A stretch of DNA of 64,000 nucleotides from Prosthecobacter algae (lineage in GTDB: Bacteria; Verrucomicrobiota; Verrucomicrobiia; Verrucomicrobiales; Verrucomicrobiaceae), in assembly GCF_039542385.1 (NCBI RefSeq), contig NZ_BAABIA010000005.1:124001-188000 (forward strand), in the 5' to 3' direction. Of the stretch, positions 1 to 64,000 are shown in pieces; position 1 is the first letter of the stretch, and every line of letters starts with the position of its first letter. The notes under the pieces are model-generated. The model was not told the origin of the DNA, made no database searches, and was given only the letters and a program-made list of their open reading frames with translations. The position numbers were made by a program, and so were the translations under genes.

Positions 1-1124
<1,124 letters not shown>

Positions 1125-1179
1125 GAGGGACGGGAGAGGAAAAGGAGGTGCGTATCTTGACTTTCTGACGGCTGACCCC

Positions 1180-1213
1180 TTGACCCGCCTGACCATCAGG
1201 GGTCAGGGGTCAA
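1180..1213. other. Intercistronic hairpin between accB and accC
   Basis: TTGACCC (1180-1186) pairs with GGGTCAA (1207-1213), and CTGACC (1189-1194) with GGTCAG (1201-1206), leaving a two-base bulge and a six-base loop. There is no T-tract on the minus strand side, so it looks like an RNA-stability or attenuation hairpin rather than an intrinsic terminator. Function not shown. Confidence 0.5.
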
Positions 1214-1234
1214 GCATAGCGACGGTCAACTGTC

Positions 1235-1765
1235 CTAGGCTTTCAATTCGAAGAGGGGCTGGCCGTATTGGACCGGCTTGCCGTCTTCGACGAGGACGCG
1301 GGCGATGGTGCCACGTATCTCGGCCTTGATCTCATTCATGACCTTCATGGCCTCAATGATGCAAACGTTGGAGTTTTCATCCACGGAGTCACCAATGTTG
1401 GCAAAGGCTTTTTCGCCTGGGGCGGAGGAGCGGTAGAAGGTGCCGACCATCGGGCTGTTGATGGTAGGGCCCGCAGGCTCGGCGGCGACAGCGGCGGGCG
1501 CTGCTGCGGCAGTGGCCGCTGGAGCTGCTGCGACCGGTGCGGCGGAGGCCATGGCAACCGGGGCGGCGGCCGAGGCGACGGGGAGGTGCTTCAGCAGCTC
1601 TTTGGCCGCCTGGAAGTCAGATCCACGTCGCAGTTCGACCTTGGATCCTTGGTTTTCGAAATGAAAGTAACTGAGGTCGTTTTCGGCCATGAGGGCCACG
1701 ATCTGCTTGATCTGCTTCAGGTCCAAAGCTGTGGCCTCCTTCTCGTTAGATTTTGTGTCGTCCAT
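1235..1765 (-). CDS. accB: Acetyl-CoA carboxylase biotin carboxyl carrier protein
   Basis: 176 residues. Carries biotin between the carboxylase and transferase halves of acetyl-CoA carboxylase. The N-terminal ~60 residues resemble the BCCP dimerisation segment (LKQIKQIVALMAENDLSYF), then comes an Ala/Pro-rich flexible linker (about residues 65-95), then the lipoyl/biotinyl domain with the biotinylation motif EAMKVMN, whose Lys is modified, and SPMVGTFYRS ahead of it. Length and architecture are normal. It is followed on the same strand by accC and preceded by a pseudouridine synthase about 80 bases upstream. Confidence 0.95.
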   Translation of the reverse strand: MDDTKSNEKEATALDLKQIKQIVALMAENDLSYFHFENQGSKVELRRGSDFQAAKELLKHLPVASAAAPVAMASAAPVAAAPAATAAAAPAAVAAEPAGPTINSPMVGTFYRSSAPGEKAFANIGDSVDENSNVCIIEAMKVMNEIKAEIRGTIARVLVEDGKPVQYGQPLFELKA

Positions 1766-1843
1766 TAATGGGATGTGAGTGCGATTAGAGGTGTCGAGGT
1801 TAGCCCCTCTGACTGCCGTGGCAAGAATAAAGACAATCCCAGT

Positions 1844-3256
1844 TTAGGGACGGCCGCGAGGGCCTTTTTTTCCGGGGGCGCGTTTCACCGAGGCGCGCGG
1901 GGGCCTGCTGGGGGAGTCCCCACGGGTGGAACGTGGCTTTCCGGCACCGCCGCTGCTGCGGGGTTTGCGGTCGCCATCCGGGCGTTTCCCACGGGGACGA
2001 GGGGCCTCGTCATCACCAAAGGAGGAGCGTCCACGAGGGCCGCTGGAGCCACCACGAGGGCGGTCTTCACCATCAGAGAAACTCGGGCGAGCGGCGCCAG
2101 GGCGGTCTTTACCCCCAAAAGAAGGGCGGGCGCGGGGGGCACCGAAAGGACGATCTTCCCCTTCGGAGAAGCTTGGGCGGGGGCCACGGGGACGTTCTTC
2201 ACCGCCAAAAGATTTTTTGGGGCGCGGTGCACCGAAGGGGCGCTCTTCGCCATCCGAAGGAGCGGCCCGGGGGCTGCGGGGGCGATCTTCGCTGCCAAAG
2301 GATTTTTTTCCACGAGAACCACCACGGGGGCGCTCTTCACTGCCGAAAGTTTTTTTGCCACGCGGTCCGCCACGGGGACGGTCTTCGCCTTCAGAGGTCC
2401 TGGCACGGGGGGTGCGGGGGCGGTCTTCGCTGCCGAAGGATTTCTTGGCGCGTGGGCCACCGCGAGGTTTGGCCGGGGCGCGGCGCACGGGGCGGCCAGA
2501 TTCCTCATCGCCGACATCCGTAGCCGAGGCGGTTTTGGCGATCTTGGCCGGACGTCCGGTGACGCCGTCTTTGGAAAAGAAGCGCTCGACTTCGACTTCG
2601 GTGAGCTGTTTCCAGCCGCCTTTTTGAAGGCCTTTAAGCTCGAGCCAGCCGATGCGGGTGCGGGTGAGGCGCTCCACCTCAAAACCGAGCTGATAGAACA
2701 TGAGGCGGATCTGGCGCTTCAGGCCCTGTTTCAGGACGACATGGGCGCGATATTCGGTGATCATCCAGGCGCGTTCGCACTTGGCGTGGCCTTCTTCAGT
2801 GAGCATGCCCTTGACCAGCTTGGCCATGGTGGCCTGGTCCATGGGCTGATCCACGATGACCTCGTATTCCTTTTCAGCACCCATACTGGGGTGAATGAGG
2901 CGGTGGGAAAGCTCCCCACGATTGGTCATCAGTAGCAGGCCCTCGCTGTCTTTATCCAGACGGCCCACGTGGTGGAGGGTCTGAAACTGCTTGGGCAGGA
3001 GCGAGTAGATCGTCATGCGATCCCGCTCATCGCTACGGCTGCAAATGTAGCCGCGCGGCTTGTGCAGGGCGATCACCACACCGCTCTCAGCTTTGACGGG
3101 CTTGCCGTCCGCGATGATTCGATCCTCATCTGAGACCTGGGTGGCCAGGTCTTTGATCACATGTCCATTGATGGAGACGCGACCTTCTTGAATGAGTACT
3201 TCGCAGCCACGGCGGGAGCCGAGGCCGCACAGGCTGAGATAACGGTTAAGGCGCAC
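1844..3256 (-). CDS. RsuA/RluB-family rRNA pseudouridine synthase with long RG-rich tail
   Basis: 470 residues from a GTG start. Residues 1-60 form an S4-like RNA-binding domain (MRLNRYLSLCGLGSRR), residues ~65-230 the pseudouridine synthase domain with catalytic Asp in GRLDKDSEGLLLMTNRG. Family members (RluB, RsuA, RluE/F) convert uridine to pseudouridine in rRNA; RluB-type 23S modification is the likeliest role but the site cannot be read from sequence. Residues ~235-470 are a low-complexity Arg/Gly/Ser/Pro tail built from repeats like GSEDRPRGGPRGKKSFG, about 230 residues longer than a minimal family member. A similar RG-rich tail is found on the RhlE helicase at 43.6 kb. Confidence 0.9.
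   Translation of the reverse strand: MRLNRYLSLCGLGSRRGCEVLIQEGRVSINGHVIKDLATQVSDEDRIIADGKPVKAESGVVIALHKPRGYICSRSDERDRMTIYSLLPKQFQTLHHVGRLDKDSEGLLLMTNRGELSHRLIHPSMGAEKEYEVIVDQPMDQATMAKLVKGMLTEEGHAKCERAWMITEYRAHVVLKQGLKRQIRLMFYQLGFEVERLTRTRIGWLELKGLQKGGWKQLTEVEVERFFSKDGVTGRPAKIAKTASATDVGDEESGRPVRRAPAKPRGGPRAKKSFGSEDRPRTPRARTSEGEDRPRGGPRGKKTFGSEERPRGGSRGKKSFGSEDRPRSPRAAPSDGEERPFGAPRPKKSFGGEERPRGPRPSFSEGEDRPFGAPRARPSFGGKDRPGAARPSFSDGEDRPRGGSSGPRGRSSFGDDEAPRPRGKRPDGDRKPRSSGGAGKPRSTRGDSPSRPPRASVKRAPGKKGPRGRP
1890..2470. repeat. Degenerate tandem repeats encoding the RG-rich tail of the pseudouridine synthase
   Basis: The coding DNA of the tail is a run of imperfect units of roughly 40-60 bases containing variants of cgatcttc-gct/acc-gccaaa-gatttttt and 'cacgggggcg'. 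Such purine/pyrimidine-skewed repeats also leave long open frames on the opposite strand, which are shadows, not genes. Repeat-number variation between strains is expected (inference). Confidence 0.65.
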
Positions 3257-3288
3257 GGTGGGAGACTGCGGGGATTAACCCGCGCAAA

Positions 3289-3441
3289 CTATTCGGATTT
3301 GGTCTTGGGCAGACCGGTCGGGAGACGACCGTCTTTCCACTGACCACGGGCCTTCATGAGCTTGATGCGCTCGCCACGCTTAAGGACGCTGCGCTTGGTA
3401 CCAACGGAACCGGCGGTTTTGAGGCTGCGATGCTGAGACAT
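3289..3441 (-). CDS. Small basic protein (Chlamydiae/Verrucomicrobia type)
   Basis: 50 residues starting MSQHRSLKTAGSVGTKRSV and ending in GLPKTKSE; strongly Lys/Arg-rich. It matches what I recall of the 'small basic protein' family (TIGR04137) that is nearly restricted to Chlamydiae and Verrucomicrobia; function unknown, possibly ribosome- or RNA-associated. An upstream in-frame start would give 72 residues, but the extra 22 have no conserved character; the ATG at 3441 is chosen. It precedes the pseudouridine synthase on the same strand by 32 bases, consistent with an RNA-related context. It supports a verrucomicrobial origin for the window. Confidence 0.85.
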   Translation of the reverse strand: MSQHRSLKTAGSVGTKRSVLKRGERIKLMKARGQWKDGRLPTGLPKTKSE

Positions 3442-3686
3442 GGTAAGAAAAGAAGGTTCGGGGTTGAAAAAGGGTGGCGAGAATAGGCGACTCTGCGGCT
3501 TGCGCAACTTGTTTGTTCATGGGGAGCCCTCTGGCCAGGGAGGACAAAGGGGCCGGACCCCTGGTTTCTGCCCAAGGGGGTGATGTAAAGACACGGCCAT
3601 TTTTTGCCTGGTAATGGAGGTCGGACGAACTTCCCTCCTTGACCGTTGACCCCTTGACAGCCAAGCCTGGGCCGCCTGATTGAGCC

Positions 3687-6191
3687 ATGTCCGACGCCAG
3701 CGCCACCCCCATGATGAAGCAGTATCTCGCCATCCGGCGGGAGCTTCCGGAGGATGTGCTGCTGTTTTTCCGCCTGGGGGATTTCTACGAGCTTTTTTTT
3801 GAGGATGCCAAGACGGCGGCCCCCCTGCTGAATGTCTCCCTGACCAAGCGCAATGGCGTGCCGATGTGCGGGGTGCCCCACCACGCCTCCCAGGGCTACA
3901 TTGCGAAGCTGATCAGGGCGGGCAAGCGGGTGGCCATCGCAGAACAGACGACGGACCCAGTGCCTGGAAAGATCGTGGAGCGGGCGGTTTCGCAGATCCT
4001 CAGCGCGGGGACGATCAATGACCTCAACCTTCTGGAATCGAACCGGTCGAACTACCTGGCGGCGGTCTTTCGCACGGCAAAAAAGCTGGGCCTGGCCTAT
4101 GTGGACCTCACCACGGGGGAATTTGAGGTGGCGGAATTTAAGGAAGCGGTGGACCTAGTGGATGAGCTGGAGCGCATCCAGGCCAGTGAGCTGCTGCACA
4201 GTGAGGAGCAGCGGGATTTGATCGAGTCTCTCGGCAGCCCCGCCTGCGCCCTGGCCGTGGAGGGGTACCTTTTCTTGGAAGATCAGGCGGACCACGCGCT
4301 GACGCAGCATTTTAAGGTGAAGTCTCTGGATGGTTTCGGCTGCCAGGGCCTGACGGCAGCGCTGTGTGCGGCCGGCTGCATCCTGCAGTATCTGCAATTT
4401 CAATTGCGGCGAAATGTGGACCACATCCAGCGTCTGCGTGTGGCCCAGACGAGTGATTTTGTGCTCATTGATGCGGCGAGCCAGAGCCACCTGGAACTGG
4501 TGACGGCACGCGGTGGCGCCCAACATACTTTGCTGAGTGCGCTGGACCGCACCTGCACGCCCATGGGGGGGCGCAAGCTGCGCCACTGGGTGCTGCACCC
4601 GCTGCGGGATCTGGAGCAACTGACGCAGCGGCAGGACATGGTGGCCACGCTGCTGGCAGAATCCCTTTTGTTAGGCCAGTTGCGCACACTACTCAAAGAG
4701 GTGCGGGATCTGGAGCGCACCAGCAGCCGCCTCAGCCAGGGAAGCGGCAATGGGCGCGATCTGCTGGCCATGGCCGCCTCTTTGGAAGTGGTGCCTTCGC
4801 TGAAAATGGCGATGGAGCAGGCGCGCAGTGCGGACTTTGCCCGGCTGCTGGTGAACCTTCATGACCTCTCTGCCCTGGCCACCCAGATCCAGCAGGCGCT
4901 GGTGGAAGAGCCGCCCATGCAAATCAAGGAAGGGGGCGTCTTCCGCCCGGGTTACCTGCCGGAGCTGGATGAGCTGCGCGATGCTTCCACGTTAGGCCGC
5001 CAGTGGATCGCCGATTTACAAAATCGCGAGATCGAACGCACGGGCATCAAGAGCCTGAAGATCAAGTATAACGCCGTGTTTGGTTATTTCATCGAGATCA
5101 CCAAAGCGAACGTAGGCAGCGTGCCGGCCGACTACCATCGCAAGCAGACCACGGTGAATGGCGAGCGCTACATCACGGATGAGCTCAAGCGCATGGAGGA
5201 TAAAATCCTGGGCGCTGAGGAACGCAGCAAGGTATTAGAGTATGAGGAATTCATCGGCCTGCGCAGCCGGGTGCTCACACATCTGGCAGAGATTCAGGAA
5301 ACAGCGGCCGTGCTGGCGGTACTGGATGCGCTTTGCTCCCTGGCGGAGACGGCACGGTTGTTCAACTACACGCGCCCCGTCCTCAATGACACGCGGCATC
5401 TTTTCATCCGCGATGGCCGCCACCCGGTGCTGGATCAGAACCTGACCAGTGGCGAACGTTTTGTGCCCAATGACGTGACGCTGGAGCCTGAGGAAAGCCG
5501 CCTCATCCTCATCACCGGGCCGAACATGGCGGGCAAAAGCACCTACCTGCGGCAGACGGCGCTGCTCACCCTCATGGCGCAGATCGGCAGTTACTTACCC
5601 GCCACCAGCGCGGAGATCGGTCTGGTGGACCGCATCTTTACCCGCATCGGTGCCAGCGACGACCTGGCCCGTGGCCAATCCACCTTCATGGTGGAGATGA
5701 ATGAGACGGCGCTGATCCTGAACAACGCCACGGAGCGCAGCCTCGTCATCCTGGATGAGATCGGCCGCGGCACCAGCACCTTTGATGGACTGAGCATTGC
5801 CTGGAGCGTGGCCGAGCACCTGCACGACCACATTGGCGCGCGCGCTTTGTTTGCCACCCACTACCACGAGATCACGGCCCTGGCCCAAAGCCGTAGCGCG
5901 GTGAAGAACTACAACGTGGCCGTGAAGGAATGGAACCAGCAGATCATCTTCCTGCGCAAGATCCTGCCCGGTTGCGCGGAGAAAAGCTACGGCATCCAGG
6001 TGGCCCGCCTCGCCGGCCTGCCAGAGAACGTCATTGAGCGGGCTAAAGAAGTGCTGGCGCAGTTGGAAGCCGGGCATCAACCGGCGGAGAGCGTGACGCA
6101 TGTGCCGATACCGACGAGTGTGCCCGCCAAAGTTAAGAAGACTCGCCTAACGAATGATGCGGATGCAGGGCAGATGGTGTTGTTTGGGTGA
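3687..6191 (+). CDS. mutS: DNA mismatch repair ATPase MutS
   Basis: 834 residues, normal MutS1 length. Recognises mismatches and recruits MutL using ATP. N-terminal mismatch-binding domain has the GDFYELF motif with the base-stacking Phe and the nearby Glu; the C-terminal ATPase has Walker A GPNMAGKST, Walker B ILDEIGRGTS and a conserved ATHYHEI. ATG at 3687 gives the usual N-terminus close to MMKQYLAIR. The C-terminal ~35 residues after the ATPase are short and variable. It stands alone, between the small basic protein (divergent) and a HEAT-like gene; no mutL is seen nearby. Confidence 0.98.
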   Translation: MSDASATPMMKQYLAIRRELPEDVLLFFRLGDFYELFFEDAKTAAPLLNVSLTKRNGVPMCGVPHHASQGYIAKLIRAGKRVAIAEQTTDPVPGKIVERAVSQILSAGTINDLNLLESNRSNYLAAVFRTAKKLGLAYVDLTTGEFEVAEFKEAVDLVDELERIQASELLHSEEQRDLIESLGSPACALAVEGYLFLEDQADHALTQHFKVKSLDGFGCQGLTAALCAAGCILQYLQFQLRRNVDHIQRLRVAQTSDFVLIDAASQSHLELVTARGGAQHTLLSALDRTCTPMGGRKLRHWVLHPLRDLEQLTQRQDMVATLLAESLLLGQLRTLLKEVRDLERTSSRLSQGSGNGRDLLAMAASLEVVPSLKMAMEQARSADFARLLVNLHDLSALATQIQQALVEEPPMQIKEGGVFRPGYLPELDELRDASTLGRQWIADLQNREIERTGIKSLKIKYNAVFGYFIEITKANVGSVPADYHRKQTTVNGERYITDELKRMEDKILGAEERSKVLEYEEFIGLRSRVLTHLAEIQETAAVLAVLDALCSLAETARLFNYTRPVLNDTRHLFIRDGRHPVLDQNLTSGERFVPNDVTLEPEESRLILITGPNMAGKSTYLRQTALLTLMAQIGSYLPATSAEIGLVDRIFTRIGASDDLARGQSTFMVEMNETALILNNATERSLVILDEIGRGTSTFDGLSIAWSVAEHLHDHIGARALFATHYHEITALAQSRSAVKNYNVAVKEWNQQIIFLRKILPGCAEKSYGIQVARLAGLPENVIERAKEVLAQLEAGHQPAESVTHVPIPTSVPAKVKKTRLTNDADAGQMVLFG

Positions 6192-6298
6192 TTCGGAGAG
6201 TTCTCTATTTGCCCGAGTTCTTGAGATGAACTGATTTTTCGCAAAGGTCACAAGGCATCTTTCATTGACGGATTACGACACCTCGGAAGGGTTGCTGC

Positions 6299-7903
6299 GT
6301 GTTTCCCAAGCCTGATTCGGCCTTACTGTTCCTACTGAACGAACTGACGTCCCGTGGGCCTCGGAAAGGCTTGTTCCAATGGAGTGATCCACTACCAGCC
6401 ATATTGGAAAAAATCCACGCCACAAACAACATTGCAGCCTTGCCGTACTTGTTGCCCTTCATTCACCACCCCAGCGAAAAAAATCGTGATTTCGCAGAAC
6501 GGATAGTCGCTCAATTGCTTCCTCAACTGGACGCCAGTCAAATTACCGCCTTGGAAAGCTTGATTCGTGAAAGCTGGTCCACATTTAATCATGACGGCCA
6601 TAAGTTTCTCGCCTTATCGACCGAAGGTTGGAAACTAAGCACCTTAGCAGCAAGCGGATGGAGACGTGAAAAAGCCGTGGCAAAACTTGCCAGTTCCAAA
6701 GATTCCGAGGCGCTCCCATACGTTCTTTTGCGGCTCAACGACTGGGTGCCCCAAGTTCAGGCAGCGGCTCATCAGTGGTTTTCATCATGCTCTGATTTTA
6801 TTGATATCAGGCAGATCATTCAGTGTGCCCCCATCTTGGCAGCACTCACCGAACGAGGACGCGGACAGTCATCGCCATGGGTCCAAACTTTGATTGAGCG
6901 GTTGGCTGCACCGGAAATTTCTCCACTGCTTTTGAGTGCCTTGCCGTCTTCAGGCACTCGATCCCGCCAATTGATTTTCTCTCAGCTTGCAAAAGGCGGT
7001 TCATTAAAAAATTCAGAGCTTCAACAAGCTTTGCTCACACATGCAGATCCCATGCTTGGGGTGCTTTTACTGAAGCATCTTCACACGAAAGATTCTGAAC
7101 TACCTGACCATCTTCTGCTACGCGCGATCACGTCTAGACGCTCGCTGTTGCGGCGGTATGCATGGCATCGATTTTCGGAAAGGCAATTAAGCCAAGCTAC
7201 AGAACTTCTCACAAAGGCCCTGTTCGATCCCACTTCAAGCATGCGCACATTCGCGCAGTATTATTTGTCGAAAGACATTTCATCTGAAGAGCTGCAGAGT
7301 CGTTATGCGGAGGCACTGAAGATTTTGTCCAGTTCCAATCAGATGATTGCGATCTCCATTCTGGGTTTTCATGAATCCAAGGGTCAATGGCTTACCGACG
7401 ATTACCTGCCTTGGCTAAATCATTCAAGTGTTCGTGTCAGAGCATCTGCACTACGCTGCTTCGCAACGGCTCACTTTGATCAGTCATTGCCATGGCTGAA
7501 AAAAGAAATGCTGAACGTCAGCAGTCCAACTTTAGGCAAATTAGCGACGGCCTTGCTTCAACGCAGACCTTACGCCTTAACGATGGATATCATTACCTCA
7601 ATGCTTAGCAGCGAAGAATCTGACGTCGTGCGCCTCCGTGCATTCCAACTACTTTGTAAAAGAGGAAAATGGGAGCAGCTCCCTTGTCTCTTGCAGCTCA
7701 CACGAGACTCTAGCGAATCACTACGGCACAAAGCTGTTTCACGGCTATCGGTGTGGCTCAAGGACTACAACCGTTCTCAAATACAACCCACTCCAAAGCA
7801 GATTCAGCAAGCTGTTACAGAGCTGTGCAAATCGAAGCCTGTCATGAGTCTAGCATTGCATCTGGAGTTTCACAGCTTGCTAAGCAGCCTCCTCCCTAGA
7901 TAG
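6299..7903 (+). CDS. HEAT-repeat-like protein of unknown function
   Basis: 534 residues from a GTG at 6299, preceded by GGAAGGG at good spacing (6284-6290). No enzymatic motif was recognised. Much of the sequence is alpha-helical with degenerate HEAT/ARM-type helical pairs, for example around VRVRASALRCFA and VVRLRAFQLLCKRG, suggesting a protein-binding solenoid. No signal peptide or membrane segment. The DNA is visibly AT-richer than mutS upstream and the genes downstream, and codon choice is less GC-biased, which hints at horizontal acquisition. The stop codon sits in the loop of a hairpin that contains the ribosome-binding site of a 50-codon ORF downstream. Role unknown; with the neighbouring PcfJ-like gene it forms an accessory patch. 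Confidence 0.75.
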   Translation: MFPKPDSALLFLLNELTSRGPRKGLFQWSDPLPAILEKIHATNNIAALPYLLPFIHHPSEKNRDFAERIVAQLLPQLDASQITALESLIRESWSTFNHDGHKFLALSTEGWKLSTLAASGWRREKAVAKLASSKDSEALPYVLLRLNDWVPQVQAAAHQWFSSCSDFIDIRQIIQCAPILAALTERGRGQSSPWVQTLIERLAAPEISPLLLSALPSSGTRSRQLIFSQLAKGGSLKNSELQQALLTHADPMLGVLLLKHLHTKDSELPDHLLLRAITSRRSLLRRYAWHRFSERQLSQATELLTKALFDPTSSMRTFAQYYLSKDISSEELQSRYAEALKILSSSNQMIAISILGFHESKGQWLTDDYLPWLNHSSVRVRASALRCFATAHFDQSLPWLKKEMLNVSSPTLGKLATALLQRRPYALTMDIITSMLSSEESDVVRLRAFQLLCKRGKWEQLPCLLQLTRDSSESLRHKAVSRLSVWLKDYNRSQIQPTPKQIQQAVTELCKSKPVMSLALHLEFHSLLSSLLPR

Positions 7904-7916
7904 AGGTAGAGGAGGC
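7887..7916 (+). promoter_or_regulatory. Hairpin enclosing a stop codon and a Shine-Dalgarno sequence
   Basis: GCCTCCTC (7887-7894) pairs perfectly with GAGGAGGC (7909-7916). The TAG stop of the HEAT-like gene (7901-7903) is in the 14-base loop, and AGGAGG (7910-7915) of the right arm is nine bases before the ATG at 7925. Ribosomes finishing the upstream gene would melt the stem and expose the site, so translational coupling is plausible. Only four Ts follow, so a terminator is less likely. Confidence 0.5.
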
Positions 7917-7924
7917 ACTTTTCG

Positions 7925-8077
7925 ATGGCTTACCAAGAAAAAGGAACTGGAAGCTGGCTTGATTCTCCCTCTTTTGAGCCAGTAGATCCAGATAGCTTTA
8001 TCTTTGCGAGGCCGCAACGAGTGCACCTGCAAAAAAACAGCCACGTCGTTGTTGGCAAGTGTCGTGTCATCGGTTAG
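7925..8077 (+). CDS. Possible 50-residue protein translationally coupled to the HEAT-like gene
   Basis: ATG at 7925 to TAG at 8075-8077; protein begins MAYQEKGTGSWLDS and ends KCRVIG. It has a strong AGGAGG nine bases upstream. No domain, signal peptide or membrane segment recognised. Its composition matches the AT-richer gene upstream. Support is the ribosome-binding site and its placement 21 bases after the HEAT-like stop; with only 50 codons chance cannot be excluded. The following 8078-8212 holds small hairpins (8115-8130, CCTCTG/CAGAGG; 8163-8174, a 12-base palindrome) and no gene I can support. Confidence 0.4.
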   Translation: MAYQEKGTGSWLDSPSFEPVDPDSFIFARPQRVHLQKNSHVVVGKCRVIG

Positions 8078-8212
8078 GCTTCAGCCATCATGATTCTATT
8101 CTCATTTGCTTGATCCTCTGAACGCAGAGGTCCTGGCCACGAAGCTGGGAAGTTAAACTCCTGCGCCTAGGCGCGACGGGAGGATCAAGACCCATTTTTG
8201 CATTAGAAAATC

Positions 8213-9205
8213 ATGAATACCCATCATGGGCAGGCTTCGGCGTGCCCTCAAGGGCCGACCTTGTCGGCCATCCTCGCGGGGCGTGCCTGGAAGGCGCGCA
8301 CGCTGCGTAACAATTGCCTGCGCCAGCATGCTCATGCCCTGGCGCGATGTTTCAGGAGGCAGGATCTGCGTGCCCTGAAACAAACCTGCATCCGTCTGGT
8401 GACGATTTTAGAAACACGTAGCCGCGTGTTCCACGAAATCCATCCCACGGAGCTTGCCCTGGTGCCTGCTCTCACGCGATTAAGTGCCTATGAAGACCGC
8501 TGGTTACAAGCTCCTGAGGACTGGCAACCCCGTCCACAAGACGATGCTGCCTCTCAGTGGGCGGACTTCCTGCGGCATCTGCTGGCCCGGTACCCGGTGC
8601 CGCGCTTTATGGATGCGGCGTGGCTCGTGAAAGGACCTTTGGAGCACTTCGAACGCGACTGCTGGTGCGCACTGGGTTTCGGCCAGAGCCTGCGCAAGGT
8701 GCCTGGATTTCCAGCCAGCGTGTCGAACCGAGTTTTACACTTAACGTTAGGCCGTCAGGAGAGCGCGTCTCTTCCTTTGGCCATCTGGGAGACTCAGATG
8801 GATCTCCTCCAGGCAACCTCGGCACTGCGGAGGGCGGTTTTGGCCAGCGGGGTCACCCAAGAGCTTTACCGCCATGGCGTCTATACGCGACTGCTGGAAA
8901 AATTCGCCGCTGGGCCAGAGGAGGCGGCCAGCCACTGGACCGTGGTCACGCAAGCCCTGGCGGTGGCTGACATGGAGGGACGCGCGGGTCAGGTGGAGGC
9001 TTTGTTAAAACTGCCGTTGAGCAGGCTCATCCACCACAGCATCCGGTGGGTGACGCGACTGCTGAAGGAGAACGGCCATTTGCTGACGGAGAAGCAGGTG
9101 CAGCAGGCGGTGGCCAAGGCAGAACTGTCCCGGCTGGCCGCCTCCCGCTGGTCTCCCCTCCTGGCAACCAACCTGTGCAGAAAACTGCCAAGCATGGGCC
9201 CGTGA
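8213..9205 (+). CDS. PcfJ-like protein, N-terminal part (frameshifted gene)
   Basis: 330 residues from ATG 8213. Arg-rich helical N-terminal region of the kind that precedes a PcfJ domain (PcfJ was named from a conjugative plasmid; chromosomal homologues have unknown function). It ends in SRLAASRWSPLL and then RKLPSMGP followed by TGA. Directly after, in the next frame, the DNA reads HGPVSPWQMEELCSVPELK and continues into the PcfJ core. Inserting one C near 9193 would join both frames as RKLPSHGPVSPW. So this is one gene split by a one-base deletion, or a sequencing error. No clear ribosome-binding site is near the ATG; GGGAGG lies about 30 bases upstream. Confidence 0.6.
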   Translation: MNTHHGQASACPQGPTLSAILAGRAWKARTLRNNCLRQHAHALARCFRRQDLRALKQTCIRLVTILETRSRVFHEIHPTELALVPALTRLSAYEDRWLQAPEDWQPRPQDDAASQWADFLRHLLARYPVPRFMDAAWLVKGPLEHFERDCWCALGFGQSLRKVPGFPASVSNRVLHLTLGRQESASLPLAIWETQMDLLQATSALRRAVLASGVTQELYRHGVYTRLLEKFAAGPEEAASHWTVVTQALAVADMEGRAGQVEALLKLPLSRLIHHSIRWVTRLLKENGHLLTEKQVQQAVAKAELSRLAASRWSPLLATNLCRKLPSMGP

Positions 9206-9216
9206 GCCCGTGGCAA

Positions 9217-9504
9217 ATGGAGGAACTCTGCTCCGTCCCTGAACTGAAGGCGGAGGGTAAGGTGATGAACCACTGCGTGGCGGGCTATGCCCACCGCTGC
9301 AAGCAGGGGCACTCCGCCATCTTCAGTCTGCGCCGCTATGAAACCCATGCCGATGGGCAGACGGATCTGAAATCTTATGCCACCCTGGAAGTGCGAGTAC
9401 TCAGCCGCAAGATCGTGCAAATCCAAGCCTACCATAACCGACCCGTGAACGGCGTGGTGATGTCCATGATCCGGCAATGGGCAACAGCGCATCAGCTGAT
9501 GTAG
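9217..9504 (+). CDS. PcfJ-like protein, C-terminal domain (out of frame with 8213-9205)
   Basis: 95 residues from ATG 9217, the open frame itself reaching back to a GTG at 9046. It has the PcfJ hallmark MNHCVAGYAHRC with the Cys/Gly motif, followed by IFSLRRYE, a TLEVR strand and IVQIQAYHNRP. As a stand-alone protein it would lack the family's N-terminal half, which is in the preceding frame, so I read both as one disrupted gene. The 150 bases after it, up to 9653, hold no feature I can support. Confidence 0.6.
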   Translation: MEELCSVPELKAEGKVMNHCVAGYAHRCKQGHSAIFSLRRYETHADGQTDLKSYATLEVRVLSRKIVQIQAYHNRPVNGVVMSMIRQWATAHQLM

Positions 9505-9653
9505 GACGCTGTGCTGAAAGTCTTTGTCAGATGGCCTTGATCATCCTAATTCGACACAGCACTTCCTCCCTGTAGAGCGTTGTTAGAAGCTCCAGAAGGA
9601 GAAAATACGTCGTTGGAATGCTGAGGGTGTCAGCTCCATGATCTTCCCTCTCC

Positions 9654-11303
9654 CTAGGGTTTGCTTTCCCCAGGCATCACCGGCAGCAACACCCGCGAGC
9701 GGTGTTCCTTTTCATGCAGGATGGTGTGGGTGCCGGGCTGGGTTTCAGCCAGCCAGGTAGCGGTCTGGGGGCCGCCGGTTTGGTTGTTAGGCTCATACAA
9801 TGGGGCACCGGTGCTGGTGAGGGTGATGCGGAGGCGGTGGCCGGCATTGAGGATGAGGCTGGTGTGGCCGATGGTCCATTTCAGCCGGGCAGGCTGGCCG
9901 GGGGAGAGGAGAACCTGCTTGTCAAAACCTTCGCGGTAACGGGCACGCAGGGGGTAATCCATGAGCAGGATGCTGCGGCCATCGGGATAGACATCGGAGA
10001 CGCGGAGGATGAAGTCGGTATCCGGAACGGTGGAGGTGACCCAGAGATCGGCGTGGATTTCGCCGGTGATTTCCAGCGGCGTGGTGAGGGGAGCGGTGGT
10101 CCAGGTGCGGACGTCTTTTTGCTGCTCCACCGCCTGGGCATCTTTGGCCCCCGGAAAGGCGCGGCCGGGGATTTCCATGGGCCGGCGGGGATCGCACTCA
10201 TAACTCGTGCTGCTGGTGGGCGAAGTGGGGGTCTCGGTCGTTAGCAGGCCGTGAGAATGGAGATAAAAAGGAGTAGCGGTGGTGGCCGGGGGCCAGTCGG
10301 CGGCCTCACGCCACACATTGCCAGGGGCACCGGGCTCGCCCACGGCCCCCATGACGTAGTAGCGGACGGCGTGTTCCTTTTCGATGCCGTTGTCCACGCC
10401 TTTCAGCCAGTGGTCAAACCAGCGCACCATGTGGTCCACCTCCGGCCAGATGGCGTTTTCAGGATACGTGAGGTCGCCCACCTTACTGCCTTTATTCAGG
10501 CGGCCATGCAGCCAGGGGCCTAACAAAAGTTGCTGAAAGGCATGCGGCTTACGCCCGATGAAGCTGTGGATGCTGCCCTGGACCATGAAGTCATACCAAC
10601 TGCCGATGGTGAAGCAGGGAACGGTCATTTTGGCAAAGTGGGGCCGGGTGTCTTCGACCTTCCAGTAGTCATCGTAGTCCGGGTGTGCATCCCACTCCTT
10701 CAGCAGCGCCGCATTGTCTTCAGGGTTGCGGCAGTTCGCGCCGAAGTCAGCAAAACGACCGGGGCGTGTGATGCCGCCGATGCGGTAGCCCTCATGAAAA
10801 AGGCTGGTGCCGGTATCCACCATGTACTGGCAGGCCAGGTGCGGCGGCTGGGTGACGGCGAGGAAGTTCTGCGCAAAGCCGCCCTGAGAACCGCCAAAGC
10901 TGCCCACCTTGCCCGTGCACCAGGGCTGGGTGGCCAGCCATTCGCAGGTGTCATAACCATCTTTCTGCTCTCCCCAACCGAGGGCCCGATACCCCACGTA
11001 GCGCCCCTCGCTGCGCTGAGCACCGCGGAAGTTTACCATGGCCACGGCGTATCCACGGCGGGCGAGTTCGGCCGAGTTTTTTCGCGAACCGCTGCTGGTG
11101 AGGGTGGCGTAGCGTTGCTCAAAAACGACCGGCCACTTCCCTTCCCCCTCCGGCAAGTAAAGATAGGCCGAAAGGCGGACTCCATCGCGCATGGGTATCC
11201 ATACATGCTGCTCGCGCACGCCGGGAAGATCCAGAGGAGGCAGGTCTTGCCCGAAGAGAGCCAGGGTGGAAAAGACAGCCAAGATGGCGAAGGCGAATTT
11301 CAT
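9654..11303 (-). CDS. Secreted CocE/NonD-family alpha/beta hydrolase
   Basis: About 549 residues from ATG 11303; signal peptide MKFAFAILAVFSTLALFG. Family members (X-Pro dipeptidyl-peptidase S15 type, cocaine esterase) cleave acyl or prolyl-peptide bonds. Visible catalytic residues: nucleophile Ser in GSFGGSQGG (~155), Asp in GSWYDFMVQG, His in GPWLHG. A C-terminal jelly-roll X-Pro dipeptidyl-peptidase domain follows (~370-540, with ADLWVTSTVPDTDFILRVSDV). A TTG 18 bases upstream would add six residues, but the ATG puts the signal peptide at the N-terminus. Periplasmic or secreted; natural substrate unknown, probably peptide or ester scavenging. Confidence 0.88.
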   Translation of the reverse strand: MKFAFAILAVFSTLALFGQDLPPLDLPGVREQHVWIPMRDGVRLSAYLYLPEGEGKWPVVFEQRYATLTSSGSRKNSAELARRGYAVAMVNFRGAQRSEGRYVGYRALGWGEQKDGYDTCEWLATQPWCTGKVGSFGGSQGGFAQNFLAVTQPPHLACQYMVDTGTSLFHEGYRIGGITRPGRFADFGANCRNPEDNAALLKEWDAHPDYDDYWKVEDTRPHFAKMTVPCFTIGSWYDFMVQGSIHSFIGRKPHAFQQLLLGPWLHGRLNKGSKVGDLTYPENAIWPEVDHMVRWFDHWLKGVDNGIEKEHAVRYYVMGAVGEPGAPGNVWREAADWPPATTATPFYLHSHGLLTTETPTSPTSSTSYECDPRRPMEIPGRAFPGAKDAQAVEQQKDVRTWTTAPLTTPLEITGEIHADLWVTSTVPDTDFILRVSDVYPDGRSILLMDYPLRARYREGFDKQVLLSPGQPARLKWTIGHTSLILNAGHRLRITLTSTGAPLYEPNNQTGGPQTATWLAETQPGTHTILHEKEHRSRVLLPVMPGESKP

Positions 11304-11456
11304 GGAGAAGACAATACGCAAGGCTGCGTGAGGAAACTTGCGGCGAGGTGTAGCGGGCAGCCAACTCAGAAGTTTTGATCCCGATGCCTCACCCGTAGAA
11401 ACCTGGATGAATAGAACGGTGTATCATGAATGACTGGCCCACTCTTCATCCTGACC

Positions 11457-11990
11457 ATGAAAATTCTCGCTGCTGCTCTGACCTTTTTTCTCACGATCTC
11501 CCTGGCACACGCAGACCCCAAAGAGGAAGCGCGACAACTGAGCCGACAGGCCTTTAAGATGGATCGTGAGATGCACCAACGGATCCCGAACATTGATGAC
11601 CGCGATCCTGCACTCAAAGCCCTACACGAGGAATCCACCAAGGCTTTGATGACCTCTGAAGCAGCGCTGAAAACGCATCCAGCTCTAGCAGATGCTCGGG
11701 CGCAGCGAACCGCAGCTTTCGACAAGATGGCAGCCATGATAAGCCAAGGAGATGCGGCAGCACGAGACGAGGCCAAGGCTGCGTATGCGGAGAGCGAACG
11801 ACATATCCACCTCCAAGCGCGGCAGGTGCCTGAGCTTTCAGCTTTACTGGTTGCAGCGGACCAGGCGGGCACAGCCTACAGCCAGAAAAGAGAGAGCGTG
11901 TATGCCAGCCAGCCTGAGACGGCGGACCTGGCCAAAAAGGCAGCCGAACTTCGAGCCAAAGCGGCAGAGCTACGCCGGGCTGCACGGTGA
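11457..11990 (+). CDS. Secreted helical protein of unknown function
   Basis: 177 residues from ATG 11457 (an upstream in-frame ATG at 11430 would place nine residues before the signal peptide). The signal peptide MKILAAALTFFLTISLAHA is followed by an Ala/Glu/Lys-rich, probably coiled-coil body (EARQLSRQAFKMDREM, ELRAKAAELRRAA). No domain recognised; likely periplasmic. It ends one base before the convergent SGNH hydrolase gene, so the two 3' ends abut without room for a separate terminator. Confidence 0.75.
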   Translation: MKILAAALTFFLTISLAHADPKEEARQLSRQAFKMDREMHQRIPNIDDRDPALKALHEESTKALMTSEAALKTHPALADARAQRTAAFDKMAAMISQGDAAARDEAKAAYAESERHIHLQARQVPELSALLVAADQAGTAYSQKRESVYASQPETADLAKKAAELRAKAAELRRAAR

Positions 11991-13295
11991 TCATCGGTCC
12001 ACCTTCAGCCGCATGAACCCGCGCCCGATCAAGGGTAGGCGCGCAGACTGGGTGCCATCGGGATTCATGGTGATGGCACTGGGGGGAAGATCGGTCCAGT
12101 TCACCAGATTGACGGACTGCTGTAGGCGTGGCGGGGCCCATTCGGCAGCGGGTGGGCGGAGGCGATAGGTCCAGACGAGCTGTCGATCCACGCTGCCATT
12201 TTCGACCTGCGGCAGAATGAGGCTGGGCGTGGCCACGGAGGCGGAGGCCCCTTCCAGGGCGAATTCCACGGCATTCGTTAGGCCGTCGCCATCGGGATCA
12301 TCCTGAGGCGCGGTTTGACCATTGGTGATGCCTTGCGTGGCGATCCATTCTTTGAATGGGAGATCGGCATCTAGGCCCAAAATGTCGGTGACGATTTCCC
12401 GATCCGTCAGCGGGGTGATCTGGGGGGCGACATCCATGGCCCGGAAGGCCTCGATGACCATCTGGGCGATCTTTCCATGAGCACTGGTGGCGGGGTGGAA
12501 ACCATCGCCTGAGAAGGCGTAACGGGGCCGGGAATCGGGATCGGCCTCCTTAAAAAAATCAATACCGCCGATGCGAAAGGGGCCGCTGATGATGTCCTTG
12601 GTAAACTGATAGACGCCGGGGACAAAACCGATGCCCTTGCTCTGCGCAAAGGTGGCGAGCTGGGCATTGAGGCTATCGAGTGCAGCCGTGACGCGGGCGG
12701 TTTTCACTGGGTCCGTCGGGTACTGCCGCTGCACATCCGGCGCACAGCCCAGATGCGGGACGGAGACGAGCACAATGGGCAGGGAGGACTTCACCCCACG
12801 CACGTAATTGACGATCCACTGAAGGTTATCCCGGGTGGCATTGATGTAGGTCGTGGGGGAAGCCCCGTTGTAGATCTGGCCGTAGTAGCTATCCACATCA
12901 TTGCCGCCGGCGAAGATGACGATGCGTTCAGCGGCATCTTCGATTTGGCCTTCCAGTTCCATGATCCACCAAAAATTCTGGATGCGGCTGAGCTGCGTGC
13001 GGATCTCCGTCGTCGTCGCACCGGGGAAGGCCCAGTTGTGCTCATGCCCGGTGAGTCGAGGGTCGGCATAAGCCCTGAATTCGCCCAAATCAAACGAGGC
13101 ATTGCGGTGCTCGTGCAGGATTTCAGCCCAATTACGCGAGTCCCAGGAGTCGGGGTTGACTGGGAAGAGAGCGGGAAATTCCACCTCGTATTCCTTGGTC
13201 AGGCTGTCGCCAATGACGAGGCATTGCGCAGCCTTGGCAGGCACGCATAGCGTGGCCAAGAGGAGTGGCAGGCAGAGACGAAAAAGGGGGTACAC
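11991..13295 (-). CDS. Secreted SGNH/GDSL-type hydrolase with verrucomicrobial C-terminal module
   Basis: 434 residues from a GTG. Signal peptide (MYPLFRLCLPLLLATLCVPAKA), then an SGNH fold: block I VIGDSLTKEY with nucleophile Ser, GGNDVDSY (block III Asn), and DGFHP with catalytic Asp and His (block V). Likely a secreted esterase acting on acyl groups of lipids or polysaccharides. Residues ~320-434 hold DPDGDGLTNAVEFAL, a calcium-loop-like motif, followed by a beta-rich module common at the end of verrucomicrobial secreted proteins. Substrate not predictable. Confidence 0.85.
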   Translation of the reverse strand: MYPLFRLCLPLLLATLCVPAKAAQCLVIGDSLTKEYEVEFPALFPVNPDSWDSRNWAEILHEHRNASFDLGEFRAYADPRLTGHEHNWAFPGATTTEIRTQLSRIQNFWWIMELEGQIEDAAERIVIFAGGNDVDSYYGQIYNGASPTTYINATRDNLQWIVNYVRGVKSSLPIVLVSVPHLGCAPDVQRQYPTDPVKTARVTAALDSLNAQLATFAQSKGIGFVPGVYQFTKDIISGPFRIGGIDFFKEADPDSRPRYAFSGDGFHPATSAHGKIAQMVIEAFRAMDVAPQITPLTDREIVTDILGLDADLPFKEWIATQGITNGQTAPQDDPDGDGLTNAVEFALEGASASVATPSLILPQVENGSVDRQLVWTYRLRPPAAEWAPPRLQQSVNLVNWTDLPPSAITMNPDGTQSARLPLIGRGFMRLKVDR

Positions 13296-13416
13296 AACAG
13301 TTCTCTGACGGAAGATTACGTGAAACAGTTCAAGTCCGGCCCTATTTTACTGGGATTCATTGCACGGAGATTGAATTTTCCTGAACGCTCATTGCGTGTT
13401 ACTGTCTCCCGCCCTC

Positions 13417-14502
13417 ATGGCTAACGTCCCTCAATCCACGACCTGGAGTTCGACTCCGCGCTCTTCCTTCCGCTCCCGTGAGGACTGGAGCCTGAAGTGG
13501 TGGATCATGTTTGCCCTCATCCTTTCCTTTTTGATGCATGGGCTGCTGTACGTGAGTTTTGACAAAATCAGCCGTTTCCTGGGAACCAGCGCGCCCTCCA
13601 AGGTGGTGATCAACAAGGTACCCGAGCGGATTAAAATTGATCCCAAGAAGCTGCAGGAGCAAAAGGCCATCCAGGAAATTCCTGAACTGATCGCACCGGG
13701 TAACCAGCCGGATATCAAATCCTTTGAGCCGAATTTGGACAACTTCGACAAGGCCCAGATGGTGCCTGAGAATCAGGAGATCGACCTGACGCCGAACGTC
13801 AAAGACGTGACCAATTTCATCCGCGCCAATGACCCCGGCGATGGCAAGACGCCGGGCGGCAAAATGCCCGACATGGCCGCCATGCTCGCTCCCCAGGCCA
13901 TCGCAACGCCGGACTTGGCAACGGAGATGGCCAGCGTGCGCCGGGATGTGCTGTCCAAGCCCGTTTCTGAAAAACAGATGCTGCTGGATGCCGGTGGCCT
14001 GGACCCTGTGGATGGCGGCAAGGTGGACATGAAGCTTCTGGATCAGGTGAAGGCCCAAGGCCAGGGCGACGGTGCCGGGCAGCGGGTGAAAGGCTTCAGC
14101 AACCTGGATGACCTCCTGGGTGGGGGTGGCAGCATGGGCGGCAGTACGGCTCCCATTTTGATGCCCACGGACCTGCTCTTCGAATACGGCAGCGACCAAC
14201 TGGCCGAAGGTGCCCGCCTGAGCCTGATGAAGCTGGGTTTTCTGATCGAAAAAAACCCGAATTCCCTCTTCATCATCGAAGGTCATACCGACAGCTACGG
14301 CGGGGATGAATACAATTTGGAACTGAGCATCCGCCGCGCCAATGCCGTGGTGCAGTGGCTGCGCGACTCCCTGCGCCTGGGTGTGGACCGCATCCAAGCC
14401 GCCGGCATGGGCAAGACCAAGCCCATCGTTCCCACCACCGGCACGGTGGAAGAACAGGGGCTAAATCGCCGCGTGGAGATCAAGGTCCGTCCTCGGAAAT
14501 AA
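13417..14502 (+). CDS. Inner-membrane-anchored OmpA-family protein
   Basis: 361 residues from ATG 13417 (a GTG 21 bases upstream is possible). One N-terminal transmembrane helix (WWIMFALILSFLMHGLLYV), a long Pro/Asp-rich periplasmic linker, and a C-terminal OmpA/MotB-type peptidoglycan-binding domain (~235-361): LLFEYGSDQLAEGA, FIIEGHTDSYGGDEYN, LSIRRANAVVQWL and LNRRVEIKV. The domain binds diaminopimelate in peptidoglycan. Topology fits a TonB- or MotB-like envelope protein linking inner membrane and cell wall rather than an outer-membrane barrel. Confidence 0.85.
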   Translation: MANVPQSTTWSSTPRSSFRSREDWSLKWWIMFALILSFLMHGLLYVSFDKISRFLGTSAPSKVVINKVPERIKIDPKKLQEQKAIQEIPELIAPGNQPDIKSFEPNLDNFDKAQMVPENQEIDLTPNVKDVTNFIRANDPGDGKTPGGKMPDMAAMLAPQAIATPDLATEMASVRRDVLSKPVSEKQMLLDAGGLDPVDGGKVDMKLLDQVKAQGQGDGAGQRVKGFSNLDDLLGGGGSMGGSTAPILMPTDLLFEYGSDQLAEGARLSLMKLGFLIEKNPNSLFIIEGHTDSYGGDEYNLELSIRRANAVVQWLRDSLRLGVDRIQAAGMGKTKPIVPTTGTVEEQGLNRRVEIKVRPRK

Positions 14503-14562
14503 ATTTCTTAAGGGCCGAACGTTGCGCTTTGGGTGGCAGCGGCGTAACATGAGAAGACATTC

Positions 14563-14799
14563 ATGAGCGCACCCGACGAGTCCAAAGATCAACGGCTGAA
14601 ACAGGCCGAGAAGATCACCAGCCATCCCGAGCAGTATAAAGTCTGCGAAGGCTGTGGGTCCATCGTGGTGGCCCGTGCCGTCACCTGTCCGAGCTGCCAC
14701 GCCTACAAGTTCGATGCCACGGCGACACGCGTCGTCACCCAGGCCAAAGATCTGGCCCTGCGCAGCGCTCACTCGGTGCTGAGTTCGGATTTGACGTGA
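14563..14799 (+). CDS. Small zinc-ribbon protein
   Basis: 78 residues. Two CxxC pairs (VCEGCGSI and TCPSCHAY) 18 residues apart form a probable zinc ribbon, after a charged N-terminal helix; the C-terminal helix has VVTQAKDLALRSA. No signal peptide. Such small ribbons bind nucleic acid or protein, role unknown. It follows the OmpA-like gene by 60 bases on the same strand and may be cotranscribed. Confidence 0.75.
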   Translation: MSAPDESKDQRLKQAEKITSHPEQYKVCEGCGSIVVARAVTCPSCHAYKFDATATRVVTQAKDLALRSAHSVLSSDLT

Positions 14800-14891
14800 A
14801 GTTTAGGTTCTGACGCGAAGCTCCAGAATTTTGGAGACTTCGATGTCGAGGAATTAAGGGGTGGATGCATTCTGTGGGAGGGCATCGTGCA

Positions 14892-14946
14892 GACGGCGGG
14901 ACGCCGTCACTCCTTGAACCCATCGGTCCGCGAAGTGCAGGACCGA
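14892..14946. repeat. Intergenic palindromic element shared with the 45.3 kb region
   Basis: GACGGCG/CGCCGTC (14892-14898/14102-offset pair at 14102 excluded; right arm 14902-14908) forms a seven-base stem with loop GGA, and TCGGTCC (14923-14929) pairs with GGACCGA (14940-14946). The 24 bases at 14898-14921 recur at 45329-45352 with one mismatch. It lies between the convergent zinc-ribbon and mlaD genes and may act on both transcripts. Confidence 0.6.
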
Positions 14947-14957
14947 AGGTGCCGTAT

Positions 14958-15995
14958 TCAGCGGCGGAAGGGTGAGACAGGCGGTGGCTTCTGCGATTCT
15001 TCGCGGGTGCGTTCTTTATCGGCGCTGTTGCGATAGAAGATGACGCCGTTGCGCTTGAGGTTGGTGATGAGGTCTTTGAATTCCGATTTCAGCTCCGGGT
15101 CATTCATCAGGGCACCCAGGAGACCTTTGCCGGAAGTGATATTGCGGGCAGCGACGGAGAAGCTGTCGGCGGCGGTTTTGATGGATTTAAGGGAGGCATC
15201 GGCCGTGGCCATGGCGGTATCTGCCTTGGCGATGACGGGGTCCAACTTGTCAATCATGGGGCCGAGCTTCTGGGTGCTGGCCTCGACATTTTTGGCGGAG
15301 ACTTTGAAGCTGGCAGCAGCGTCCTTGATATCGGCAATGGCAGCCTTGAGGTTGTTGGCATTTTCATCACCCAGCACTTTTTCATCCACGCGTGTCATGG
15401 TGTTGTTCAGGTGCTCCATGCTTTCCTTGAAGTCGGTGATGGTGGTGTCTGATAGAGCACCCTTGTTCACCTTTTCCATGGCGGCTTTCACATCCACCAG
15501 GGCGGTGCGCACGTCATCCAGGACGAGGTCCACCTTCTTAGCCACCACTTCGGCCTGGCCTTGCAGGTCGGAAAGGCCGCCGGATTTGCTGCCTTCGATG
15601 ATTTTGTCATAGTCATGCGGCAGAAATTTGTCCGACAGGAGACCGCTGGGTTTGATCTCCACCAGGGCATCTCCCATGAGGCCTTTGGAGCCGATGCCAA
15701 ACGTAGCATCCACAGGAATGTCCACGACGTCGAAGATCTCCAGCGTCATGATGACGCCGGTGAAGGTCTCATTGAGTTCGGGGTGCTTCACCACCTTGCC
15801 CACTTTGGACCCGCCAAGAAAGACAGGGGAGCCTTCTTTGATGCCGGAGGCGTTTGGAAAGGCCACCTTCAGGCGGTAGGTGTCGCGAAAGAGGGTGCGC
15901 AGGCTGCCAAATTCCAGGATGATGCCGCCGAGCATCAGCAGGCCCACGAGGAGGAAGAGGCCCACGAGGATTTCTGTTTTGCGATCTTTAGTCAT
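14958..15995 (-). CDS. mlaD: MlaD/MCE-domain lipid transport protein
   Basis: 345 residues from ATG 15995, seven bases after mlaF. One N-terminal membrane anchor (EILVGLFLLVGLLMLGGIIL), then an MCE domain (~40-125: RLKVAFPNASGIKEGSPVFLGGSKVG) and a long alpha-helical, coiled-coil C-terminal part (~130-310). MCE proteins form hexamers that pass phospholipids between inner-membrane MlaFE and periplasmic partners. It is almost twice the length of E. coli MlaD, the extra being the helical tail, resembling longer MCE proteins that may span more of the periplasm (inference). No MlaB or MlaC is seen beside it. Confidence 0.92.
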   Translation of the reverse strand: MTKDRKTEILVGLFLLVGLLMLGGIILEFGSLRTLFRDTYRLKVAFPNASGIKEGSPVFLGGSKVGKVVKHPELNETFTGVIMTLEIFDVVDIPVDATFGIGSKGLMGDALVEIKPSGLLSDKFLPHDYDKIIEGSKSGGLSDLQGQAEVVAKKVDLVLDDVRTALVDVKAAMEKVNKGALSDTTITDFKESMEHLNNTMTRVDEKVLGDENANNLKAAIADIKDAAASFKVSAKNVEASTQKLGPMIDKLDPVIAKADTAMATADASLKSIKTAADSFSVAARNITSGKGLLGALMNDPELKSEFKDLITNLKRNGVIFYRNSADKERTREESQKPPPVSPFRR

Positions 15996-16002
15996 ACGGG
16001 TC

Positions 16003-16782
16003 TTAGGCACAGAGGCCGGAGCGTCCGGCGATGAAATTTTGGATGTCGGGATTCGTGGAAGCACGCAGCTCGTCCCGCGTTCCGAGGAAGGAGACCACGC
16101 CGTTTTTCAGCATGGCCACCCGGTCGGCGATCTTGAACACGCTGCCCATGTCATGGGTGATGACGATGCTGGTGACGCGGAAGCGCTTTTGCAGACGGAT
16201 GATCATCTGATCAATCACGTCCGTGACGATGGGGTCGAGCCCGGCGGTGGGCTCGTCATACAAGACGCATTCAGGGCGGCAGATGATGGCGCGGGCGATG
16301 CCCACACGCTTGCGCATGCCGCCGGAGAGATTGATGGGCATCTTATCTTTGTGCTCCGCCAGTTCCACCAGCTCCAGGGCCTCATGCACTTGCTGATCAA
16401 TGTCGTCCTGGTTCGTCACACCAGCTTCTTTCAGCGGGAAGGCCACGTTTTGAGCCACGGTGAGGCTGTCAAAAAGGGCGGCGTTTTGAAAGAGATAGCC
16501 CATGCGGCGGCGGAACTTCACCAACTCCCGTTCATTCAGACTGCACAGGTCCACGCCATCCAGCTCCACCCGGCCTTCATCGGGATGCAGGAGGCCGATG
16601 ATGTGCTTGAGCAGCACGCTTTTGCCCTCGCCGCTGGGGCCGATGAGCACCAGTGTTTCGCCATGGTGAATAGTGAGATCCACACCTTGCAGCGTCTTTT
16701 GCTCACCAAAGCTTTTTTTCAAGCCGGTGATGCGGATGAAAGGCACGTCTGGATTGACGACTGGGAGGGCGGGCTCGTTCAT
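16003..16782 (-). CDS. mlaF: Phospholipid ABC transporter ATP-binding protein MlaF
   Basis: 259 residues from ATG 16782, the longer open frame upstream being antisense-like sequence inside mlaE. Walker A GPSGEGKS, signature LSGGMRKRVGIARAI, Walker B CVLYDEPTAGLDP and switch His ITHDM. Powers the Mla/MCE complex. The start overlaps the mlaE stop by one base (TGATG), indicating translational coupling, and mlaD follows after seven bases. Confidence 0.95.
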   Translation of the reverse strand: MNEPALPVVNPDVPFIRITGLKKSFGEQKTLQGVDLTIHHGETLVLIGPSGEGKSVLLKHIIGLLHPDEGRVELDGVDLCSLNERELVKFRRRMGYLFQNAALFDSLTVAQNVAFPLKEAGVTNQDDIDQQVHEALELVELAEHKDKMPINLSGGMRKRVGIARAIICRPECVLYDEPTAGLDPIVTDVIDQMIIRLQKRFRVTSIVITHDMGSVFKIADRVAMLKNGVVSFLGTRDELRASTNPDIQNFIAGRSGLCA

Positions 16783-17588
16783 CACAGAGCAGTCCCCAGG
16801 GGGAAAAAGTAGTTCAACAGCAGGGTGAGGAAGAAATTCGCCACCAGCAGAGCCAAGGAGGAAAACACGACTGCCCGCGTGGTGCCCAGACCCACGCCCA
16901 CGGCTCCATTGGAGGCGACCAATCCCTGATGGCAGGAGATGATGACGATGAGGATGCCGAAGACGAACCCCTTCACCATGCCAAAGCTGAGGTCCTCCAG
17001 ATTGGTATGGTCCCGCACATGCTCCCAGAACCAGGCAAAAGGGATGCCAAACACACCCGTGCCCACGATGACCGAGGCCCCCAGGCCAAAGACGATGCAC
17101 TCGGCGATGAGCAGCGGCATGGAAATCAGCATGGCCAGGAAACGCGGCAACACCAGATAGTCCACCGGATGCGCCCCCATCACGCGGAGGGCATCAATCT
17201 GCTCGCTCACCTTCAGGGTGCCGATTTCAGCCGCCATGGAGGCACCCACACGGCCCGTGACCATGAGTCCAGCCAGCACGGGGCCCAGTTCCCGGCACAG
17301 GGAGACGCTGACGATGCCGCCCACGGTGGACTCGATGCCGAAGTCCTTGAATTTGAAATACGATTGCGCCGTGAACACCGCGCCCGTGAAGGCCCCGGTG
17401 ACCAGCACCACCGCCTGGGAGCCATAGCCGATCATGACCATCTGCTCCGCCATGAGGCGCAGGCGCAGGGTGCCCTTCGTCAGAGACTCCCACAGCTCAC
17501 CCACCAGCGCGCCCAACTGCCCCAGGTAAGCCAGGAAGTTTAAGAAAGCGCGCCCAGGCAAGGCCAGGAATCCGAACAATGCATCCAT
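16782..17588 (-). CDS. mlaE: Phospholipid ABC transporter permease MlaE
   Basis: 268 residues from ATG 17588 (an ATG at 17630 would add 14). Five or six hydrophobic segments and the MlaE hallmark region VSLCRELGPVLAGLMVTGRVGASMAAEIGTM-like, with the conserved E-L-G-P and G-R-x-G-A. Inner-membrane permease of the MCE system, controlling outer-membrane lipid asymmetry. First gene of the mlaE-mlaF-mlaD operon. Confidence 0.95.
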   Translation of the reverse strand: MDALFGFLALPGRAFLNFLAYLGQLGALVGELWESLTKGTLRLRLMAEQMVMIGYGSQAVVLVTGAFTGAVFTAQSYFKFKDFGIESTVGGIVSVSLCRELGPVLAGLMVTGRVGASMAAEIGTLKVSEQIDALRVMGAHPVDYLVLPRFLAMLISMPLLIAECIVFGLGASVIVGTGVFGIPFAWFWEHVRDHTNLEDLSFGMVKGFVFGILIVIISCHQGLVASNGAVGVGLGTTRAVVFSSLALLVANFFLTLLLNYFFPLGTAL

Positions 17589-17719
17589 CAGGCCGCCACG
17601 ATGGCACGCTGCCGGGCAAAGGCAACCCATGAGACGGTGCCAAACACGAGTAAGTAAAGACGCTTAAAATCCAAAAAAGGCAGGATGTACCGACGGTCTT
17701 AAACCCTGCAGTCGGTGAT

Positions 17720-18991
17720 TTAAGGCTGCCAGCCGACCGGTTGTGTCCAGGCTTTCTGTAGCTGGCCAGGAGTGGCCGGGTTTTTCATGACCTGATCGGA
17801 GATGATGATGGCGCGGACGTAGAGTTCATCACCTGTCATTTGGTAGCTGGATTCCAGGCTGTCACTGCTGGCGAGGAGTTTGCCCACTTCTTCGCTGTGC
17901 TTCAGGCGCACGGGGTAGTTGTCATCGGCAGGGGCAGGCACTTCTTGGACAGCGCGGTTGTAGTTCTTCGGCGTACCACGGAATTCGGTGGTGTATTTCA
18001 CGCCGGGTTCACCCTGAATTTTGACGGTGAGTTTGCGGGTGGTTTTGTCAAAGGTGACGTCTTTCAGCGTGACCCCGCAGGAGGCGTAGAAATCTCCCCG
18101 GTGCATGGCTTCCACCAGCGCATCGCCATCCAGCTTATCCGCCTTCACCATGACCCAGCCGCGTCCCGAGGTGGCTGTACCACCATGGTAATGATGGCTG
18201 TCATCGGTACCCAGGGCGAAAAGCGGTGCGGCCTTCAGCTCGACGAGGCGGATGGTATTGGCGATGTCCCAGACGCGCTCAGTCGAGGTATCCACACGCG
18301 CGGGGTCACCCTCAGGGTAGGTGGAAGGGTGGCCGTTATAAACTTCGAAAAATTTGTCCTCGATGACGTGGGCGATGTCCTCGGCACTCACGGCCCAGCG
18401 AAAGTTGGGATGATTTAGGTGAGACATGATGGGCTTGCCCTTTTTCAACCCCTGCGCCGCGATGGCCTGCAAATTCGTGCGCATCGTCTCACGGATGGAA
18501 ACCAGGTCCTTCACTGGCTGTATCGCCTCCGTGAGATTGATGGCATTGATGTGAATGGGCGATTTGGCAAAGCCTGCGCTGACTTCCTCCGCCTGCACCA
18601 GCAGGAACTTTCCTGGCACCTCCAGCTTCCCGCGATATTCTTCCAGGGTCTTCAGCTTCACTTCCACACCGCCTTTCTCGGTCGGGCGGGTGACCAACCA
18701 GTCGGCACCAAAGCGTTCGGTGCATTTCTCCACCACCTTGCGGCCCAGGGTGATCTTTTTCTTTTCAATGGTGGATTCCGCCACCCATTTATCACCTTCT
18801 GCCAGGGTGTTGTGATCCGACATGCAGAGGAAGTCATACCCTTGGTCCTTATACCAGGCACAGATCATCTCTGGGAAGTCATTGCCGTCACTCCACAGAG
18901 AATGGGTGTGCGTGTTCCCCTTGAACCAGCGCGGTTCGTCGGCAGTGACAGCGGTAGCGAAAAAAAGAAACGGCAGGAGGGCAAATCTCAT
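17720..18991 (-). CDS. Secreted PHP-domain metal-dependent phosphoesterase-like protein
   Basis: 423 residues, signal peptide MRFALLPFLFFATAVTA. PHP motifs are visible: GNTHTHSLWSDG near residue 25-36, SDHNTL, and GTDDSHHYHGG about residue 265, which supply the His/Asp metal ligands. PHP domains hydrolyse phosphoesters; export to the periplasm suggests scavenging or signalling substrates, not DNA polymerase proofreading. The C-terminal ~100 residues look like a small beta domain. Divergent from the triterpene cyclase with only 48 bases between starts, so the two promoters must overlap. Confidence 0.82.
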   Translation of the reverse strand: MRFALLPFLFFATAVTADEPRWFKGNTHTHSLWSDGNDFPEMICAWYKDQGYDFLCMSDHNTLAEGDKWVAESTIEKKKITLGRKVVEKCTERFGADWLVTRPTEKGGVEVKLKTLEEYRGKLEVPGKFLLVQAEEVSAGFAKSPIHINAINLTEAIQPVKDLVSIRETMRTNLQAIAAQGLKKGKPIMSHLNHPNFRWAVSAEDIAHVIEDKFFEVYNGHPSTYPEGDPARVDTSTERVWDIANTIRLVELKAAPLFALGTDDSHHYHGGTATSGRGWVMVKADKLDGDALVEAMHRGDFYASCGVTLKDVTFDKTTRKLTVKIQGEPGVKYTTEFRGTPKNYNRAVQEVPAPADDNYPVRLKHSEEVGKLLASSDSLESSYQMTGDELYVRAIIISDQVMKNPATPGQLQKAWTQPVGWQP

Positions 18992-19039
18992 GAGGGTTCT
19001 CCTTGAACGCGGCGTATCGGCACGAACAATCAGACGCTC

Positions 19040-20815
19040 ATGTTAAATTCTGTACACCTAGCTCTCGCGAATACTGAAGCGCACCTGCTGGCGTTGCGTC
19101 AGGAGTCAGGCCACTGGGAAGGGCAGCTTTCCAGCAGTGCGCTCTCCACCGCCACCGCCGTGGTGGCCCTTCGGGGAGTGGATGCCGTGGCGCATCGCGA
19201 CATGATCGAAGCCGGCACACGCTGGCTCATCACCCATCAGAATGACGATGGAGGCTGGGGAGATACCACCATCAGCAAGAGCAATCTTTCCACCACCCTC
19301 CTCTGCTGGAGTGCGCTTCAGGCAGCCACAGGCCTGGCAGATCAGGCTATATCCAAGGCTGAGAAGTGGATCACGGGGCAGGTCGGCTCATTGAAACCCG
19401 AGGCGATTGCCCAGGCGGTGATCGGGCGGTATGGCAAGGACAAGACTTTTTCGGTTCCCATCCTCATGCTGTGCACCATCGGCGGCACGATGGGGAAAAA
19501 AGCCTGGCGTCGCGTACTGCCCCTGCCGTTTGAGCTGGCGGCTTTACCACGCTCTTGGTTCGGCGCAGTGGGCCTGCCCGTGGTCAGTTATGCCCTGCCC
19601 GCCTTGATCGCCATCGGCCATGCGCGGTTTAAAAATGCGCCTCCTGCCTGGTGGAATCCGCTGCGATGGCTGCGGGCGGCTTTGTGGCCACGCATCCGGC
19701 CCATGTTAAAGACCCTTCAGCCCAGCAGTGGCGGCTACTTAGAGGCCACACCCCTAACCAGCTTTGTGACCATGGCCCTGGCCGCAGCCGAGGAGAAAAA
19801 CCACCCCTGCATCCCCGGGGCGGTGGCGTTTTTAAAACGCTCCATGCGCGCCGATGGCAGTTGGCCCATTGATACGAATCTGGCCACCTGGGGTACCACC
19901 CTGGCCAGCAAAGCCCTGGGCCATACGGACGAGCGCGTGCGCCAGTGGCTGCAAGGGCAGCAGTATCAAACGATGCACCCCTTTACCAATGCAGCGCCAG
20001 GTGGCTGGGCGTGGACGGACCTGCCCGGCGGGGTGCCAGATGCGGATGATACAGCGGGGGCCTTGATCGCCATGAAGCTGACGCCGGGAGAGGGCGCTGG
20101 AGGCCCTGCGCAGGCGGGCATCACCTGGCTGCTGGACCTGCAAAATCGCGATGGCGGCGTGCCCACCTTTTGCCGTGGCTGGGGAACCCTGCCGTTTGAC
20201 CGCAGCACACCCGAACTCACGGCCCATGCCCTGCTAGCCTGGTGGCTGTGGGAGAAAGAGCTACCTTCCGCGCAACGGCAAAAGGTGGCCGAGGGCACGC
20301 GCCAAGCCTTAAAGTACCTGCGCCGCACACAGCGCGCCGATGGCTCCTGGATTCCCCTGTGGTTCGGCAATGAACACACCGCCGATGAAGAAAATCCCGT
20401 CTATGGCACCGCCCAGGTAGTAGCCTATCTCAGCGGCAGCGAAGCCCTGGCCGCGCAGGCTGGCGACCTCATCGAAAGCGGTCGGCATTACCTGCTGACC
20501 ACACAAAAGACGGATGGAAGCTGGGGCGGGGATCTGCACGCCCCCGCCTCTTTGGAGGAGACCGCTGTGGCGCTGAATGCTCTGCTGCTACTGCCAGGGA
20601 AAGAGCCCCTGGACTACGCCACACGCGCCACCCTCTGGCTGGTGAACGCAACGCAGAATGGCACGCACTTTCCTGCCGCGCCCATCGGCCTGTATTTTGC
20701 GCGTTTGTGGTACCACGAGCGGCTTTACCCGGTGATCTGGACGCTGCAGGCACTTCGCCGCGTAAAAGCGGTCTTGTCGTCCGTTGATGAACCCGGTACA
20801 ACCACGCCACCATGA
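19040..20815 (+). CDS. Class II triterpene cyclase (squalene-hopene cyclase-like)
   Basis: 591 residues. Protonates and cyclises squalene-like substrates to polycyclic triterpenes. The catalytic acid motif DADDTA is at 334-339 (DxDDTA in squalene-hopene cyclases). Several QW-type repeats are visible: QESGHWEG, QNDDGGWGD, QPSSGGYLE, RADGSWP, QRADGSWIPLWFG and QKTDGSWGGD. A little shorter than typical hopene cyclases (~630). No other hopanoid genes are adjacent; the stop overlaps the start of an SMP-30-like gene by four bases, which suggests a linked function or only coupling. Product hopene versus another triterpene cannot be told from sequence. Confidence 0.88.
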   Translation: MLNSVHLALANTEAHLLALRQESGHWEGQLSSSALSTATAVVALRGVDAVAHRDMIEAGTRWLITHQNDDGGWGDTTISKSNLSTTLLCWSALQAATGLADQAISKAEKWITGQVGSLKPEAIAQAVIGRYGKDKTFSVPILMLCTIGGTMGKKAWRRVLPLPFELAALPRSWFGAVGLPVVSYALPALIAIGHARFKNAPPAWWNPLRWLRAALWPRIRPMLKTLQPSSGGYLEATPLTSFVTMALAAAEEKNHPCIPGAVAFLKRSMRADGSWPIDTNLATWGTTLASKALGHTDERVRQWLQGQQYQTMHPFTNAAPGGWAWTDLPGGVPDADDTAGALIAMKLTPGEGAGGPAQAGITWLLDLQNRDGGVPTFCRGWGTLPFDRSTPELTAHALLAWWLWEKELPSAQRQKVAEGTRQALKYLRRTQRADGSWIPLWFGNEHTADEENPVYGTAQVVAYLSGSEALAAQAGDLIESGRHYLLTTQKTDGSWGGDLHAPASLEETAVALNALLLLPGKEPLDYATRATLWLVNATQNGTHFPAAPIGLYFARLWYHERLYPVIWTLQALRRVKAVLSSVDEPGTTTPP

Positions 20816-21843
20816 CCACTACCCGCCGTACGTTTTTGACCACGCTCGCTTCTTCGGCTGCCGCAGCCTCCACCTTCGCCCGTGACTGGACCGGGCAGAT
20901 CCCCGAGCGGTATCCAGACCCGGATGTCATCGCCCTGGAGCCAGCTTTTTCCAAATACATCCAGGGAAACTCCCCCATCCGTCGTCTGCACACAGGCATG
21001 CTGTGGGCAGAAGGTCCGGCCTGGAATGGTACGGGCAATTACCTCGTCTGGAGCGACATCCCGAACAATGCGCAGATGCGCTACCTGCCGGAAGATGGCC
21101 ACGTGAGCATGATGCGGAACAATTCCGGCAACAGCAATGGCAACACCTTTGACTGGCAGGGCCGCCAGATCTCCTGCGAGCACGCAAACCGCCGTGTGAC
21201 CCGTTATGAACTCAATGGTAAAGTCACCGTTCTCGCCGCCGAATTTGAAGGCAAACCCCTCAACGCGCCGAACGATGCAGTGGTGCATCCCGATGGCGGC
21301 GTGTGGTTCACGGACCCTGGCTACGGCAGCATGATGGACTACGAAGGCAACAAGGGCGAACTGCATCACAAGGAGGCCGTTTACCGCATCGCCCCCGATG
21401 GCAAGATCACCAAAGTGAGCGACGCCGAGGCCAAGCCTAACGGATTGTGCTTCAGCCCTGACTATAAAAAACTGTACGTCGTGGATACAGGCCCGGCCAA
21501 AAACATCCGCGTGTATGACGTGGTGGATGGAGTGAAGCTGGACGCGAATAAAGAGTTTGCCGTGAACAAGGGTGCTCTCACGGACAAAGCAGGCAACGGC
21601 GGCTCCGACGGCGTCCGCTGCGACGTGGACGGCAATGTCTGGGCCACGGCCGGGTGGATCGGCGATGGCTACGATGGAGTCCATGTCTTCTCTCCGGAAG
21701 GTCAGCGCATCGGCCTCATCAAGCTTCCCGAAACCGGCAGCAACCTGTGCTTTGGTGGGCCAAAGCGGAACCGTCTTTTCATCACGGCCAGCCAGTCGTT
21801 GTACTCGCTGTATGTGAATACAAATGGCGCGCATTTCTGCTGA
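20812..21843 (+). CDS. Exported SMP-30/gluconolactonase-like beta-propeller
   Basis: 343 residues. N-terminal twin-arginine signal TTTRRTFLTTLASSAAAAS. Beta-propeller signature: EGPAWNGTGNYLVWSDI, NDAVVHPDGGVWFTDPGYG, KPNGLCFSPDYKKLYVVDTG and GSDGVRCDVDGNVWATAGWIG, which carry the metal-binding Glu, Asn and Asp of the SMP-30 family. Members hydrolyse sugar lactones or other esters with a divalent metal. ATGA overlap with the cyclase gene indicates translational coupling. Confidence 0.88.
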   Translation: MTTTRRTFLTTLASSAAAASTFARDWTGQIPERYPDPDVIALEPAFSKYIQGNSPIRRLHTGMLWAEGPAWNGTGNYLVWSDIPNNAQMRYLPEDGHVSMMRNNSGNSNGNTFDWQGRQISCEHANRRVTRYELNGKVTVLAAEFEGKPLNAPNDAVVHPDGGVWFTDPGYGSMMDYEGNKGELHHKEAVYRIAPDGKITKVSDAEAKPNGLCFSPDYKKLYVVDTGPAKNIRVYDVVDGVKLDANKEFAVNKGALTDKAGNGGSDGVRCDVDGNVWATAGWIGDGYDGVHVFSPEGQRIGLIKLPETGSNLCFGGPKRNRLFITASQSLYSLYVNTNGAHFC

Positions 21844-21939
21844 GACGGGTCAAACAGATCAATCCCCAACTCACCCTTTACAAAACTGACCCGCATTTAC
21901 CTTTGCGATCAGCAGGACGCGGGTGAGGATGGAGACGTT

Positions 21940-22158
21940 ATGCAAACCATCTCTGTTCTCATTGGTCTCGTCTGTGCGGCCTTGCTGATCCCCGGCCTGA
22001 TCCCGCTGCTCGGTTGGACATTGTGGGCAACGTTGTTCGGGGCACTGATCGGCATCATCTTTGGTTCATTCCCCAAACGCAAGATCGGCCTAACCATTAA
22101 CATGGCTGTTGCCCTCATTGCGGCGCTCCGCCTGTTCCTGGGCGGCGGCGTTATTTGA
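21940..22158 (+). CDS. Small membrane protein of unknown function
   Basis: 72 residues with two hydrophobic segments (ISVLIGLVCAALLIPGLIPL; TLWATLFGALIGIIFGSF) and a third near the C-terminus (MAVALIAALRLFLGGGVI), separated by a positively charged FPKRKIG. Preceded by GAGGATGGAG. No known family recognised. Its last eight bases overlap the 3' end of the convergent glycosylase gene. Confidence 0.7.
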   Translation: MQTISVLIGLVCAALLIPGLIPLLGWTLWATLFGALIGIIFGSFPKRKIGLTINMAVALIAALRLFLGGGVI

Positions 22159-22750
22159 TCGGCACTTTGACTCGCCCGTGCTTCACACTCACGTGAGGAT
22201 TGTCACGGGCGAGAAAGCGCCAGGGGAAATCGGCTGCTTGGCTGATGCCCACACGCACATCGCTGAGGACTTCGAGGCTCTCGGGCCCTGAGCGTAAGCC
22301 ACAGCCTTTCAATCGGCGACTGCCTGCCATGGTGGCTCCATGATGGATACCCCCGATACCGAGCGCGAGAGCAAGCTTGCCTGGGCCGGAGCAAAGGTCC
22401 GTCACCTTGGGTCGTTGCCGGCGCTGCTGCATTTCGGCGATCCCCAGGCGTGGATCAAGAGCGCGGATGAGGATGAGGCCATCGCGCTCGCCACCTTTCA
22501 CCAGCAGGTTAAACAGCCAGTACATGCCGTAGTTAAAATAGACGTAAGCCGTGCCAGGGGCCTGACTTTTCACAAACTCGCGCGCGCTGGGTCGGGTAGC
22601 GGTGTGGCAGGCGGGATCGCCCTCCACGGCATAGGCCTCGGTCTCCACAATGATCCCTGAGCAGCCCTGCCAGACGAGCTCCACGCCGATGAGGTCGCGC
22701 GCGACGGTAAGCACGTCGCGCTCGAAATAATCGTTGGTTAGGAAAGCCAT
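22151..22750 (-). CDS. DNA-3-methyladenine glycosylase (AAG/MPG family)
   Basis: 199 residues from ATG 22750, two bases after the Nif3 stop. Excises alkylated purines in base-excision repair. Family features: VARDLIGVELVW, IIVETEAYAVEGDPACHT (Glu acting as general base), GTAYVYFNYGMYWLFN (damage-pocket Tyr) and DLCSGPGKLALALGI. Normal length. Last in a possible chain with Nif3 and the transport genes upstream. Confidence 0.93.
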   Translation of the reverse strand: MAFLTNDYFERDVLTVARDLIGVELVWQGCSGIIVETEAYAVEGDPACHTATRPSAREFVKSQAPGTAYVYFNYGMYWLFNLLVKGGERDGLILIRALDPRLGIAEMQQRRQRPKVTDLCSGPGKLALALGIGGIHHGATMAGSRRLKGCGLRSGPESLEVLSDVRVGISQAADFPWRFLARDNPHVSVKHGRVKVPIK

Positions 22751-22752
22751 GG

Positions 22753-23511
22753 TTACAGCCCGGTGGGGTGATCCACAAACGTCCATGGCAGGCCGAACTG
22801 GTCCTGGAGATGCTGGGCCAGGGCTTTGACGCCGAAGGTCTCGGTGGCGTAATGGCCGCCATAGAGGACATTGATGCCCAGTTCTTCCGCCAGGGTGTAG
22901 CTCCAGTGTGGCCCTTCACCCGTTATAAAGGTATCCACCCCGGCACGCGCAGCGGCAGCCACTTCGGACCCGGAACCTCCAGAGGAGATGCCGATCTTGC
23001 GCGTGATCTTGGGCCCCGCGGCGCAGACGTGCACGCGCCCGCCGTCCAGCGCCGTGGTGAAGCGGGAGATCACTTCCTCCAAAGGAAGCTTGGCCTCGCA
23101 GGTGACCCCGACGGCCATGCCTTTGTAATCCAGAAACCCACCGCTGGGCTGCAATTGCATGGCCTGGGCGATCTGCGCGTTGTTGCCTAACTGAGGATGC
23201 ACATCCAAAGGCAGGTGGACGCTGTAAATGGCCAGGTTATTTTCCAAAGCGAGGCTGAGACGCTCAAATGTGGCTCCAGTCCACGGCTGCAGGCCGCTCC
23301 AAAACATACCGTGGTGAACGATGAGGAGATCTGCCCCGGCGGCGATGGCCTTTTTCACCACGGGCAAAGTGGCATCCACGGCTGCGACGACATGGCTCAC
23401 TTCACCTGGGCGATTGGCCAGTTGCAGGCCATTAACGGCGGGGGTGTAGTCCGGCAGTTCGCGGATGCGCAGGAGGGTATCGAGGTGGGCCGTGAGGTCA
23501 GTCAGCTTCAT
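22753..23511 (-). CDS. Nif3-like dinuclear metal-centre protein
   Basis: 252 residues. Hexameric NIF3/YbgI (DUF34) protein, sometimes annotated GTP cyclohydrolase I type 2, with disputed function. Metal ligands are visible in LLIVHHGMFW, SVHLPLD and GEGPHW. Follows the LolA-like gene by 47 bases and precedes the glycosylase by two, so it is likely housekeeping read-through from the biosynthetic operon or an independent unit. Confidence 0.9.
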   Translation of the reverse strand: MKLTDLTAHLDTLLRIRELPDYTPAVNGLQLANRPGEVSHVVAAVDATLPVVKKAIAAGADLLIVHHGMFWSGLQPWTGATFERLSLALENNLAIYSVHLPLDVHPQLGNNAQIAQAMQLQPSGGFLDYKGMAVGVTCEAKLPLEEVISRFTTALDGGRVHVCAAGPKITRKIGISSGGSGSEVAAAARAGVDTFITGEGPHWSYTLAEELGINVLYGGHYATETFGVKALAQHLQDQFGLPWTFVDHPTGL

Positions 23512-23558
23512 GCGGCTAACAGATCATGGTTGAGGCCGGGGCTCCACCAGATTTCACC

Positions 23559-24344
23559 TCACTTCGGCGTCGTCAGCACCTTCAGGCCTTCCGGACTGAA
23601 GTCAGCGTCGGTCAAGGTGACGCCATGTTTGATGCGCGAGCCTTCCATGACGGTACCGCTGCCGCTGGACCCAGCGCGCGTGATGCTGAGACTGGCGGGC
23701 AGGTGGCGGTCGAGATCATCTTTTTCCACGCGGGTGGTCTCCATGCGGACGACGACCTGGCCTGCGGCATTGTACTTTTCCACACGCAGGGGCACACGGC
23801 GTTTGGGGTCAATCCAGCTTTTCACAGAGGCGTAGCTGGAGCGATCCGAGGAGCCGGGTTTGGACTCTAAAATCTGGCAGTTCACGCGGCCCACATCTTC
23901 GGTGCCGACGAGGGTTTGCTGGCTCCAGCCGAAGAAGTTTTCGATCAAGTCCTCATAGGTCAGGTCACTGCCAAAGAGGCCTTCTTTGAGCTGCGCAGCG
24001 GAGAGGGATTTGACGCTGTCAGGCGGGACAAAAAGGGTCCCGCGTGCGGCCTGGCCGCTGGGCTTGCGCAGCAGGACAGACTCACCTTTGCGCTCTTTGG
24101 GGAACAGGATCTGGTACACCAGGTCGGTGCCTGCCTGGGTGTGGCGTTCTTTGGTCTGGATCTGGATGGCCCCGCCGCCATTCACCTCCAGGCGCAGGCG
24201 AACGTAGGCCGTGCCGTCGAGGCGATCGGCATTCAGGCGTGCGGCCAGTTCTGCTGCTGTGGCGGGAGATTCAGCCGCTGTGGCGGGAGCCAGAGCTGCC
24301 CAGCCAAGGGCGAGCATCGCAAAAGAAAGGGGGAACGTCTTCAT
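23559..24344 (-). CDS. LolA-like outer membrane lipoprotein-sorting protein
   Basis: 261 residues from ATG 24344, where a signal peptide starts (MKTFPLSFAMLALGWAALA). The body matches the 'outer membrane lipoprotein-sorting protein' LolA-like fold: YVRLRLEV, LVYQILFPKERKGESVLLRKP, LTYEDLIENFFGWSQ, ILESKPGSSDRSSYASVKSWID. It should carry acylated cargo across the periplasm. Lies 106 bases downstream of the ABC permease gene; together they look like a LolCDE/LolA-type route, here sharing an operon with PKS genes rather than lipoprotein genes. Confidence 0.82.
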   Translation of the reverse strand: MKTFPLSFAMLALGWAALAPATAAESPATAAELAARLNADRLDGTAYVRLRLEVNGGGAIQIQTKERHTQAGTDLVYQILFPKERKGESVLLRKPSGQAARGTLFVPPDSVKSLSAAQLKEGLFGSDLTYEDLIENFFGWSQQTLVGTEDVGRVNCQILESKPGSSDRSSYASVKSWIDPKRRVPLRVEKYNAAGQVVVRMETTRVEKDDLDRHLPASLSITRAGSSGSGTVMEGSRIKHGVTLTDADFSPEGLKVLTTPK

Positions 24345-24450
24345 GGTCAAAGGCATCGTTTCTCGCGGCCATCTTGCACGCGTAACTCCACAGATTGTAT
24401 CGGGGCCTAAGACCGGAAAAAGGAAAATCTGTGGCTGGCCACCCCCCAGC

Positions 24451-25566
24451 TCACCCATTCAGCGCGGCGGCGGGATTCAGGCGGGAGCTGCGCCAGGCGG
24501 GGTAGAGGCCGCTGAGGACGCCCACGATGACGGCGATGGCCACGGCTTTGAGTAAGAGCGAGGGGCTCAGGTCTGGCTCCAGCAGGCCTTTGATGGCGGG
24601 AGCGTTTTGCATAGCCTCCACACCCAGGATGCCGAGAAGGACACCGCCGATCCCGCCGGCGAAACCCAGCAGGGCAGACTCCCACAGCACCATGCGCACG
24701 ATGCGGCTGCGCTTCCAGCCCAGGGCGAGGAGCACGCAGATTTCCTGCTTCCGCTCAAAGACGGTCATGAGCATGGTATTCATCACGCCCAGCACGCCCA
24801 CAAGCACGGCCAGCAGGGAGGTGCCCCAGCTCATGGCGCGGATCATTTTGTAGCCTTGGCTGTTGTTAAAATGTTGGGCCACAGAAACGGCGCGCACTTC
24901 AGGGGCCACCTTGTTGATCTCGGCACACAGGACCTGCAGTTGCTCCTCCGTCATGCCGGGCTGGGCCCGCACGTCCACCACATTGATCTTGCCCTCGCTG
25001 GCCATCAGCGTTTGAAAAACGGGCAGCGCCAGGATGATGGAGCCATCTTCCACCAGGGCACCGCCATTGACGATGCCCACCACGGCTAGCTCGGTGGCCT
25101 CGACTTGCAGGGTATCCCCGACTTTCTTTTTCAGCACTTCGGCGGCGGTTTGCCCCAGGACCACGGCCTGCTCATTCTCATCCTTCGGCAGGCGACCGGA
25201 GGTGACCGTCAGCTTATCCCAGGTGAAGCCACCCCACTCGCGGGCTGAGACCATGATCATATCCGCCTCTTCCACGCTCATGAGTTCCACCATGAGCATG
25301 CAGGTGGCGGAAACTTGCGGCAGTTTGGCAATGCGATCCCGCACCGTGGGGCTGAAGGGCTTGGGCACCATCGCGCCGCCCATGTTGCTGACCACAATGT
25401 CCGTCCCGCGTGCCTTCAGGCCGGTGGCCCAGCTTTTTTCAAAGCCTTCTGAAATGCCCACCAGAGCCACCACAGCGGCGATGCCGATGGAGATGCCCAC
25501 CAGGGTGAGGGCGGTGCGAACGCGGCGGCGTAGTAGGCCACGAACCACGATGGTGAAGAAATTCAT
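24451..25566 (-). CDS. ABC transporter permease, MacB/LolC-FtsX type
   Basis: 371 residues. N-terminal transmembrane helix after MNFFTIVVRGLLRRRVRTALT, a ~200-residue periplasmic MacB_PCD domain, then three C-terminal helices of the FtsX domain ending in YPAWRSSRLNPAAALNG, a near-universal MacB/LolC tail. The family moves substrates by mechanotransmission: macrolides, peptides or lipoproteins. Six bases after its ATPase. Confidence 0.93.
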   Translation of the reverse strand: MNFFTIVVRGLLRRRVRTALTLVGISIGIAAVVALVGISEGFEKSWATGLKARGTDIVVSNMGGAMVPKPFSPTVRDRIAKLPQVSATCMLMVELMSVEEADMIMVSAREWGGFTWDKLTVTSGRLPKDENEQAVVLGQTAAEVLKKKVGDTLQVEATELAVVGIVNGGALVEDGSIILALPVFQTLMASEGKINVVDVRAQPGMTEEQLQVLCAEINKVAPEVRAVSVAQHFNNSQGYKMIRAMSWGTSLLAVLVGVLGVMNTMLMTVFERKQEICVLLALGWKRSRIVRMVLWESALLGFAGGIGGVLLGILGVEAMQNAPAIKGLLEPDLSPSLLLKAVAIAVIVGVLSGLYPAWRSSRLNPAAALNG

Positions 25567-25572
25567 AATTCG

Positions 25573-26301
25573 TTAGGCTTGGGCTGGAGTCACCGCTGGC
25601 AGGGCACCGTCGGAGACCACCTGGCCGTCCTTCATCAAAATCGTGCGGGTGGCCAGACGGGCGATGCCGAGATCATGCGTCACCATCACCAGCGTCATCT
25701 TTTGCTCTTCATGCAGCTTCACCAACAGGTCGAGGACCTGGGCGGCATTGTGGCTGTCTAGATTGCCTGTCGGTTCATCCGCCAGCAGCACGGAGGGGCG
25801 ATTCGCCAAGCTGCGGGCGATGGCCACGCGCTGGCGTTCACCACCGGAAAGTTTGCCGGGAAAATGGTGGATGCGATGGCCCAGGCCTACCTGCTCCAGC
25901 AGCTCCACCGCGCGGTCGCGCCGTTCCTTGAGGCTGAGTTTTCCCTCAAACATGGGGATCTGTACATTCTCCACCGCCGTGTAGGTAGGCAGCAGGTGAA
26001 AGGCCTGGAAGATGAAGCCGATCTCATGCGCACGATAGGCCGCCGGGTCTGCCACGTCTGGCAAAGATAGACCGCGATAATTCAGCGTGCCAGCCGCCGG
26101 ACGATCCAGCGCGCCGAGCATTTGCAGGAGGGTGCTTTTGCCACAGCCGCTGGGGCCCGTGATGGCCACAAACTCACCGGCTTTGACCTGGAAACTGACG
26201 CCACGCAGGGCCTGCACTTGGCCGCCGTCGTAGTCCTTTTTCAGGCCGATGGCTTCGTAAACCAAAGACGCAGCGCTGGAGGACGGGGGAGGGGCACTCA
26301 T
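25573..26301 (-). CDS. ABC transporter ATP-binding protein, LolD/MacB type
   Basis: 242 residues from ATG 26301; the longer reading overlaps the desaturase gene and adds no conserved sequence. Walker A GPSGCGKST, LSGGERQRVAIARSL, Walker B VLLADEPTGNLDS with the MacB/LolD-typical GNLD, and VTHDLG. Drives the adjacent permease. Starts 32 bases after the desaturase stop. Confidence 0.95.
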   Translation of the reverse strand: MSAPPPSSSAASLVYEAIGLKKDYDGGQVQALRGVSFQVKAGEFVAITGPSGCGKSTLLQMLGALDRPAAGTLNYRGLSLPDVADPAAYRAHEIGFIFQAFHLLPTYTAVENVQIPMFEGKLSLKERRDRAVELLEQVGLGHRIHHFPGKLSGGERQRVAIARSLANRPSVLLADEPTGNLDSHNAAQVLDLLVKLHEEQKMTLVMVTHDLGIARLATRTILMKDGQVVSDGALPAVTPAQA

Positions 26302-26333
26302 CAGGTGGAAAGGGAAAAACAACCGTGCCCCAC

Positions 26334-27350
26334 TCAACCCGGCATGGCCATGGAAGAAGGGGCTTCTGGAGACTTCGGCTGGCTGCGCCATTGTGGCCCT
26401 ACTTTAGGGTCGGCAAGGTCACGCAGCAGATCCAGCACGGCCAGGCGATAGCTAGAGTAGGGAGCCGTTTCCTCCTCCGTGCGGGGCGCGAGCTCGGCGG
26501 CACGCGCGGGCAGTTCCCAGTGGTGCATGCCCAGGTGGCGATGGTGCAGGCCATGAAAGGGCTCATGCAAAAGCGTGTAGGCCAGCACTTTGCCGGTCCA
26601 GCCTTCATCCACGATGCTCCGCGTGGCCCCAGTGGCGCTGGTGCCGCGCAGGCCCACGTGCTCCACGTACTTGCGCCAGCTTTGCAGATTGGCCGCCATC
26701 ATCGCAGGCAGCAGATACAGGCACAGATAATATTTCCACAGGCCAAACCACGCGACGGTGGCCACCACCACGGACCAAAAGACCACGATGCCGATGATCT
26801 CCTGCCAGATGCGTTTGCGCACGCGTTTGTTCCGGATGGGGGAATTCGCCCGGAAGAAGGTGCGCAGAAACAGGTAGGGCGTGAACCACAGGCCAAAGGT
26901 CAGCTCTAAAAAGGCGGCCATGCGCCGCAGCCAGCGCGGGGTCTGCGGGTCCACAAAGGGCCACAGCTCCTCATCCCGCTCCGTGGCCAGGTGCATGTGA
27001 TGCGTCTGGTGAGCGGCACGGTATAAACTAAAGCTGGTTAGGCTGAGGATGCCGATGAAGACGCCGTCGAATTCATTGAACTTCCGGTTCTTCCGAAGCA
27101 GGCCGTGCGAGGCCTCATGAAAGCCGATGAGCACCCCGTGCATGAAATGCCCCGCCAGCAGGACCAGCGGGACCACCAGCCACCAGTTCTCATGATACAG
27201 CGCGGCCATGAGGCCGGCCTGGATAAAGACGAGCACAAAAACCAGGATCTGAAAGGCTGAGCGACTGATCCAGTGCGGTTCATGGGGATCGGCCCCGTCA
27301 CCTTTCACGGTGAGGTCCAGGGGATCAGAAGAAGAGGCGGCGGCATTCAT
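26334..27350 (-). CDS. Membrane fatty acid desaturase
   Basis: 338 residues from ATG 27350. Di-iron integral-membrane desaturase/hydroxylase family: three histidine boxes HEASH (~78-82), HQTHH (~114-118) and HEPFHGLHH (~262-270), with hydrophobic helices between. Introduces double bonds or hydroxyls into acyl chains. Six bases after the condensation-protein gene in the PKS operon, so its substrate is likely the PKS acyl chain or its lipid acceptor (inference). Whether it desaturates, hydroxylates or acts on a carotenoid cannot be decided by eye. Confidence 0.9.
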   Translation of the reverse strand: MNAAASSSDPLDLTVKGDGADPHEPHWISRSAFQILVFVLVFIQAGLMAALYHENWWLVVPLVLLAGHFMHGVLIGFHEASHGLLRKNRKFNEFDGVFIGILSLTSFSLYRAAHQTHHMHLATERDEELWPFVDPQTPRWLRRMAAFLELTFGLWFTPYLFLRTFFRANSPIRNKRVRKRIWQEIIGIVVFWSVVVATVAWFGLWKYYLCLYLLPAMMAANLQSWRKYVEHVGLRGTSATGATRSIVDEGWTGKVLAYTLLHEPFHGLHHRHLGMHHWELPARAAELAPRTEEETAPYSSYRLAVLDLLRDLADPKVGPQWRSQPKSPEAPSSMAMPG

Positions 27351-27355
27351 CACAT

Positions 27356-28705
27356 TCAGGCCAGGAGATCGGCGAGGGGAGTATGGGGTGAGAGGGATAC
27401 GTTGGCCAGCACGCGTTGGTAGCGGCGGTTCAGTTCCTGCGTGTCTTCAGGAGTGAAAAGGGAGGGCCTGTAGAGCCACACCACTTCCAGTTCGTCCCCA
27501 TCCTCCGTCACTTCACAGGCCAGGTCAAACCGGGCGGTGCCGGTGGACCGCATGCGCAGTTTAAATGACAAACTCGGCAGGGTGATGTCTGGGATGGGGT
27601 GGTTTTGCAGGGCAAAACGCACGTCGTAGATCGGGTTGTGCCCGGCCTCCGCTTGCACGCCCAGCGCTTTCGCAAGTTCGGCAAAGGGTATGGCTTCCGC
27701 GAAGCAGTCCATGCTGGCATCTTGCACGCGCTTCACCGCCGTGGCAAAGGTCTGCGTGAGGTCCACCTGCCCGCGGAGGGGCACCACACCGGCAAAGTAG
27801 CCCATGGTTTCCTTCGCGGCCTGTTTGGTACGATTCGCCACGGGGCTGCCGACGATGATGTCCGTCTTCCCGGTCCACTGCGCCAGGGTGACCTGGAACG
27901 CGGCTAACAAAGTATTGAACAGCGTCGCGCCCGTGGTCTTTGCCAGAGCGCGGATGTTGCGGGTGGCCTCCGGGGAGAGGCTGGAGGCCCAGTAGGTGAG
28001 CTTTCCAGCACGCGCCGTTTCATCCGCCGGGCGTTCCCACAGGCGGGGAATCTCCGCCAGATGCTTGCGCCAGAAAGCGGCGCGTGTTTCCAGCTCTGAG
28101 GCTTGCCAAGAAGCGCGTTCTGCCGCCGCCCAGGCGGTGTAACTCATCTCCACCGGCGGCAGGGGACCCCCGCCAGGAAGCTTGTTTTGCAGATAAGCCG
28201 CCGCCAGTTCCTGAACGAAGACGCCCAGGGTCCAGCCATCGGCAATGGCATGATGGATGGCAAACACCAGCACCAGATCTCCCGGCCCACGTTGCAGCAT
28301 CTCCACTCGGTAGAGAGGCCCGCGCAGCATGTCGAAAGGTCGGGTAAAAATCTCCCGCATCACGGCTTCCAAAGCCTCTCCGTGAGCTTGCTCCGCGGGC
28401 AGTTCACGGTAATCCAGCACCACGGTGCCAGTGCGGCGGATCATCTGAAACGGCTGCTCCTTTCCGGGGAGGAAAGACAGCCGCAGTACTTCCTGCCGCT
28501 CCACCACCAGCTTCAGCGCCGCATCGCAGTCCGCCTGCGTGATGTTGCCCCGCACCTCGATGAAAGCGCAGATGTGGTTGCCGATGTCACCGGGGGCGAC
28601 GGGCGAATTTTCCCACAGCTCACGCTGGGGCAGGCTCAGGGGCTGGAGACGGATTTCACCGCTCTCCAGCCACTGTTTGAGGTTGGCACGAAGGTCTAGA
28701 GACAT
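27356..28705 (-). CDS. Free-standing condensation-domain acyltransferase
   Basis: 449 residues, a complete NRPS-type condensation fold and nothing else. Starts with the C-domain pattern LPLSQRELWE-like (PLSLPQRELW) and has the catalytic HHAIADG at 151-157 (HHxxxDG). The DFGW-region equivalent is degenerate. No adenylation or carrier domain. Such discrete enzymes (PapA5, wax-ester/DAT types) take an acyl chain from a carrier protein and transfer it to an alcohol or amine, releasing a PKS product. Seventeen bases downstream of the PKS, which lacks a thioesterase, so this is the probable off-loading step. Confidence 0.9.
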   Translation of the reverse strand: MSLDLRANLKQWLESGEIRLQPLSLPQRELWENSPVAPGDIGNHICAFIEVRGNITQADCDAALKLVVERQEVLRLSFLPGKEQPFQMIRRTGTVVLDYRELPAEQAHGEALEAVMREIFTRPFDMLRGPLYRVEMLQRGPGDLVLVFAIHHAIADGWTLGVFVQELAAAYLQNKLPGGGPLPPVEMSYTAWAAAERASWQASELETRAAFWRKHLAEIPRLWERPADETARAGKLTYWASSLSPEATRNIRALAKTTGATLFNTLLAAFQVTLAQWTGKTDIIVGSPVANRTKQAAKETMGYFAGVVPLRGQVDLTQTFATAVKRVQDASMDCFAEAIPFAELAKALGVQAEAGHNPIYDVRFALQNHPIPDITLPSLSFKLRMRSTGTARFDLACEVTEDGDELEVVWLYRPSLFTPEDTQELNRRYQRVLANVSLSPHTPLADLLA

Positions 28706-28722
28706 GTCAGGATGACATCGGC

Positions 28723-31700
28723 TTAGGCACCGGCTTTGCGTGCGGCTTTGGCAGCCGGGGCCGGGATTTCCTCTGCCGCCGTCACATCATCCAGCAGGCT
28801 GGCAATGTCGTCATCCGAGATGGCATCCAGATCCACTTCATCCACGGAGGTGGGGGCCTCCACGACCGCAGGGGCCGCTGGCGCTTTCGCCGCCGCACCG
28901 GAGGCACCGCCCAAATGCTCGCCAATGAGCGCGGCCAACTGGCCGATGGTGCGGGCACGCATGAGGCTGGTCGGTGGCAGAGCCACGCCGATGGTGCTTT
29001 CGATGAGGTTTTCGATCTCGACCCCCATGAGGGAATCCAGACCCAAATCCGTCAGCGGCTGGTCATCGCGTAGGCTGTCTGGCTTCACGCGCAGGACGGA
29101 GCCGACAACTTCTCTCAAAGCCTGGGCAATGATGCCCGCGCGATCTTCGGCGGAGGCGGCGTCAATCTTCGCACGCCAATCCCCGGTCATGCCGCCAGAC
29201 TCCGCACTTTCCACGCCCGAGGCGAAGATGTGCTCCAGCAAAGGATTTTCCTGGAGACCGCGGAAGGACTGCCGCCACTTGGCCCAATCCACCCGCAGTG
29301 CGGCCACCTGGGCTGAGCCTGCGGTGAGGAAGGTTTCCAGCAAGGAAACGACCTCGCCCGGAGTGATGGCGGAGGTGCCCTGGCGTGCCAGGAACTCGGC
29401 CACCTTCTCATTGCGCGCCACGTAGCCTTCGCCACCCAGCACACCCCAGTTCACCGCCAGAGCGGGCAGGCCCAGAGCCCGGCGATGATGCGCCAGGGAA
29501 TCCAGGAAGGCATTGGCACCGGAGTAGTTACTCTGGGCCGGATTGCCAAACACGCTGGAGATGGAGGAGAACATGACGAAGCAGTCCAGATTCAGATCCA
29601 GCGTGCCTTCATGCAGCTTCCAGGCACCGAGCGCCTTGGGGGCCAAAACGGTGCGCATGCGCTCGCGGTTCAGCACGCCCATCGGCGCATCGTCAATGAC
29701 CATGGCCAGGTGGAACACACCTTTCAGCGGCACCTTGGCAGCCTCGATCTCACGCAGCATCCGTGTAATGTCCTCCGGCTCGCCGGCATCGCCTTTCAGG
29801 ATCTGGATCTTCACACCCTGACTTTCCATCTGGGTGACAAAGGCCTTCGCCTCAGGCGTGGATGCACCACTGCGGCTGGCCAGCGCCAAATGACGCGCGC
29901 CACAGTCCACCAACCACTGCGACAGCACGCGGCCAAAGCCACCAAAGCCACCGGTGATGAGGTAAGTGCCCTCGGCCTTCACTTCAAATCCAGGCGCTGG
30001 GGCTTCACCCCGGCGATTCACAAACGCATCCGTGAAGGTCACCACCACTTTGCCTGTGTGCTTGCCAGCCGCCATGAGGCGGAAGGCGGCATCCACGCGG
30101 CTAGCAGGGTAGGCGCGGAAGGGCAGCGGGCGCAGGGCCCCCTGTTCCACCAGCTCCACCAGCTCACCTAACAAACGACGTGTCAGTTCTTCATCCCCAC
30201 CAAAGACCGCATCCATAGCCACGACGTGGAAGGAGGCGTTCTTGCGCAGGTGCCAGAGTGGGATGCGAGAGTTTTGGTAAATGTCGCGTTTGCCGATCTC
30301 AATGAAACGACCGAACTCGGACAAGCAGGAAAGGCCCATGGGGATGGCCTCGGCCGCGAGGGCATTCAGCACCACATCCACGCCTTTACGATTCGTCAGG
30401 TCCATGACCGCATCGGCAAAGTCGGCGCGGCGGGAGTCAATGACATGCTTCACACCCAGCGTTTGCAGCAGGGCGCGCTTGGAGGCGCTGCCTGCCGTGG
30501 CGATGACTTCACAACCCAGATGCAGAGCGATCTGGATGGCCGACATGCCCACGCCACCTGCACCGGCGTGGACCAGGATGGTCTCGCCTTTGCGCATGCG
30601 GGCCACATTGTTCAGCGCGTGCCAGGAGGTCATGAAGACCACCGGCAGCGTGGCTGCACCCTCAAAGGACAGATGATCTGGAATGCGCACCACATCCCCA
30701 CCACGGGCCAGGGTGTGCGTGGCCAGGCCATACACGGCCAAACCAAAAACGCGATCACCCACGGCGACGTGCTTGATGTCCTTGCCGATGGCGAGAACGA
30801 TCCCGCCGACTTCATCGCCAAAGATGCGAGCGTCCGGTGTTTCCGCCGGATACAGCGCCAGCGCTTTGAGCACGTCGCGGAAGTTCATGCCTGCGGCTTT
30901 CACTTCGATGAGCACTTCTCCATCCCCACACACCGGCAGGGTGAAGGGGGTGAGCTTCAGCGTGTCCAGCATGCCGCGTTCACGCGACTCCAGGCGCAGC
31001 GGGATCTTGGGATCCAGCACGGTTTCCTTCACCGGCAGACCGCGCTTGATGCGCTGCACATAACGAGCTTCACCACGGATGGCGATCTCGCGCTCCCCGT
31101 GTTCCTGCAGCAGCTCACGCCACAGCAGGGCGGCATCTTCAGCGGAGGCTTCCGGGGGAAGATCCAGGCCACGGCAGGCAAAGTTCGGGTGCTCACTGAC
31201 GATGACGCGGAAGACACCGATGGACGGTGCCTGCGCCACATTGGTCAGCCCCATGTGCTGGCCTGCGGGCTGGGCCCCTCGGGTGATGAGGTCCATCCGC
31301 AGCTTGACGGCCGGGGTGGTGTTTTCAATCGCCTGCGTCAGGTGCAGCAGGGCATCAATGCCCATCAGCGCCGCATCGCCTTCGCCTTTGCCCGCGGGTT
31401 CATCCAGCGTCCACAGGTAGGTCATACGCTCGGGCGGGGTATCGTCCGCATAGGAGGTGACCAGGGTCATCCAGTCTTCCGGCGTATCGGCACGCAGGGT
31501 GTAGTCATCGCCTTTGGCTGCATAGGCAGCACCGCGGCGGGCCGTGCGCACACGGACACCAGCGGCTTTGAGCTGCGCCACCAGTTGATCTCCCAGACCA
31601 CCCTTGTCAGCGAACACCAGCCAAGAGGCCTCAGGTGCCAATGGCAAAGTTTGTTCGGCATCCACCTGCGTCACCGCTTGCGTCTCCGTCCAGGCTTTGC

Positions 31701-34700
31701 GGCCCAAAAGACCGATCTGCCCCTCTCCCCCACGCGGACCGTGCAGACCCGGGATGGAGGTGGTTTCGGCAAAGCCTGCCGTTTTCATCGCGGCTTCCCA
31801 CTCAGGGCGCTGCATCAGCGGTTGATCCGGACGCAGATCACGATCTGTCAGATGCCACCAGCCGCTGGTGAGGCCGAAGACGCTTTCCGTCCAGAGCTGC
31901 GGCGTGGCCACATCCATGAACACCAGGCTACCGCCCTGTTTCAGCACCTCATGCAGGTAACCCAGCGTGGCGCGCACATCCGCCACGGCATGGATCACGT
32001 TCGTGCCAATGACGAGGTCATAGGTGCCCGCTTCGTAGCCTTGCGCGGCGGGCGGTTGTTCCAGGTTAAACACTTTGAACTCCACCTCAGGGAAGGCCGC
32101 CAGCTTTTGTCCCGCGACGGAGAAGAACCCGGCGGACACGTCGGTAAACGTGTAGGAATGCAGGCCGCGTGGCAGCAGCGGCAGCAGGTAGGCACTGAGG
32201 CCCCCGGTACCGGCACCCACTTCCAGGATGCGTAGGCCGCGCCCTTCCGGCAGGTTTTTCGCCGCCTCATTCACTGCGCTGGTGATGGCCGCCATCCAGT
32301 GACTGGAGAGCAAACCGTCGCCGTAGAATTGATCCAGCAGATCGCTGTTAGCGCCGCCGAAGAGCACCTGCACGGCATCTTTCTCACCGCGTAGGATCGG
32401 ACCCAATTCCGCACACGTGATGTTCACCAGCATGCCTTCCGGCAAGTGGCCGGGGTTTTGATCCACGAAGGTTTTCAGCACTTCCGTGGCGTTGTCCGCA
32501 GCGGCATCGAAGGTCGCCGTCGGCACATGGCCTGCGCCCTTCACAGCCAGCAGGCCGCGCTTGGTCAGGTCATTCACCAGGTGGTGATACACGCGCTGCA
32601 TCGGCGCAGCCACTTTCAGGCTGTCCACGGTCCACACTTCGTCGGCCTTTAGGCCAGCGGCCATCTGGCGCAGACCGCGAGCGATCTGGGCGGCGGCGAG
32701 GTCATCCTCAGCGGCCATGGTGGCCTCCAGGTTCGCCTTGCCACGCACGGCGATGACTTCTTCCAGCGTCTTCTGAGCCGCCTCTTTCAGGTCGGCCAAA
32801 GGCACCGGAGTCAGGGTAGCGGGTGTGCCCACCGAGGCGGTGCGTTCCCAGTCCACATGATACAGCAGATCGCGTGTGCCACTGGTGCCTGCGCGGCGGG
32901 CGGCGGCCATGCTGACGGCGCGGAAACCATCCACCAACACGCAAGGCGCGCCGGATTCATCGTAGAGGCCGATGTTGCCCTCGATGAACTCGTCATTGAA
33001 CTGCACCACTTTCGCCTGCACCCGCGTCACGGCGCCTGGAGAGCGCAGATACAGGATGCGGCCAAAGCGCACGGGCAGCTTCATCTTCGCCTTGCGATCT
33101 TCCACCGTTTTAGACCCGGCAGAGAAGGTATGCAGCGCGCCATCCAGAAGGACGGGGTGCAGGCAATACTCACCCGCACGATGGGCGATGTTTTCAGACA
33201 GCGCCACGCGGCCTGCGGCCTTGCCACCGGCTGCCCACAGCTCACGCACGGCGCGGAATTCATCGCCATAACGCAGGCCCAGGTCACTCATGTGCTGGTA
33301 GAAATCCGTCACGTCCAGGGACGTCAGGCCCTCCGTGGCACCTTCCCAGGTCGTGGCATTGAACAGAGATTCCGTACGCTCACCGCGCATGGAGCCGACC
33401 ACGTGGACGGACCATGCCGCCCCGGTGTCGAATTTGCTCTGGATGGTGAAGGTGCGCTCGTTCGGCTCATAGGTCACTTCCAGCACCACGCCGGAAGGGT
33501 TTTCTGTGAGGATCAGCGGCTTGCGGATTTCAAAGTCTTCCACAGCGAAGGGGCGACCTTCAAAGTATTGCGCCCCCGCTTCGAGGATGAGTTCCACAAA
33601 ACCGGCTCCAGGGAAGATGACGTGGCTTTCCACCTTGTGATCTTTCAGGAAGGCCATGTGGCGATTGTCCAGACGCGCGATCCACGTCGGCGTAGCGCGC
33701 GGCAGGCGGATGTCCAGCAGGCCTTTGCCCCCAGCACCAAGACGGCCTTCGCGCCAATCTGGCGATTCATTCCACCAGCGGGCCTTGTCCCACGCATAGG
33801 TCGGCAGGGCCAGTTGATGACGGGAAGGCGTCATGCCTTTGAAGTCCAGATCCACACAGGCGCGGTGCAGTTCCAGAGCGGCTTCCAGCATGGATTCATG
33901 CTCACGATCCCGGCGTGCCGAAGCCACCACCGGGGCCTTTTGATTGCGCGCACCCAGGCACTCCTGGATGGACAGGGACAGGGCTGGGTGAGCGGTGATT
34001 TCCAGCCACACATCCACGCCGAAGTCTGCCAGCGCATTCACCGCTGGGGCGAACATCACTGCCTGCCGGATGCCACGGCCCCAGTGGCCTGCATCGCACT
34101 CTTTGCCGCTGATGCGGTCACCGGTGACGGTGCTGAAAAACGGCACCGTTTCTTCACGCGGTTCCAGCTCGGTCAGTGCCGCCACGAGTTCATCGGCCGC
34201 AGGCTGCATGTAGGCATGGTGGAAGGGGTGATCCACCCGCACAAAACGGGCAAACACACTGTCCGCCTCCAGCTCCACACGAATCTTTTCCAGCGACTCC
34301 TTCGGCCCAGATAGGGTCAAAGAACGCGGGCCATTGAAAGCGGCGATGCTGACCACGCGGTCATGCCGCGAGATGACGGCCAGGGCGGATTCCTCATCCA
34401 GACCCACAGCCAGCATGGTGCCTGCGCCACGAGCGCATTCATTCATGAAACGCGCACGCAGGGCGATGACCTTCGCGCCTTCTTCCAGGCTCAGCACGCC
34501 CGCCACGCAGGCAGCGGCGATCTCACCCACGCTGTGGCCCACGATGGCCGCAGGCTGCACGCCCCAGGATTTCCACAGTTCCGAAAGGGACACCTGCATG
34601 GCAAAGATGGCCGGCTGGGCGATCTCCGTCATGCTCATCTTCGAGTCCTTTTCATCGCGGCCTAACTCCTCCAGGAGGGAGAATTTGGCCCACGGCTTCA

Positions 34701-36432
34701 GCGCCGCAGCGCAGGCCTCCATCGACTTGCGGAAGACCGGCTCATTCTTCATGAGTTCACGGCCCATGCCCCACCACTGAGGGCCCTGGCCACTCATGAC
34801 AAAGCCTACCCGCGCAGCGGTCTCGCGCCGTGGGGAGAACCCACTGCGCACGTTTGGCACTTCCGAGCCGACGCCAAAGGCATTCAGCGTGGCGATGGCC
34901 TCATGCGCCGTCTTCGCCACCATCGTCAGGCGATGCTGGTGATGATTGCGCCGCGCTCCCAGGGTGTAGCAGAGGTCCGGCAGCACCGGGGAGGTGCCGT
35001 TGGATTTCTCATGATCTTCCAGCCAGGTAGAAAGGCGATACGCCGTGGCCTTCAGCGCCTCTTCCGAGCGGGCCGAAAGCACCAGGGGCCAAGGGCGATC
35101 AAAGGCCGAGGCGGGCAGCTTGACATGCGGTTTGTTAGGCGCTTCCGCCAGGATGACGTGGGAGTTGGCCCCGCCAAAGCCGAAGGAATTCACCCCAGCC
35201 ATGCGCACTTCGTAGCTTTCCGGGAAGTCTTCCATCTCCACCGGGATGCGCAGTTTCAGCGCCTTGAAATCAATGTGCGGATTCGGCGTTTTGAAGTGCA
35301 GGCTCGGCGGGATCTTGCCGTGCTTCAGCACCAGCAGCGCCTTGACCAGACCGGCCACGCCAGCCGCTGTTTCCATGTGCCCCAGGTTCGTTTTAACGGA
35401 ACCCATGGCGAGGGGGGAGCCTTCGTCGCGGTCTTCACAAAGAGCTTCAGAAAGCGCCGTGGCCTCGATGGGATCTCCCACCGCCGTGCCCGTGCCGTGC
35501 GCCTCGATGTAGCCGATCTCGCTTGGGCTGATGCCCGCGTCTTTGCACGCATCCTTCACCAGCCGGGCCTGGGCCTCGGGGCTGGGCAGGGAGATGCCAT
35601 TCGTGTGGCCGTCCTGGTTGGTGGACGTACCCAGGATGACGCCCTGGATCGGGTCGCCATCGGCAATGGCCTGGGAAAGCTTTTTCATCATCACCATGCC
35701 TGCGCCTTCCGCACGCACGAAGCCATTGGCATCTGCATCGAAGGCTTTGCACATGCCGTCTGGAGACAGCATGGAGGCCTGGGAGAAACCGATGAACCCA
35801 CCCGGGGTGATCATCACCGTCACGCCACCGGCCAGGGCGGTGTGCCCGCGCCCGGTCCAGATGTATTCGCAGGCTGCATGCACCGCTGTGAGGGCGGAGG
35901 AGCAGGCCGTATCCATGGCCACGCTGGGGCCCGTGAGATTCAGCGAGTAGGAGATGCGGTTCGCCGCGATGGAGTGTGCGCTGCCCGTGGAGGAGTGCGC
36001 GCCGATGCCTGCGGAGTCAAACGGAGTGCCCTGGATGACCTGATAGTCTGTGTGGGAAACACCCACATAGACGCCAATGTCCGTGCCTTTTTCCAGATCC
36101 AGCACGATGCCAGCATCTTCAATCGCTTCCCAGGCGGTCTCTAAGACCAGTCGCTGCTGCGGGTCCACATACGGGGCCTCGCGCGGGGAGATGCCGAAAA
36201 ACTGCGGATCATACTGATCAATAGAATCCAAAAAGCCGCCGCGTTTGGCAATGGACTTCCCGGCTAGGCCTGGCTCAGCATCGTAAAAACGTTCGATGTT
36301 CCAGCGATCTGGGGGCACTTCGCACACCGCATCACGCCCCTCCGCCAGTAATTTCCAAAAAGCTTCGACGTCGTTAATTCCGCCGGGAAAGCGGCAGCCG
36401 ATACCAATGATGGCGATTCCTTCTTTATGCAT
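28723..36432 (-). CDS. Highly reducing type I polyketide synthase, KS-AT-DH-MT-ER-KR-ACP
   Basis: 2569 residues from ATG 36432 (a TTG nine bases upstream would add three); single module. KS (~5-430): DTACSS with Cys177, EAHGTGT His312, NLGHME His352. AT (~540-850): GHSVG Ser634; HPFH at 735-738 indicates malonyl-CoA. DH (~925-1170): H932 with HxxxSxxxxP (Ser in place of the usual Gly) and Asp1097. C-methyltransferase (~1290-1570): ILEVGAGTGG. A non-catalytic KR-like subdomain (~1575-1795). ER (~1815-2135): HAGAGGVGMSA. KR (~2155-2370): TGGFGGFG, Ser, Tyr2303, Asn2307. ACP: GLDSLMG Ser2467. The C-terminus carries an acidic tail (DLDAISDDDIASLLDD) recalling PKS/NRPS docking tails. All catalytic residues look intact, predicting a saturated, C-methylated chain, made iteratively because only one module is present. 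No thioesterase or loading domain. Confidence 0.97.
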   Translation of the reverse strand: MHKEGIAIIGIGCRFPGGINDVEAFWKLLAEGRDAVCEVPPDRWNIERFYDAEPGLAGKSIAKRGGFLDSIDQYDPQFFGISPREAPYVDPQQRLVLETAWEAIEDAGIVLDLEKGTDIGVYVGVSHTDYQVIQGTPFDSAGIGAHSSTGSAHSIAANRISYSLNLTGPSVAMDTACSSALTAVHAACEYIWTGRGHTALAGGVTVMITPGGFIGFSQASMLSPDGMCKAFDADANGFVRAEGAGMVMMKKLSQAIADGDPIQGVILGTSTNQDGHTNGISLPSPEAQARLVKDACKDAGISPSEIGYIEAHGTGTAVGDPIEATALSEALCEDRDEGSPLAMGSVKTNLGHMETAAGVAGLVKALLVLKHGKIPPSLHFKTPNPHIDFKALKLRIPVEMEDFPESYEVRMAGVNSFGFGGANSHVILAEAPNKPHVKLPASAFDRPWPLVLSARSEEALKATAYRLSTWLEDHEKSNGTSPVLPDLCYTLGARRNHHQHRLTMVAKTAHEAIATLNAFGVGSEVPNVRSGFSPRRETAARVGFVMSGQGPQWWGMGRELMKNEPVFRKSMEACAAALKPWAKFSLLEELGRDEKDSKMSMTEIAQPAIFAMQVSLSELWKSWGVQPAAIVGHSVGEIAAACVAGVLSLEEGAKVIALRARFMNECARGAGTMLAVGLDEESALAVISRHDRVVSIAAFNGPRSLTLSGPKESLEKIRVELEADSVFARFVRVDHPFHHAYMQPAADELVAALTELEPREETVPFFSTVTGDRISGKECDAGHWGRGIRQAVMFAPAVNALADFGVDVWLEITAHPALSLSIQECLGARNQKAPVVASARRDREHESMLEAALELHRACVDLDFKGMTPSRHQLALPTYAWDKARWWNESPDWREGRLGAGGKGLLDIRLPRATPTWIARLDNRHMAFLKDHKVESHVIFPGAGFVELILEAGAQYFEGRPFAVEDFEIRKPLILTENPSGVVLEVTYEPNERTFTIQSKFDTGAAWSVHVVGSMRGERTESLFNATTWEGATEGLTSLDVTDFYQHMSDLGLRYGDEFRAVRELWAAGGKAAGRVALSENIAHRAGEYCLHPVLLDGALHTFSAGSKTVEDRKAKMKLPVRFGRILYLRSPGAVTRVQAKVVQFNDEFIEGNIGLYDESGAPCVLVDGFRAVSMAAARRAGTSGTRDLLYHVDWERTASVGTPATLTPVPLADLKEAAQKTLEEVIAVRGKANLEATMAAEDDLAAAQIARGLRQMAAGLKADEVWTVDSLKVAAPMQRVYHHLVNDLTKRGLLAVKGAGHVPTATFDAAADNATEVLKTFVDQNPGHLPEGMLVNITCAELGPILRGEKDAVQVLFGGANSDLLDQFYGDGLLSSHWMAAITSAVNEAAKNLPEGRGLRILEVGAGTGGLSAYLLPLLPRGLHSYTFTDVSAGFFSVAGQKLAAFPEVEFKVFNLEQPPAAQGYEAGTYDLVIGTNVIHAVADVRATLGYLHEVLKQGGSLVFMDVATPQLWTESVFGLTSGWWHLTDRDLRPDQPLMQRPEWEAAMKTAGFAETTSIPGLHGPRGGEGQIGLLGRKAWTETQAVTQVDAEQTLPLAPEASWLVFADKGGLGDQLVAQLKAAGVRVRTARRGAAYAAKGDDYTLRADTPEDWMTLVTSYADDTPPERMTYLWTLDEPAGKGEGDAALMGIDALLHLTQAIENTTPAVKLRMDLITRGAQPAGQHMGLTNVAQAPSIGVFRVIVSEHPNFACRGLDLPPEASAEDAALLWRELLQEHGEREIAIRGEARYVQRIKRGLPVKETVLDPKIPLRLESRERGMLDTLKLTPFTLPVCGDGEVLIEVKAAGMNFRDVLKALALYPAETPDARIFGDEVGGIVLAIGKDIKHVAVGDRVFGLAVYGLATHTLARGGDVVRIPDHLSFEGAATLPVVFMTSWHALNNVARMRKGETILVHAGAGGVGMSAIQIALHLGCEVIATAGSASKRALLQTLGVKHVIDSRRADFADAVMDLTNRKGVDVVLNALAAEAIPMGLSCLSEFGRFIEIGKRDIYQNSRIPLWHLRKNASFHVVAMDAVFGGDEELTRRLLGELVELVEQGALRPLPFRAYPASRVDAAFRLMAAGKHTGKVVVTFTDAFVNRRGEAPAPGFEVKAEGTYLITGGFGGFGRVLSQWLVDCGARHLALASRSGASTPEAKAFVTQMESQGVKIQILKGDAGEPEDITRMLREIEAAKVPLKGVFHLAMVIDDAPMGVLNRERMRTVLAPKALGAWKLHEGTLDLNLDCFVMFSSISSVFGNPAQSNYSGANAFLDSLAHHRRALGLPALAVNWGVLGGEGYVARNEKVAEFLARQGTSAITPGEVVSLLETFLTAGSAQVAALRVDWAKWRQSFRGLQENPLLEHIFASGVESAESGGMTGDWRAKIDAASAEDRAGIIAQALREVVGSVLRVKPDSLRDDQPLTDLGLDSLMGVEIENLIESTIGVALPPTSLMRARTIGQLAALIGEHLGGASGAAAKAPAAPAVVEAPTSVDEVDLDAISDDDIASLLDDVTAAEEIPAPAAKAARKAGA

Positions 36433-36730
36433 GCAGTTCAAGCGTAGGGGGAGTTGGGGAGACGAGTTTTTTTGCCAAAACTGACGCCGCCCGTAATTCG
36501 AATCGTGCGAAGTGCCTGCTGTGCGTCCCTGTTTTTTCAGAGATTGTTAAAATCAGCAGTTCACCGGGGGTCATTTGGGCAAAACAGTATTTTTTGCAGT
36601 GGCCCATAGAGGGCATACACCGCTAATTTAATGACTATCGCTCAATTTTGGCGATAAGAAACGCATAAAACGTCTCAGCAACGATGGTTCTGTGAACAAA
36701 ACCCTTTAACTTGAGGACTGACTTAACAAG
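36433..36730. promoter_or_regulatory. Divergent intergenic region between the PKS and asnB-like genes
   Basis: 298 bases with no gene; AT-richer than its flanks (for example the stretch near 36586-36600 with six Ts). It must hold the promoters of both transcripts. I cannot pick -35/-10 boxes with confidence, and no obvious operator palindrome was seen. Confidence 0.5.
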
Positions 36731-38716
36731 ATGTGTGGCATTGCAGGCGTGATGGATCTGGTCGGGCGGCGCAGTGTGCCGCACGAAATCATCGAACGAA
36801 TGTCCCTGGCCCTTTATCACCGGGGGCCCGATGAAGAAGGCTTCTTTATCCGCCCTGGACTGGCCATGGCCTCGCGCCGCCTCAGCATCGTTGGCCTAGC
36901 TGATGGTCAGCAGCCCATGCACAACGAGGACAAAAATGTCTCCGTCGTTTTTAATGGCGAGCTTTTCGACCACGTGGAAAAGCGCGTGGAGCTGGCTGCC
37001 CGGGGCCACACCCTGGTCACCCACTGCGATACCGAGATCATCCCCCACATGTGGGAAGAGAGTGCCGAGGGCATGTTCGAGCGCCTTCGCGGCCAGTTCG
37101 CCATCGCCCTGTGGGATGAGCGGCAGCAGAAACTGACCTTGGGGCGAGATCGTTTCGGCATCAGCCCACTCTATTGGACTCGCCAGGGCGACTGGCTGCT
37201 CTTTGCCTCCGAGATCAAGAGCCTGCTCGCCTCTGGCATGGTCCCCGCCATCCCGGACCGGCGCGGCATTGACCACGTCTTCACCTTTTCCGCGCTGCCC
37301 GGTCCCATCACTTGCTTTGAGGGCATCCAGATGCTGCCCCCGGCGCATTTCCTAGAGGTGCTGCCCGGTCACAGCCACGGCAGCCCCAGCATCCGCGAGC
37401 GCCGCTACTGGGACATGGACTTCCCCGATGCCGGCCAGGAAAACCCCGAGACGAATGCGAAGACCCTGGTGGATGAGTTTGAACACGTCATGCTCGATGC
37501 CGTGGGCAAACGCCTGCGCGCGGATGTGCCCGTGGGCTCTTACCTCTCTGGTGGTGTGGACTCCAGCATGATCCTGGCTCTGGCCTGTCACCTGCGCGGC
37601 AAGTCCATCTCCACCTACACCGTACGGGTGAATGACCCGAAGCTGGACGAACTGGATGCCGCCAGCATGGTGGCCAAATTCATCGGCGCACCACCTCCCG
37701 TTGTGCAGGAGTTTACTCACGAGGACGCGATCTCCACGTATCCCAAACTCATCGCGGCCGCGGAAGCCCCGGTCATTGACACCTCCTGCGCCTCCCTTTT
37801 GCAACTGGCCCAAAAAGTCCACGAATGTGGTCAAAAAGTGGTACTCACCGGCGAAGGTGCAGACGAGTGGCTCGTCGGTTACCCCTGGTACAAAGCCGCG
37901 AAGATCATCGGTTTTCTCGATGCCATCCCCGGTCTGCGCATCAGTGATAAAGCTCGCCGCGCCTTCCTGAGATTCAGCGACGTGCCTCAATATCCTCCGA
38001 GCTTCCGTGCCCGCACCGAGGCCAACGTTGGCGGCCCGAATGCCTGGATTGATAGCTACGGCCTGCTGGGCCTAGCAAAGCTGCGCTTTTACTCCGACTC
38101 CATGCACACCGTGCGGGAATCCACCGATCCCTGGTCCACCCTCGGTATGAACCTGGACCGCGCCAAAAAATGGCACCCGCTGAATCGTGGCATCTGGGTC
38201 GCTGGTCGCGTCACCCTGGCCGGGCATCTTCTCCAGGCCAAGGGCGACCGCGTGGCCATGCACTCCTCTGTGGAAGTGCGCTACCCCTTCCTGGATGAGG
38301 CCGTCTTTGACTTTTGCGCCAAGCTGCATCCCGACTGGAAGCTGCGTGGCTTTCGCGACAAGCACCTCCTTCGTCTCCTGGCCGAACGCTGGCTGCCACC
38401 GTCCATTTACAAACGTGGCAAGGTCATCTTCCGCGCTCCGCTGGACAGCTTCCACCTCGAGCCCGAGCCGCCCTACATCCGCCAGCTCCTCAGTGAGGAT
38501 TCGCTCAAACGCACGGGCTACTTCGATGCAGCCACAGTCCAACACTGGCGCAAAACGTACAGTACTCTGCGAGCGACCTCCCTGCCCCGCCTTTCCATTG
38601 AGATGGGCCTTGCTGCGGTTGTTGCCACCCAGCTCTGGCATCACCAGTACATTGATGGCTCCCTCTGCGATCTACCTTCCCAAGCCCGCACAGGTCCTTT
38701 GGTTACCATCCCGTAA
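36731..38716 (+). CDS. asnB: Asparagine synthetase (glutamine-hydrolysing)-like amidotransferase
   Basis: 661 residues. Class II glutamine amidotransferase domain starts MCGIAGVMD with nucleophile Cys2; conserved FNGEL and RDRFGISPLYW follow. The synthetase domain (~245-600) has the PP-loop YLSGGVDSSM, GEGADEWLVGY and EVRYPFLDEAVFDF. Makes an amide from a carboxylate with ATP and glutamine. It may be the cell's asparagine synthetase or, given its place divergent from the PKS, amidate a pathway intermediate. C-terminus (~60 residues) is longer than minimal AsnB. Followed by an intrinsic terminator. Confidence 0.9.
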   Translation: MCGIAGVMDLVGRRSVPHEIIERMSLALYHRGPDEEGFFIRPGLAMASRRLSIVGLADGQQPMHNEDKNVSVVFNGELFDHVEKRVELAARGHTLVTHCDTEIIPHMWEESAEGMFERLRGQFAIALWDERQQKLTLGRDRFGISPLYWTRQGDWLLFASEIKSLLASGMVPAIPDRRGIDHVFTFSALPGPITCFEGIQMLPPAHFLEVLPGHSHGSPSIRERRYWDMDFPDAGQENPETNAKTLVDEFEHVMLDAVGKRLRADVPVGSYLSGGVDSSMILALACHLRGKSISTYTVRVNDPKLDELDAASMVAKFIGAPPPVVQEFTHEDAISTYPKLIAAAEAPVIDTSCASLLQLAQKVHECGQKVVLTGEGADEWLVGYPWYKAAKIIGFLDAIPGLRISDKARRAFLRFSDVPQYPPSFRARTEANVGGPNAWIDSYGLLGLAKLRFYSDSMHTVRESTDPWSTLGMNLDRAKKWHPLNRGIWVAGRVTLAGHLLQAKGDRVAMHSSVEVRYPFLDEAVFDFCAKLHPDWKLRGFRDKHLLRLLAERWLPPSIYKRGKVIFRAPLDSFHLEPEPPYIRQLLSEDSLKRTGYFDAATVQHWRKTYSTLRATSLPRLSIEMGLAAVVATQLWHHQYIDGSLCDLPSQARTGPLVTIP

Positions 38717-38783
38717 AACAGCTTTTGACGCCAAAGTGCGCCCGCGAGGAACAGGTCACCTCACTGGCACACAATGGAATAGC

Positions 38784-38818
38784 AGCGGTGGAGAGACAAT
38801 CTCCACCGCTCTGTTTTA
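38784..38818 (+). terminator. Intrinsic terminator after asnB
   Basis: AGCGGTGGAGA (38784-38794) pairs perfectly with TCTCCACCGCT (38800-38810) around a five-base loop, followed by CTGTTTTA. Located between convergent asnB and the TPR gene; the T-run favours the plus strand. Confidence 0.8.
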
Positions 38819-38824
38819 AGTCAT

Positions 38825-39598
38825 TTAAAGGCTCGCAAGCAAAGACCTACCAACCGACTTGGCCTCTTCGTCGTCCTTTTCCACGCTCGGCATCTTGAGA
38901 CCTTTGGCGAGGTATTTGCGCGCTTCGCCCTTATTGCCCATCTGGGCGTGGGTGCGGCCTAACTCAATGTAGTGAATGAGGCGACGAGGATTGAGGGCGA
39001 TGGCTTTTTCCAGACAGGTCACGGCCTCGGTGGTACTTGCCTCGGGCAGCTCTTCATAAACCAGGGCGGCCAGGGTGCGCTTGATGCCGCTGATGTCGGC
39101 CACATTGCGATGCCAGCGACCAATGATGTGCCAAGCGAGATCGTTGCGGGGATTGAGCTGGATGGCTTTTTCCGCTCCTTGTTTGATGAGTTTGGAGCAG
39201 CGCACTTGCTCGCCGGAGTCCTGGAGCGGCAGCATTTTCCCGTAGCTGATGGCGGGGGAAAGTTGGGCATCGGAGTTCTTCGGGGCCAGAGCGGCGGCCC
39301 GCTGACCATAACCCAGGGCGACTTTGCCGAGTTTGAGCTTTTCCGTTTTAGAAGCGGTGTCCGCCATAAGGTGGCGATACTGCCGGGCAATGCGCACGAG
39401 CACGTCAGCATTTTGGGGATCGAGCTTTTCAGCCTGGAGGTAGTAGATCAGAGCCTGGTTGGCATCCAGCTTCAGGTCATAGACCTCGCCTTGTTTCACC
39501 AAGTCCTGCACGGACTGTGCCTGAACTGAGCCTGCAAGCAAAATGCCCGATGCGCAAATCGCACGGACGCCGAACCAAAAGGATGACCAATTTTTCAT
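38825..39598 (-). CDS. Secreted TPR protein resembling the RMDN (regulator of microtubule dynamics) family
   Basis: 257 residues, signal peptide MKNWSSFWFGVRAICASGILLAGSVQA. TPR-like helices throughout; the segment ALQLNPRNDLAWHIIGRWHR-like (EKAIQLNPRNDLAWHIIGRW), then the hydrophobic linker and LPEAST, followed by CLEKAIALNPRRLIHYIELGRTH resembles the RMDN1-3 TPR domain known from animals and some bacteria. Family function in bacteria is unknown; the eukaryotic members bind organelle membranes and microtubules. Start overlaps the amidase stop by four bases. Confidence 0.75.
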   Translation of the reverse strand: MKNWSSFWFGVRAICASGILLAGSVQAQSVQDLVKQGEVYDLKLDANQALIYYLQAEKLDPQNADVLVRIARQYRHLMADTASKTEKLKLGKVALGYGQRAAALAPKNSDAQLSPAISYGKMLPLQDSGEQVRCSKLIKQGAEKAIQLNPRNDLAWHIIGRWHRNVADISGIKRTLAALVYEELPEASTTEAVTCLEKAIALNPRRLIHYIELGRTHAQMGNKGEARKYLAKGLKMPSVEKDDEEAKSVGRSLLASL

Positions 39599-40884
39599 AA
39601 GCGCTTGGAACTCACAATGCGCCCAGCGTTCAAAAGTTCCGCCTCACTTAAACGGGGTCCCACCAGTTGCAGGCTGGTGACAGGGACTTCCTTGCCCTGC
39701 ACCGGCACCGGGATGGCGATGGCGGGGTTGCCCGAGTAATTGAAACTCACGGTGTTTTGCAAACTGAAGGTGACAGCCTCAAACAGCACGGAACCGCCGA
39801 AACGGGGGATGGCGGGTGGCAACTGCTTCAGCGTGGGCAGGGCGATGAGGTCCACGCGGCCAAAGGTGCGACGCAGGGTGCGCTGCCAGGCGGCTTTGCG
39901 TTTCAGCGCGGCCTCGTAGCCGCCGGTGACGTGCTCAATCCGGCCTAACAAAATGGTTGCTTTCGTCACGCTGGAGACGCCGCGCTTGTTGCTATATGGC
40001 TCATCATTCGTCCAGGCATCTCCCACGGCGATGGTGAGGCCATCCTTTTGGGCCTGGTCCCAGGCGTCTTTGAAGGCCTTGTCCAGTTTCACAATGCGGA
40101 AGCCGGATTTTTTCAGAGCTGAATCAATGGCGCGGTCAATTTCGGGGTCGGTGCCGTCCACGTAGAGGCGGCCCACGCGCAGGCTGCGGCCATTAGGGTG
40201 CTCGGCCCGGGCCTCGGCGTATTCGTCTTCAAAGCCCGCCTTCAGCAGGCTCATGCCGGTGGCCAGGTTGGGGATGGTTTTGGCAAGAGGGCCCACGGTG
40301 TCCAGGTTCTTCGGCGACATGGGAAACACGCCTTTCAGGGAGACGAGACCGTAGGTGGTCTTCAGCCCATACACGCCACAGCAGGCGGCAGGGATGCGCA
40401 CGGAGCCGCCAGTATCGGTGCCAAAAGCGATGTCTGCCATGCCGGTGGCCACGGAGACGGCGGAGCCGCTGGAGGAGCCGCCGGAGATGACGCGGTGCTT
40501 ACGATCCGTCAGCGGACTGCGCGGGGTGCCAAAGTGGGGATTCACACCGGAGGAGGTCACGCCAAATTCACTGGCATTGGTCTTGCCTACAATATGGACG
40601 CCACGCGCGCGAGCCAGCCGGAGGCAGGCGGCATCCTGCCTGGCGGGGGGATTGTTCTTTGCCAAGTAGGCGGAGCCTGCGGAGGTGACCTGACCTTTGA
40701 TGTCAATGAAGTCCTTCACCGCCAGTTTCAGGCTGCCCTCTGGGGCGGGCCAGTAGCGGACAAAGACATGGTCGGTGGGGTTGCGGGCGGGCTTGGTGGC
40801 TACCAGCGTGCACGAAGGTAGAGTGGGTAGCAAACAGGCGACTGTGAGGAGCGTGGAGGCCAGCCGGAAGTGAGGGGGACGCAT
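39595..40884 (-). CDS. Amidase-signature-family lipoprotein
   Basis: 429 residues. Signal peptide with lipobox LPSC, so probably membrane-anchored in the periplasm. Amidase-signature Ser-cisSer-Lys triad: Lys in AVKDFIDIKG, Ser in GGSSSGSAVSVATG and nucleophile Ser in DTGGSVRIPA. Hydrolyses amides such as free amide-bearing amino acids or peptides; substrate unknown. Shorter than the typical 470-500 residues because the N-terminal segment is trimmed. Coupled by ATGA overlap to the RMDN-like TPR gene. Confidence 0.88.
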   Translation of the reverse strand: MRPPHFRLASTLLTVACLLPTLPSCTLVATKPARNPTDHVFVRYWPAPEGSLKLAVKDFIDIKGQVTSAGSAYLAKNNPPARQDAACLRLARARGVHIVGKTNASEFGVTSSGVNPHFGTPRSPLTDRKHRVISGGSSSGSAVSVATGMADIAFGTDTGGSVRIPAACCGVYGLKTTYGLVSLKGVFPMSPKNLDTVGPLAKTIPNLATGMSLLKAGFEDEYAEARAEHPNGRSLRVGRLYVDGTDPEIDRAIDSALKKSGFRIVKLDKAFKDAWDQAQKDGLTIAVGDAWTNDEPYSNKRGVSSVTKATILLGRIEHVTGGYEAALKRKAAWQRTLRRTFGRVDLIALPTLKQLPPAIPRFGGSVLFEAVTFSLQNTVSFNYSGNPAIAIPVPVQGKEVPVTSLQLVGPRLSEAELLNAGRIVSSKRL

Positions 40885-41152
40885 AGGGAGAGTGAAACAG
40901 GGGAGTGAGGGATAAGCCAGCGAAATTCAAAGACCGACCCACTAGAAACGTGCCAGATCGTCGGCAGTCCGCAGATACATGGAGATCATTTCGGGGAGCT
41001 ATTCGCGCCTGCGGCGGAGGATGGATGGCAGAGAATGCGAAATGTTAAAACGCACTTTTTGTTACGCACAAGAAGTGACCGGATGGCGAATAGACAGTGC
41101 GGGCGGTGATACTGCCTGCCCCAAAAACCAAACTCCTAACTGTTTCTGCATC

Positions 41153-41839
41153 ATGAAAGTTCTCTTCACTCATTCCCTGAAGGCGGGCCTGCTGGCCACC
41201 ACGCTCCTCACCTCCTCCTCTCTGCTGGCGCAGGTGCAGCGGGTGGAAACCGTCACGGCGACTTCTTCGGAAGGCGTCATCAATGAATTCGGCCCGCAGT
41301 CCATCATCATCCGCTCCAGCACGGGCGCTACGCCTTCCCGCTACACCTTCCGCGAGACCACCACGTATGTGGATGAGTACGGCAATCCAGTCTCCACCTC
41401 CGTGGTGAAGTCTGGCCTGCCAGTGACCGTGTTTTACAGCCAGGAAGGCGATGCCATGGTGGCCACTAAAGTGGTGGTGCGCGGCATCAATACCCCCACG
41501 GCTCCTGCGGTGGAAACCAGCCAGACCACGACCACGGGTGTGATCAATACCTACGGCCCTGAAGGCCTGGTGGTGCGCACAGAGACCTCGGCAGATCCCC
41601 TGCGCTACACCTTCAGCAAGACCACCACCTATGTGGATGAAAATGGCCAGCCCGTCTCCATCGAGACCGTGAAGTCCGGCCTGCCCGTGACCGTGTACTA
41701 CACCCGCAGTGGCGACAGCCTGGTGGCCAATAAGGTCATCGTCCGCCGTTCGGCCGCCATCGTGCCCGTGCCTGCGCCGACCGTGGAAAAGAAAACCACC
41801 ACGACCACCCGCAGCACCATCATCAAAGGCGACGACTGA
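41153..41839 (+). CDS. Secreted protein with two tandem ~75-residue repeats
   Basis: 228 residues from ATG 41153; the signal peptide MKVLFTHSLKAGLLATTLL sets the start, the 58 codons upstream being unconserved-looking leader. Two copies of one domain: GVINEFGPQSIIIRSS...TTTYVDEYGNPVSTSVVKSGL and GVINTYGPEGLVVRTE...TTTYVDENGQPVSIETVKSGL, each ending in a ...TKV/NKVIVR strand. Then a Pro/Thr-rich tail. Beta-rich, probably periplasmic; no known family recognised. The downstream lipoprotein shares the TQTTVTEEVV-type Thr-rich style. Confidence 0.8.
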   Translation: MKVLFTHSLKAGLLATTLLTSSSLLAQVQRVETVTATSSEGVINEFGPQSIIIRSSTGATPSRYTFRETTTYVDEYGNPVSTSVVKSGLPVTVFYSQEGDAMVATKVVVRGINTPTAPAVETSQTTTTGVINTYGPEGLVVRTETSADPLRYTFSKTTTYVDENGQPVSIETVKSGLPVTVYYTRSGDSLVANKVIVRRSAAIVPVPAPTVEKKTTTTTRSTIIKGDD

Positions 41840-41887
41840 GCCGCCTAACATTCTTTGCACAACCAAACCCTCAAACCAACTCACCTC

Positions 41888-42082
41888 ATGAAAAAACTCG
41901 TTTATTCCTGCATCGGCGGCGTTTGCCTATTGGCCCTGGCTTCCTGTGAATCCACCGACTACGACGACGATGATGAAGATCGCCGCGTGCAGACGCAGAC
42001 CACCGTCACGGAAGAAGTCGTGCGCTCCACCCCCTATCCGGGCGTGATCCAGACGCAGACCACGACTGAGCGCGCATACTAA
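41888..42082 (+). CDS. Small acidic lipoprotein
   Basis: 64 residues from ATG 41888. Lipoprotein signal MKKLVYSCIGGVCLLALASC with lipobox LASC; the mature part has an acidic run (TDYDDDDEDRR) and a Gln/Thr-rich stretch. Forty-eight bases after the duplicated-domain protein and followed by a strong terminator, so the two form a short operon. Function unknown. Confidence 0.75.
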   Translation: MKKLVYSCIGGVCLLALASCESTDYDDDDEDRRVQTQTTVTEEVVRSTPYPGVIQTQTTTERAY

Positions 42083-42115
42083 TCTTTGCCCTCCAGTTTT
42101 CAAAGCTGTCTCTTC

Positions 42116-42149
42116 GCTGCCCCGGATGTTTTCCGGGGCAGCTTTTTTT
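42116..42149 (+). terminator. Strong intrinsic terminator
   Basis: GCTGCCCCGGA (42116-42126) pairs perfectly with TCCGGGGCAGC (42132-42142), loop TGTTT, followed by seven Ts (42143-42149). Ends the secreted protein/lipoprotein operon. Confidence 0.95.
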
Positions 42150-42167
42150 ATTCACTGTTAGGCTGAA

Positions 42168-43457
42168 TCACCCCGGTAGGCGCGCGGGCTCCGTCTTTCC
42201 CCAGGTGCTGGGGGAGAGCATGGTGGTAAGCCAGTGGCGCATGGCTTTGAAGCCGCGCATGAGGGTGCTATCCATCACCTCCTGGCAGCCGAACCGCTGC
42301 GCGATAGACTCCTCCAGGCGGCGGTAGCGGGGCAGGAGGATGAGGGCATTGCGCGGGCGGGTGGTGGCATCGCCACGCTGGGCCACGGTGGGGTGCAGCA
42401 GGCCCCGGCAGAGGACCATCTCCTGACTGCTGACGGGGACTTTTTTCTCCGGCAGGAGCAACCACGGGCGATAGACGAAGTGGGCGGTGGGGTGGCCTTC
42501 CTCCAGCCGCAACCAGCCCAGGGTGCGGACGGGCACGCCCTCGGTGCGGCGGGCGAGGAAGCCCTTCACCCCGCGATCCAGATCGGCCTTTTGGGCGCGT
42601 TTATTCAGCAGAAAGTCTCGGCCCATGAGCGTGCCAAACAGGGTGAGGCGGAAGGACCACCCGGCCAGCAGCAGGCCGATGAGGATGAGGGTGAAACACA
42701 CCAGCAGCGCCGGAATGGGCGTGACGGGGATGAGCGCGGCGCTGCCGGTGACCAGCGTGAGCAGGCCCAGCTTCGTCAGCTTCAGCCCGGCATCCACAAT
42801 ACCAAAGGGCGAGAGCGCGATGAGGACATTCAGCGCGTGGGAGCTGAGCCACACGGCGGCAAAGGCGAAGATGGAAAGCGGCACGGTGAGCCAGGGCGTG
42901 TGCAGCACGGCATCCAGCCCCGCCGTCATGGGCAGCATGGCCAGGCCAGAGGCAGGCAGCCCCTCCATCGCCTGAGTGGGGATGCGCTCCACCTGCGCCA
43001 TGGCCAGGGCGACCAGGGGGACAAAGGCGGTGCTGGCCACCAGGGCACTGGCTTTGTCCTCAAACAGCTCGGCAAAGTCCAGGGGCTTTTTCACCAGGGC
43101 CGGGGCGGCCGCGCCCAGGAAGTCTTTTAAAAAACACAGGCCGATGAGCGCCAGGCCCGTGCCCCAGGCATACGGGTGGCAGTACCAGGGCAGGCGATGA
43201 CGCAGCGCGGGCTGGGTTTCATAATATTTCCAGGCCCCGATGGCGCTCATGCCTAACAAGGGGCTGATGGCCACGCCGGTGATCTCAGACACGCCTTCCG
43301 CCAGGGCCACGCCGGGCACGATCATGTCCGCCTGCAGCTTTTTCGTCAGGGCCTCCTTTGCGGGCGAAGGCGCGGTTTCCTGAGCCATGGCCGGGGCGAG
43401 GCTGAGCAGACCGAGGGTGAAGGTGAGGCAGACCGATTTCAAAAAACGTGCGTTCAT
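42168..43457 (-). CDS. Membrane protein of unknown function
   Basis: 429 residues with a signal peptide (MNARFLKSVCLTFTLGLLSLAPAMA), then five to seven hydrophobic segments in residues ~50-290 (for example PIPALLVCFTLILIGLLLAG) and a ~150-residue soluble C-terminal part rich in Arg. No family recognised. A DUF4126-like small-molecule or structural role is possible but unsupported. Alone on the minus strand between the lipoprotein terminator and the helicase gene. Confidence 0.75.
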   Translation of the reverse strand: MNARFLKSVCLTFTLGLLSLAPAMAQETAPSPAKEALTKKLQADMIVPGVALAEGVSEITGVAISPLLGMSAIGAWKYYETQPALRHRLPWYCHPYAWGTGLALIGLCFLKDFLGAAAPALVKKPLDFAELFEDKASALVASTAFVPLVALAMAQVERIPTQAMEGLPASGLAMLPMTAGLDAVLHTPWLTVPLSIFAFAAVWLSSHALNVLIALSPFGIVDAGLKLTKLGLLTLVTGSAALIPVTPIPALLVCFTLILIGLLLAGWSFRLTLFGTLMGRDFLLNKRAQKADLDRGVKGFLARRTEGVPVRTLGWLRLEEGHPTAHFVYRPWLLLPEKKVPVSSQEMVLCRGLLHPTVAQRGDATTRPRNALILLPRYRRLEESIAQRFGCQEVMDSTLMRGFKAMRHWLTTMLSPSTWGKTEPARLPG

Positions 43458-43605
43458 GGGGGCAGCATCAGGGGTTGGGGTGGACTGCGCAGACGGGGTA
43501 CAGGATGCCTGAAGTCGGAGATTTGCCAGTTACAATTTTCAGCGCATCTCCTACCCACCCTTAAAACGGTACTCGCACATCGCCCGATCCCGTGCATACT
43601 CACCG

Positions 43606-45090
43606 ATGCCTTTTAAAGCTCTTGGCCTTGACGCCAAAATTCTCCAAGCCATCGCCGAAGCTGGTTATACCGAACCTACCCCCATCCAGGCCGCTGCCAT
43701 CCCGCCCATCATCGCGGGGCATGACCTCATCGGAATCGCCCAGACAGGCACGGGCAAAACCGCCGCTTTCACACTACCGGTGCTGACCTGCCTGGCGAAT
43801 GCCCAGGGCGAAGGCCAGAGCAAGCGTGGCACGAAAGTGCTGATCCTGGCGCCCACTCGTGAGCTGGTGGTGCAGATCGAAGAAAACGTCCTGGCTTATG
43901 CCAAACACCTGCCGCTCACCATCGCGAAAGTCTTTGGCGGCGTGGGCGAGCGCCCGCAGATCAACTCTCTGCGCAATGGCTGCGACATCGTCATCGCCAC
44001 TCCCGGCCGCCTCATTGACCTCATGGGTCAGGGCCACGGCGACTTCAGCGGGCTGAAGCACCTGGTGCTGGATGAGGCCGACCGCATGCTGGACATGGGC
44101 TTCCTGCCGAGCATCAAACGCATCGTTCAAAAGATGCCGCGCAAGCGCCAGACGCTGATGTTTTCCGCCACGCTTTCCAAGGAGATCGAGGCCCTGACGC
44201 ATGAGTTCCAGAGCCACCCGAAGATCGTCCAAATCGGCCGCCGCTCAAACCCAGCGGAGACGGTGACGCAGCTCGTCTATGAAGTGCCTGTGCACCTGAA
44301 GCCCTCCCTCCTCAGCCATCTGCTGAAGGACGACCAGATGAACATGGTGCTGGTCTTTACCCGCACGAAACACGGTGCCGACCGCGTGGCGCGCAAGCTG
44401 GAACAGACCGGCGTGCGCTGTGCCACGCTGCATGCCAATCGTTCCCAGAACCAGCGCCTGAAGGCCCTGGCCGACTTCAAATCGGGCGAGGTGCGCGTGC
44501 TGGTGGCCACGGACATCGCCGCGCGCGGCATTGATGTGGATGGCATCTCGCACGTGGTGAATTTTGACTTCCCCATGCATGCGGAAGATTACGTCCACCG
44601 CATCGGCCGCACGGGTCGTGCGCAGGCCATCGGGGACGCCATCAGCTTCATCAGCCCCGAGGATCAGTCCTCGCTGAAAGCCCTGGAGCGCTTCATCAAT
44701 CGCGGCCTCATTCGCAAGAAAGCCGAAGGGTTTGACTACAATGCCTCCGCACCTCCCCGCAGCGAAGAGCCGCCACGTTATCGCGATCCACGTTCCCAAG
44801 GGCGCGGTGGTCGGCCTCAGGGTCAAGATGGTCAAGGTGGCCGTGGTCAAGGAGGTCAAGGTGGACGCTCGCAAGGCCAGGGCGGGCAAGGCGGTCGCCC
44901 CCAGGGTGAGCGACCTGCTCGCGGTGGACAGGGTGGTGCTCGCGATGCCCGTGGCCCCGGCGGCCCCGGCCAGGGCGGTGGCCAGCCACGCCCCGCGCGT
45001 GCGCAGTCCAGCAGCGGCCCAGCCTCCAGCCAGGGTGAATCGGAATCTGGCAGCAAACGCAGCCTGTGGAAGCGCCTCTCGGGGCGTTGA
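43606..45090 (+). CDS. rhlE: DEAD-box RNA helicase, RhlE type, with RGG tail
   Basis: 494 residues. Unwinds RNA in ribosome assembly or mRNA turnover. Motifs: Q motif PTPIQAAAIPP, I AQTGTGKT, Ia PTRELV, Ib TPGRL, II LDEADRMLDMGF, III SAT, V DIAARGIDVDGI, VI HRIGRTGRA. Residues ~385-475 are Gly/Gln/Arg-rich (GGQGGR repeats), a disordered RNA-binding tail like that of the pseudouridine synthase at 1.8 kb. Confidence 0.95.
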   Translation: MPFKALGLDAKILQAIAEAGYTEPTPIQAAAIPPIIAGHDLIGIAQTGTGKTAAFTLPVLTCLANAQGEGQSKRGTKVLILAPTRELVVQIEENVLAYAKHLPLTIAKVFGGVGERPQINSLRNGCDIVIATPGRLIDLMGQGHGDFSGLKHLVLDEADRMLDMGFLPSIKRIVQKMPRKRQTLMFSATLSKEIEALTHEFQSHPKIVQIGRRSNPAETVTQLVYEVPVHLKPSLLSHLLKDDQMNMVLVFTRTKHGADRVARKLEQTGVRCATLHANRSQNQRLKALADFKSGEVRVLVATDIAARGIDVDGISHVVNFDFPMHAEDYVHRIGRTGRAQAIGDAISFISPEDQSSLKALERFINRGLIRKKAEGFDYNASAPPRSEEPPRYRDPRSQGRGGRPQGQDGQGGRGQGGQGGRSQGQGGQGGRPQGERPARGGQGGARDARGPGGPGQGGGQPRPARAQSSSGPASSQGESESGSKRSLWKRLSGR

Positions 45091-45168
45091 TTCTTGAGTC
45101 GCGCCATCACGGTGGCGCGGATGCCTGGGATTCTTAAAGCGTTTTTAAGCGGGGTGGACGAAGCCACG

Positions 45169-45211
45169 TTGGGGCGAACTCATCACTCGGAGAGTGATGC
45201 TGTTGGCCCCA
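45169..45211 (+). repeat. REP-like hairpin, copy A
   Basis: A long imperfect hairpin: GGGGC and AAC on the left pair with GTT and GCCCC on the right, around the perfect eight-base stem CATCACTC/GAGTGATG with loop GGA. Thirty of its first 31 bases match 51849-51879. Confidence 0.75.
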
Positions 45212-45376
45212 GCCAAGCCTCGTTCGCCATGGAGCGCACGCGTCTCGCGTGCTGAGTTTCGCGTCCTCGCGGAACTCCCATCTAGCGACACCGTTCTCCC
45301 CCTTTGCACCTTCGCCAAACCTGACGCCGGGACGCCGTCACACCTTGAACCCCTCGGCCTCCGTCTGCCAGCTCAC

Positions 45377-45420
45377 CGTACAGTACCCACCCACTCCCAG
45401 AGTGATGCCGTTCGCCCCAG
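45377..45420 (-). repeat. REP-like element, copy C (degenerate, reverse orientation)
   Basis: Reads GTACAGTA...CACTC...GAGTGATGCCGTTCGCCCC on the plus strand, which aligns over its length with the reverse complement of the copy at 51849-51889. Its central stem is eroded (CCA loop region). Confidence 0.6.
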
Positions 45421-45640
45421 CCAGCCCTCGATCGCCCCTTTGCATCCACCCGCCCTGGAGGAGAGAAAGCCATTAGCCGGGGGTGGAGTGCAGAGGCGTC
45501 GTTGGGGGGAAAAGGGCAGCCTTTTGCGGACGAGGATTCTGGCCCCACGGCTGCCTAACCGCTTATTGACGCACCCTCCCAAATACCAACACCGCATTTT
45601 GATGCTTGCCTCTAGCTGAGGCATTCTTCACGCTGCCGTT

Positions 45641-46552
45641 ATGCGCTCCCTTTTACTTCCTTTTGTGTTCCTCGCCACTGCGGCGCAGGCTGAGTTCACC
45701 CTGGAACAGCAGCAGGTGCCGCTGGAGGTGCTGCCGACGGATCCGGCTCTGGCGAAGGTGGTGCTGCTGGCGGGCACGCCGAGCAATAAACCGGGCCAGC
45801 ACGAGTACTTCGCCGGTTGCGCTTTGCTCATGGACTGGCTGAAGCAGGCCCCTGGTGTTGCCCCGGTGATGGTGGCGGAGGGCTGGCCGAAAAATGAGGC
45901 GGTGCTGGAGGGCGTGCGCTGTGTGGTCATCTACATGGATGGCGGGGACAAGCTGTCCTTCCTCACGCCGGATCGCTGGGCCCGCATACAGGCCCTGGCT
46001 GCCGCTGGCACGGGGCTGGTCATCTTGCATCAGGCCATTGACTGCCCGGCGGATCGCGCGGCGGATTTTAAGCAATGGTTCGGCGCTGTGTTCCAGAGTG
46101 ACATCGGCTGCCGGGGCCACTGGGATGTGCAGTTTGACAGCGTACCTGAGCACCCCATCAATCAAGGCCTAACCACCTTTGCTCTGCCGAAAGATGGCTG
46201 GCTCTATAACCTGCACTTTGCGGATAAAGGCGTGACGCCCCTGCTGGCCTGCCCCATGCCGGATAGCAGCCGGAAGAACAAAGCGGCGAAAGCCCACGCG
46301 GGCCGTGCGGAGACCGTGGCCTGGGCCTATGAACGGCCGGCGGGCGGGCGCAGCTTTGGCTTCACCGGCTGTGATCTGCATGCGAACTGGGCGAATGAAA
46401 ACCAGCGCAAGCTGCTGCTGAATGGCATCCTTTGGACCAGCAAGCTGGAGGTTCCTGCGCAGGGCCTGGCCTCCACCACCACGCCCGATGCCCTGGCGAA
46501 AAACTGGGACCGCAAAGTCTTCCTGAAAAAGCCTGCCAAGGCCACGAATTAG
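45641..46552 (+). CDS. Secreted ThuA-domain protein
   Basis: 303 residues, signal peptide MRSLLLPFVFLATAAQA. ThuA-like (glutamine-amidotransferase-like fold) sequence: KVVLLAGTPSNKPGQHEY, VIYMDGGDKLSF, GLVILHQAID, PEHPINQGL and a C-terminal ANENQRKLLLNGILW. ThuA proteins occur with sugar (trehalose and related) utilisation; many verrucomicrobial copies are periplasmic. Preceded by the repeat region and no obvious operon partner. Confidence 0.85.
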   Translation: MRSLLLPFVFLATAAQAEFTLEQQQVPLEVLPTDPALAKVVLLAGTPSNKPGQHEYFAGCALLMDWLKQAPGVAPVMVAEGWPKNEAVLEGVRCVVIYMDGGDKLSFLTPDRWARIQALAAAGTGLVILHQAIDCPADRAADFKQWFGAVFQSDIGCRGHWDVQFDSVPEHPINQGLTTFALPKDGWLYNLHFADKGVTPLLACPMPDSSRKNKAAKAHAGRAETVAWAYERPAGGRSFGFTGCDLHANWANENQRKLLLNGILWTSKLEVPAQGLASTTTPDALAKNWDRKVFLKKPAKATN

Positions 46553-46639
46553 CCCCCACCGTTACCTCGTCATGTCGCCCTAGCAGGCCGCGCGCGTGCG
46601 TGAAGCCATCGTGCCACTGTGCGTGGAGCCTCCGGCGAA

Positions 46640-47203
46640 TTAAGGCCGGGTCAAAAACCACTCGAACTTCTGTGTGACCTGCGCGCCACCATCGCTGCCG
46701 CCACTTTCCATGCGCATGAGAAAGTGCTGGTTCGTCACCTGGGTGATGAAGTAGCGAAACTGGTACCCCTGCTCCGACTGGCTGCCCACCCAGGCCCGCA
46801 GTGCCTTGCCCGTGTAGCCCGTGGCCGGGTCTGTGCAGCCCAGCGCCAGGCAGGTATCGCTGAGGCTCAGCAGACCCAGCCCTTGCTCAAAGACCTCGAT
46901 CCCCGCAGGGCGCAGAGGCACCGTCTGGGTGTAGCCATCCATCGTCAGCTTCAGCGTGCCGGTTCCCTGCTTCGCATCCAGCGTCAGATCCACCTTGTCC
47001 TGACTTGGCTTTTTGATCAGCGGCATCTTTTGGACATTGGCCGTGATGGTTTTTTCTTTGAAGTCAATTTTGGCCGATCCCCCCGGAGCTTTCACACTCG
47101 TGGTGGCCTCGATGGACTCGGCCTTTAACACCCCCGCCTGCAGCAGGGATACGGACCCTAACAGACCCGTCATGAGAAGCAAAAAGCAAGGAATACGGCG
47201 CAT
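46640..47203 (-). CDS. Secreted protein of unknown function
   Basis: 187 residues from ATG 47203 (a GTG three codons earlier is possible). Signal peptide MRRIPCFLLLMTGLLGSVSLLQA; body beta-rich (TITANVQKMPLIKK, VDLTLDAKQGTGTLKLTM), with a conserved-looking pair of Cys (DTCLALGC). No family recognised. Divergent from ribokinase. Confidence 0.7.
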   Translation of the reverse strand: MRRIPCFLLLMTGLLGSVSLLQAGVLKAESIEATTSVKAPGGSAKIDFKEKTITANVQKMPLIKKPSQDKVDLTLDAKQGTGTLKLTMDGYTQTVPLRPAGIEVFEQGLGLLSLSDTCLALGCTDPATGYTGKALRAWVGSQSEQGYQFRYFITQVTNQHFLMRMESGGSDGGAQVTQKFEWFLTRP

Positions 47204-47319
47204 GGCTACCACCAGACAACCGAGCCCCGCATTTCGTTGAATCCGTGAAAAGATTGTCGCGGCGAGCTTGCATTGATGGAGCAGCAGCGTCAGTTCCCCT
47301 TTTTAAACAACCCAGTCAC

Positions 47320-48249
47320 ATGGCCAGGAACTCAGCAGCCTCCGTCGTCGTCGTGGGGTCCATGAATGTGGACCTCATTGCTTCCGTGAAGCGTCTGCCC
47401 GCTGCGGGCGAGACGGTCTCGGCCTCGTCCCTGGAAAAACGCTTCGGCGGCAAAGGGGCGAATCAAGCCCTGGCCGCTGCCCGCCATGGGGCACTGGTGA
47501 CCCTCATCGGCTGCCTGGGCGATGACCCCGATGGCCGCGACTACCGCAATCACCTGCGTCGCGAAGGCATCAACTGCAGCGCCGTGAACACGGTGAAAGG
47601 CGGCACGGGCAATGCCTTCATCGCCGTGGATGCGAAGGGCGAAAACCAGATCATCGTCATCCCTGGGGCGAATGCCGCCCTCACCGCCCCCTCGCTAAAG
47701 ATGCAGCGTTCACGGATCGAGGTGGCCAAGGCCCTGCTCATCCAGTTGGAAGTGCCGCTGGAGACCGTGGTGGAATCCATCAAACTCGCCAATGGCCGCG
47801 ACGTGCCCGTGGTGCTGAATCCCTCGCCCATCCACCCGGAATTCCCCTGGGGCGAGGTGGCCATCACCGTGTTAATTGTGAACAGCGGCGAGGCCCAGCA
47901 GATCTTCGGCGCGGATGCGGAAGAGATGGCTGAGAAAGTGGAGGAATGGAAAGCCTGGCTGGGCCAAAAAAAGGTCCGCACGCTCATCGTCACACGCGGT
48001 GAAAAATCCACCCTCGTGCTCACCGAGACGGGTCTGAAGAAGGTGGCCACGCACAAGGTCAAAGCCGTGGATACCGTGGGCGCAGGCGATACCTTCGCCG
48101 GAGCCTTCACCACCCACCTTGCCGAAGGCGCGCCCCTGCTGGAATGCGTGCGCTGGGCCAATACCGCCGGGGCACTGGCCACCCTGAAAGTCGGCGCCCA
48201 AGAAGGCATCCCGCATCGCGGCGATGTGCAGAGCGCGCTGAATGACTAA
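47320..48249 (+). CDS. rbsK: Ribokinase-like PfkB-family sugar kinase
   Basis: 309 residues from ATG 47320; upstream in-frame GTG is not needed. Starts with VVVVGSMNVDLIA, has substrate motif GGKGANQALAAARHG and the PfkB C-terminal signature DTVGAGDTFAGAF with catalytic Asp. Phosphorylates ribose (or a related sugar) at O5. Stands alone without ribose transporter genes. Converges on the porin gene with a shared terminator. Confidence 0.92.
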   Translation: MARNSAASVVVVGSMNVDLIASVKRLPAAGETVSASSLEKRFGGKGANQALAAARHGALVTLIGCLGDDPDGRDYRNHLRREGINCSAVNTVKGGTGNAFIAVDAKGENQIIVIPGANAALTAPSLKMQRSRIEVAKALLIQLEVPLETVVESIKLANGRDVPVVLNPSPIHPEFPWGEVAITVLIVNSGEAQQIFGADAEEMAEKVEEWKAWLGQKKVRTLIVTRGEKSTLVLTETGLKKVATHKVKAVDTVGAGDTFAGAFTTHLAEGAPLLECVRWANTAGALATLKVGAQEGIPHRGDVQSALND

Positions 48250-48332
48250 CTTCGAGTGTAATAAAGAAGTGGTTAGGTTTGCGTCCTGCGCGTAACCAGA
48301 AACACCACTGTCGTCATTCCCCGAATACACAC

Positions 48333-48366
48333 AAAAAAGGACACCACCGTTCGGTGATGCCCTTTT
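48333..48366. terminator. Bidirectional terminator between ribokinase and porin genes
   Basis: An imperfect GC-rich hairpin (GGACACCACCG with CGGTGATGCCC, inner stem CACC/GGTG) is preceded by six As and followed by TTTT, so it serves the minus-strand porin gene (six Us) and, more weakly, the plus-strand kinase. Confidence 0.8.
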
Positions 48367-48397
48367 ACATTTAAAGGTTTACGCTTTGTGAGCGACC

Positions 48398-49948
48398 TCA
48401 GAAGTTCCACTGAAGCTGCAGACCCAGGCGGTCCGCATTTTCCACTTCGTCATAGGGGGCGGCGGAGGTGTTGGTGCGCTGGAAGGTGTGGGTGTACATG
48501 AGGGTCAGCTCGATGTCCTTGTTCGGTGCCCATTCCAGACCCACGTCCACTTCGGAGACATTGTCCCAGGGGGAGTTGGTGCCGAATTTACGACCACCTT
48601 CATAGTGGTTGTAGCGGATGAAGGGGAACCAACTGGCTTCGCCTTGTTTGATTCGGTAGTTTGCCTGGATATAGCCACCCTGAAGTGAGGCTGTCTCAAT
48701 GGTGGTCATGTCATCGGAGAGCTGAGGGCCACGGCCCCAGGCCCATTCCGCCTCGATCCCGAAGGGCTGCGGATACAGGACGTAGGTGAGGGCCATGCGC
48801 TCATCCTTGTTGCCATGCTCGGGAGAGCTGGGGGTGCCCACACCGGCGATGTTGGACGTGCGGCTGACGAAGCTGCCAGTGTAGCCCTGCAGACCGAATT
48901 CCATGATCTGACCGCTTTTGAATTCCACCGGATAGGCAAAACGGGCCACGTAGTGCGGCTGACCGTTGAGGTCGCCACGGTTCAGGCCCTGGCCATTGTA
49001 GGCACCGATGCCAAAGACGCCATAGTCACCGGAGCCTTTGAGGCCTTCTTTGACGAGTTTGCTGAACAGCTTGCGCTTCTCTTTCGGAGCCCAATAGAAG
49101 TAGGCACCGATGTCACGCTCGCCCTCGACGGCGGAGTTCAGCGCATCTGGACGCTCCATCGGGGCGCGGTTCTGGCTGGACTGGAGGTTCACGAAGCCGA
49201 AGGGCACTTTCGACTGACCCACACGGAATCGAAATTCCTTGTCCGCATCCAGGGCAATGTCCGCATAGAGGTCGCGCATCTGGAGGGCAAAGTCCCCGGT
49301 GCCAGTGGAGCCCGCATAGTCACTCTGGGCGTAAATGTAAAGGTGGTCTGAAACGTCACCGCTCAGGATGAGGCGGCCACGGCGGATGAGGAAGGACTCA
49401 GTATCGCTGACGGAGCGGTCATTCGGCACGTTCAGCCCCTCAGCATTGTCCCCATAGAGGGCGGTGTAGCGGAACTGGGCGTAACCGCGGAAGCTGAGGT
49501 TCTCATACCACTTGCCGTCCAGCATCTTTTCCATGAGGTCCTTCGGCGTCTCGCTGGAAAGTTTGTCCAGCTCGGCCAGGGACTTTTTGCTTTCTGCGAT
49601 GTGGGCGTCGAGTTCCTTCATTTCCGCCTCAGTCTGGGCAAGGCGCTCTTCCATTTGCTCCAGGCGCTCATTGGAAGGCAGCGCGGGGGCTGCTGCTGGC
49701 ACGGGAGTAGGAGCAGGTACGGGCTTGGCATCCTCAGCCTGGGCTACGGCGACGAGCTGGTCATACTCCTCCTGGGTGATGGAGCCTTTGGCCTTCATGA
49801 TCTCGAAGAGTTTCATCAGGGCGGCATTGTCAGCCATCACCTGTGGGGGCAGGCACAGCATGCCGAAGGTGAGGGCTACGCCTAGAGCGCGAAGGCTCTG
49901 TGACAGTTTTGACAGGAGGGAGGTGTGAATGCGGTTTCGCAGTGACAT
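48398..49948 (-). CDS. OprP/OprO-like porin with coiled-coil N-terminus
   Basis: 516 residues from ATG 49948; signal peptide from MSLRNRIHTS to ...PPQVMA. After it come a short helical motif (ALMKLFEIMKAKGSITQEEYDQL), a coiled coil (~95-145: LEQMEERLAQTEAEMKELDAH) and a 16-strand-type phosphate-selective porin O/P barrel (~160-516) ending in LGLQLQWNF with terminal Phe, the outer-membrane assembly signal. Oligomeric anion porin likely. Upstream lies a cluster of TGTGAC/GTCACA sites, one of which overlaps the start codon. Confidence 0.9.
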   Translation of the reverse strand: MSLRNRIHTSLLSKLSQSLRALGVALTFGMLCLPPQVMADNAALMKLFEIMKAKGSITQEEYDQLVAVAQAEDAKPVPAPTPVPAAAPALPSNERLEQMEERLAQTEAEMKELDAHIAESKKSLAELDKLSSETPKDLMEKMLDGKWYENLSFRGYAQFRYTALYGDNAEGLNVPNDRSVSDTESFLIRRGRLILSGDVSDHLYIYAQSDYAGSTGTGDFALQMRDLYADIALDADKEFRFRVGQSKVPFGFVNLQSSQNRAPMERPDALNSAVEGERDIGAYFYWAPKEKRKLFSKLVKEGLKGSGDYGVFGIGAYNGQGLNRGDLNGQPHYVARFAYPVEFKSGQIMEFGLQGYTGSFVSRTSNIAGVGTPSSPEHGNKDERMALTYVLYPQPFGIEAEWAWGRGPQLSDDMTTIETASLQGGYIQANYRIKQGEASWFPFIRYNHYEGGRKFGTNSPWDNVSEVDVGLEWAPNKDIELTLMYTHTFQRTNTSAAPYDEVENADRLGLQLQWNF

Positions 49949-50061
49949 GTGCGTCACATAAGCACCTGACGTCACAACATGGGTAGCTTTGAAGTGTGAC
50001 ACGTTTGTCACATAAGCTGTCACAAAGCCTCTTTATGTGACGTTTCCTTGTCACAAAGGAG
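49942..50061. promoter_or_regulatory. Cluster of TGTGAC/GTCACA operator-like sites
   Basis: Four inverted or everted pairs lie in 120 bases between the divergent porin and reductase genes: GTGAC-N6-GTCAC (49942-49957, over the porin ATG), TGACGTCA (49967-49974), TGTGAC-N6-GTCACA (49995-50012), and TGTGAC-N8-GTCACA (50036-50055), plus GTCACA at 50019-50024. GTCACATAAGC and GTCACAAAG each occur twice. CRP/FNR-family-type palindromes; regulator unknown. Confidence 0.7.
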
Positions 50062-50113
50062 GAAAAATGACCGTCCAGCTTGCTCCTTGAGCTGCTCCCT
50101 CCTAGTTTCCAGG

Positions 50114-51154
50114 ATGGAACGCAGACGACTTGGACGCAGTGGCATCGTGGTGACGGATATCTGCATGGGGACCATGACTTTTGGCCTTCAGGCGGATGAG
50201 AAGACCTCTTTTTCCATCATGGACACCGCCTACGAGGCCGGGATCGACTTCTTTGACGCCGCAGAAATGTACCCTGTGCCGCCCAGTGCGGAGCGCTTTG
50301 GCATCACCGAAGAAATCGTGGGCCGCTGGCTGAAAACGAAAACGCGTGGGGAGGTCATCGTGGCCACCAAAGTCACCGGCCCGGGCCATGGCTGGTTCCG
50401 CCCACCCATCCGTGGCGGGTTTACGGCGCTGGATCGGCGGCAGATTTTCCAGGCCTGTGAGGATAGTCTCCGTCGTCTCCAGACAGATTACATTGACCTG
50501 TATCAGACCCATTGGCCCGACCACGGCATGCGCCAGGAAGACACCCTAGAAGCCCTGACCGAACTGGTTAAACAGGGAAAAGTCCGCGCCATCGGCTGCA
50601 GCAATGAAACGAGCTGGGGCCTGATGAAGAATCTCTGGGCCTCCGAAAAGCATCATCTGGCCCGGTTTGACACCGTGCAGAACAACTTCTCTCTCATCAA
50701 CCGCCGCTGCCTGAACGAGCTCGCCCAAGTCTGCCGGATGGAAGGCGTGAGCCTGCTGCCCTACTCCCCTCTGGGCGGGGGTGTGCTGACGGGCAAATAC
50801 AACGGAGGCAGCCTGCCTGCCGGGGCACGCTTCAGTGATTACCTCGTCAATGGCGGCGAGCGCCAGCAGCGCATGGCACGCCGTTTCGTCAATGAACGAA
50901 GCCTGGCAACGGCGGAGAGGCTGGGGAAAATCGCCGCTGATATCGGCACCACCGTCACCGCCCTGTCGGTGGCCTGGAGCCGCCAGCACAATTTTGTCGC
51001 CTCCACCATCATTGGGGCCACCACCGTGGCACAGCTTCAAGAAAGCCTGGGTGCCGTGGACCTCATCCTCGATGCCGAAACACTGCGCCGTATTGATGAG
51101 CTGGAAGTGGAGATCCCCAATCCCATGACGGAAGACGGATTGAGGAGGCTGTAA
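50114..51154 (+). CDS. Aldo/keto reductase
   Basis: 346 residues from ATG 50114. NADPH-dependent reductase of aldehydes/ketones. Tetrad residues: Asp and Tyr in DFFDAAEMY, Lys in VATKVTG, His in LYQTHWPDH. The N-terminus MERRRLGRSGIVVTDICMGTMTFG is canonical for AKR subfamily with Mg-channel-like/Tas relatives. Its own ribosome site is weak, while a strong AAAGGAGG (50055-50062) serves a seven-codon ORF just upstream (50067-50090). Confidence 0.92.
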   Translation: MERRRLGRSGIVVTDICMGTMTFGLQADEKTSFSIMDTAYEAGIDFFDAAEMYPVPPSAERFGITEEIVGRWLKTKTRGEVIVATKVTGPGHGWFRPPIRGGFTALDRRQIFQACEDSLRRLQTDYIDLYQTHWPDHGMRQEDTLEALTELVKQGKVRAIGCSNETSWGLMKNLWASEKHHLARFDTVQNNFSLINRRCLNELAQVCRMEGVSLLPYSPLGGGVLTGKYNGGSLPAGARFSDYLVNGGERQQRMARRFVNERSLATAERLGKIAADIGTTVTALSVAWSRQHNFVASTIIGATTVAQLQESLGAVDLILDAETLRRIDELEVEIPNPMTEDGLRRL

Positions 51155-51178
51155 ACAAACTGTTTTCCCCTCAAGCTC

Positions 51179-51769
51179 ATGCCTAGGCCCCGTCTTCTCT
51201 TCTTTCTGAGCCTGGGTTTATTGATAGGAGTCATGCTGGTGATGTGGACGAAATTCAGCTCCCCTACCCTATCGGCCCCTTCAGCGGCGAACCCAGAGGC
51301 ACGGCGGGAAGGTACACCCCAGATACACCCACCTCTGGAGCTTCCCGGCGATGCCATTTTAAAAAACTACGCGCTGCCTAGCACCCGTCCCCAGGAGGAT
51401 CTGGAGGCCCTGGCCCACACCTTTAGCAACCTGCTGCTGCTGATCAAAGGCGACTCACCTTTCCGTATGGGGGCCAATGAGGAATTCGCAGCCGCACTGC
51501 GAGGCAAGAATCGCACCCAGCTCCGCTTTCTCTCAGACACACACCGCGCCTTCAATGCCCAGGGGCAGCTCATTGATCGCTGGGACACCCCGCTTTATTT
51601 CCACGCCATTGCAAGGAACCGGGTGGATATCCGCAGCGCAGGCCCCGACCGCCAAATGTGGACGGCAGATGACCTCCACCGTCGCTACGACGGCAGCTTC
51701 CTCAAAGGCGAGGCACTGAATCCGAAGAGCCTATTTCAAGACAAAGAGCCGGGAAGATCTGTACGGTAG
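51179..51769 (+). CDS. Membrane-anchored protein with pseudopilin-like C-terminal motif
   Basis: 196 residues. N-terminal hydrophobic segment (RLLFFLSLGLLIGVMLVMW) anchors it; no type IV prepilin cleavage site. The C-terminal half contains DRWDTPLYFHAIARNRVDIRSAGPDRQMWTADDL, which resembles the C-terminal (calcium-loop) region of GspG-type major pseudopilins: D..GTP....SAGPD....T.DD. Role unknown. The last codons overlap the left arm of a repeat (51761-51789). Confidence 0.65.
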   Translation: MPRPRLLFFLSLGLLIGVMLVMWTKFSSPTLSAPSAANPEARREGTPQIHPPLELPGDAILKNYALPSTRPQEDLEALAHTFSNLLLLIKGDSPFRMGANEEFAAALRGKNRTQLRFLSDTHRAFNAQGQLIDRWDTPLYFHAIARNRVDIRSAGPDRQMWTADDLHRRYDGSFLKGEALNPKSLFQDKEPGRSVR

Positions 51770-51889
51770 TCTGCACTCTCCGAGTGCAGTGCCTTGAAGG
51801 TGACCTAGCCCTCAGACATCGAGAAGAAAGGGGGCTGACGAGGACTGCTTGGGGCGAACGCATCACTCGGAGAGTGATGGCTACTGTAC
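51761..51889. repeat. REPIN-like pair of inverted REP hairpins
   Basis: Left arm 51761-51789 reads GTACGGTAGT followed by CTGCACTC-TCC-GAGTGCAG; right arm 51861-51889 reads CATCACTC-GGA-GAGTGATG then GGCTACTGTAC. Reverse-complemented, the left arm matches the right arm in CACTCGGAGAGTG and in the ...CTAC.GTAC flank, with compensatory changes (CTG/CAG versus CAT/ATG) in the outer stem. Confidence 0.75.
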
Positions 51890-51972
51890 AAGAGCTGCGC
51901 CCCCTGGGAGTATATCCGATAAACGGCTTGCAGCGGGGCGTGCCTACCCTTTTGATGGGCTCGATTCCATCC

Positions 51973-52854
51973 ATGCAAGAACTCGCCATCAGCCTGCCAG
52001 ACATGAGCGGTGCCCTGGAAAGTGTGAAAAGCACTTTTTCTGGGAGCAGCATGACGGCAGGCGGGCTAGCCTTGGTCGCCTTCCTTGCTGGGCTCGCCTT
52101 TGCGCGAGGCATCGTTTCGCAGATCCTCACCATGCTCAGTCTGGGCCTCTCCGTCCTGGCGGGTCTCTACATCTTCCGCCATCGGGCGGAGGTCTTCGGC
52201 GCGTATGGCGCAAACATGAGCACAGACACCCTGCTCATGATGTCTGGTGCGGCGGCCATGCTCACCTTTTTCCTCGCACGGGCCGTCATCAATGTCGTGG
52301 CGGGTTTTGGCCTGCTCGCTTTTTTGGGTAGCATCACCGGGTGGAAGGCCGGCCTGCTCAGCCTTTTGCCGTCGGGGGTTATGGTCTGGCTCAGCACCAT
52401 GGTGCTTCGCCTCGTAGGCAGCGTTTATGGTCTGGAAAACGCCTCCATCCAGCAACAGGGCAAAGGCGAAAAGAGCGACTTCGGAGCCTGGGTGGAACAG
52501 CTCGCTCAAAAGGTGGACCGCACCTCCGTGGGCAAGCTGGTGGAAAAACTGGACCCTTATGACTTCCGCGCCACGGCCAACCTAGCCCGGTTGCTCATCC
52601 TATGGCCCGATGGGCGCGTGTGGCAGCAGATCGCCGCGAAAGGTCCAGAGACCGCCAAGGCGCTGAACCATCCCGAAATCGCCGCTCTCGGGCGTGATGA
52701 AAAAGTACGGCAGGCCATCTCGCGGCAGGACTTTGCCGGCCTCATGCAGTTGCCCCAGGTCCTAGAGACCGCCAGCAACCCAGAGCTGGAGCCGTTCCTC
52801 AAAGGCTTGGCGCTGGAGCAGGCCATGGACAGCATCGTGTACCAGCGACGATAA
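51973..52854 (+). CDS. CvpA-like membrane protein
   Basis: 293 residues from ATG 51973 (an ATG at 51955 adds six; earlier in-frame starts fall inside the repeat). Four hydrophobic segments in residues ~25-150 (LALVAFLAGLAFARGIVSQI; AVINVVAGFGLLAFLGSITGW), a spacing like CvpA/colicin V production proteins, then a ~140-residue soluble helical C-terminal part ending QAMDSIVYQRR. Function unknown; followed 62 bases later by the MsbA-like exporter. Confidence 0.7.
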   Translation: MQELAISLPDMSGALESVKSTFSGSSMTAGGLALVAFLAGLAFARGIVSQILTMLSLGLSVLAGLYIFRHRAEVFGAYGANMSTDTLLMMSGAAAMLTFFLARAVINVVAGFGLLAFLGSITGWKAGLLSLLPSGVMVWLSTMVLRLVGSVYGLENASIQQQGKGEKSDFGAWVEQLAQKVDRTSVGKLVEKLDPYDFRATANLARLLILWPDGRVWQQIAAKGPETAKALNHPEIAALGRDEKVRQAISRQDFAGLMQLPQVLETASNPELEPFLKGLALEQAMDSIVYQRR

Positions 52855-52916
52855 AAAGTCCCACTTTGCCTGATCAATCGGCGAGGTCATCACGTCAGAG
52901 TTTTCGCCATTGCCCC

Positions 52917-54656
52917 ATGTCCGAAAAACCCACCTCCCTGCGCACCACCGCCAGCCGCCTGCTCGTCTTTGCCCGGGCGCACTGGTGCATGGCCGCCGTG
53001 CAGTTTGTCCTCGCCGTCATCGGCACGTCCTTGATCATCGTCTTTCCCGGCGTGGTGCAGTGGTTTGTGGATGACATCATTCCAAACAAAGACATCCCCG
53101 GCATCTGGCGCGCAGGTGGCCTGGCCGTCGGGGCCTTCTTTCTGCGGGAGTTCCTCTTCTACGTGCGCACGCGGCTGAACAGCGTGTTTGAGCAACGGAT
53201 GATCTTTGACCTTCGTGGGCAGCTCCATCACAAGATCGCCCGCCTGCCGCTGAGCTGGTTTGACCGCCAAAGCACCGGCGACATCCTCACCCGTATGGCG
53301 GATGATGTGCCTGCGACCCAACGTGTGATCCTGGAAGGCATCGAGCAAGGCGTCACCTCCATCCTGCAGATCATCATCAGTGCCGTGGTGATGTTTTACA
53401 CCAACAGCACTTTCGCCCTCATCGTCATGGTGCCCACGCCCTTCATCGCGGCGGGGGGCTGGCTGTTCGCGCGCTGGATCGCCCCCCGGGCCAAGCTGGC
53501 ACGCGAGGCCAGCAGCCACATGAATTCCCTGCTGCATGACACCATCACGGGCATCCGCCAGATCAAAAGCTACACGGCGGAAGACACCAAGCAGGAAGAT
53601 TTTAACAACGCCAGCCACGGCCTGCGCCAGGCCCAGCAAAAGCTGATGACCGCCTGGGCCGTTTATAGCCCGCTCATGGGTTTCTTTGGCAGCCTGGGCC
53701 TCGTCTTGCTGCTGGGCGTAGGCGCGTATGGAGCCATCCAGGGGAACCTAACCACGGGCGAGCTTTTCAAATTCATCTTTTTGTTAGGCTTCTTTTTCGA
53801 GCCCATTGCCCGGTTGCATGGGGTGAATCAGACCATCGTCACCGGCCTGGCCAGCGCGGAGCGCGTCTTCAAAATCCTGGATCAGGAAGGCGAGGAGGAT
53901 TTGGAAAAAGGCCGTGCCCTGTCCCAGGCCAAGGGCTCCATCGAATTCCGCCAAGTGACCTTTGGCTATCAGCCGGACAAGCCGGTGGTCCATGATCTGA
54001 ACCTCACCGTACAGCCCCGGCAGACGGTGGCCATCGTGGGCGCGACGGGGTCGGGCAAGTCCACGCTGTTTCAGTTGCTCACCCGATTTTATGATCCGCA
54101 GTCTGGCAGCATCACCCTGGATGGCTCATCCATCGCTGACTACAGCCGGGTCTCCCTGCGAGATTCCATTGCCTACGTGACGCAGGATGCCTTCTTGTTT
54201 GCCGGGTCTATCCGGGAAAACCTGCGCCTAGGCAAACACGCGGCGGATGATGCCGAAATGTGGCAGGCCCTCAATTTTGCCTGCGCAGAAGAGTTTGTTA
54301 GGCGGCATCCGGACGGGCTTGATGCCCAAGTGGGTGAACGCGGCGTCATGCTGAGCGGGGGGGAGCGCCAGCGCATCGCCATGGCACGCGCGTTTCTCAA
54401 AGATGCGCCCATCCTGCTCCTGGACGAAGCCACCAGCGCCGTGGATACGAAGTCCGAACAGCTCATCCAGCAGGCTCTCGACACCCTGCGCCAGGACCGC
54501 ACCTGCCTCGTCATCGCCCACCGCCTCAGCACCGTCATCAGTGCCGATGTGATCTACGTCATGCGCCAGGGGGAAGTGCTGGCCCATGGCCGCCACGAGG
54601 AGCTTCTTCTGAGCTGCCCTTACTATCGCGAGCTGGCCAGCCTCGCGCTATTGTGA
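52917..54656 (+). CDS. MsbA-like ABC exporter (fused permease and ATPase)
   Basis: 579 residues from ATG 52917. Six-helix type-1 exporter membrane domain (~20-310) and nucleotide-binding domain (~340-570): Walker A GATGSGKST, LSGGERQR signature, LLLDEATSAVD and IAHRLST. Half-transporter that acts as a homodimer. MsbA/lipid A flippase or multidrug exporter are both possible. Residue runs such as FFYVRT and LSWFDRQSTGDILTRM are typical of the family. Confidence 0.92.
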   Translation: MSEKPTSLRTTASRLLVFARAHWCMAAVQFVLAVIGTSLIIVFPGVVQWFVDDIIPNKDIPGIWRAGGLAVGAFFLREFLFYVRTRLNSVFEQRMIFDLRGQLHHKIARLPLSWFDRQSTGDILTRMADDVPATQRVILEGIEQGVTSILQIIISAVVMFYTNSTFALIVMVPTPFIAAGGWLFARWIAPRAKLAREASSHMNSLLHDTITGIRQIKSYTAEDTKQEDFNNASHGLRQAQQKLMTAWAVYSPLMGFFGSLGLVLLLGVGAYGAIQGNLTTGELFKFIFLLGFFFEPIARLHGVNQTIVTGLASAERVFKILDQEGEEDLEKGRALSQAKGSIEFRQVTFGYQPDKPVVHDLNLTVQPRQTVAIVGATGSGKSTLFQLLTRFYDPQSGSITLDGSSIADYSRVSLRDSIAYVTQDAFLFAGSIRENLRLGKHAADDAEMWQALNFACAEEFVRRHPDGLDAQVGERGVMLSGGERQRIAMARAFLKDAPILLLDEATSAVDTKSEQLIQQALDTLRQDRTCLVIAHRLSTVISADVIYVMRQGEVLAHGRHEELLLSCPYYRELASLALL

Positions 54657-54759
54657 TCAAAGGATCAAATTAGAAGATTTATCATCATCCAACACTTGCC
54701 GACCTTGATGCCAGAAGCATCGCACCATGCTCATGACACGGACCGCCCATACCCTACCT

Positions 54760-55929
54760 CTATGAAGCATTTGGCGAGGGAGAAGGCATGATCGTTGTCG
54801 CTTTCAACCAGGCCTTTAACTGAACGATGACTTCCTGGCGATGGCTGAAGAGCAGGAAGTGATCAGCCCATGGAATGGCTTTCAGAGTCACCTGGATTCC
54901 CTTTTTGGTCATGGCCGAAGCCGCCCCCTCCACGCTTGACAGAGAAACACGATCATCCTCTGCACCCGAAATGATACAAACAGGCTTGCCCTTCCACTTC
55001 ACAAAAAACTTGGGAGTCTGGATGACATCCCTGTCCACCACCGGAGAAATCAGGGTGATGGACTTGAACTGATCTCCCAAATCGCGGGCCACGTGACCGA
55101 CACCCAGACCTCCATTGGAAAGCCCCATCAGATGAATCTGCTTCGAATCAATCGAAACAGTTCGTTTGGCATCTGACAATGTCTGCTGGATCAGTTTGGC
55201 AGAATCCTTGGATGTCCAGTTTCCCATCCCATAAGAGGGACAGATCAAGACCATTCCGAGTTCATCCGCAACCTCGGCCAGCAGCCAGGGATAGGCTTTA
55301 AAATTACCGCCGCTGCCATGAAGAAAAACCATCGCGGGTGCTGGCACATCCGGCCGCAGACTCGCCGGCACATACAGGAAATAGTGGCCATGATCTGCCC
55401 TCTGAAACCACAAGTCATCATAGGCCTGCGGCATCACGGAGCCCAGGGCATGGAAATCCGGGTCTGCTTCCAGTTCCTGATAAATCTCCGTGGTGAGTTG
55501 GGAGAGGCGGTGTGCCTGTCCAGAAGTGAAGAGACGGTCCATCAGGGGCACCAGCTTAAAGCCCAACAAAAATTGATCCAACTCCGGCAACAAATTGCCC
55601 AAGGCATGTGGTCGAAACCGAGACGATTCCTTCACATAACGGTGCTGGATTCTGGTGCCCTCCCTTGCAGTCCCCGCAGGAGCCACGATGGCAAGCCAGC
55701 CCGTGAGAATCACCCATCCCAAACAGGCTGCAAATCCTGTCATTTCCAACCTTTTGGACTCGCGTTCCTTGCCGATGCAGATCAGCAAAGGCCCCAGGCC
55801 TATCAACAGCCCGGCCATGCCAAAAACCTTGCTTTCCCAGGACACTCCCGCCTGAAGCAACAGCACTGACAAAGGGACAGCAATAGCAGCCAGCAACAAG
55901 CTGGCCATGCGGAATAGTACAGACAACAT
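54760..55929 (-). CDS. Membrane-tethered alpha/beta hydrolase
   Basis: 389 residues from ATG 55929. Three hydrophobic N-terminal segments (residues ~5-85) are followed by an alpha/beta-hydrolase (~170-375): AMVFLHGSGGNFKAYPW, nucleophile Ser in GLSNGGLG, Asp in ISGAEDDRVS and His in WADHFLLFS. Esterase or dienelactone-hydrolase-like activity. Alone on the minus strand; upstream intergenic DNA is unremarkable. Confidence 0.85.
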   Translation of the reverse strand: MLSVLFRMASLLLAAIAVPLSVLLLQAGVSWESKVFGMAGLLIGLGPLLICIGKERESKRLEMTGFAACLGWVILTGWLAIVAPAGTAREGTRIQHRYVKESSRFRPHALGNLLPELDQFLLGFKLVPLMDRLFTSGQAHRLSQLTTEIYQELEADPDFHALGSVMPQAYDDLWFQRADHGHYFLYVPASLRPDVPAPAMVFLHGSGGNFKAYPWLLAEVADELGMVLICPSYGMGNWTSKDSAKLIQQTLSDAKRTVSIDSKQIHLMGLSNGGLGVGHVARDLGDQFKSITLISPVVDRDVIQTPKFFVKWKGKPVCIISGAEDDRVSLSSVEGAASAMTKKGIQVTLKAIPWADHFLLFSHRQEVIVQLKAWLKATTIMPSPSPNAS

Positions 55930-56011
55930 CTGCACCTATGATTTGATAAAGTGCCCCGATGTTCAATGAGATCATCGCAAACTCTTTACTCAACGAGGTG
56001 AGCGGCGTGAG

Positions 56012-56848
56012 CTACTTCAGCGCCGAATAATCAATCGTCCGCAGGCGGTGCTTTTTAGCACCCATGCGCGGCACGCAGTCCAGCAGGGCCTGGGTGTAGG
56101 GGTGCTGGGGATGGTTTAGAATCTGGGAGGTGGGGCCGGTTTCCACGATTTCGCCCCGAAACATCACCGCGACGCGGTCGGCAACATCCTTGATGATGCC
56201 GAAATTGTGCGTGATAAGGATGAGGCTCATGTCCAGCCGCTTTCGCAGATCCGCCAGCAGCTCCATGATCTGCTTTTGAATGGTGACATCAAGAGCGGTG
56301 GTGGGCTCGTCCGCGATGAGCAGCTTCGGCTGGCAACACAGGGCCATGGCGATCATGACACGCTGCTGCATGCCGCCGCTGAGTTCGTGCGGGTAAGCGC
56401 TGAGGCGCTTTTCCGGTTCGGTGATACCCACCATTCTTAGCCAGCTCAGGATTTCGGCATCGCGATCCGTCACTTCCGGACGATGCAGGTCCAGGGCCTC
56501 GCCGATCTGCGTGCGCACGGTCAGCACGGGGTTCAACGAAGTAGTGGGTTCCTGGAAAACATAGGCGATCTCCTTGCCGCGGACTTTGCGCAGTTCCTTC
56601 TCGCTCATCTTCAGCACCTCATGTCCGGCGATGCTGAGGTGCGTGGCGGTGATGGTGGCGGGTGGCTCCGGCAACAGCCGTGCCAGGGCCAGGGCGGTGG
56701 CGCTTTTGCCACTGCCGCTCTCTCCCACGATGGCGATGGATTCCCCCTGCTCCAGTTCCAGGCTAAGGCCCTTCACAGCAACGGCAGGCGGCCCACCATG
56801 ACGGCGGAACTCGATCTTCAGGTCGCGGATGCTCAGGAGGGAAGACAT
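56012..56848 (-). CDS. Peptide ABC transporter ATP-binding protein (OppD/DppD type)
   Basis: 278 residues. Walker [12 protein letters not shown]-loop [16 protein letters not shown], signature [15 protein letters not shown], Walker [14 protein letters not shown] and ITHNFG. Typical OppD features continue to [11 protein letters not shown], though the usual 4Fe-4S-like Cys tail is missing. Last gene of the ftsQ-to-dppD run, 15 bases after the permease. Only one ATPase is present, where Opp/Dpp operons normally encode two. Confidence 0.9.
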
Positions 56849-56863
56849 AAGGGAGAAGAGATG

Positions 56864-57772
56864 CTACCGGGGACGCGGCAGAATGATGCGGCCCAGCAGA
56901 CACAATGACAAGGCCCAAAGCGCATACGGCCACGCAAGCAGCAACGGTGCCTGGGGAGTCTGCAAGGCAGCCTGATATGCAGCCTGGAAGCGCACGCCGA
57001 GGATCTCCTCGCCCGGGCAACCCAGCGCGACCCACAAGACCAGCCCCCAGGCCGCGACGGAACAAACCATGGAGACAGCCCGCCGGGCCTGATTCCGCCA
57101 AAGATGCCGCCGCCAGATCTCCTCAGGGCTCAGGCCGATAGCCAGCGCGCCGTCGCGGATCCGGTCTTCCGCCGTGGGGTGATGCATCTCCTGGTGACGC
57201 GGCCACGCCAAAGCCACACAGCCCCAAAAGCCCGCCAGAAAGATGGCTGGCAGCAGCGCACCCAACACGGACATCGTGGCACCTGGCTGGAATGCGGGCA
57301 GCAGCCCTGCCAGTGCGCCCGGCAGGTGAAAAGCATCCTCCACAACGGCCAGCCCCAGGACCGCCGGCAGACCCAGCATGGCCACCTGATGATGAAACGG
57401 CCGCCGCCCCACCAGACATGCAGCCAGCAGATGTGCCGTCAGCGGTAGCGCCAGTAGAAACAAAGGCGGAGCCCACCACCACACCGAGGTGGCCAGTCGA
57501 GACACCGTATCTTCCTGGGCCGGATCTACGGCTGCTGGCATGAGACTGCTGATGGGCAGCCCCCACTGGCCAACCCACTGCCCCACCGCCGCCCAAACCA
57601 AGGCCGAAAGGGGAAACAAAGCCACCGCCTGGGCCAGCAGCGCCACCGGCCAACGTGCCCAAGTCCCCAATCCACGTGCCACTGCCGCCAGTGCCTGAGC
57701 CGTCGTCACCACGAGCAGCAACGCTCCGAAAAGGAGGCCCAGGCTAACAAGAAGTGAAACAAAAGACATCAT
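56864..57772 (-). CDS. Divergent peptide ABC transporter permease (DppC/OppC-like)
   Basis: 302 residues, six to seven hydrophobic segments. The only recognisable permease motif is an EAA-type loop, ALAIGLSPEEIWRRHLWRNQARR, which in OppB/C contacts the ATPase; the rest is very divergent and Trp/Ala-rich. Assignment rests on that loop plus its position between the binding-protein and OppD-type genes (gaps of 6 and 15 bases). Only one permease gene is present. Confidence 0.7.
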   Translation of the reverse strand: MMSFVSLLVSLGLLFGALLLVVTTAQALAAVARGLGTWARWPVALLAQAVALFPLSALVWAAVGQWVGQWGLPISSLMPAAVDPAQEDTVSRLATSVWWWAPPLFLLALPLTAHLLAACLVGRRPFHHQVAMLGLPAVLGLAVVEDAFHLPGALAGLLPAFQPGATMSVLGALLPAIFLAGFWGCVALAWPRHQEMHHPTAEDRIRDGALAIGLSPEEIWRRHLWRNQARRAVSMVCSVAAWGLVLWVALGCPGEEILGVRFQAAYQAALQTPQAPLLLAWPYALWALSLCLLGRIILPRPR

Positions 57773-57778
57773 ACGAAA

Positions 57779-59794
57779 CTATTCGTTCGGCACACGCATC
57801 TCCAGCGATTCCAAGGGGCTGGCCCGCAAGAGCCTGCGGAGGGTCAAAGGCCGGTTCAAATCCGGGGACTCCAGAAGAGGGAACCGCGCCCGCCGCACCG
57901 CCAATTCCTGTAGATCCCCAATGAGGGGCAGTACGGGCTGCTGGGAAAGAAACCGCTCCTGCAAGGCACGGGCGCGCAGCGGCAGTTGCGACGTCTCAAA
58001 CTCACCCGCCAGCGCTTCCAAAAAAAGGTCAAGCTGTGGATCGGCCAGTTGCCCAAAGTTGAGTCCGGGCCCCACCTGCCCGCTGTGCCAAAAGGCCATC
58101 TGATCCCAGGCTAGTTCATAGTCCAGGCCCAGCAGCACGGCATCAAACCGGCCCGGAGAAAGGTGATCCGCCAGCAAGTTTTCCGGGGCTACGGAAGTGA
58201 CGGTAACACGCGCGCCCAGTAGGGCCCATTGCCGCGCCAGTTCCTGCGCCAGGGCATCCCGCAGCGCATTGCCGGTGGTGACCAGCAGTTGAAAATCCAA
58301 GGACTGGCCGCCTTTTTTCGCCACGCCGGACACGTCCTTCAGCCAGCCTGCAGACTCCAGCTTTTCACGTGCGGCTTTCAGATCAAAGGAGGATGCGACG
58401 GGTGGGGGTGAATACCATAGACCGGGCGAAAACAACGGCTCGGCCAACCGGGCCCGCCCACCCTTGGCCAGCAATGTTTGCCGATCCAGGCCCAGAGAAA
58501 GTGCTTCCCGCACAGGCAGTTCGGACAGGCGTGAAGAGCGCAAATTCCACAGCACCAGCAGGCGGTTTCGGGGTGGGGTGGGGTGGGCATCCAGAGTGGC
58601 CACCTGCCCAAGGTCTGACTTTTCGTTAGGCCACACCACATCCAGCGTGCCTGTGGCCAGTGCCAAGCGAGTTTGCAGCGGCGGCATGGCGGTGAGTGCC
58701 TCCAACCTCGTGGCAATGCCCCCCTGCGCCGCCCTGCGGGAGGTCAGCGACAGATGATCCGCCGTCTGGCGTGTGACCTGCCAATCCCCAGCACCTGGGG
58801 GTGCGTTGGGCGAACCATCGAGGTGCTTTTCCAGCCAGGCCGCCGGCAGAATGGGAAAGCCTACCCAACTGGCCAACGCGGCTCCGTAGCTGCGGCGATA
58901 GGTCACCCGCACCGTGCTGCTGCCCTGCGCCTTGATCTCCTGAATGTGGCGAAAGCCCTCTCGCCCTGGCACCGGATAGCCCAGGCGCATCGCGTGGGCC
59001 ACCGTGGCCCGCACATCCGCCGCCGTCACCGGGGTGCCATCCGGCCAGGCATGGCCATGAGCATTGAGTTCCAGGTCCAGCACCGGCTCCAGCAGGCCCG
59101 CCACCTCTGCCAGCGGCGTCATGCGCGGCACGGGTTGGCCCTTGTCCCGCAGCCAGTTGGCCAGGGCATCCCGCACTTGCAACAACGGGCGGGTGGTCAC
59201 CAGTTCACAGGTGCCATCTTCATCAAACCATAACCGTACCGTGCTTGGTGCGTGGTCAGGGGCGCTCGCGAAGGCTTCCAGGGCAGTCCGCGTGGTAGGC
59301 ACGCTATCCAGCCGCAGAAAGGTCAGAGGCAGCAGCGCATCCGTCGCCAAGGCTTGCAGGGCCTCATCTACCCCTGGGCTGCCTGGTTTGGCAAAACGGA
59401 GGATGAGGGTGAGCGCCTCGGTGGTCACTTCTTCCAGGGCCCAGGCCTGACGTTGAAGAGGTGGGATTTCTGCCAGCTTTCGCTGCGCCACCTGAAGGGC
59501 TTCAGTGGTGGGAAACCAGCAGGTCACACGCTGGTGCCAGGCCCAGCTTTCTGCCAGCCCTGGGGCCAGCCTTCCCTGGCCATCCAGGCGGATCAGTGGC
59601 TCATGCAGGAGGTCCAGAATCTGGCGCTCCGCCTCACTGGCGGGGAGGAAAGGGTTCAGTGCCGGGATCTGCCCAGGCAACATCATCACCACTGCATCCG
59701 CCCGTGCGGGCAGTGCCCGGTGCACCTGCCAAGCCGCCCAACTGGCGACGCCGAGCGCCACCAGGGGAATGCCGAAGATCAGAGACCGGTTCAT
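57779..59794 (-). CDS. Extracytoplasmic peptide-binding protein of an ABC transporter (SBP family 5)
   Basis: 671 residues, longer than usual (~540). N-terminal hydrophobic anchor (RSLIFGIPLVALGVASWAAW) with no lipobox. SBP_bac_5 pattern: LHEPLIRLDGQGRLAPGLAESW, DGTPVTAADVRATVAHAMRLG, REALSLGLDRQTLLAKG and the C-terminal domain with FDAVLLGLDYELAWDQMAFWHSGQ. Binds peptides or similar and delivers them to the permease. ATG overlaps the deacetylase stop by four bases. Confidence 0.88.
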   Translation of the reverse strand: MNRSLIFGIPLVALGVASWAAWQVHRALPARADAVVMMLPGQIPALNPFLPASEAERQILDLLHEPLIRLDGQGRLAPGLAESWAWHQRVTCWFPTTEALQVAQRKLAEIPPLQRQAWALEEVTTEALTLILRFAKPGSPGVDEALQALATDALLPLTFLRLDSVPTTRTALEAFASAPDHAPSTVRLWFDEDGTCELVTTRPLLQVRDALANWLRDKGQPVPRMTPLAEVAGLLEPVLDLELNAHGHAWPDGTPVTAADVRATVAHAMRLGYPVPGREGFRHIQEIKAQGSSTVRVTYRRSYGAALASWVGFPILPAAWLEKHLDGSPNAPPGAGDWQVTRQTADHLSLTSRRAAQGGIATRLEALTAMPPLQTRLALATGTLDVVWPNEKSDLGQVATLDAHPTPPRNRLLVLWNLRSSRLSELPVREALSLGLDRQTLLAKGGRARLAEPLFSPGLWYSPPPVASSFDLKAAREKLESAGWLKDVSGVAKKGGQSLDFQLLVTTGNALRDALAQELARQWALLGARVTVTSVAPENLLADHLSPGRFDAVLLGLDYELAWDQMAFWHSGQVGPGLNFGQLADPQLDLFLEALAGEFETSQLPLRARALQERFLSQQPVLPLIGDLQELAVRRARFPLLESPDLNRPLTLRRLLRASPLESLEMRVPNE

Positions 59795-60621
59795 GTGGGT
59801 TCCAGCCTAGGTGGGGGTGAGGCGGCTTGCAATGGGGTGGGCAAAGCAGCTTGCAGACCACGGGCGGCCAGCAGTCGCAATGTTCCCTCCAGCACCTCCA
59901 CGCAACTGGCTGGACCATCATGAAGCAGGATGATGGCACCCGGCTTCAGCGAACGGGCGATGAGTTTCAGGATAAGCTGCGGATCCTTCACCACACCGTC
60001 AAAACCCCGGCAGTTCCAGATGGCCATGGTCAACCCCAAGGCCCGCAAGGGTGGATCGAGATACAGATTGTGGTGCCCAACAGGTGGGCGGAACCAGAGC
60101 GGCCCCTGGCCCAAAATCTCCGTCAACGTCTGCTGGCAGCCAGCCACCTCCGCCCACATGCGGGTGGGCCGCAGCGCCCAGAAACTGCCTGCGGGATGGG
60201 TTTGGCTGTGATTCCCTACGAGATGCCCGCGCCGGACCATTTCACGCACCAGCTCGGGATGGCGAGCCGCCTTGTCCCCAATAAGGAAAAAGCCAGCCTT
60301 GGCGTGATAACGGTCCAGCAAGTCCAGCATGGCGGGGGTGGTGGCAGGATCAGGACCATCATCCACCGTGATCCACACTTGGCCGGCGGCTGTTTGCTCG
60401 GGCGAAAGCTCAGACACATGCGGCCCGAACCACCTGACCCAGGGCAGAATGCTGCCGTAGCCGATGACCAAAAACGTGGTGCAGAAAATTCCCAGTGCCC
60501 AACCCCAATGTCCGGTAACAAGACAGATCACACACCCGCTGGCGGGCAGCAGGCTGATGACAAAACGCCGCTCATTTTCACGGCGGCAGTCAGCAGGCTG
60601 CTCAGGGATCGGCAGGGCCAT
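59791..60621 (-). CDS. Polysaccharide deacetylase (NodB-like)
   Basis: 276 residues. Two N-terminal hydrophobic stretches (CVICLVTGHWGWALGIFCTTFLVIG) anchor it. NodB domain: WITVDDGPDPATTP (catalytic Asp pair), GNHSQTHPAGSFW (metal His-x3-His), RFRPPVGHHN-like (WFRPPVGHHNLY) and LHDGP. Removes N- or O-acetyl groups from a polymer, here most likely peptidoglycan given its place between ftsZ and the peptide transporter (inference). Ends 12 bases after ftsZ in the operon order. Confidence 0.9.
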   Translation of the reverse strand: MALPIPEQPADCRRENERRFVISLLPASGCVICLVTGHWGWALGIFCTTFLVIGYGSILPWVRWFGPHVSELSPEQTAAGQVWITVDDGPDPATTPAMLDLLDRYHAKAGFFLIGDKAARHPELVREMVRRGHLVGNHSQTHPAGSFWALRPTRMWAEVAGCQQTLTEILGQGPLWFRPPVGHHNLYLDPPLRALGLTMAIWNCRGFDGVVKDPQLILKLIARSLKPGAIILLHDGPASCVEVLEGTLRLLAARGLQAALPTPLQAASPPPRLEPT

Positions 60622-60633
60622 CCAGAATGACGG

Positions 60634-62490
60634 TTACCGCTTAAGCTTCCGCTTCAGGCGCATCCAGGTCGGCACATCGAGGTCTTCCCCACCCGAGGCG
60701 AGGGCAGGCTCCGTGTCCTTGAAGCGGCCGCGGTCCTGGTCCGAGAAGCCAAGATCAATCTGCTCCTGATTCGTTGGCTTTTTGGCGACCACCGTGTTGG
60801 CAGGAGGCGCGTAGGCCAGATCTTCCGGCGGCAGGTTCGTGCGGGCCACCACGGCAGCCAAGGGCGAAGTGGCAGGACGAGGCTGTTGCACCGGTGCTGG
60901 GGCGACGGCCTGCGGCTGAGGAGCCGGGGCGGGTGCCGGAGTCATGAAGTCTTCGATGCGGAGCCGCGCAGGTGCGGGTGCCGGGGCGGGCTCAGGAGCC
61001 AGGGGCTCGGGCTCAATCTCAGACTCAGGCAGGAAGCTGGAATGAGAAACCGAAGGTTCCTCTTCTTCATAATATTCCTCTTCTTCGTATTCCTGCTGGA
61101 CAGGAGGCTCTGTGAACTGGCTGACGGCAGCGGGTGCCTCAGGGAAAAGTTCGGGCTCGTCTTCCACAGATTGAGCCGGGGCTTCAGGCTCTTGGGGAGT
61201 CAGGGAGATGATCTCATCGTCCTTGAACAACAGGTCCATGGAATCATCCCGAGTCAAAGGGGCTGCGGCACGCGCCGGAGCGGGGGCGGGGGCGGGCTGG
61301 GGCTCGATAGCCGCAGGAGCTGGGGCGGGTGCCTGACGAGGTGCCCGAGAACGCGGGGTGGGAGCGGGGGTTGCTATTGCTGAGGCAGCCACGGGTGCTG
61401 GAGCTGCTGCGACGGGCGTTGCAGCCACCGCATCGGCCAGACTTGGCATCGGGCGGTCCGTCATCGGCAGCATGTTCGCCGGAGGGGCAGCCGCTGCGAT
61501 GGTGTTGAGCTGGCTGAGGCCCAGAGAGCTGATCAGCGTGACAGAAATGGCGTCTCCCAGGCGGGCATCCACGGCCACGCCAAAAAGGATGTGCGTATGG
61601 TCGGGCACGTGGCGGCCCAGTTGTTTCATGACGGCATCTACCTCCATGAGGGTCAGCGTCTCGCCACCGGCGATGTGGACCAGCAGGGTCTTCGTCTGGT
61701 GCAGCAGGCGGCCTTGATCGATCAGCGGACTCTTCAGCGCACGCTTCAGGGCCTCTGCCCCGCGGTTCTGGCCACGGGCTTCACCAAAACCAAACAGGCA
61801 GCGACCGTTCGAGGTGCTGAGCGCGCTGGTGAGGTCGTCAAGGCCCAGCTTCACCAGACCGGGGGTGGAAACAATGGTGGAAACCGCACGCAGGCTCTGG
61901 GCGATGAGTTGGTCCGCTTGCGCAAAGGCTTTCTGGATGCCGTCCTTCGGGAGGATCAGCTCGCCCATGCGATTGTTTTCAAACAGGATGAGGGCGTCGG
62001 CGCGTTTTTGAAGCTGGTTCAGCGCCTCTTCCGCCTGGTTCAGACGGCGACGGCCTTCAAAGCTGAAGGGCATGGTGGCCGTGACAAAGACCAGGGCGTT
62101 GGAAGCCTTGGCAATTTCGGCGATGACGGGGGCAGCTCCGGAACCGGTGCCGCCGCCAAGGCCAGCGCAGATGAAAACAATGTCGTGCCCTTCGATGGCC
62201 TGACGGATTTCCTCGCGGGAAAACATGGCCGCCTCACGGCCCAGGTCCGGGTCACCCCCAGCACCGATACCGCGCATCAGCTCGGCACCCAGTTGGATTT
62301 TGACCGGGGCCATGGCATGGCCCAGCACGCGAATGTCGGTGTGCATGCAGACCAGATGCGCCTCCACGGTGCGGTCCAGCGTGATGCGGTCCAGGACATT
62401 GCTGCCTGCGCCGCCGATGCCGACAATGCAGGTACGAAGGGCGGGCTTGTTGGGTTCTTCCCGCTGCGAGTGACGATCGTATTCAACCAT
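60634..62490 (-). CDS. ftsZ: Cell division protein FtsZ (divergent, long linker)
   Basis: 618 residues. GTPase domain (~18-325): CIVGIGGAGSN, LGGGTGSGAAP (tubulin signature at 112-118), PFSFEGRR, and GEARGQNRGAEAL. The T7 loop reads GLVKLGLDDL where most FtsZ have GLxNxDxxD: Asn is Lys214 and the first Asp is Gly216, while Asp219 remains. A ~270-residue Ala/Pro/Glu-rich linker follows, ending in the C-terminal peptide DLDVPTWMRLKRKLKR, which matches the FtsA/ZipA-binding tail. Polymerises at midcell. Confidence 0.96.
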   Translation of the reverse strand: MVEYDRHSQREEPNKPALRTCIVGIGGAGSNVLDRITLDRTVEAHLVCMHTDIRVLGHAMAPVKIQLGAELMRGIGAGGDPDLGREAAMFSREEIRQAIEGHDIVFICAGLGGGTGSGAAPVIAEIAKASNALVFVTATMPFSFEGRRRLNQAEEALNQLQKRADALILFENNRMGELILPKDGIQKAFAQADQLIAQSLRAVSTIVSTPGLVKLGLDDLTSALSTSNGRCLFGFGEARGQNRGAEALKRALKSPLIDQGRLLHQTKTLLVHIAGGETLTLMEVDAVMKQLGRHVPDHTHILFGVAVDARLGDAISVTLISSLGLSQLNTIAAAAPPANMLPMTDRPMPSLADAVAATPVAAAPAPVAASAIATPAPTPRSRAPRQAPAPAPAAIEPQPAPAPAPARAAAPLTRDDSMDLLFKDDEIISLTPQEPEAPAQSVEDEPELFPEAPAAVSQFTEPPVQQEYEEEEYYEEEEPSVSHSSFLPESEIEPEPLAPEPAPAPAPARLRIEDFMTPAPAPAPQPQAVAPAPVQQPRPATSPLAAVVARTNLPPEDLAYAPPANTVVAKKPTNQEQIDLGFSDQDRGRFKDTEPALASGGEDLDVPTWMRLKRKLKR

Positions 62491-62534
62491 AGTACGGCGT
62501 GGCTAGAGGGTGAGCTAAAGAGGAGGGTGAAAAA

Positions 62535-63749
62535 TCAGATGGCGACAGACAGAAGATCCGCCATCCGATGTGCCAGCCTTTTGAGCGGGGACAGGAAGGG
62601 CTTTTCTTGGTCCAGGATCTGCGCATAACGAATGAGACCGATAGGGGCGGAGAATTGAGGATTCTCGAAAGTAGCAGTCACGCCACTGACGGGAGCTGAA
62701 CCTGCACGCGTTACCTTCATTCCAAACACTTCTCGGGCCACTACGTCAATTCCTTTTAGCAGGCTCGTGCCTCCCGTGAGATAAACTCCGGCGGCAATGC
62801 GGCCCGTGTGCCCTTCGCAGCGCTGATGCACCTGCTCCAAAATTTCCCGAACCCGCAGGTAGATGACTTCGTTCAAAAAGGCGCGCTCCACCTCACCCAG
62901 CACGTAGCCCGTGTCATCTTCCACGCGCACCATTTCCCCAGGGGGCACATCTTCGTATTCACAGCTTCCTTCGGTCACCTTCAGCGCCTCAGCCCGGCCA
63001 TGCGGGATCTGCAGCGCCATGGCGATGTCCTGGCTGATGTGGTCCCCGCCCAGTGGGATGCAGCCGGAGATAGTCAGCATGCCATCTTCATAAAGAACGA
63101 AGTCAGCGGTGCCGCCACCCAGGTCAATCATCATCGCGCCTTCGCGCTTCGCCTCGCGGTTCAGCACCACCTGAGCGGCGGCGATGCCATTGAAGACCAC
63201 GTCTTCCACTTCTAGCGGCACTTCCTTCACACACTTGATGGAGTTCTGGATGCGCGGCAGGCTGCCGTGGACGATGTGGTAGTCCGCCTCCAGTTGCCGG
63301 GCCTGACGGCCGATGGGCTGACGAACGGCCTCCACTCCATCCACAATGTACTGGCGGGTGACGCTGTGCATGGAGATGCTGTCCTGCGGCGCAGGCACAT
63401 TGCGGGCGATCTCCTTCACCTCCTCGACATCGTCTTCCGTGATCTCGGACTGATCCGCCGGCAGGCGGTAGCAACCGCGGTTGTTCACGCTTTCAATGTG
63501 GCCGCCGCTCACGCCCAGGAAAACGTTCCGGATCATGACATCGCTGTAATCTTCTGCCCGGACGAGGGCGTCGTTCAGGCAGGTGTGGACGGTATCAAAG
63601 TCCACGATTTCGCCTTTGCGGACGCCGCGTGAGGGAGCCGTGCCGACACCCAGGATCTTGATGGTGCCGTCGCGCTTCGCCTCGCCGACGACGACGCAGA
63701 TCTTGCTGGTGCCGATTTCCAGGCCTGCATAGATGGTGGTCTTCGCCAT
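62535..63749 (-). CDS. ftsA: Cell division protein FtsA
   Basis: 404 residues. Actin-like protein tethering FtsZ to the membrane. Opening IYAGLEIGTSKICVVVGE (phosphate-1), DLGGGTADFVLYEDG (phosphate-2), LTGGTSLLKGIDVVAREVFG (adenosine motif) and an SHS2 (1C) domain between. The C-terminal end SPLKRLAHRMADLLSV is a probable amphipathic membrane-targeting helix. Six bases after ftsQ and 44 before ftsZ. Confidence 0.97.
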   Translation of the reverse strand: MAKTTIYAGLEIGTSKICVVVGEAKRDGTIKILGVGTAPSRGVRKGEIVDFDTVHTCLNDALVRAEDYSDVMIRNVFLGVSGGHIESVNNRGCYRLPADQSEITEDDVEEVKEIARNVPAPQDSISMHSVTRQYIVDGVEAVRQPIGRQARQLEADYHIVHGSLPRIQNSIKCVKEVPLEVEDVVFNGIAAAQVVLNREAKREGAMMIDLGGGTADFVLYEDGMLTISGCIPLGGDHISQDIAMALQIPHGRAEALKVTEGSCEYEDVPPGEMVRVEDDTGYVLGEVERAFLNEVIYLRVREILEQVHQRCEGHTGRIAAGVYLTGGTSLLKGIDVVAREVFGMKVTRAGSAPVSGVTATFENPQFSAPIGLIRYAQILDQEKPFLSPLKRLAHRMADLLSVAI

Positions 63750-63755
63750 AATGTG

Positions 63756-64000
63756 TCAACGAACTGAGGTGGATTTTGAGAGGGTAACAGGGACGGGGCT
63801 TTCGGGCTGCAAGCCAGCCAGGTCAGGCGGCTGACGAAAGGTGATGGGGACATTCTGCCGGGCCAAAAGATTCAGCGTGCCGATCTCCCACCGACGCTGC
63901 CGAGCCTCCAGACGAATTCGGTCCAGACGTGCGAGCTGCACATCCAGGTCATCCACCCCAAAGGTGATGACGGATTTGTCGGCAAAAGTGGCCACCATGG
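63756..64000 (-). CDS. ftsQ: Cell division protein FtsQ, C-terminal part (cut by window)
   Basis: About 81 residues in frame to the right edge. The sequence ITFGVDDLDVQLARLDRI followed by NLLARQNVPITFR matches the end of the FtsQ/DivIB beta domain. It belongs to the divisome and lies immediately upstream of ftsA, as in dcw clusters. The N-terminal POTRA region and membrane anchor are outside the window. Confidence 0.85.
   Translation of the reverse strand, partial: MVATFADKSVITFGVDDLDVQLARLDRIRLEARQRRWEIGTLNLLARQNVPITFRQPPDLAGLQPESPVPVTLSKSTSVR

Follow-up and report, generated by a model that had tools for sequence, protein, structure and literature searches.

A conserved Verrucomicrobial gene cluster, in which a one-module polyketide synthase (PKS) accompanies a Lol-type ABC transporter and a LolA-like carrier, on balance probably encodes the synthesis of a polyketide lipid and its delivery along a Lol-like route to the outer membrane. 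A more specific form of this proposal, given slightly less than an even chance, is that the PKS would make methyl-branched chains, that a stand-alone condensation enzyme docked on the PKS tail would pass them to a free acceptor, and that the Lol-type ABC transporter and LolA-fold carrier would be dedicated to that lipid and not to lipoproteins, forming a Gram-negative counterpart of mycobacterial PDIM that arose from other protein families. The original prediction of an envelope lipid is supported as inference, because the transporter and carrier travel with the PKS.

The transport of non-phospholipid lipids to the Gram-negative outer membrane is largely an open question. In this locus the ATPase, permease and carrier adjoin, and are co-inherited with, the enzymes that would make their cargo. 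The genomes that carry it include, by title among the matches listed, cultured strains (Verrucomicrobium sp. BvORR106 and BvORR034, Brevifollis gellanilyticus NBRC 108608), and the question is therefore directly testable. The locus directs attention to a class of envelope lipids that has not been explored, within a phylum whose chemistry is little known.

Gene organization of the locus

The stretch analysed (the window) comprises 64,000 nucleotides of Prosthecobacter algae contig NZ_BAABIA010000005.1 (124,001-188,000). All positions follow window numbering, and gene coordinates were refined to in-frame ATG starts. The features are:

23559-24344, minus strand: LOLA, LolA-like periplasmic carrier (261 aa; signal peptide by eye; PF17131, E 1.3e-24)
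24451-25566, minus strand: PERM, MacB/LolC-type ABC permease (371 aa; PF02687 and PF12704)
25573-26301, minus strand: LOLD, LolD-type ABC ATPase (242 aa; PF00005)
26334-27350, minus strand: DES, membrane fatty-acid-desaturase-type oxygenase (three His boxes; PF00487, E 2.8e-33)
27356-28705, minus strand: CON, stand-alone condensation enzyme (449 aa; HHAIADGW; PF00668, E 1.3e-70)
28723-36432, minus strand: one-module PKS, KS-AT-DH-MT-ER-KR-ACP plus C-terminal acidic tail motif (Pfam, motifs)
36433-36730, no strand: intergenic region from which the PKS operon and ASN diverge, presumably regulatory (coordinates)
36731-38716, plus strand: ASN, AsnB-type glutamine-dependent amidotransferase (MCGI start, SGGVDS; TIGR01536)
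38825-39598, minus strand: R1, TPR protein with signal-peptide-like N-terminus (TPR families)
39595-40884, minus strand: R2, amidase-signature enzyme with lipoprotein-type N-terminus (PF01425, E 1.8e-65)
40979-41839, plus strand: R3, two-repeat protein, possible accessory and weakest member (position of homologues in relatives)

From LOLA through PKS, the minus-strand genes are separated by 106, 6, 32, 5 and 17 bases; 298 bases lie between the PKS and the divergent ASN, and R1 and R2 overlap by 4 bases. The original prediction had described six packed minus-strand genes with gaps of 5-106 bases and a divergent asnB-like gene; all seven were placed correctly, and the protein families stated for them were matched in Pfam and NCBIfam. 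Its extent for the locus (23559-38716) held the right genes but proved too small, as R1 and R2 belong to the neighbourhood. R1 adjoins the cluster in 16/19 upstream flanks. R3 matched no family above the family's own cut-off, and in some relatives homologues of it separate DES from LOLA/LOLD. Downstream of LOLA lie NIF3 and MPG genes, which were set aside as neighbours; of the relatives scanned, only G042 retains them. A consensus scan of 36433-36730 found no sigma-70-like site, and a scan for promoters and terminators gave nothing exceeding shuffled sequences.

Conservation and co-inheritance

In the CON genome scan, the best 80 of 591 stretches represent 79 loci, 51 at 47% identity or more and 28 at 30-34%. 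Orthologues of CON (47-98% identity) carry only Verrucomicrobial record titles among the matches listed, including Spartobacteria, Chthoniobacterales and Opitutus, with the titles of MAGs taken as given. A phylum-wide draw found CON in 5 of 387 genomes, all from the window's family. Among 142 related genomes, 37 hold CON, and PERM is present in 37/37 of these against 1/105 of the others, although the hypergeometric figures for such co-occurrence ignore kinship. In the sole CON-negative genome with PERM, a contig end beside DES truncates the locus.

All five partners flank CON on the same strand in 41/48 distinct loci with enough DNA. The genes had been predicted to be inherited together, and PKS loci without transporter and carrier, named beforehand as the observation that would speak against this, amount to only 7 of the 48. 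Several of these seven have the missing parts elsewhere in the genome. The L114 genome holds permease paralogues at 41-42% only and the L072 genome none, and L116 has no PKS within 10 kb upstream. Gene order recurs among relatives, and distance correlations among the 41 complete loci are 0.47-0.75, calculated without a housekeeping-gene control. Against four relatives, dN/dS was 0.016-0.275 in 26/28 comparisons (dS computable); judged by these ratios, the locus genes are under purifying selection.

The polyketide synthase and the condensation enzyme

The predicted domain order of the PKS was confirmed by Pfam, which places (in the numbering of the 2572-aa TTG ORF) KS at 7-481, AT at 547-860, DH at 913-1181, MT at 1386-1558, ER at 1839-2134, KR at 2158-2335 and ACP at 2440-2506. 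In the window protein, motifs appear intact in KS (TACSS, HGTGT, NLGH), AT (GHSVG), MT (VGAGTG), ER (GAGGVG), KR (GGFGGFG) and ACP (GLDSL); its DH motif is HxxxSxxxxP, the usual form being HxxxGxxxxP. Pfam and motif inspection revealed no release domain past the ACP, just a linker and the tail. The acidic motif of this tail is found after the ACP in 64/65 distinct PKSs (the exception is off by one letter) and has 0 matches in the 183,326 other residues of those PKSs, with a pattern composed after the tails had been viewed. The tail is a likely docking signal, and the motif would predict how the stand-alone condensation enzyme finds its PKS.

By PDB sequence scores, a rough guide as the chains differ in length, the PKS matches mycocerosic acid synthase (Mas, the top match) at 1011 bits, DEBS modules at ~800 and LovB at 677, and CON matches the NRPS C domain of TycC at 165 bits against 45 for the condensation domain of LovB. 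The parallel first drawn with fungal highly reducing PKSs (HR-PKSs) survives in the shared domain order but is otherwise weak, as PKS and CON both score nearer bacterial proteins than LovB; a fungal origin of the PKS is not supported by these scores, rough as they are given the differing chain lengths. The PKS scores 1191.5 bits with the Pks2 model, below the cut-off of 2400, and has an MT domain; it is thereby set apart from the Mas/Pks2 type (KS-AT-DH-ER-KR-ACP). Verrucomicrobial PKSs related to it at ~40% identity include L172 and L177, which terminate in a reductase domain (NAD_binding_4), and L174, which runs on into a fused C-A-T.

CON is the sole PF00668 match in its genome, which was searched with PF00668 only. 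The HHxxxDG motif is present in 66/68 distinct orthologues, the others being one sequence with QHAIADGW and one fragment; in G028, CON is split across two frames. The likeness to PapA noted originally seems to be one of function only: 19/19 members match PF00668 alone and the NCBIfam matches of the window CON are NRPS models, although Pfam and NCBIfam may hold no PapA model. Ahead of the C domain, L13, G16 and L20 are invariant in 19 aligned CON proteins. The N-terminus of the window CON has a net charge of 0, which counts against docking on the acidic tail. No adenylation or carrier partner domains were found by Pfam among the locus genes scanned.

Transporter and carrier

The AlphaFold model of LOLA (pLDDT 91.4) has LolA-superfamily proteins as its nearest solved folds (Z 22-27), and comparison with classical LolA gives Z of about 10-12. 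LOLA matches PF17131 (LolA_like) above the cut-off, and LppX is not among the 50 fold matches listed. PERM has four TM-like segments (at 16, 244, 297 and 332) around a periplasmic domain. Its model resembles LolC/LolE, MacB and HrtB (Z 19-25), a fold that does not separate the three, and by sequence profile MacB (8e-30) fits better than LolC (7e-16). PERM scores 64.2 bits with the LolC/LolE equivalog, short of the cut-off of 362.45, and LolD, the best NCBIfam model of LOLD, gives 240.1 bits, below its cut-off of 307.75. The Pfam matches of PERM are FtsX and MacB_PCD only, which does not place it with the DrrABC type; ATPase and permease are separate genes and not the fusion of MacAB-TolC. No membrane-fusion (MacA-like) or TolC-type gene was found by Pfam among the locus genes scanned, and no LolB-like receptor in the locus. 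Paralogues of PERM (41-48%) occur whether or not a genome has the cluster; they adjoin an M3-like peptidase, GNAT/acyltransferase or PEPCK and give no clue to the cargo.

Desaturase, AsnB-type enzyme and amidase

The His-box patterns are present in 57/57 distinct DES orthologues; DES has no meaningful PDB match and is absent from L041, L088, L094, L095 and L113. ASN matches TIGR01536 at 401 bits (NCBIfam cut-off 267) and scores 384.3 bits with the XrtA/PEP-CTERM amidotransferase TIGR03108, below the cut-off of 816.9. The glutaminase Cys2 is found in 32/32 distinct orthologues and the SGGxDS ATP-binding motif in 30/32, the two without it being fragments of 105 and 49 aa. All 24 of the 142 related genomes with ASN at 68% or more are CON-positive, and ASN accompanies the cluster even from a separate contig (G050, G060). 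Homologues at 47-48% occur in three CON-negative genomes (G076, G091, G094), and a 35% paralogue in the window's own genome. A housekeeping asparagine synthetase was rejected because none of the related genomes lacking the cluster has an orthologue at 68% or more. The position first given for the divergent asnB gene was right, but the gene is no mere neighbour, as it co-occurs with the cluster even on another contig.

The R2 amidase is held by 25 of the 142 related genomes, all CON-positive (25/25) and none CON-negative. A lipobox-like Cys is present in 18/18 orthologues displayed, and the PDB matches of R2 include ClbL. The loci of some species contain an alpha/beta-hydrolase with the look of a lipoprotein. 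ASN and R2 are regarded as accessory, because both are missing from several lineages that hold the core.

Proposed pathway and alternatives

From malonyl-CoA the PKS would assemble a reduced chain whose methyl branches derive from SAM, either by iterating or by extending a fatty-acyl starter. CON would dock on the acidic PKS tail, take over the ACP-bound chain and transfer it to a small, soluble acceptor molecule. An amine is likelier in this role than an alcohol, because the nearest solved relatives of CON are NRPS C domains that form amides and the locus genes scanned include no A-PCP partner. DES may then introduce a double bond or a hydroxyl group into the product; ASN, in most lineages, may add an amide nitrogen to a carboxylate. 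LOLD and a PERM homodimer would extract the lipid from the inner membrane and pass it to LOLA, which, to judge from families, folds and co-inheritance, would ferry it across the periplasm. At the outer membrane, R2 and the secreted R1 could finish or remodel the lipid, possibly with the lipoprotein alpha/beta-hydrolase in some species.

OxyD-type enzymes supply an amide-bearing starter unit to a PKS, and ASN might by analogy do the same instead of amidating the finished product. ASN is divergent from the PKS, has intact glutaminase and synthetase motifs, co-occurs with the cluster and has a hydroxyamidotransferase (7ylz) as its nearest solved protein by sequence; however, core clusters without ASN have a PKS of unchanged domain length, and such a role is considered unlikely. 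Somewhat unlikely, too, is a diffusible product, such as an N-acyl amide or a comparable metabolite, exported by a MacB-like PERM with LOLA only as its chaperone across the periplasm. MacB is indeed the best sequence match of PERM, and stand-alone condensation enzymes and amidases are known in secreted metabolite pathways (ClbL is among the PDB matches of R2), but the locus genes scanned include no MacA-like or TolC-like gene, and both the LolA-superfamily carrier and the lipoprotein amidase are conserved.

The transporter and LOLA could also move the lipoproteins of the locus (amidase, alpha/beta-hydrolase), with the polyketide staying in the inner membrane or handled otherwise. The best NCBIfam model of the ATPase is LolD, amidase and hydrolase resemble lipoproteins, and PMC11885536, in the part that concerns flexirubin LolA2/LolB2, leaves the same choice open. 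However, the transporter also persists in lineages for which no amidase of this kind turned up (e.g. g4, g6, g11), and lipoprotein cargo is considered quite improbable. Mere adjacency of PKS-CON to a transporter of unrelated function is strongly disfavoured and can be given very little credence: PKS-CON and the permease are on different contigs in L088 and L094, but even then PERM co-occurs with CON (37/37 against 1/105).

Relation to known systems

The mycobacterial PDIM route employs Mas, PapA5, DrrABC, LppX and MmpL7, DrrABC being of the ABC-2 type. The locus, with Mas as the best PDB match of its PKS, resembles this route in analogous logic and not by membership. Where PDIM has methylmalonyl-CoA, PapA, DrrABC and LppX, the locus has an MT domain, the NRPS-C-like CON, a MacB/Lol-type transporter and a PF17131 carrier, respectively; no MmpL was seen in the locus, and AsnB, amidase and desaturase are additional. 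LolCDE-LolA has in common with it an ATPase, an FtsX-type permease and a LolA-fold carrier. However, LolC and LolE stand against a single permease gene, the locus proteins fall below the LolD and LolC/E cut-offs, and the locus PERM is confined to PKS genomes. LovB shares the domain order and a C-terminal condensation step, but its condensation domain is fused, whereas CON is a separate protein of 449 aa.

The flexirubin LolA2/LolB2 of Bacteroidota likewise place a LolA-like protein in a locus for a polyketide-type pigment that presumably resides in the outer membrane; if confirmed, they would be the first specialisation of LolA/LolB-like proteins to one pathway, according to the portion of PMC11885536 devoted to them. 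In the present locus, by contrast, no LolB-like partner was found, a dedicated LolD-type ATPase and permease lie in the operon, and the enzymes are a one-module PKS and a condensation enzyme. Uncharacterised monomodular PKSs of Verrucomicrobia, reported in PMC10308959 as a clade without MIBiG match, resemble the locus PKS in having one module, but are described there as PTM-like KS-AT-DH-KR-ACP-C-A-PCP-TE hybrids. The AsnB homologues TsnB9, assigned to trichostatin biosynthesis in a section of PMC6133997, and FzmA resemble ASN as asparagine-synthetase-like enzymes acting on a pathway carboxylate.

Organization and conservation of the locus

The seven genes of the original prediction are all present and belong to the families named for them (Pfam, NCBIfam). 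With refined starts, six run on the minus strand of the window from 36432 to 23559: a polyketide synthase (PKS), a stand-alone condensation enzyme (CON), a desaturase, a LolD-type ATPase, a MacB/LolC-type permease and a LolA-like carrier, with gaps of 17, 5, 32, 6 and 106 bases. The AsnB-type gene lies on the opposite strand and starts 298 bases from the PKS. The 6.12-Mb genome holds no other full-length match to the PKS, and CON is its sole PF00668 match. Near the locus (19040-20815) is a gene for a 591-aa protein with squalene-hopene-cyclase-like domains, not conserved beside the locus in the scanned loci.

A PF00668-like match (E 1e-20) occurs in 76 of 142 related genomes and a discrete CON (at least 49% identity) in 37; the remaining matches share ~23-30% identity and lie mostly within long NRPS frames. 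Relatives carrying the genus label of the window include G012 and G005. Among the best 79 loci listed from named genomes, 51 reach at least 47% identity, all with Verrucomicrobia titles, and the other 28 (30-34%) come from many phyla. In an even draw across the phylum, 5 of 387 genomes are positive, all from the window's family.

In the relatives' loci the PKS is upstream of CON in 37/37 and the desaturase follows in 36/37; contig permitting, the ATPase is found in 35/36, the permease in 33/34 and the carrier in 28/31. The corresponding counts for the 51 named loci, a set overlapping the first, are PKS 47/49, desaturase 43/47, ATPase 39/42, permease 37/42 and carrier 31/36. Both sets together contain 68 distinct CON, 48 with enough flank, and in 41 of these 48 all five partners share a strand, so that a PKS kept without the export genes, which would have spoken against the predicted unit, is rare. 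The full set is lacking in seven (L038/L084, L065/L108, L067, L072, L114, L094, L095). No carrier gene was found near the first three, and in genome G117 a homologue lies beyond the PKS, on its other side. The desaturase is missing from L041, L088, L094, L095 and L113. The permease (56-58%) is on a separate contig in the genomes of L088, L094 and L079; the L114 genome has paralogues at 41-42% only, and a search of the L072 genome for a permease found none. Genera g2 and g3 show the order desaturase, two-repeat protein, carrier, ATPase, permease. Three genomes (G008, G015, G031) have two PKS-condensation copies each, and one G031 copy (L041) has no desaturase or transporter beside it. In G028 (L047:8905-10204) the condensation gene is in two frames, split at about residue 340 by a frameshift or assembly error.

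Of 28 gene comparisons, 26 give a dN/dS ratio of 0.016-0.275; in the other two dS is saturated. For the six core proteins, pairwise distances across 41 loci are correlated (Spearman 0.47-0.75; no housekeeping control), with p 0.001 for the four protein pairs tested by permutation.

Core and accessory genes

The PKS (at least 62%) occurs in 37/142 genomes, 36 of them CON-positive, the CON-negative case being a fragment in G109; G011 has no more than the end of a PKS, at the edge of a contig. The permease (at least 57%) occurs in 38/142: all 37 CON-positive relatives, and G044, where carrier, permease, ATPase and a partial desaturase gene run into the contig end. AsnB (at least 68%) is found in 24 genomes and a lipoprotein amidase in 25, every one CON-positive (24/24, 25/25). 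Three CON-negative genomes have AsnB homologues at 47-48%. AsnB lies on a different contig from the cluster in G050 and G060, and the amidase away from it in G019 and G041. Co-occurrence of AsnB and amidase is almost perfect: 22 genomes have both, G050 and G060 have AsnB without amidase, and G011, G021 and G048 have the amidase with no complete AsnB seen (G021 and G048 hold AsnB pieces at contig ends). Hypergeometric figures for co-occurrence were computed ignoring kinship. Of the 19 upstream PKS flanks that were read, 16 carry a TPR gene and 15 the amidase gene. On the co-occurrence counts, the core consists of PKS, CON and transporter, to which AsnB, amidase and TPR protein are linked as accessories. 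The PKS-CON-transporter locus is almost certainly a real, conserved and co-inherited unit.

PKS and condensation enzyme

The window PKS has the order KS-AT-DH-MT-ER-KR-ACP, and Pfam detects no release domain in it. Judged in this protein alone against the usual forms, the motifs look intact except that of DH, where Ser replaces the customary Gly. Related Verrucomicrobial PKSs (~40% identity) have other endings:

L172, 2547-11360, one-module KS-AT-DH-MT-ER-KR-ACP with a terminal thioester-reductase-type domain
L177, 2097-10985, one-module KS-AT-DH-MT-ER-KR-ACP with a terminal thioester-reductase-type domain
L174, 3322-15381, one-module KS-AT-DH-MT-ER-KR-ACP continuing into C-A-T

This is one family with three off-loading modes, and the L174 protein resembles fungal PKS-NRPS hybrids. 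Uncharacterised monomodular PKSs occur in Verrucomicrobia, according to one report (PMC10308959).

Apart from a fragment, the 68 distinct CON sequences all retain the catalytic His and DG motif (67 of 68), and 19/19 members match PF00668 only. Among solved structures, CON lies closest to NRPS C domains that form amides. Each PKS continues past its ACP with a linker and an acidic motif of the type VDLDALSDEEIDRLLGD. The tail pattern, defined after the tails had been inspected, fits 64 of 65 distinct C-termini (L039 is off by one letter) and is absent from the remaining 183,326 residues of these PKSs. Ahead of its C domain, CON has a conserved stretch of ~20 residues (RARLKQWLxSGExRL), weakly basic on average (+1.8; 84 sequences, duplicates included) and of net charge 0 in the window protein. 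A simple reading of these sequences makes tail and stretch a putative docking pair.

Transport

Four TM-like segments surround a periplasmic domain in the permease, whose length is 371 residues in 34 of 35 loci from the relatives (in the remaining one it is cut). Its best profile is MacB (8e-30), followed by YtrF-type and LolC/LolE. Since its model (pLDDT 82.9) aligns with HrtB, LolE, LolC and MacB at Z 21-25, the fold alone cannot pick the transporter type. A Lol-like system was preferred because the ATPase is separate and of LolD type, the scanned locus genes include no fusion protein or TolC gene, and a LolA-like carrier is present. The carrier model (pLDDT 91.4) matches large members of the LolA superfamily (4z48, 3bk5, P. 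gingivalis LolA3 9tp6, 3buu) at Z 22-27 over 217-229 residues, versus about 10-14 for classical LolA/LolB. Paralogous LolD/permease sets, mostly with LolA, occur without a PKS (L168:8330-10967, also L169, L170, L171; 43-58% identity); the transporter type therefore has other uses in the family.

The mycobacterial PDIM route likewise combines a PKS, a stand-alone acyltransferase, an ABC transporter and a LolA-fold-type carrier. However, the families of the window's PKS, transporter and carrier differ from those of the PDIM route (Pfam, NCBIfam), which places the locus outside the PDIM type. PMC4183827 states that PDIM reaches the surface only with DrrABC and LppX, and describes Chp2 as a periplasmic acyltransferase remodelling a related lipid. 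Some g1 genomes insert a lipoprotein-like alpha/beta-hydrolase (~530 aa) between desaturase and ATPase genes (L044:11624-13231, also L047, L048, L061); by analogy with Chp2, it might remodel the lipid. Flexirubin LolA2/LolB2 (PMC11885536) is the nearest Gram-negative lead. Searches of an open-access library yielded no description of this gene set, which is limited evidence. The best reading, somewhat more likely than not, is that a dedicated Lol-like route delivers a polyketide lipid to the outer membrane.

Amide chemistry genes

The solved protein nearest to the AsnB-type enzyme is 7ylz, a hydroxyamidotransferase that we take to be TsnB9. In PMC6133997, TsnB9 is described as a homologue of asparagine synthetase that acts on an intermediate in trichostatin biosynthesis. 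The amidase matches GatA, fatty acid amide hydrolase and colibactin ClbL, and probably works outside the cytoplasm, given the lipobox-like Cys in 18/18 orthologues inspected. A gene nearby in the window (42168-43457) encodes a 429-aa protein that drew no match from Pfam or NCBIfam at E 0.01; several hydrophobic stretches are visible in it by eye, and in G042 (L150) it is retained next to the amidase.
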